A stretch of DNA of 20,663 nt from a virus. The stretch covers positions 1 to 20,663 of the IMG/VR virus record IMGVR_UViG_3300042353_000866; one strand, written 5' to 3'. Position numbers and translations under genes: made by a program. Under the pieces are notes generated by a model, which saw only the letters and a list, made by a program, of their open reading frames with translations, was not told the origin of the DNA and did no database searches. Below, one piece after another: positions 1 to 20,663 of the stretch (its first letter is position 1; every line of letters begins with the position of its first letter).

Positions 1-3000
1 AGATGTTACACCCGGTGTAGCCGAAGGTATCAACCAGCGAGAACCACATGTAGTAATCGTTGATCTGGTAAACGTTGTTGATGACGATGTCCGTTAGGTT
101 CGGGGTGGCGTAATTCTGATTGCCGAACTGTGGAACAAACGACGGGCTGTTGTTATACCAGAGATAGACTCCGCTGATATCCACATCAGTAACTTGCGGT
201 GTAAAGCTGTACTGGAATCCGCCGTTGAATCCTACGAAACCAGAGGCCTGCGGTGGTTTGGGCGGTGGATTATTCATCTTCAAACGCCCGCCGGTAGCGA
301 TATTTCCATAGGCATCCATCGTGTCCACGTAAAGGTCGAATCCGCGCCGAGCTGGGCCACCGAGGCCAGTGTAGAGAAAGCCTGCTGGGAAAGCATAGCT
401 GGAGTTGTCGCGGCCAGAAATGATCACTGTCGGGCTCAGGTAGTTGGAGGTACCGTCAAATCCGCTAACACGAATCCGATAGCCAGTTACCAGATCATAG
501 GCCGGGCTACTGAACCCATCGCTATTCTTTTGGAAGTTCCACCCAAGCGTTGGATTTTGACCAACGAATCCGGTGTAAGCGCCGTTACTGGAAAATAGAT
601 AGTCGTCAAAATTCTCAGTGATAAAAACACCAGACAGTGGTGGGGTGCGGCCAAAAGGATTGGTCGCCGGGACCGTGTAGCTCGCATTGATATACGAAGA
701 GATTTCTCCACCCAGACTTACAGCGGCCACATTGAACTCATAAGTGCCTACCTCGGCGGCCCAAGTCGTAAAGTTTGATGGCGTGACGTATTGATCTGTT
801 GATGAGGTCGCGTAGGCGCGGCCAGATACGACGTATTGCGAGAAATTCCTACCCTTGTCTGGCGTGTCGGTCCACGTCACATAGAGATTCTGATAGAACG
901 TATTGTCAGCTAGCGCGCCAGTCTGATAAGCAATATTTAGCGCGCTTGGCGGACGAATAGAGGTCGAATCTCCGTTATTGGGCGGATCATCAACGATAGT
1001 GTAGCCCGTAGAGATCAGGAAGTTGACCCCGGTGCTCGCCTGAAGACCCAAGACCTCAATTTTGCCCGGCTCGATCTCGGAGGTGGCCAAGCACGTGTAG
1101 AAAGAGGCGGTGTTGAAAATTCCAGTGTAGCCGCTCGCTGACAGAGTCCATGGACTGCCAATGTAAATACCAGAGTCAAACTGGCCCGCCATTCCAAGGC
1201 GCGTGTAGGTTCCGGGGGTGTCAATGACACGATACGTTTCAATCTGCGTCTGACGAATTGAGCTGATCTGGTTTGATCCTGTGACCGTCATTGGATCGGC
1301 CACGGCCTTTGGCGTGATTGCCGTGAGGGTGTATGTGACGCCAGCTTCTAGGGTCACCGGACGGTCCAGATCAACGAAACTGCGACCCGTGCTAAACCCT
1401 GCGATTCTTCCGCCTTGGCTCCTGTTGTTTCTGAAATTGTCGTAGACAGCGAAATTATCACCCGGCCTCAGATAAAGCCCTTCAAGAGAGGTCTGGAACG
1501 TGACCGTTTCGGTCAATAGACGCTCAGTTTGCAGGGCCCAAGTGCCAAGGCGATAAGCCTGACCGGGAGAAGAGCAGGCAAAGGCAGTGATATCCTTTTG
1601 GACATAGCCATATCTCTGAATGCCCTCTACGTCCTCGATGTACTGGATGGCCTCGCGAAACCCATTGTTTGGGTCGCGCCATTTGACCATTGCAACGGTT
1701 GACCTAGTGTTCTTAGCCGTGTCCGAGTATGAGAATGATCCATTTACGACGTTTGCATTTGTGAAATCGTATACAGGATATTTCGTATCAGCTGATTGGC
1801 TCAGCTGGATTGTTCCATTGGCATAATACATCATGCCACGGAACGTGGAAGCGAGATTCAGAAGAACCGAATACGCTTGATCCGGCTGTTGAATAGCCAC
1901 GTTGCATGTGAAGCGTGGCTCCAGTCCGCCATCTCCATCATCGACCATTTCATCGCAGTATTGAGCGATTTGGTAGAGCGTCCATTTGTCTATCGACGCC
2001 GCCGAGATGTAGTCTCCAAGGCCATGGACGGGGTCCGTGACCATGTCGTAGAAGACCCATGCGGGATTATCGGTCCAAACGCCAGTGCGGAAATCGCCGG
2101 TCCAGATCGTTGGGTAGGACGCTGGGATGATGGTTGGAGTGATATCAGTGGAAAAGACTGTGAGTGGGACTGGCGACGCGGTCGCGGTCGCGTCCTCGCT
2201 AATGGTAAAGGACGGTTCGATCACCGCGCGATTTACAGACGTTATGTAGGTATTGGCCGGAATACCCACTCCGGTAACTTTCATTCCATACTCTACGCCC
2301 GTTGTGAAATACGCCAGATTATTTGGCTCCACGCCAACCTGCTTGTTCCCAGCTATCAGGTTGCCGCCTATCGCAAACGTATTATATCCATAGTTATATT
2401 TTGTCGGAGTATAACCATTTGGGACGCTCAAAAGCATACCCATTATATCGTATGACCGATTGGGAATAGAAGAGAACTGATTCGATGCAATGCTAATCGC
2501 CGACATGGCGCTATTCGGATAGGCGTACCCGTTCGCGGAGACCACCGAGATCGAATCCACAAAGATTGCATTCTGCGTGCGAGTTGACTGGATATCCTCG
2601 GAAACGCGGCGGACTCTGATTCTCCATGAATAGCGGGATGACGGCGGAGTCGTCTTGGGCAACACGTAGGTCACCGTTTGAAGATATGCCGTTGTGCATT
2701 TTCCATTGATTACGCTTACAGCATTGGCAGATGGGCCATCAGTAGGCGATTGTGCGACATAGGCCCCGTTGTTCAAGGAAATGTCTACCGCATAGGACAG
2801 CTCAAACCCGTTCGTGTTGCCGTTGTTGTCCTGCGTGTATAGCGCAGGCACCCGGACTGTCATGCGGATGGAATCGGCGTCGGGATACGTGTCGGTGCTA
2901 ATCGTGGTGACTACCGTTTTGTACGGGCCAGCACCAATGGGAGGATTAGAAATTAGGGTGTTGGACTGAAGGGGGATGGCGACCTCAACCTTCTGAAAAC

Positions 3001-3259
3001 CGCTAATGCCACTTTGGGACGCCGATCCCAGCATGTAGTCATAGAAAAACCCAGCGCCCGACACATTGTAATTGTATGACCCATCCACATTCCTGATGGG
3101 CACATCGTCAAAATAGATCGACATCAGCGGGTCCATGGGCAACGACGGATTCTTCTGCGCAAAGCCCGAGATTGGCCCTTCACACAGAAGGTCCAAGACT
3201 TTCAGCGTGCTATCCGAAAGCAGGGTGTTCGGGGATTCTTGATTGACTGGTGCGGCCAT
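1..3259 (-). CDS. J: Tail tip / host-specificity protein J family, 3' part outside window
   Basis: This is the lambda gpJ (TipJ) type central tip protein, which forms the distal tail tip and usually contacts the host receptor. I read it codon by codon: ATG at 3259, then 1086 codons with no stop to the window edge, so the C-terminus is missing. Residues 23-62 carry the J N-terminal pattern (LCEGPISGF, then IYFDDVPIRNVDGSYNY). Around residues 435-620 is the Phage-tail_3-like core: GLEPRFTCNV, STFRGMMYYANG, a VKWRDP segment, TERLLTETVTF and LEGLYLRPGDN. From about residue 770 follows a fibronectin-III-like domain, then further beta-rich segments to residue 1086. The start is 17 bases after the I stop, in the order known for lambda, and no Shine-Dalgarno sequence precedes it (context GTAACC-ATG-G). 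Receptor specificity usually lies in the missing C-terminal part, so no host can be inferred. The family call is very secure. Confidence 0.95.
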   Translation of the reverse strand, partial: MAAPVNQESPNTLLSDSTLKVLDLLCEGPISGFAQKNPSLPMDPLMSIYFDDVPIRNVDGSYNYNVSGAGFFYDYMLGSASQSGISGFQKVEVAIPLQSNTLISNPPIGAGPYKTVVTTISTDTYPDADSIRMTVRVPALYTQDNNGNTNGFELSYAVDISLNNGAYVAQSPTDGPSANAVSVINGKCTTAYLQTVTYVLPKTTPPSSRYSWRIRVRRVSEDIQSTRTQNAIFVDSISVVSANGYAYPNSAMSAISIASNQFSSIPNRSYDIMGMLLSVPNGYTPTKYNYGYNTFAIGGNLIAGNKQVGVEPNNLAYFTTGVEYGMKVTGVGIPANTYITSVNRAVIEPSFTISEDATATASPVPLTVFSTDITPTIIPASYPTIWTGDFRTGVWTDNPAWVFYDMVTDPVHGLGDYISAASIDKWTLYQIAQYCDEMVDDGDGGLEPRFTCNVAIQQPDQAYSVLLNLASTFRGMMYYANGTIQLSQSADTKYPVYDFTNANVVNGSFSYSDTAKNTRSTVAMVKWRDPNNGFREAIQYIEDVEGIQRYGYVQKDITAFACSSPGQAYRLGTWALQTERLLTETVTFQTSLEGLYLRPGDNFAVYDNFRNNRSQGGRIAGFSTGRSFVDLDRPVTLEAGVTYTLTAITPKAVADPMTVTGSNQISSIRQTQIETYRVIDTPGTYTRLGMAGQFDSGIYIGSPWTLSASGYTGIFNTASFYTCLATSEIEPGKIEVLGLQASTGVNFLISTGYTIVDDPPNNGDSTSIRPPSALNIAYQTGALADNTFYQNLYVTWTDTPDKGRNFSQYVVSGRAYATSSTDQYVTPSNFTTWAAEVGTYEFNVAAVSLGGEISSYINASYTVPATNPFGRTPPLSGVFITENFDDYLFSSNGAYTGFVGQNPTLGWNFQKNSDGFSSPAYDLVTGYRIRVSGFDGTSNYLSPTVIISGRDNSSYAFPAGFLYTGLGGPARRGFDLYVDTMDAYGNIATGGRLKMNNPPPKPPQASGFVGFNGGFQYSFTPQVTDVDISGVYLWYNNSPSFVPQFGNQNYATPNLTDIVINNVYQINDYYMWFSLVDTFGYTGCNI

Positions 3260-3276
3260 GGTTACTTAGTCTGCTA

Positions 3277-4014
3277 CTATTCGTGGACACCCTGCTGGTC
3301 AGGGTTCAGATCAAATGGAATGGGTATATACTGATAGCCGCCGCCCGGAAGCGCTTTTCTTTCATAGCGAATTACGCCTGCGCCGACTTGTATGCTTTGA
3401 TCCTTATTGTCGAAGGAGATTGAGACTGGCATTGGGGTTACCAAGGCGCGGCCATACACTAGACCAACAGCGCCTCCTTGGCTTATTGCCGATGCGTTGC
3501 CACCAAACAGATTTGAGCCTCTGGAGTCGCCCTCGGCGTTATTATTGAAGTTGGGTGTGGGGGTTAGCATCTGGGTAATGCCGCCAAGAACGAGAGAGGC
3601 GCTAATGCCCACAAGGGCAGTTCCAACTATGCCAAGTCCGCCACCCGCAGAGGCCATGGCCCACCCGCCAGCCGCGAATCCTCCCGTTAGCGCAATTGAG
3701 GCGATAATGGCGATCCCAAGCAGGATTTTTGCGCCGCCACTGTTTCGCCCTTTAGCTACCGGCATGAGGTAAATATTAGCATTCCCACTGCGGTTGTGCA
3801 GCTCGCTCTTCTCAATCAGCGCGTCTTTCTTCCCAACTCCAAGGCGATAGAATTTCTTCGCGCCCTCCTTAGACAAATATGCCCTCAGCTTCCCTCTCAG
3901 ATTCACATCAATCGCGCGAATCGCCTCAGCGGGCGAGCTGACTTTGAGGGTCCATTTCTTGCCAAATAACTGGCCAAGTTTACCCCCGAGATGAATTGTG
4001 GTGAGTCCTTCCAT
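3277..4014 (-). CDS. I: Tail assembly protein I family (lambda gpI-like)
   Basis: 245 residues, close to lambda gpI in length. In lambda, I acts with K, L and J during assembly of the tail tip; its exact biochemistry is not settled. Residues 1-85 form a soluble N-terminal domain with a beta-grasp look (TTIHLGGKLG, then SSPAEAIRAIDVN). Two hydrophobic, glycine/alanine-rich segments follow at about 95-118 and 122-150. The C-terminal part (about 168-205) matches the family pattern: NLFGGNASAISQGGAVGLVYGRALV, with glycine-rich turn, QG and YGR. The gene starts 30 bases after K and ends 17 bases before J. It is one of few genes here with a visible ribosome binding site (AAAGGAA about 10 bases upstream). 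An element resembling the candidate promoter motif lies about 40 bases upstream, inside the K C-terminus. Confidence 0.85.
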   Translation of the reverse strand: MEGLTTIHLGGKLGQLFGKKWTLKVSSPAEAIRAIDVNLRGKLRAYLSKEGAKKFYRLGVGKKDALIEKSELHNRSGNANIYLMPVAKGRNSGGAKILLGIAIIASIALTGGFAAGGWAMASAGGGLGIVGTALVGISASLVLGGITQMLTPTPNFNNNAEGDSRGSNLFGGNASAISQGGAVGLVYGRALVTPMPVSISFDNKDQSIQVGAGVIRYERKALPGGGYQYIPIPFDLNPDQQGVHE

Positions 4015-4044
4015 TGTAATTGGTTCCTTTCCGCCTTGCTGACT

Positions 4045-4785
4045 TTAGGAGTTACACGTATTTTGGGCCGATTTCACCAAAGATTTGTGGCGAAACACAG
4101 AGATTAGGCGGGAGAACCAGCGTTCCGTCAGGGGCTCCCAGCGTGATAGACCGTTGATTGGGTGATGGAGGAATCGATTGCCACTACCAACAATCCCAAA
4201 GTGCTGGGGCATCGCCCTGTCCGTTTTGAACACTAGAAGATCATCAATCTGCACATTTTCTACAGGGATCAGCGCAAAACCCTCTTTCTCATAAGAATGT
4301 GCGATAACACCGGCCTCTTCATGAGACATGGACTCATCGCGGTCGTAGTCCCCCAAATAAATCCCATGAGTCGCCCTGAAGTAATTGCGCACCAGCCCAT
4401 AGCAGTCATCAAAACCCACACACCAAGGCCGCGCTAGAAAGGTCGATTCACTAGACTTTGGGATGTATTCGTGCCAAGAATCCGTGGCAGTGTCATACAA
4501 GTAGAAGGGTATCATCATTTCCTCTGCGCACTCCAGATCGGCTGGGGAGAACCCGGGCGACATAACAGGGTGAGAGTGAAAAACTGCCAGCCCGTGACCA
4601 AGCCCCTCGGCGAGAATCATATCGTCCATGGAAATCTCAAACTCCTCCTTGGGGTTCTCCGCTACATTTTTGCATGGAAGAATGGCGGGATTTCCAATCC
4701 AGTCTCGATAAATGAGCGCGCAGACCTCATTCTCGGGGTCTAGCCGCGCCAAATCGATGAGCTGTTTTTTAATGCCGGTATGCAC
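4045..4785 (-). CDS. K: Tail assembly protein K: JAMM metalloprotease-like plus NlpC/P60 peptidase
   Basis: Lambda gpK-like, 246 residues, with two hydrolase folds in the usual order. The N-terminal JAB/JAMM domain shows a complete zinc motif: Glu20, His70-x-His72, Ser80 and Asp83 (FHSHPVMSPGFSPADLE). The C-terminal NlpC/P60 domain has nucleophile Cys128 in DDCYGLVRNYF, catalytic His195 in PQHFGIVG and a third polar residue at His207/208 (FLHH). Both active sites look intact. In lambda-like phages K is needed for tail tip assembly; a role in peptidoglycan cleavage during DNA entry is commonly inferred from the NlpC/P60 fold and not shown here. The start is GTG at 4785, three bases after the L stop, without a Shine-Dalgarno sequence, so translational coupling to L is likely. 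The domain call is strong; the in vivo substrate is unknown. Confidence 0.92.
   Translation of the reverse strand: MHTGIKKQLIDLARLDPENEVCALIYRDWIGNPAILPCKNVAENPKEEFEISMDDMILAEGLGHGLAVFHSHPVMSPGFSPADLECAEEMMIPFYLYDTATDSWHEYIPKSSESTFLARPWCVGFDDCYGLVRNYFRATHGIYLGDYDRDESMSHEEAGVIAHSYEKEGFALIPVENVQIDDLLVFKTDRAMPQHFGIVGSGNRFLHHPINGLSRWEPLTERWFSRLISVFRHKSLVKSAQNTCNS
4052..4058 (-). promoter_or_regulatory. Possible half-copy of the CGTGTAA motif upstream of I
   Basis: Minus-strand CGTGTAACTCC, overlapping the last codons of K and about 38 bases upstream of the I start. It lacks the GTATAA half. It shares AAATCGGC upstream with the copy before the tape measure. It lies within coding sequence, so chance cannot be excluded. 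Confidence 0.25.
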
Positions 4786-4788
4786 AGA

Positions 4789-5697
4789 TCAGGTTGTAAT
4801 CCAATCGGCTCGGGCAGTCCCCGGAAAGGCGGCGATTCTTAGGGATCTGCCCGGGAATCTCAAGGTGCATCCAGAGCATGTCTTTGGGCAGGCATCTGCG
4901 ACCCATGCACCGGGATTTCCAACCGGGCTGACTCCCACTGTTCCGTTATTCCGACAAACGTAGTAGATTTTGATACCAGACAATTGAGGGAGAGACGAAT
5001 AGACGAATACCGCATTGCCTTTCGCGTAAGTGGTTGCGGCATTGTAGGCTCCTTGATCGGTTACCGTCATTCCGTAATAGCTCGCAAAAGTTCGATTTGC
5101 ACTGTCGGCGACTGGAAGACCGGCATACCCGCATGTGCGCGTATCTCTGTATTTCCACGGGGCAGCGCACACATTGGAGATAATTTGCCGTCGTGGCAAT
5201 TTGACATTCTGCAACTCCAAAGGGCTGGACAGCTCCCACTGTACATACTCCTGATTCTCAGACACCTTGCGATTAACCACCCACGGCTCATCAGGGTACG
5301 CCGCCGTAGGGTCTGGGCTATATGGAGAGATCGATCCCGGAAAATTGACCGCATCAATGAACCTTGCAAAAACCCTACGGCGAGTCAGTAGCGCGCCAGT
5401 CAAATCATCGTTTTGCAGGAGAAGCGCCGATATAAACCCATTGATGTTTGAAGCCGTAAGCTTTGGACGCGGAAGCGTGCCTTTTCCATCGTAAGCAGAT
5501 TCGGTCATTTCGATAGGGAATGGCGTATAGGTGATCCCATTGAAAACGATGGGTTTCAAATTCCCGTTTGTGGCTGAACAGAAATAGAAGATTGAGGACA
5601 TCCCAATGTTGGTTCCATTGAGAATAAACAGGTCCAACAGCGCAGAAGGTGCGAATTTTGTCTGTTCTGCGAGAACTGTTTGTGGTGTATTGGCCAT
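4789..5697 (-). CDS. L: Minor tail protein L family, probable Fe-S tip protein with an inserted carbohydrate-binding-like module
   Basis: 302 residues; lambda gpL is about 232. Residues 38-190 show the family pattern: NGITYTPFPIEM, SAYDGKGTLPRPKL, TRRRVFARFID and SSPLELQNVKLPRRQI. Lambda gpL binds an iron-sulfur cluster through C-terminal cysteines. Here Cys177, Cys189 and a CPKTCSGCTLR cluster (Cys270, 274, 277) are the equivalent candidates; which four bind metal cannot be told by eye. Between Cys189 and Cys270 is an extra block whose residues 216-266 look like a small chitin/carbohydrate-binding (CBM5/12-like) module: a YNAATTYAKGN start, YYVCRNN, VGVSP and a closing Trp265. A related block opens the neighbouring M protein. 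The start context is AACACC-ATG-G, five bases after the M stop, without a Shine-Dalgarno sequence. The family call is firm; the module call is by pattern only. Confidence 0.85.
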   Translation of the reverse strand: MANTPQTVLAEQTKFAPSALLDLFILNGTNIGMSSIFYFCSATNGNLKPIVFNGITYTPFPIEMTESAYDGKGTLPRPKLTASNINGFISALLLQNDDLTGALLTRRRVFARFIDAVNFPGSISPYSPDPTAAYPDEPWVVNRKVSENQEYVQWELSSPLELQNVKLPRRQIISNVCAAPWKYRDTRTCGYAGLPVADSANRTFASYYGMTVTDQGAYNAATTYAKGNAVFVYSSLPQLSGIKIYYVCRNNGTVGVSPVGNPGAWVADACPKTCSGCTLRFPGRSLRIAAFPGTARADWITT

Positions 5698-5702
5698 GGT
5701 GT

Positions 5703-6455
5703 TTAGAGGTCAAACACGCGGTTGAGAGTGACGCTGTATGACACAAGCCCAAATGAGTCTGATGTGTAGCTGATGGTTGGGGCTACATATTTCGCATTAG
5801 GATTTGTCGCCAAACTAGAGACTGGAAAAAGAACCTCGAAGGCATAGGCTCCCGCCATGTTCTGAATGAAATTCGTCGCCGCCCGAACCTCCTTGTTTCG
5901 TCGGGAGGTGTAGACAAAATTGTAATTCTGGTTGTATGAATTTATGCCATTCGGTGATCTTTGAGAGTATCCGTCTCCGAGTTGAGCCGTGATCGTATTG
6001 TTGTTCACGTCAGACTTTGTCTGATAGGCGGGAATAAACGCGAATCCTGTGGTCCAGCTGGGATTCAGTCGCCCGGAAATCGCGCCAATCGTGGCGGCGG
6101 TAATGCCCTGCGGCCAGCCGGGACTCGTGTAGGAGACAAATCCCTGCCCAGCATCCGTGATCATTCCCGTGTAGTTCAGCGAGCTGTTAAACAGCCCGGT
6201 CACATAAATGATTGAGCCGGGATAGAACGTGGGGTTGGAGCCTTGGGTGAAGTTGAGAGTCGCTGTGTCATCGGTGCGTGACCAGCCCGTGACTGGGATG
6301 TTGAAACGACCGGTCGGGGTCACGCCCACATTTCCATCTCTCAGACTGTAGTAATACGTCAGGTCTGTGGCCCTCACGCCATCGCCCTGCACCACATCCC
6401 ACTTGCTGAATGTCACGCTCGCGTTATACGGAGGAAAGTAGTATTGGGAAGGCAT
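5703..6455 (-). CDS. M: Minor tail protein M family with an N-terminal extension
   Basis: 250 residues, more than twice the length of lambda gpM (about 109). The C-terminal half (about 136-250) matches the Phage_min_tail family: TAQLGDGYSQRSPNGIN, then AATNFIQNMAGAYAFEVLFP and a strand-rich end. In lambda, M sits between the tape measure complex and L in the tip. The N-terminal 135 residues are extra. Residues 8-58 (PPYNASVTFSKWDVV, YYYSLRDGNVGVTP, Trp58) resemble the inserted CBM5/12-like module of the downstream L protein, and a beta-rich linker at about 64-130 follows. The gene starts 76 bases after the tape measure stop. The leader holds a TTGACA-like hexamer but no clear -10 box and no Shine-Dalgarno sequence (ACTGCC-ATG). 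The family call is good from the GDGYSQR motif and the position. Confidence 0.82.
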   Translation of the reverse strand: MPSQYYFPPYNASVTFSKWDVVQGDGVRATDLTYYYSLRDGNVGVTPTGRFNIPVTGWSRTDDTATLNFTQGSNPTFYPGSIIYVTGLFNSSLNYTGMITDAGQGFVSYTSPGWPQGITAATIGAISGRLNPSWTTGFAFIPAYQTKSDVNNNTITAQLGDGYSQRSPNGINSYNQNYNFVYTSRRNKEVRAATNFIQNMAGAYAFEVLFPVSSLATNPNAKYVAPTISYTSDSFGLVSYSVTLNRVFDL

Positions 6456-6531
6456 GGCAGTCGGGCTAAGGTTTAGATGATTACTGTTTTATGAGATTTG
6501 TCAAGCTAAATCCAAAGATTGAAACTCATTC

Positions 6532-9500
6532 TCATCGCCCCTGAACAAAACGGTTCTTCTGCGCGAAGAATCCATCAGAGCGAGACTGATTCACGAGTTC
6601 CTGCTGCACAATCCCTTGAACCTGTTTTTGGAGCTTCATCGCAAAGTCTGGGCCGAAGCCGCCTTGGCCATCTTTCTTGTCAGAAGATGCGGACGCTGAA
6701 GAGGTTCCGTTGTTATTGATCTCGATCTTCACGTTGACATTGGACGAGCCGCCGCCACCGCTGGAGCTGGTCATGGGCTTTGCCATTTCCACAGAACCGC
6801 CGCCATCAACCATTCCACCGTCTGCAAAAAGACGAGGGGCTTGAAAGTCTACTCCGCCGCCGCCAGTAACCATGCCGCCGCCAGCAAAAAGACGAGGGGG
6901 CTGCAAATTCATTCCGCCGCCGCTGGTGACCATGCCGCCAGCCGCAAAAAGGCGAGGTGATTGGAAATTTGCTTCTTCGCCGCTAGAAACTGTGCCGCCA
7001 TTCGCGAAAAGACGGGGAGATTGGAAGTCGGTTTTTCCACCGCTGGAAACCATACCACCGTTTGCGAAAAGACGAGGCGATTGGAAATTCATTTTTCCAG
7101 CATTGGAAACTATGCCTCCATCCGCAAAAAGACGCGGAGACTGGAGATCCATCTTTTCAGAAGCGGTGGCCATGCCGCCGTTTGAGAAAAGGCGAGGAGA
7201 CTGGAAGTCTACTTTACCACCATTCGCAAAAAGACGCGGAGACTGAAAGTCCACATTCTCTCTATTCGCGAAAGCAATGGAGGGTCGTGGGTCAACCTTT
7301 TCGTTAGTGACGAAGGCAAGAGGAGATTGAAAAGCAGGTTTTCCGCTATTGGTCAAAACGCGTGGAGACTGGAAGCCTGTTTTTCCAGCGTCTGCAAAAA
7401 TACGCGGAGACTGAGGAGCCACTTTCCCGCCATTCTCAAAAAGAGCCGGAGATTCAAAATCGACCATCCCACCATTCGCGTACATTCTGCGGGTGGGCGG
7501 GAGCACATAGCCCATTTGATTGGAGCCACCATTGGGATTCGCGCTGAGCCAAGGAAAAAGGCCAGAGGGCGGGGTCATTCCGCGCTGTTCCGTCTCAAGT
7601 CTCACGCGATTAGCGCTGATCTCTGTCGCGTTCATCGGCGTGAACTTCGGATCTTTTGGAGCCAGCATGGAGGAAACTCCGCCGAGCAGAGCGGATGCCC
7701 CAAGGCCCAACGCGGCCTTTTGCCACATGGGCATAGCTGTTTTTTGAGCCAAAGACGCAGCTGACATGGTGGCCGGGTCCATGTTTCTCACAAAGTCTGA
7801 ACCCATACCCACGCCCGGGTTCACGTTGGCCTGAAGAGTCGGGCCGCTAGCGGCTGAAGGGCCGAATTGAAATGCGCCAGCCCCAGCATCCGCCTTAAAA
7901 AGGCTGCCCGTCTGAGAATAGTTCTGGGCCAGCCCGCCGCCGATTCCACCGATAATAGCTCCTGCGATTGCGCCCTTTTTGCCGCCAGTTGCGTAGCCGA
8001 GAGCCCCGCCCATGACCGCACCCATGAGAAGGCCGCCAAAGAATCGGTGTTGGACTTTCCCGTTGACCAGAGAATCGAGGTAGTCAGGTCCCAGTTTGCC
8101 TACGGCAGATTTCTTGATGATGAAGGAGCCCGGGGCAAGGCGCGCCGGGACATCGTCTTTAACGCCCGAGCCGCCACGGACCATGCCGCCGTCAGCGTAT
8201 TTATTCAGGCGGTGAAGGGTGTCGTACCCAATGGACTTCGCGGCTTTCGGCCCAATGTAGTATTCTCCGCCGGTAAGCATCGCGGGGACTTTGCCGCCCA
8301 TAGCGAAGGGGATAGGGCCGCCGTTAGCGCGGCCAACCGCTGGAGAGGACCCGCCGAACATGGAGCCGAGGATGCCCTGAATGGCTTGGCTCGCGAACAT
8401 GCGCGAAGCGTCACCAAGGACAGACACCGCGAAGGAGCGGAAAGCATCCTTGCCGGATTTTGCGCCCGTCACAAAGTCACCAAAAGCACCGGACAGATTG
8501 GAGGATAGGGACTGTCCGAGGTTCGCGCCGAGGTCGGAGAGATCAGCGAAATCCCTCTTCATTTTTGCGAAAACGGACCCAAAGCCAACCTTTAGACTTT
8601 CCATCGAATTGCCTTGCAGGCCTTCCTCTTGGGCTCTCGCAAGACGCTTGCCTGAGATGCTTGAGCCAGACTCAAATTGCCCCACGATTTTCTCAGCGTT
8701 CCTCAGTCGCTCAAGCCGCAGGTCGCCCTCTGAGATTCCATTTGAGCGGAACTTTTCTTCAAGGGCCAAATTCTTCCCATTAATCTTCAGTTTGTTAATG
8801 GATTCCTCTTCGTCTCCGCGCCTCTTCGCAATGTCAAGAAGGACACGATTGGTCTCAATTGCGTCTTTAAGCGCCTTGTTTTCCGTCGCAACTCCGACGG
8901 TTATTTTTTCTTGATTCTGGGTTATTAGCCCCATCATTCTTTCTTTCTCTGCGAGAATAGTCGTTTGCTCAAGCAGTAAATCTCTGACTTTTTCCTCATC
9001 ATTCTCGCCTCTGGCGGTTCTGAGGCTCGACTCATTGTCCAGTTGTCTGCGCTCGATTGTTCCAAAATTCAACCGTCTTTGCAGTTTCGCGCGTTCTTCT
9101 TTGCCGGGCTCATATGAAAGGGAGGCGTTTTCACGCCCCTGTTTCTTGAGGAGATCGGACATCGCACCAATGGATACGTCTGCATCATATCTGTCTTGCG
9201 ATATATTTCCAGCTTGAAATTCTTTGTTGAGATTAGCGATTCGTCGCTGCGTGTTCAGGGCTTCCGTTATGTCTGGGACATCCCGGCGCTCCAAAGAGCG
9301 ATTAAAAAGTTCTTCTGCGTTTGCCGCGTTTTTTCCATACTCAGACGCACCGCCAGCTCGTGTTCCTTTAAATCTGTAGTCTTTCTCTAAAGCGCTTGTG
9401 TTTTCATCGGTCGCGCGGTTCTGCTCTTCAAGAGATTTGTTTAGACTCTCTTGAGCGCGAACGGCCTCTTGAAGAGCTTTTTTAAACTCGTCCGAGAGCC

Positions 9501-12500
9501 CGCCAACACCAGCAAGCCCGCTCTTTTTAATCCCCTCAGGTGAAGAAAGGTCCGAGATAAGTCTTTGAAGGTCTCCAGTCCCAGAGATTCCTTTGATTCT
9601 CGCAATGGCCTCGGGACTTTCTCCGCCCTTGGCTTTTACCATGCTCAATAGCCTGCTCTGCGTATCTGCAATCTGCGAAGAACTCTCCGTTTTGTATTGA
9701 AGCTGTGATGCCTGTTTCGCGTAATAAGACTCAAGCCCAATTTTATTTAGATCGGTTAAACCCGGTGCGGAAAATGCAATTTGCTTCTGAACTCCAAGAA
9801 TCGACTGATTTGCGCCACCTGTAATTTTCTGAAACTCGCTAGACTGGCGATATTTCTCAGAAAGCTCCGCAATTCCCTTCATGCGCAGAACCTCTTCATT
9901 GCTTGTCTTGTCGCTAAGAGCAGCAGCTTTTTTCGTTTGTATCGCAGAATTGATACCGGAAAGGACACCTCTTTGATAAACACCGCCAGACTGAAGATCT
10001 TTGCTGCCGACGGTCGCGCCAATTCCGCCCAGAAGAGGACCGATAACTGGGATCATCGAAGCCATTGTCGAGTATTTTGAAAGACTCTCGTTAGGAAGCG
10101 TTTCTTTTATTTGACCTTCGGAAACGCCAGCATCTTTGAGGATCTGCTTGATAAACTGAGGGTCTTTGAGAATCTGTTCGCGATATTCATTCAGCTTTTC
10201 TGGAGTCTGTTTGGATAAAAATGGCGAAAGTCCAGCACCAATCGTTTTGCGAGCCTTGAGCGTGTCTTTGAAATCTGCTCCAAATATTGATGTTCCTTCG
10301 TCCAAGCCGCTACGCACTGAACTCATGGCGTCCCCAGCAATAGAGACGGAAGCTTGTCTGTCCATTATCTCTTCTAGGGCAGCATCTCGCTCAGCTTTTG
10401 TTCCTGATATTCCAAGACGTGTTTTTGGATTGTATACGCTGCTTAGAGCTGTGTTCAGGCGTTTTTGAGCCATGAATATCTGTCTTTCGCTACCGCCCTC
10501 AGACTTGAGTCTGACAATTTCCTCTGTGATTCGACTTGCTTGGCTGGCATTTTCAAACTCGCGGCGGATCTTATCATTCGCGTCATTGATCTCTTTGGCC
10601 AAATCTTCAAAAGACTTTGTGAGCTTGCCTAGCGCGCCCGAGATTAGGCCGATGGCTCCGCCAGCACCCACGCCAATTGCAGTGCCAATTGGTCCGCCAA
10701 AACTCCCAATTCCCGCACCAGCTCCCGCCATGGTTAGCATGCTTGTCGCGCCCCCAATGGCCATACCGGAACGCGTCCCACCTCGCTGATCAGGCTCGGA
10801 GAATAGGGATGGAAGAGCGCCGCCAGCAAAAGACAAACCCATGGAAGTCCCGAGAGAGGCGACTAGGGGGTTAGCCTTTAAGAATTCTCCAACTTTGCCG
10901 GAGCGGCCCGTAGCCGGAGTTGCCCCGCTGGATGGAGCGCCCATCGCTATCATCTCGGTGATTTGTTTGTTCACCATCCCGTAAATCTGCGCTCTTGCTG
11001 CTGGGTTCTTTAGAGCGCCAGCAATATCGCCGCCGAACCCGAGAGACTGGGCCGCCTGCCCTTTGAGCTGTTCGGTAATTGCGTTTTGTTGCTGTTTGGT
11101 CAGACTCGTGAATTTGTCTCCAGAGCCAAGTCTTTGATTGGCAAGGTTCAGATTTGCCTGCCTCGTGATCTCTCCTTGAGAGGCTTTTTTCTCAAATCCC
11201 AAAATAGCGTTTTGTTGCGCGAGATTCTTCTCGAACTCCACGTTCAGAGGGATAGTCCGCTTGATGATTCTATTGATCTCCTTGCGATTATCCGTTTCTT
11301 TCATCAGCTGGGCGATGGCCTCGTTATAGGCCGTATTCATCCCCTTTCCTGATTTCAGGAGATCTTGAACGGTGCCGCTAAACTGTTCCTCAAGGGTTTG
11401 ACCGCCCGCTAGCCCGCGAGACGCGTTAAGGTTGCCTTGAAGCCTGTTGTAATCGACCCCCTGAGGACCAACAATGTTTTGATAGGCCAGTTTTCGAGCG
11501 CCTTGGCTGGCCGAGCGTCTACCAGCTTCCGTTCCTTGCATCCAAGGCATTGGAATTGAAGAGGAATAGCTGAGGTCTTGAAGTCTCAGGTCTTTGAAGT
11601 CTCTCTTAAAATACTCCTCGGGATAGGTGCGCTCAAGATAAGGCGCAGTATATTTTGGAGGTGATGGAGGCTTTACAGCCCCGGGCCGCCTTAGAAGCTG
11701 AGCGTCGTAATCTGCGCCGCTGCCCGCGCTAGCCGCGCGAGACGCGAGAAATGCAGCCATCGTTTCTGGAGAGGCTTCGTAACCAGAAAACTTAGCTGCT
11801 TTTGCCTGCGCTTTGTGAGAAATGGAGAGTAAGGCCTCTTTGGCATTCTCCATGTTAATAGCTTCTGCTTTTCGCAGCATATCATTCACTATTTCTTGCT
11901 TCCCAAGATCTTGAACGGCTTTCTTCGCCAGTTTTTGCCCTTCTTTTCCATAGCCGTGTTGCGCCTCATAAGCATTGAATGCCTCATCAATAGCTTCAGC
12001 TCTTTTTTTATCTGCTTTTTCTTGCGCTTTCGCGAGCTTTTCTCTGGAAATATCCTGTTTTTCTGCATCCTTTTTCTCGTTTGCAAAAAGATTTGCCAAT
12101 ACACGAGACTTCTCCTTTTGCATCGTCTCCATCTGCTCTGACGTGGGCGCAGCTGGACCATGCTGGATCGGCACGCCAGCGCCGCCAAGCGCCTGATTCG
12201 CCAAGAATGTGGGTGGAACATTTGGACCGTAAGAAGCAGCTTTCCCAAGAGGCGCAACCATCAGGTTTGCATTGAACGTGTCCAGAACCTTTTTGATATT
12301 TCCCGGGAGCTGGGCTCCAATGTTCTCAAACGTCTTTACGTATTGGCCAAGTCCCTCGCCGGATGCGCCACCTGAAAACCCGGCGTTAGATGACGCGTAT
12401 GGTCGCTTGGGGTCTATTCCAAACGGATAGCTTGTTTCCTTTTGGTTTCCAGCCCCAAGGTTCTTGTAGTAGTCTGAACTGCCCCATTCGGGAGGCAGAT

Positions 12501-15360
12501 CATAGGGGTTTTTACCCTCCGCCATATTGGGAATATACCCTCCAGCCGCAATCGGTGTGGACCCCTTCGGGAGACCAAACTTGCTCGCCATGTCCTTCGT
12601 GTAAATCGCTTTGCCCGCCGGAGTCGGTACAATGAACTCGCTCGTGTTCGCGACAATGCCCATTTGGCCGCCGCCTCGGGCGAAGTTCGGGAGGTAGACT
12701 GGAGACGCACTCTTGTCAGCCCCGCCGACCCCAGATTGGATCGCTTTGGACTCCATGCTGATGGGGTCATAGCCGCTGGCAGCAGACATGCGAGTTAGAG
12801 AGCCGGGCTGTCCACGCGCCCAACCCCACGTGCGGCCTTGAAGCTGGGGAATGGTGACACCAAGAATTTTCGCCGCCTCTTGGTATTCTGAGGATAGCTT
12901 GTTGTAGAATCCGTAGCCCTTTTTGCTCTGATCAAACAAAAGTCTTTTCTGTTTTGCCGATACAACTTCGGAATCATATTCAGATAGAGCCGCGCCGCCA
13001 TTCCGCACGTAGATGGCCCAGCTATCCATAACGGCAGGAGTTCCTGTCTTGCTCTTGAAGGAAAGCCCCCTTTTCTTGGGGTTGGGGTTATCGAATCCTG
13101 AAAAATTATCTTCAAGCAATAGCGATGGTGCAAAATTGTGAGTCTTAGCGCCGCCGCCGAGAAGTCTTTCCATTTCTCCTCGCGAGGACGCCTCGAAAAT
13201 TTTGAGGGCTTTCTGTGCATTCTCTTCGGTTATTCCCTTGGTTCTTCCACCGCCCGCCAAAAGGCTTTTCAGTGTTGCCCGCGCATCTCCATCTTGAGCA
13301 TTTGCGGATAGCGCGGCTAGTCCATAGGCTACCTGCTCAACGGATTTGCCCGACTGGGCGGCAAGGCCTTTGATCTCTTTGTTTACAATTGGATAGTAGT
13401 TGGTCGCTCTGTCCGCCTGATTGAAGCGAACTGAGTCGCCTGTCGAAAACGAGCTGCGGTAAGCGTCAATGATATTCTGAACGTATTTGTTGGGCGCTCC
13501 TCCCGGCAGATAGCCACCAGCCGCGATTGGCGTTGAGCCCGGCGGCAACCCTCTCTTCTGAATCATCGCGGGGTTGTAAATCGCAGACCCATTTGGGGTC
13601 TTGACCATGTATTCTGAGGTGTTCGCGACGATTGGCCCGATCTTTCCGCCTCCAAAGGCGAAGTTCGGAATCATCACGGGTCTAGCATTAGGACTCGCGC
13701 CACCTACGCCTGCGCGAATCGCGGATGATTCTGCCGAGAATGGATCATAACCGTTTGCCGCGCGAGGTGTCTTTCTGAGGTTGACTACAGCTCCAGCCAG
13801 CGCGCTGGTATCAGTCTGAAACCCACTCTGCAATCTAGCTGTCCGAGAGAGAATCCCCTCAACCACAGCCGCGCGCTCGGCCAGCGTGCCCATGCTCATG
13901 ATTTGGCGCTTGAGAGCGTCATCTCCCGAGTTGTAGAGCGAGACGATCTGCTGCTGGGTCTCGGCCTGAACTTTCCCGACACCCCTGAGGTCTAGCGCCG
14001 CCGCAAAGTCCTTTTGGAGGTTCTGTGCGGTCTTGCTAGCGATATTCCCGAGAACAGCAAGAACTGCTGGCCCAAGCCCGAAGACAAGGGCGCTACCGAA
14101 TCCCTTGATGACGCCCGCCGCCAGCTTTTCGCCCGCGCTATTTGTTTCGGATTCTCCAGCATTGGCAAAGGCTTGAACTACGGTGCTTCCCGTGAATCCG
14201 CTGAGGAGTCCTTTGGCCGCGTTGCCGATGCCCAGATCACCGATCTTGGACCCAACCTGTTGATAGGTCGTTTGGGCCTGTTGTGCGAGGGCGGCCAGAG
14301 ACTTATTGAGCGCTTCATTGCGCTTGATCGCCTCGTCTGCCGCATTCTCGGAGGTTTTGGCCGCACGCTCTGCAACTGAACTTGACCCCTTGGACACATC
14401 TGCCAAGAGAGCCTTGAGAATATTGATCTGATAAACGCCGCCGACCAGCTCAGCCGCCTGCTTCTTGACCGAGCCACCCAGTTTGTCGTAGACGTTTGCG
14501 AAGTTCTGGAGGAGTCCAATAGCAGGCAGGACCTTTCCCTGAGTATCTGTAACGGCCACGCCGAGCGCTTCAAACGCCTCAATCGTGTCCTTGCGCTCAA
14601 TGCGCGTGAAGATGGTCTTGAGAGAATTTCCGATAACGGCACCACCGCGCGCCGTGGTCTGCTGAGCAGACGTAATGAGACCGATGAGCTGGTTAAATGA
14701 CACGCCCGCGTCACTTGCCGCCGCACCAGCACGAGCCAAGCCTTGCGCGAGATCCTTGGATGAAACCGCGAATTGAGCGTCAACCGTGGCTAGCTTGTTG
14801 ACAATCTGGGTAGAGTCCAAAGCCGACTTCTGAAACCCGTTGATCGCTGCCGTGAGTGTTGAAACCGCCTCTTCTGCGCCCAGCGATGCCAAGCGTGTCA
14901 AAACCATGGCATCCCGCGTCCGTTTCAACACTTCTTCAGCGCCAAGACCCTGACGTGAAAACTCCTTGGCTGCCTCAGCGGTCTTCTCGAAAGACTGGCT
15001 AGTCTCTCTAGCTACATTGAATAGCCCGCGCGAGAACTGTTCGAGGTTCTTCGTGGAGAGCCGGAACACCGAGTTGATGTCCGTCAATGCTTTTTCCACT
15101 GCGACCGTAGACGTGATAATGTCCTTGAATACCCGAATGCTCGTAGAGAGCACTGCAAAGGATGCGCCCAGAGTGATCACACGTTGATTGGCTCGGTCCA
15201 GCTCAGAGCTGAAATCCCGCACATTTCGTCCGCCAGCGGCAAACGGAGTGTTGAACTTCATATTCTTCTCAATGCGCGAGAAGCTCTGCTGGAGTTTAGA
15301 CTCGGCGTCCGAACTCAGCTGTGCGCCAACATTGAGAATGACATCGTTTGTGCCTGCCAT
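6532..15360 (-). CDS. H: Tape measure protein (lambda gpH position), 2942 residues
   Basis: The length ruler and scaffold around which the tail tube polymerises; in related phages it leaves with the DNA. Residues about 1-330 form the PhageMin_Tail/TP901-type N-terminus (VEKALTDINSVFRLS, SQSFEKTAEAAKEFSRQG, then ARGGAVIGNSLKTIFTRIER). Residues 537-616 and 863-941 are two similar modules ending STPIAAGGY, bracketing an extra domain at 617-862. Long charged helical stretches follow, with glycine/alanine-rich hydrophobic segments at about 1528-1578 and 2439-2479 that could span or insert in membrane. Around 2340-2430 are typical tape-measure motifs (GGKVPAMLTGGEYYIGP, DDVPARLAPGSFIIKK). Residues 2633-2856 are thirteen tandem SPRLFANGG-type repeats, followed by an 86-residue polar tail. 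The start is ATG at 15360 (TTACC-ATG-G) after a 96-base leader holding part of the candidate promoter motif. No disruption is seen. Confidence 0.96.
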   Translation of the reverse strand: MAGTNDVILNVGAQLSSDAESKLQQSFSRIEKNMKFNTPFAAGGRNVRDFSSELDRANQRVITLGASFAVLSTSIRVFKDIITSTVAVEKALTDINSVFRLSTKNLEQFSRGLFNVARETSQSFEKTAEAAKEFSRQGLGAEEVLKRTRDAMVLTRLASLGAEEAVSTLTAAINGFQKSALDSTQIVNKLATVDAQFAVSSKDLAQGLARAGAAASDAGVSFNQLIGLITSAQQTTARGGAVIGNSLKTIFTRIERKDTIEAFEALGVAVTDTQGKVLPAIGLLQNFANVYDKLGGSVKKQAAELVGGVYQINILKALLADVSKGSSSVAERAAKTSENAADEAIKRNEALNKSLAALAQQAQTTYQQVGSKIGDLGIGNAAKGLLSGFTGSTVVQAFANAGESETNSAGEKLAAGVIKGFGSALVFGLGPAVLAVLGNIASKTAQNLQKDFAAALDLRGVGKVQAETQQQIVSLYNSGDDALKRQIMSMGTLAERAAVVEGILSRTARLQSGFQTDTSALAGAVVNLRKTPRAANGYDPFSAESSAIRAGVGGASPNARPVMIPNFAFGGGKIGPIVANTSEYMVKTPNGSAIYNPAMIQKRGLPPGSTPIAAGGYLPGGAPNKYVQNIIDAYRSSFSTGDSVRFNQADRATNYYPIVNKEIKGLAAQSGKSVEQVAYGLAALSANAQDGDARATLKSLLAGGGRTKGITEENAQKALKIFEASSRGEMERLLGGGAKTHNFAPSLLLEDNFSGFDNPNPKKRGLSFKSKTGTPAVMDSWAIYVRNGGAALSEYDSEVVSAKQKRLLFDQSKKGYGFYNKLSSEYQEAAKILGVTIPQLQGRTWGWARGQPGSLTRMSAASGYDPISMESKAIQSGVGGADKSASPVYLPNFARGGGQMGIVANTSEFIVPTPAGKAIYTKDMASKFGLPKGSTPIAAGGYIPNMAEGKNPYDLPPEWGSSDYYKNLGAGNQKETSYPFGIDPKRPYASSNAGFSGGASGEGLGQYVKTFENIGAQLPGNIKKVLDTFNANLMVAPLGKAASYGPNVPPTFLANQALGGAGVPIQHGPAAPTSEQMETMQKEKSRVLANLFANEKKDAEKQDISREKLAKAQEKADKKRAEAIDEAFNAYEAQHGYGKEGQKLAKKAVQDLGKQEIVNDMLRKAEAINMENAKEALLSISHKAQAKAAKFSGYEASPETMAAFLASRAASAGSGADYDAQLLRRPGAVKPPSPPKYTAPYLERTYPEEYFKRDFKDLRLQDLSYSSSIPMPWMQGTEAGRRSASQGARKLAYQNIVGPQGVDYNRLQGNLNASRGLAGGQTLEEQFSGTVQDLLKSGKGMNTAYNEAIAQLMKETDNRKEINRIIKRTIPLNVEFEKNLAQQNAILGFEKKASQGEITRQANLNLANQRLGSGDKFTSLTKQQQNAITEQLKGQAAQSLGFGGDIAGALKNPAARAQIYGMVNKQITEMIAMGAPSSGATPATGRSGKVGEFLKANPLVASLGTSMGLSFAGGALPSLFSEPDQRGGTRSGMAIGGATSMLTMAGAGAGIGSFGGPIGTAIGVGAGGAIGLISGALGKLTKSFEDLAKEINDANDKIRREFENASQASRITEEIVRLKSEGGSERQIFMAQKRLNTALSSVYNPKTRLGISGTKAERDAALEEIMDRQASVSIAGDAMSSVRSGLDEGTSIFGADFKDTLKARKTIGAGLSPFLSKQTPEKLNEYREQILKDPQFIKQILKDAGVSEGQIKETLPNESLSKYSTMASMIPVIGPLLGGIGATVGSKDLQSGGVYQRGVLSGINSAIQTKKAAALSDKTSNEEVLRMKGIAELSEKYRQSSEFQKITGGANQSILGVQKQIAFSAPGLTDLNKIGLESYYAKQASQLQYKTESSSQIADTQSRLLSMVKAKGGESPEAIARIKGISGTGDLQRLISDLSSPEGIKKSGLAGVGGLSDEFKKALQEAVRAQESLNKSLEEQNRATDENTSALEKDYRFKGTRAGGASEYGKNAANAEELFNRSLERRDVPDITEALNTQRRIANLNKEFQAGNISQDRYDADVSIGAMSDLLKKQGRENASLSYEPGKEERAKLQRRLNFGTIERRQLDNESSLRTARGENDEEKVRDLLLEQTTILAEKERMMGLITQNQEKITVGVATENKALKDAIETNRVLLDIAKRRGDEEESINKLKINGKNLALEEKFRSNGISEGDLRLERLRNAEKIVGQFESGSSISGKRLARAQEEGLQGNSMESLKVGFGSVFAKMKRDFADLSDLGANLGQSLSSNLSGAFGDFVTGAKSGKDAFRSFAVSVLGDASRMFASQAIQGILGSMFGGSSPAVGRANGGPIPFAMGGKVPAMLTGGEYYIGPKAAKSIGYDTLHRLNKYADGGMVRGGSGVKDDVPARLAPGSFIIKKSAVGKLGPDYLDSLVNGKVQHRFFGGLLMGAVMGGALGYATGGKKGAIAGAIIGGIGGGLAQNYSQTGSLFKADAGAGAFQFGPSAASGPTLQANVNPGVGMGSDFVRNMDPATMSAASLAQKTAMPMWQKAALGLGASALLGGVSSMLAPKDPKFTPMNATEISANRVRLETEQRGMTPPSGLFPWLSANPNGGSNQMGYVLPPTRRMYANGGMVDFESPALFENGGKVAPQSPRIFADAGKTGFQSPRVLTNSGKPAFQSPLAFVTNEKVDPRPSIAFANRENVDFQSPRLFANGGKVDFQSPRLFSNGGMATASEKMDLQSPRLFADGGIVSNAGKMNFQSPRLFANGGMVSSGGKTDFQSPRLFANGGTVSSGEEANFQSPRLFAAGGMVTSGGGMNLQPPRLFAGGGMVTGGGGVDFQAPRLFADGGMVDGGGSVEMAKPMTSSSGGGGSSNVNVKIEINNNGTSSASASSDKKDGQGGFGPDFAMKLQKQVQGIVQQELVNQSRSDGFFAQKNRFVQGR
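6793..7464 (-). repeat. Thirteen tandem coding repeats in the tape measure C-terminus
   Basis: Inside the tape measure gene, residues 2633-2856. The protein unit is built on FQSPRLFANGG. In reading order the first six copies are 14 residues (42 bases) long and the last seven are 20 residues (60 bases), the longer unit carrying a six-residue Gly/Ser-rich insert after ANGG. Copies 2-5 are the most degenerate (for example QSPRIFADAGK, RPSIAFANREN), whereas copies 6-13 are well conserved. On the plus strand the same periodicity gives a meaningless open frame. The role is unknown; isolated ANGG/ADGG motifs also occur earlier in the same protein. Confidence 0.9.
12538..12774 (-). repeat. Duplicated tape-measure module, copy 2
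   Basis: Encodes residues 863-941 of the tape measure: starts GYDPISMES, centre LPNFARGGG and IVANTSEFIV, ends GSTPIAAGGY followed by IP. About two thirds of positions are identical by eye to copy 1 (13513-13752). The shared motifs are of the PNFA / AAGGY kind I associate with tape measure proteins of large phages. The function is unknown. Confidence 0.88.
12775..13512 (-). other. Extra domain inserted between the duplicated tape-measure modules
   Basis: Encodes residues 617-862 of the tape measure. It is more globular in composition than the surrounding helical rod: conserved-looking stretches include VAYGLAALSANAQDGDA, KTHNFAPSLL, a DSWAIYVRNGG strand-like segment, and SSEYQEAAKILGV followed by a Q...W...W end. 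The overall pattern recalls small helical domains found in other phage proteins whose last part reads LG(V/I)xPxxxQxxxW, but I cannot name the family with confidence. No catalytic signature is recognised. It sits as a self-contained block flanked by near-identical modules, as expected for a domain acquired with its flank duplicated. Confidence 0.55.
13513..13752 (-). repeat. Duplicated tape-measure module, copy 1
   Basis: Encodes residues 537-616 of the tape measure: starts GYDPFSAES, centre IPNFAFGGG and IVANTSEYMV, ends GSTPIAAGGY followed by LP. It pairs with copy 2 at 12538-12774, and the extra domain lies between them. Confidence 0.88.
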
Positions 15361-15427
15361 GGTAATGTGATAGACCTAGCCTTTAGACTGTGACTCCGAC
15401 CCTTGAGTGTTCATTGAGCATAGGGAT

Positions 15428-15434
15428 TTACACG
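15428..15434 (-). promoter_or_regulatory. Half-copy of the CGTGTAA intergenic motif upstream of the tape measure
   Basis: Minus-strand CGTGTAA followed by ATCCC, about 68 bases upstream of the tape measure ATG. The flank is almost identical to the copy at 17764-17780 (minus strand TTTCCGTGTAAATCCCTA versus TTTCCGTGTAATCCCTA). The upstream GTATAA half is not recognisable at the 14-base spacing (CAAAGAA instead). It may be a weaker copy of the same promoter-like or leader element. Confidence 0.45.
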
Positions 15435-15456
15435 GAAACTAAGCCGATTTCTTTGT

Positions 15457-16431
15457 CTATCTTGCATTTTTTGCCGCCCAGTCCATAAAGGACCCGCCAT
15501 TCTTCATGATGTCTGCAACCACATTCTGATTCTGCTTCAGTCCAAGCACCTTAGCATCTTCTTTCTTGGCCCCTACTACAACGGCCCCTTCCTCATATGC
15601 GCCCTGTTTCTGCATCTCCTCTTTGCCGCGCGACGCAGCCGTAGCGTAATCCGTGAGAAGATCCGGGTCTTCCATGACAGACTTGGGGAACTTGGAGGTG
15701 TCGTTATTTTGATAGATGTTCAAGAAGTGACGACCATAGGACAGAAGCTTGACCTGCATAAACGTCATTTGGCAGATGGGACGGCCAAAGAATTGAGATA
15801 TATTTTCACCAGTAAGCGCGAAATACTCTTGAAAAAATCCTTGCATGGCCAGCTTTCTAACGTTCTGCGGGGAGCAGCCGTCCATGGCGAGATTGTAGTC
15901 GGCAATCAAATGATTCATCTCTGCGTCTGTCATGTACTGAAATTCTCCATCTGAAAACAAAGACTTCTCTAATGTCTTGTCGCGGAATAGATTGGAGAAG
16001 ATAAAATGATCGTTCACCTCACGGTCTGCATATGACTCACAGGTTAATCCCATCAGCGCGGCCTTCTCTCTCAGCTTGTCATTCTGGATCTTTTCCTGCT
16101 CTTTCAACTGCTCGTTGTACCTTTTGACGAGCGACGGCATGTTCATGTTCTTTTTCTTTCCGTCCATAATCCCGTCTATCATCATTTGGCAGTCTCGAAT
16201 CTCTTTGTCTTTTACATCCGACCAGATGCCCTGTTCTTTCATCTGAACTATTCTCTGCTCGTTGGTCAATGCGCCCTCGCTCTTTGCAGTCGCAATAAAA
16301 TCCTCTCGGACAGAATCAAAGGAGATTTGGTCCGCGTAGGATAGGTGCTTGACATATCCGGGGCGCGAAAGAAAAACGCCGTGAGTATAACCCACGGCGA
16401 TGTCGCGAAAAGCTTTTCGGAGATGGTCCAA
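15457..16431 (-). CDS. Protein in the gpT (tail assembly chaperone) position
   Basis: 324 residues directly upstream of the tape measure, where lambda-like phages encode the G/T tail assembly chaperones that bind the tape measure before tube polymerisation. I do not recognise a named domain. The N-terminus (GVFLSRPGYVKHLSYADQ, then TNEQRIVQMKEQGIW) has a compact look; the centre is a charged helix (about 100-140); the rest is mixed. The start is TTG at 16431, preceded by AAAGG six bases away, nine bases after the stop of the upstream gene and in the same frame. There is no nearby ATG in frame, so reinitiation on TTG, or readthrough of the UAA, are the options. The assignment as chaperone is positional only. 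Confidence 0.6.
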   Translation of the reverse strand: MDHLRKAFRDIAVGYTHGVFLSRPGYVKHLSYADQISFDSVREDFIATAKSEGALTNEQRIVQMKEQGIWSDVKDKEIRDCQMMIDGIMDGKKKNMNMPSLVKRYNEQLKEQEKIQNDKLREKAALMGLTCESYADREVNDHFIFSNLFRDKTLEKSLFSDGEFQYMTDAEMNHLIADYNLAMDGCSPQNVRKLAMQGFFQEYFALTGENISQFFGRPICQMTFMQVKLLSYGRHFLNIYQNNDTSKFPKSVMEDPDLLTDYATAASRGKEEMQKQGAYEEGAVVVGAKKEDAKVLGLKQNQNVVADIMKNGGSFMDWAAKNAR

Positions 16432-16440
16432 AGACGGCCT

Positions 16441-17262
16441 TTAGACCGTAGGTTCAGCGACCGAAGGATCTTTGGCGCTTTCTGGGGCGACTTCTTCTGT
16501 AGTCTTTTTTCCCTTGCTTGCCTCCAGCTGTTTGGCAAGCTCCTCTTCCATAGCTTTGAACTGTTCGGGCTTATCCAGACCCATATTGAACATCTGGACA
16601 TACGTGGCGATTTTGTCCACCGCAAGAGTGAAGAACGCATCGTCGCTCTCCTCCAGCTTCCACATAAATTCCTCTTTGGCGTCAAACGTGTCGCCTTTGA
16701 AATATGGTGCCCATTTGCCAGCCTCGTCAATGAGGATCAGGTGATAGATGAACCAGTTGTTCAGCGAAGACTGCGCCTTGGCCTCGGCTGTATGGTTGAA
16801 AACCGCTTCGTTGGAAGAGTTGATATCAGACATTTCCGTTCGGACGGCCACCAGCTCGCCGCGAATCTTGGATTTCACCTCTTCGGGCTCGGAAAGGCAG
16901 CGTACAAGATCGGATTCAAGCTGCGCGTGCTTCTCGGCGAGCTTGGCGGCTTGAACGCGCTCCTTCTGAGACAGAACGCCTCCGGTCAGATCAAGGTGCT
17001 TGTTGACCAGAATTGAGCGTGGGAGAAAGCCCATTGTGACATACTTATTGAACTCTTTTCCGTAGTGAAGCTCGGCGGCGCGCAGCTCACGGCGAGTGGG
17101 TGCCTTGATGGCCATTTTAGTGGCAATGTCCTTCTGAACTGGGCGCGTCACTTGGACGGTCTGTCCATTGATGACCTCGGGGCCGGTCTCATCAACCGTT
17201 TTCTTTTGGGCGATGGTCCATTCGTGGAGAATTTTAGTGGTGTTGGTCGTGTCGTTGCTCAT
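16441..17262 (-). CDS. Protein in the gpG (tail assembly chaperone) position
   Basis: 273 residues, about twice the length of lambda gpG. The gene lies two upstream of the tape measure. I recognise no named domain. Visible features are a basic N-terminal segment (APTRRELRAAELHYGKEFNKY), a central helical region with KERVQAAKLAEKHAQLE, a SLNNWFIYHLILIDEAGKW stretch, and an acidic helical C-terminus. At codons 251-253 the mRNA reads G_GGA_AAA_AAG, a classical -1 slippery sequence in the correct frame, at the place where lambda G has GGGAAAG. This supports the chaperone assignment. A -1 shift gives a short basic ending and not a G-T fusion (see findings). The start is ATG at 17262, directly behind four pentamer repeats and with no Shine-Dalgarno sequence at normal distance. 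Confidence 0.65.
   Translation of the reverse strand: MSNDTTNTTKILHEWTIAQKKTVDETGPEVINGQTVQVTRPVQKDIATKMAIKAPTRRELRAAELHYGKEFNKYVTMGFLPRSILVNKHLDLTGGVLSQKERVQAAKLAEKHAQLESDLVRCLSEPEEVKSKIRGELVAVRTEMSDINSSNEAVFNHTAEAKAQSSLNNWFIYHLILIDEAGKWAPYFKGDTFDAKEEFMWKLEESDDAFFTLAVDKIATYVQMFNMGLDKPEQFKAMEEELAKQLEASKGKKTTEEVAPESAKDPSVAEPTV
16504..16513 (-). promoter_or_regulatory. Candidate -1 ribosomal frameshift site (two overlapping slippery heptamers)
   Basis: The minus strand reads GGGAAAAAAG in frame as AAG-GGA-AAA-AAG. It therefore contains both G_GGA_AAA and A_AAA_AAG, each fitting X_XXY_YYZ in the zero frame. Frame was checked against the gene start at 17262. The -1 frame continues for 16 codons and stops at TGA 16456-16454. 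Confidence 0.6.
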
Positions 17263-17282
17263 GGTGTGGTGTGGTGTGGTGT
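17263..17282. repeat. Four exact pentamer repeats next to the G-position start codon
   Basis: Plus-strand GGTGT repeated four times (minus-strand ACACC), touching the ATG at 17262-17260. The repeats lie between the nearest purine-rich stretch (AAGGACAGGA, roughly 24-33 bases upstream) and the start codon. Such a simple repeat can change copy number by slippage and would alter the spacing. Confidence 0.85.
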
Positions 17283-17318
17283 GATCCTGTCCTTGGCGGT
17301 ATCGTTGTTGGTTGTATC

Positions 17319-17330
17319 TCTGCCGTTCCT
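17319..17330. repeat. 12-base direct repeat in a gene leader, copy 1
   Basis: TCTGCCGTTCCT (minus strand AGGAACGGCAGA), in the leader of the G-position gene. It is identical to the copy at 17725-17736. It contains AGGA and could be a displaced ribosome binding or regulatory element. Confidence 0.6.
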
Positions 17331-17348
17331 TGTCTCTAAATTGTAGTG

Positions 17349-17699
17349 TTATCGACTGTTCAGCCGCAGCCCGTCGATCATGTCGTGGATTTCTCGAATT
17401 GAGTCATTGCCCGTTTCCAGAACCTGTCTGCGAATCGCAGCAAAGCGCGCCTCTCCGAAGTGATCTGCCAGATAGACTGACGCGCGATGTTCGGGCGGGA
17501 GGGCATCGATGAGTTTGCCCATGGCTTCGTCATGTTCGTCGGCGACCTGTTCGAGGAGGTCTAGATAAGTCTTGAAAACACGGGTGATAGCTAAACGAGT
17601 CTTAGCTTTTAGCAGATCCGCGTTGGACGGCACGCTGAATGATTGGGCGTGGGGCACGGTCCCCGCTGGGTCGCTAGGCGCGCAATGTGGTGAATCCAT
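17349..17699 (-). CDS. Small helical protein of unknown function
   Basis: 116 residues from ATG at 17699, which has a good Shine-Dalgarno sequence (AGGA, seven bases upstream). The frame also allows a GTG start at 17744 giving 131 residues, but no ribosome binding site precedes that. I do not recognise the family. The first 25 residues are proline/serine-rich and probably disordered. From about residue 28 the protein reads as amphipathic helices (ADLLKAKTRLAITRVFKTYL, then EHDEAMGKLIDALPPEHRA and a final helix up to DMIDGLRL). It lies between the tube genes and the G/T-position pair, downstream of a terminator and a promoter-like element, so it probably opens a new transcript. A structural or chaperone accessory role is only a guess. 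Confidence 0.7.
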   Translation of the reverse strand: MDSPHCAPSDPAGTVPHAQSFSVPSNADLLKAKTRLAITRVFKTYLDLLEQVADEHDEAMGKLIDALPPEHRASVYLADHFGEARFAAIRRQVLETGNDSIREIHDMIDGLRLNSR

Positions 17700-17724
17700 G
17701 TTCCGTTCCTGTGTAATAGGTTGA

Positions 17725-17736
17725 TCTGCCGTTCCT
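17725..17736. repeat. 12-base direct repeat in a gene leader, copy 2
   Basis: TCTGCCGTTCCT again, here in the leader of the small helical protein (its ATG is at 17699). A shortened relative, minus strand CAGGAACGGA, lies just before the ATG and supplies the Shine-Dalgarno sequence. Confidence 0.6.
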
Positions 17737-17769
17737 GTCTTCACCGGGTGACCGGTTGGACAATAGGGA

Positions 17770-17797
17770 TTACACGGAAAAGAGAGGAAGTTATACT
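17770..17797 (-). promoter_or_regulatory. Candidate phage promoter element: GTATAA, 14 bases, CGTGTAA
   Basis: On the minus strand AGTATAA (17797-17791) is followed by 14 bases and CGTGTAA (17776-17770), then TCCC. It lies only a few bases downstream of the intrinsic terminator and upstream of the small helical protein, the natural place to restart transcription. Identical architecture is found at 19068-19095 and 20097-20124. Promoter activity is inferred, not shown. No sigma-70 -35 box is evident. Confidence 0.55.
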
Positions 17798-17799
17798 GT

Positions 17800-17831
17800 A
17801 AAAACGAAAAACCCGAGATTTCTCTCGGGTT
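17800..17831 (-). terminator. Intrinsic terminator after tube-like protein 2
   Basis: On the minus strand a perfect 9-bp stem AACCCGAGA / TCTCGGGTT with a GAAA (GNRA) tetraloop (stem and loop 17831-17810) runs directly into the T-rich tract TTTTCGTTTT (17809-17800). It begins 27 bases past the stop codon of the gene at 17859-19007. On the plus strand the hairpin lacks a T tract, so it acts leftward. Confidence 0.92.
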
Positions 17832-17858
17832 AATCTTGACCGGGCAAAAAGCCGGATT

Positions 17859-19007
17859 TTAGGAGGTTGTGTAACTTCCGGAGAACGTGATGCCGTCGAG
17901 ACTCGTCGCGCCAGCGAGCTGGCTCGTCATCGAGATGTCAACAGAGCTATCAGATCCGATAGAGTTGCTGAACGCGATGTTGGCCACCTTGGCGTTGTTA
18001 AACCCAAGGATAATACCCGCGAGACCCGTGCTGTTGCAGCTCGGCTGACGGAGCGTGACCGTCAGATCATAGTTTTGATCATTGCAGTAGAGCTGATCAA
18101 ACGAATTCGGAGCAACTTCAGTCTGAAGAGCGCGAATCTGGAGATTGGCGTTGACAGGGAAATTGATTTCACGGCTGTAACCGAACGGCGAACCAAGAGC
18201 GTTGAGCACCTCGCGGCTAATCGGAACGGAAAGGGCGAGAGACTGAATCTGCACGCTGTTCTGACCGCTGAGAGGGACGAGGAAACCGGCGGCGGATGGG
18301 AAGCTCAGAGAGATGTCGCCGGGGCGCAGAGCAAACACGTTGTTCGATCCAGATTGAACGCGGCCCTGAGGAAGCTGGAAGTTCCAAGCTGAAATGCGCT
18401 GGGAGTTCTGGGGGTTTACCGCCGGAGTCTGGAGGCCGCTTGAACCGGTATAGGTCGCGACATTCAGCGCGTCAACCGAGATGCTAGTGGTGGCTACTTG
18501 ACCAACAGCCGCATTGAACGTGTAGTTCGAGACGAAACCGTTGCCGACCGCATAGACATCGCGAGCATTGGGATTTGTCACCGCATCGTCATCGATACCC
18601 TGCTGGGAGACCGAGAGGAAATAGTTCTTGGAGTCAGAGGCTTTCGTGAGAATACCCGAAAGGAACGAGTTGCCATTGGTGTTGAAGCCAAGCATCTGCT
18701 CGTTGTAGCCGTCCGTCGCGTTCCATGTCAGGTCCATCGAGATCGTCGGCGGGCTGATGATGATCTGATCTACGCGGGCCAATTGGCCGAAGACGTTGAT
18801 GTCGTTACGGTTGATGCCAACATTCAGAGAAGCAGACTGGATATTCGCCAGTTCCGCAATCAGGTTGTTGCCAGTATTGGAGGGCAGGTTTGTGCCCTGA
18901 ATTACAAACATAGCACCTGTGGCAGTCGAGCCGGAAAGTGCGGCAGGTCCAACGTAGGCGTTAAGATTCTGAAAAATCAGGCGTGTTCTGGGAGAGGTTC
19001 CGGGCAT
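17859..19007 (-). CDS. Probable major tail tube protein 2 (gpV position)
   Basis: 382 residues, beta-rich, with many Ser/Asn/Gly, few Lys and no signal peptide or membrane segment, as expected for a virion structural protein. Position (upstream of chaperone pair and tape measure) and the dedicated strong terminator fit a highly expressed tube subunit. It resembles the neighbouring 318-residue protein over its length: residues 56-107 (IQSASLNVGINR ... QMLGF) match that protein's 27-79, and residues 253-293 (QIQSLALSVPISREVLNALGSPF) match its 191-231, with a conserved Cys308. The start is ATG at 19007 (CACTACC-ATG), no Shine-Dalgarno sequence. The leader holds a promoter-like element 61-88 bases upstream. 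Structural role is likely; whether this or the neighbour is the main tube subunit is not decidable by eye. Confidence 0.7.
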   Translation of the reverse strand: MPGTSPRTRLIFQNLNAYVGPAALSGSTATGAMFVIQGTNLPSNTGNNLIAELANIQSASLNVGINRNDINVFGQLARVDQIIISPPTISMDLTWNATDGYNEQMLGFNTNGNSFLSGILTKASDSKNYFLSVSQQGIDDDAVTNPNARDVYAVGNGFVSNYTFNAAVGQVATTSISVDALNVATYTGSSGLQTPAVNPQNSQRISAWNFQLPQGRVQSGSNNVFALRPGDISLSFPSAAGFLVPLSGQNSVQIQSLALSVPISREVLNALGSPFGYSREINFPVNANLQIRALQTEVAPNSFDQLYCNDQNYDLTVTLRQPSCNSTGLAGIILGFNNAKVANIAFSNSIGSDSSVDISMTSQLAGATSLDGITFSGSYTTS

Positions 19008-19067
19008 GGTAGTGAAATGTGACTAGGTTGAGGTGAAAGATCGATTGAGAGGTTTATCTCAATGGGT

Positions 19068-19095
19068 TTACACGAGTTTCCCCGTGATTTATACT
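19068..19095 (-). promoter_or_regulatory. Candidate phage promoter element upstream of tube-like protein 2
   Basis: On the minus strand AGTATAA (19095-19089), 14 bases, CGTGTAA (19074-19068), then ACCC. It is located between the two tube-like genes, about 61 bases before the ATG at 19007. The spacing matches the copies at 17770 and 20097 exactly, while the 14 intervening bases differ. Confidence 0.55.
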
Positions 19096-19131
19096 TTTTT
19101 CTTGACCTTTCCAAAAACCAACTTGACTGCC

Positions 19132-20088
19132 TTACGTAATCGAAAGAAGAGAACCGTCTGTCGTGTCCGACGGATTGATCGGAAGAGGAAGAGAGAACGA
19201 GAATGAGCAGGTCGAAAACCCACCAACTTGACCGTCCAAGCTTTGACTATCCAAATATGGGTTCACCATAGTGTAGGTCGTCGGACCAGCTGACGAGCAG
19301 GAGGAGAGAAGGGTCAAATATACGTTTCCGTAAGTGGGATCGCCACAGGAATATTGGGAAAGCCCCGTCATGCTGTTATTGACACCTTCAAAATAGCCTT
19401 GGACTTGCAGGGTCGCGGTAGCCTCGGTCATCGGGCGATCCACTGGGAACGGCGTGCCGCCGAGCTGGAAGACCTGAGTGCGATTAAAGCCGACACCAAG
19501 GGAAAAGCTTTGAATATTTACGCCCGTGATGCCGTAGCCCGTGAACAAAATGCCAGTCAAATATGTACCCTCGGGCTTCACGATTTGCGCGCCATACGCC
19601 GTCGAGTCGCGGGCCGTATTGTTGATCGAGCCCGACATATCAAAAAACTGCATCCCAACGCTACCACGAACCGGCTCGCTGATGGAGCCCTGAATAGAAT
19701 AATTCGTTAAAACACCGCTCTTCAGATCCAAGAGACCGTTATACGTATTGGAGGCAGTCGGCGCGAAATATACCTGTGCATTTCGGACCGCGAAGCTGTT
19801 TCCGAGAGTCCGCGCATCTGTCATGCCAGCAGTAATGCCAGTGGTGTTAACCAGTCCGAGCATCGTTTCGATGCTGATGTTGCTCTTTACAAAATCAAAG
19901 GAAAAATCGACTGGGGTGTAATTGATGATCGGGCGCTGGGACAGAGGCTTCGACTTGTTCATGGCCCCAACATTTACACGTGGCAAATTCACGTCAATTT
20001 TAACGTTCTGAACACGCTCCACTGCCCCCATGAATGTTCCCGCGAGACCACTGGAAAGCTTTACCTGACCTCCTTGATAGATTGGCAT
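19132..20088 (-). CDS. Probable tail tube protein 1, paralogue of its downstream neighbour
   Basis: 318 residues, beta-rich with many Ser/Thr/Asn/Gly and no membrane segment. It shares an order of motifs with the next gene: an N-terminal VQNVKIDVNLPR block ending in ETMLGL, a C-terminal NIQSFSLGVGFNRTQVFQLGGTPF block with a following R and LQVQG, and Cys248 before a VYLTL strand. Identity is low by eye, but the order is the same, so the pair probably arose by gene duplication. One copy may be the main tube subunit and the other a decorated, initiating or terminating variant. The start is ATG at 20088, with the promoter-like CGTGTAA ending only eight bases upstream and no Shine-Dalgarno sequence. 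No terminator is seen between this gene and the next. Confidence 0.65.
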   Translation of the reverse strand: MPIYQGGQVKLSSGLAGTFMGAVERVQNVKIDVNLPRVNVGAMNKSKPLSQRPIINYTPVDFSFDFVKSNISIETMLGLVNTTGITAGMTDARTLGNSFAVRNAQVYFAPTASNTYNGLLDLKSGVLTNYSIQGSISEPVRGSVGMQFFDMSGSINNTARDSTAYGAQIVKPEGTYLTGILFTGYGITGVNIQSFSLGVGFNRTQVFQLGGTPFPVDRPMTEATATLQVQGYFEGVNNSMTGLSQYSCGDPTYGNVYLTLLSSCSSAGPTTYTMVNPYLDSQSLDGQVGGFSTCSFSFSLPLPINPSDTTDGSLLSIT

Positions 20089-20096
20089 AACTGAGA

Positions 20097-20124
20097 TTAC
20101 ACGGGTTTTAGATTCAGTTATACC
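20097..20124 (-). promoter_or_regulatory. Candidate phage promoter element upstream of tube-like protein 1
   Basis: On the minus strand GGTATAA (20124-20118), 14 bases, CGTGTAA (20103-20097), then TCTC. CGTGTAA lies eight bases before the ATG at 20088. If GTATAA is the -10 box, transcription would start close to CGTGTAA and leave a very short leader. Confidence 0.55.
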
Positions 20125-20141
20125 GAATTTTCAAAAAACTT

Positions 20142-20663
20142 CTAATGAATGCTCCGAGGCTTAGAGATTACGAGGTCACAAATTCCGACAAAAATAGACT
20201 CGTTGATCTTTACCCCATCACCCACTTTGCTCGTTTTTACCTCTTCAATGGTGTAGAGGTTGCTGGGCTGCCCATACTGGGCAACCAACGCGCTGTAGCT
20301 GTAGCCTGTCCCATTCTTGAAATCTCCAAAGCTATTGAGCGGCCATGCAGCTGGATCAAGCTGCGGAAAATAACTCAAGCTTGAATCCGCCAGAATTGAT
20401 AGCACTCCTTCTAGCTGGGACAGATTCTCTGCCATCACATTCAGAGTGATGTTGAACTGCGTCTCGTAAGTTCCTCCGAATGCCCATGGGTTGTTCTCCA
20501 TCGTGCCATTCGTGATGAAAATACAGGGTGTCACCATGGAATAGGGGGGCGGAGTATTTGTGGCCGCAGTCCGATTGAACCTGCTGTTCAGGTAGTATTT
20601 ATTGGTGAACACCATTCTCTCCTGCGACTGATTGGCGTAGTAGATATTAAGCTCCTTGAAGCT
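20142..20663 (-). CDS. Structural-type protein upstream of the tube genes, 5' end outside window
   Basis: The frame stays open from the stop at 20142 to the right edge of the window (174 codons). An ATG at 20615 is possible (AGGAG only about three bases before it), but the preceding codons (SFKELNIYYANQSQER) read smoothly into the protein, so the gene most likely begins beyond base 20663. I do not recognise a named family. The visible part has an alternating strand/turn pattern (TYETQFNITLNVMAENLSQLEGVLSIL as strand plus helix) and a C-terminus VGICDLVISKPRSIH. By position just before the tube genes it could be a tail terminator or completion protein (lambda U/Z position). That is inference only. 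Confidence 0.7.
   Translation of the reverse strand, partial: SFKELNIYYANQSQERMVFTNKYYLNSRFNRTAATNTPPPYSMVTPCIFITNGTMENNPWAFGGTYETQFNITLNVMAENLSQLEGVLSILADSSLSYFPQLDPAAWPLNSFGDFKNGTGYSYSALVAQYGQPSNLYTIEEVKTSKVGDGVKINESIFVGICDLVISKPRSIH

Follow-up and report, generated by a model that had tools for sequence, protein, structure and literature searches.

A spaced motif in a block of tail genes

The stretch of DNA analyzed here, referred to as the window, is a whole IMG/VR phage fragment of 20,663 bp. It carries a block of minus-strand tail genes, among them lambda-like tail-tip genes and the gene for a tape measure of 2942 aa; no genes were called on the plus strand. Gene calls and start codons were obtained with a simple home-made caller based on codon usage. 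Cultured phages gave no DNA-level match to the window (megablast with 16.6 kb of the window) and no tblastn match to its 382-aa tail protein. Contig G2 is 100% identical to the window over 10,783 bp, contig G3 is 94-97% identical to it in blocks, and contig G1, a jumbo phage of 205,168 bp, is part-collinear with the window at protein identities of about 40-65% for most genes. The products of the genes at 19132-20088 and 17859-19007 are weakly similar, and both match the same third gene of G1.

An earlier note on this DNA had described a two-part motif, GTATAA-N14-CGTGTAA, on the minus strand. We recovered its three copies at the places given there (P1 to P3 in Table 1), with an expected number of 0.00 in 100 shuffles; with a leading R base included, each starts one base earlier (17797, 19095 and 20124). 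The excess of the heptamer TTACACG was also reproduced, with six occurrences on the plus strand and seven in total against 1.25 expected (none of 100 shuffles reached seven), and a terminator does precede the 17797 copy. When the CGTGTAA sites found in G1 and in the window were aligned, the register of the motif changed: the two-part structure is real, but five sites in the window rather than three obey the rule AA[AC]T(C/G/T)-N11-CGTGTAA, in which the gene direction is the minus strand. The sites before the tape-measure gene and at 4058 read AAATC-N11-CGTGTAA and lack GTATAA, which is a frequent form of the upstream half in the window phage and is also present in G2 and in a further contig, G23. 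The CGTGTAA copy at 4058-4052 is not intergenic, as it overlaps the final codons of tail gene 4045-4785. Two heptamers have no upstream half; one (19974-19980) is inside gene 19132-20088 and the other (12598-12604) is antisense within the tape-measure gene. The suggestion that GTATAA is a -10-like half is not supported, as it is CGTGTAA that is gene-proximal, most conserved and at the distance of a -10 element. The GTATAA region overlaps the -35-like half, and just its AA core is common to the window phage and G1.

Table 1. Predicted promoters, terminator and genes of the window, with the positions in G1 that correspond to the promoters
Feature	Position	Strand	Elements and remarks	G1 counterpart
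Predicted promoter P1	20097..20123	-	AACTG 20119-20115, GTATAA 20123-20118, CGTGTAA 20103-20097	105911-105905
Predicted promoter P2	19068..19094	-	AAATC 19090-19086, CGTGTAA 19074-19068; predicted start near 19061	104885-104879
Predicted promoter P3	17770..17796	-	AACTT 17792-17788, CGTGTAA 17776-17770; just after terminator; predicted start near 17763	103617-103611
Predicted promoter P4	15428..15450	-	AAATC 15450-15446, CGTGTAA 15434-15428; without GTATAA; predicted start near 15421	101025-101019 (AACTC-N11-CGTGTAA)
Predicted promoter P5	4052..4074	-	AAATC 4074-4070, CGTGTAA 4058-4052; inside 3' end of gene 4045-4785	92741-92735
Two sites in G2				85119 and 85616 (85616, second G2 site, reads AGTGTAA)
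Intrinsic terminator	17810..17831	-	9-bp stem, T tail; ends transcript upstream of P3
Gene behind P1	19132..20088	-	no PHROG match
Gene behind P2	17859..19007	-	tail region, no PHROG match
Gene behind P3	17349..17744	-	GTG start 17744 or ATG 17699
Tape-measure gene behind P4	6532..15360	-	2942 aa
Tail assembly gene behind P5	3277..4014	-	phrog_32

Placement and conservation of the motif

The earlier note had set a comparison of coding with intergenic DNA as the refuting test of its promoter reading. The frequencies were found to be unequal, with an excess upstream of genes, and the promoter reading survives. GTGTAA is the top word upstream of genes in G1 (23 seen versus 1.8 expected). Its extended form GTGTAAA was found upstream 18 times in this genome (0.54 expected) and four times in coding DNA; the corresponding words in two other phage records were GTGTAAC in G5 (upstream 20 versus 0.63 expected; once in coding DNA) and TAGTGTAT in G7 (upstream 7 versus 0.26 expected; absent from coding DNA). 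When both halves were required, 19 of 25 occurrences of AA-N15-GTGTAA in G1 and 18 of 23 in G5 were upstream of genes in the sense direction, compared with 9.2% and 11.4%, respectively, expected by area. These counts refer to a fixed gap; variable-gap counts, in which some sites were counted repeatedly, were left out. The reversed AA-N15-GTGTAA word was not enriched in G1 or G5. The -35 AA was itself concentrated at upstream sites, both in G1 (19/27 versus 6/42 elsewhere) and in G5 (18/23 versus 5/68 elsewhere). Motif sites directly after terminators occur in the window (17797), in G1 (107926) and in G5 (119882). An origin of the motif as a chance repeat was rejected, given its genome-wide enrichment in the gene direction.

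All seven sites tested, five in the window and two in G2, are kept upstream of the orthologous genes in G1 (Table 1), where the upstream half takes forms such as GCACAACTC and ATAAAACTC. The spacers differ between orthologous sites, a pattern that suggests selection acting on both halves.

No gene in the first 58 kb of G1 is preceded by the AA-N15-GTGTAA class; another class, CCCTAT-N-CTGCTA, is represented there by 11 sites (15 to 53 kb). The AA-N15-GTGTAA class precedes tail genes as well as genes for PhoH, ribonucleotide reductase and exonuclease. The proposal of a phage-specific late promoter is strongly supported as regards the promoter, which is enriched upstream in the gene direction and rare in coding DNA with flat controls, but 'late' is too narrow. 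Because of the genes that it precedes in G1, the class may direct middle and late rather than only late expression, a timing that we infer from gene content.

A sigma-like protein family that accompanies the motif

Searches by tblastn with the G7 and G5 proteins identified a sigma-like family common to G1 (74711-75364), G5 (160054-159290) and G7 (634-1302), the members of which are about 45% identical. The layout is sigma region 2, five cysteines and sigma region 4, and the five cysteines are invariant in 33 of 33 aligned members. A scan of IMG/VR with the cysteine-containing middle part yielded 325 relatives, of which 80 were kept; a sigma-like protein is encoded at 78 of the 78 loci examined. 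L274 and L275 were omitted, since their records (for L275, that of G7) had been covered already. Region 2 is readily recognized, with 30 of the 33 members matching Sigma70_r2 of Pfam at E<=0.1 (best 4.8e-9) and ten matching the PHROG sigma family phrog_1740. Recognition of region 4 is weaker: four of the 33 match Sigma70_r4_2 at E<=0.1 (best E 0.0006), and the G1 member scores 14.2 bits versus a curated cut-off of 25.7. An AlphaFold model built from 33 rows has a pLDDT of 83.7 and a pTM of 0.44; an earlier model from three rows (pLDDT 58) was left out. Region 2 of the model matches region 2 of a SigE (8b3z; Z 9.0, 1.8 A over 70); its region 4 matches that of Escherichia coli SigE (2h27; Z 8.5, 2.7 A over 69), these Z values being per domain and in a range where common folds score too. 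Whole-protein Foldseek matches are weak (best E 0.029). The predicted fold and domain matches give the architecture of ECF (group 4) sigmas, namely, regions 2 and 4 only, without region 1.1 or 3. The cysteine cluster between the two regions is probably zinc-binding.

The family appears to be missing from cultured phages. Among 50,697 cultured-phage records, the G7, L303 and L294 members had no tblastn match at E<=0.01, and the best matches of the L283 and G1 members had E values of 0.8 or worse. A PDB sequence search with a three-row profile gave chance-level matches only, and a scan of genome contigs with the sigma alignment gave 516 pattern matches and no relatives.

The window phage almost certainly encodes a member of its own, judging from a 127-base end overlap within one metagenome. 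A sigma gene lies at 18447-19208 (minus strand) of G23, which comes from the same metagenome as G2. The first 127 bases of G23 are identical, in inverted orientation, to the first 127 of G2, the junction agrees with the collinear map of G1 at approximately 83.9 kb, and the two contigs look like neighboring pieces of one assembly. Since this end is shared and G2 is identical to the window over 10,783 bases, we assign the G23 sigma to the window phage. G23 also carries [GA]TATAA[AC]T(C/G)-N11-CGTGTAA upstream of genes.

The motif accompanies the protein in records chosen by sigma alone. At 75 such loci, a set that omits those in the records of G1, G5 and G7, GTGTAA is the top upstream 6-mer (73 versus 9.5 expected), at 25.6 times its coding density. 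The ratio was 0.7 at 63 control loci chosen by a tail-tip protein and 1.0 in 107 unrelated contigs, which are mostly chance contigs that had come up when viral contigs were scanned for a 14-base pattern. GTGTA[A/T] words were found upstream of genes in seven of seven further records fetched by the sigma, at GC contents of 30% (G22) to 59% (G19); the core word is GTGTATAG in G19, GTGTAAA in G20 and GTGTAA in G21, G22, G23, G24 and G26. The link between sigma and motif is thus one of co-occurrence among related phages. A sigma-70-like CTTGAC word ranks equal or higher in G20 and G22. The full AA-N15-GTGTAA pattern was not found in 3 of 20 records searched (G19, G30 and G36), and G7 and the KKW clade show a weak -35 AA. 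The upstream half differs by sigma clade: the clade to which G1 and G23 belong has AA at -17/-16, and the second has a T-rich stretch from -14 to -12, a difference that divergence of region 4 would produce.

Reading of the motif and its relation to known systems

The motif is very likely a phage-specific signal for the start of genes across a family of large uncultured phages that have their own sigma. We consider it likely, on the basis of the computed motif, orientation, conservation, enrichment, co-occurrence and predicted fold, that it is a bipartite middle and late promoter read by host RNA polymerase together with the phage cysteine-cluster sigma. The promoter would consist of a -35-like AA[AC]T and a -10-like GTGTAA, with 14 bp between AAC/AAA and GTGTAA. 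The host RNA polymerase would carry the phage sigma to the motif, at which region 2 would recognize the GTGTAA box and region 4 the -35-like element, and transcription would start approximately 12 nt past the first G.

It is conceivable that a promoter of this phage is read by something else, such as a second phage sigma, a MotA-like activator on the host sigma-70 holoenzyme or an alternative sigma of the host. A second sigma is indeed encoded by G1 (a 205-aa ECF-like protein at 59310-59927 with Sigma70_r2 above cut-off), another, different candidate was found in G7 by Pfam region 2, and the halves are closer than a classical -35/-10 pair. However, the cysteine-cluster sigma is the sole candidate found in G1, G5, G7 and G23 together; an activator alone does not explain GTGTAA, which is unlike the sigma-70 -10 box; and the presence of the same core in phages of 30% to 59% GC, probably with different hosts, makes a host factor unlikely. 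Overall, we regard another reader as improbable. A minus-strand scan of positions 1-20000, which covers every site but that at 20097, found no host sigma-70 promoter resembling TTGACA-N17-TATAAT at any of these four sites.

Sigma-70 promoters on the plus strand, pointing away from the genes, would be another explanation of the same letters: TTTACA-N17-TATACT at 19067-19095 and ATTACA-N17-TATACT at 17769-17797 score 10/12 and 9/12 in the scan. We give this almost no credence, as the orthologous sites of G1 lose TATACT and keep CGTGTAA (e.g., GCACAACTC...CGTGTAA), the G1 word is enriched in the gene direction only and the window has no called plus-strand genes. In favor of a binding site for a regulator or other protein, or of a repeat used, for example, in packaging or replication, the reverse complement, TTACAC, is likewise enriched upstream of genes in G5 (29/91). 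The fixed orientation to genes, the placement just after terminators and the sharp class of start codons 13-18 nt past the first G (see below) fit a promoter instead, and this explanation is very improbable.

Phage sigmas with promoters of their own are a known kind. As far as the accessible parts of the sources show, the sigma SaPh711_gp47 of Salmonella phage 7-11 has region 4, works with host core polymerase and reads bipartite late-gene promoters, GTAAtg-(16)-aCTA (PMC8948821), and gp36 of coliphage phiEco32 serves middle and late genes through a single element, tAATGTAtA, with the start 6-8 bp downstream, and has neither region 4 nor a -35 element (PMC8948821, PMC4331800). A survey of jumbo phages reports, in the part available, that one group has sigma factors of two types, and a second group a separate TFIIE-like zinc ribbon (PMC7824862). 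The cysteine-cluster sigma shares with 7-11 gp47 a predicted region 4 and bipartite promoters before late genes, and would likewise work with the host core enzyme, but differs in its promoter, here AA[AC]T-N12-GTGTAA, and in its five cysteines, the accessible part of PMC8948821 mentioning neither a cysteine insert nor 'zinc' for gp47; in the phage collection, the family (members G7, L303 and L294) also had no tblastn match at E<=0.01. With phiEco32 gp36 it shares a TGTA core, which lies within tAATGTAtA, and it too would be a phage sigma with a middle/late role; unlike gp36, it has a region 4 in the predicted fold and a -35-like half, as seen in the AA enrichment.

The closest architecture is that of ECF sigmas such as SigE, which have two DNA-binding domains only, both matched in the model. 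The motif resembles SigE promoters, with AAC in the -35 element and a GT-TAA-like -10 element, although its halves are closer than those of ECF promoters. Unlike ECF sigmas, the family has five conserved cysteines between the domains and a region 4 that Pfam recognizes weakly. The late sigma gp55 of phage T4 is not known to have a region 4 or to read more than a -10-like box, and T4 late transcription also requires gp33 and gp45. It too is a phage sigma-like protein for late promoters, with a fold match to the model (7d7c; Z 9.0, per domain as above).

Our literature search found no description of GTGTAA phage promoters, of the cysteine-cluster phage sigma family with its promoter, or of how widely this family occurs among uncultured phages; few subscription journals were covered, which makes this weak evidence of absence. 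We lean, with some reserve, toward an undescribed sigma family with a cysteine (zinc) knuckle in place of the usual linker, a short AAM-N14-GTGTA promoter and much leaderless transcription. Its carriers would be jumbo phages and further large ones whose hosts vary and are probably unrelated, and the family would be spread widely through uncultured viromes but lacking in cultured phages. A promoter word that is readable from sequence could provide start points, operons and a division into early versus middle/late genes for uncultured phages that are barely annotated. It also names a sigma/promoter pair that is open to in vitro testing and might find use as an orthogonal promoter system.

A distance class that points to leaderless messages

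The distance between motif and ATG had been described as variable. It is not random: in ten genomes, the start codon is 13-18 nt past the first G at 41 of 154 sites (5.5% expected; p 1.8e-17). For each of five control words, 0-3 of 31-66 sites fell in this class. In the second sigma clade, the loci of which overlap partly with the ten-genome set, 31 of 58 sites belong to it. The rejection of a ribosome-binding role stands, and is borne out by the orientation and enrichment data together with this distance class. With a start approximately 12 nt past the first G, messages of the class would be leaderless or almost so, and about one-quarter of the promoters would start transcription on the start codon or no more than a few bases from it; the class points to leaderless mRNAs, which are of interest for phage translation. 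P1, with its ATG 14 nt past the first G of GTGTAA, would be an example, the predicted start being at or next to the ATG. Shine-Dalgarno-like stretches were seen at 3 of 41 sites of the leaderless class versus 39 of 110, a difference that is partly trivial, as the motif occupies that space.

Words before genes in two relatives

Upstream of genes in G5 (L237-L246), a phage record that carries the cysteine-cluster sigma, there is an excess of the word TTACAC as well (29 of 91 sites), which reads as the -10 word on the opposite strand; no such enrichment is seen upstream of genes in G1, the 205,168-bp jumbo-phage contig collinear with the window. A promoter-like class distinct from the GTGTAA one, CCCTAT[T/A]-N14..19-CTGCTA, is present in G1 at 15-53 kb (L141-L143); its 11 sites all lie in the left part of the contig, their leaders are very short, and its reader is perhaps the second sigma of G1 or that of the host.

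Sigma genes

In all four records (G1, G5, G7 and G23), the cysteine-cluster sigma gene begins almost directly after the reading frame before it has reached its stop codon, which suggests that the sigma gene shares an operon with a conserved partner. Further sigma-like proteins of a different type are encoded in G1 and G7.

Other features of the relatives and the window

G1 carries a PurZ-like gene and so may have a 2-aminoadenine (Z) genome. A tandem duplication is likely to have occurred in the lineage of G3, a close relative of the window, because two adjoining genes share a single match, the G1 gene at 105930-106769. At the predicted start point of the tape-measure promoter, an ATG was read that begins a 12-codon frame, possibly a leaderless mini-ORF, whose stop precedes the tape-measure start. 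Translation of the C-terminal part of the tape measure shows many repeats of an FQSPRLFANGG-like unit.

Coordinates of features in the relatives and the window
Feature	Record	Position	Strand
PurZ-like gene (phrog_1211 match, '2-aminooxy adenylosuccinate synthetase', E 2.3e-68)	G1	L149:17950-19278 (177950-179278)	
Sigma-like protein, distinct from cysteine-cluster family	G1	L143:19310-19927	minus
Sigma-like protein, distinct from cysteine-cluster family	G7	L251:10843-11415	minus
Adjoining gene pair	G3	19952-21651 (L153-L154)	
12-codon frame	window	15421-15383	minus
Tape-measure repeats	window	about 6850-7420	minus
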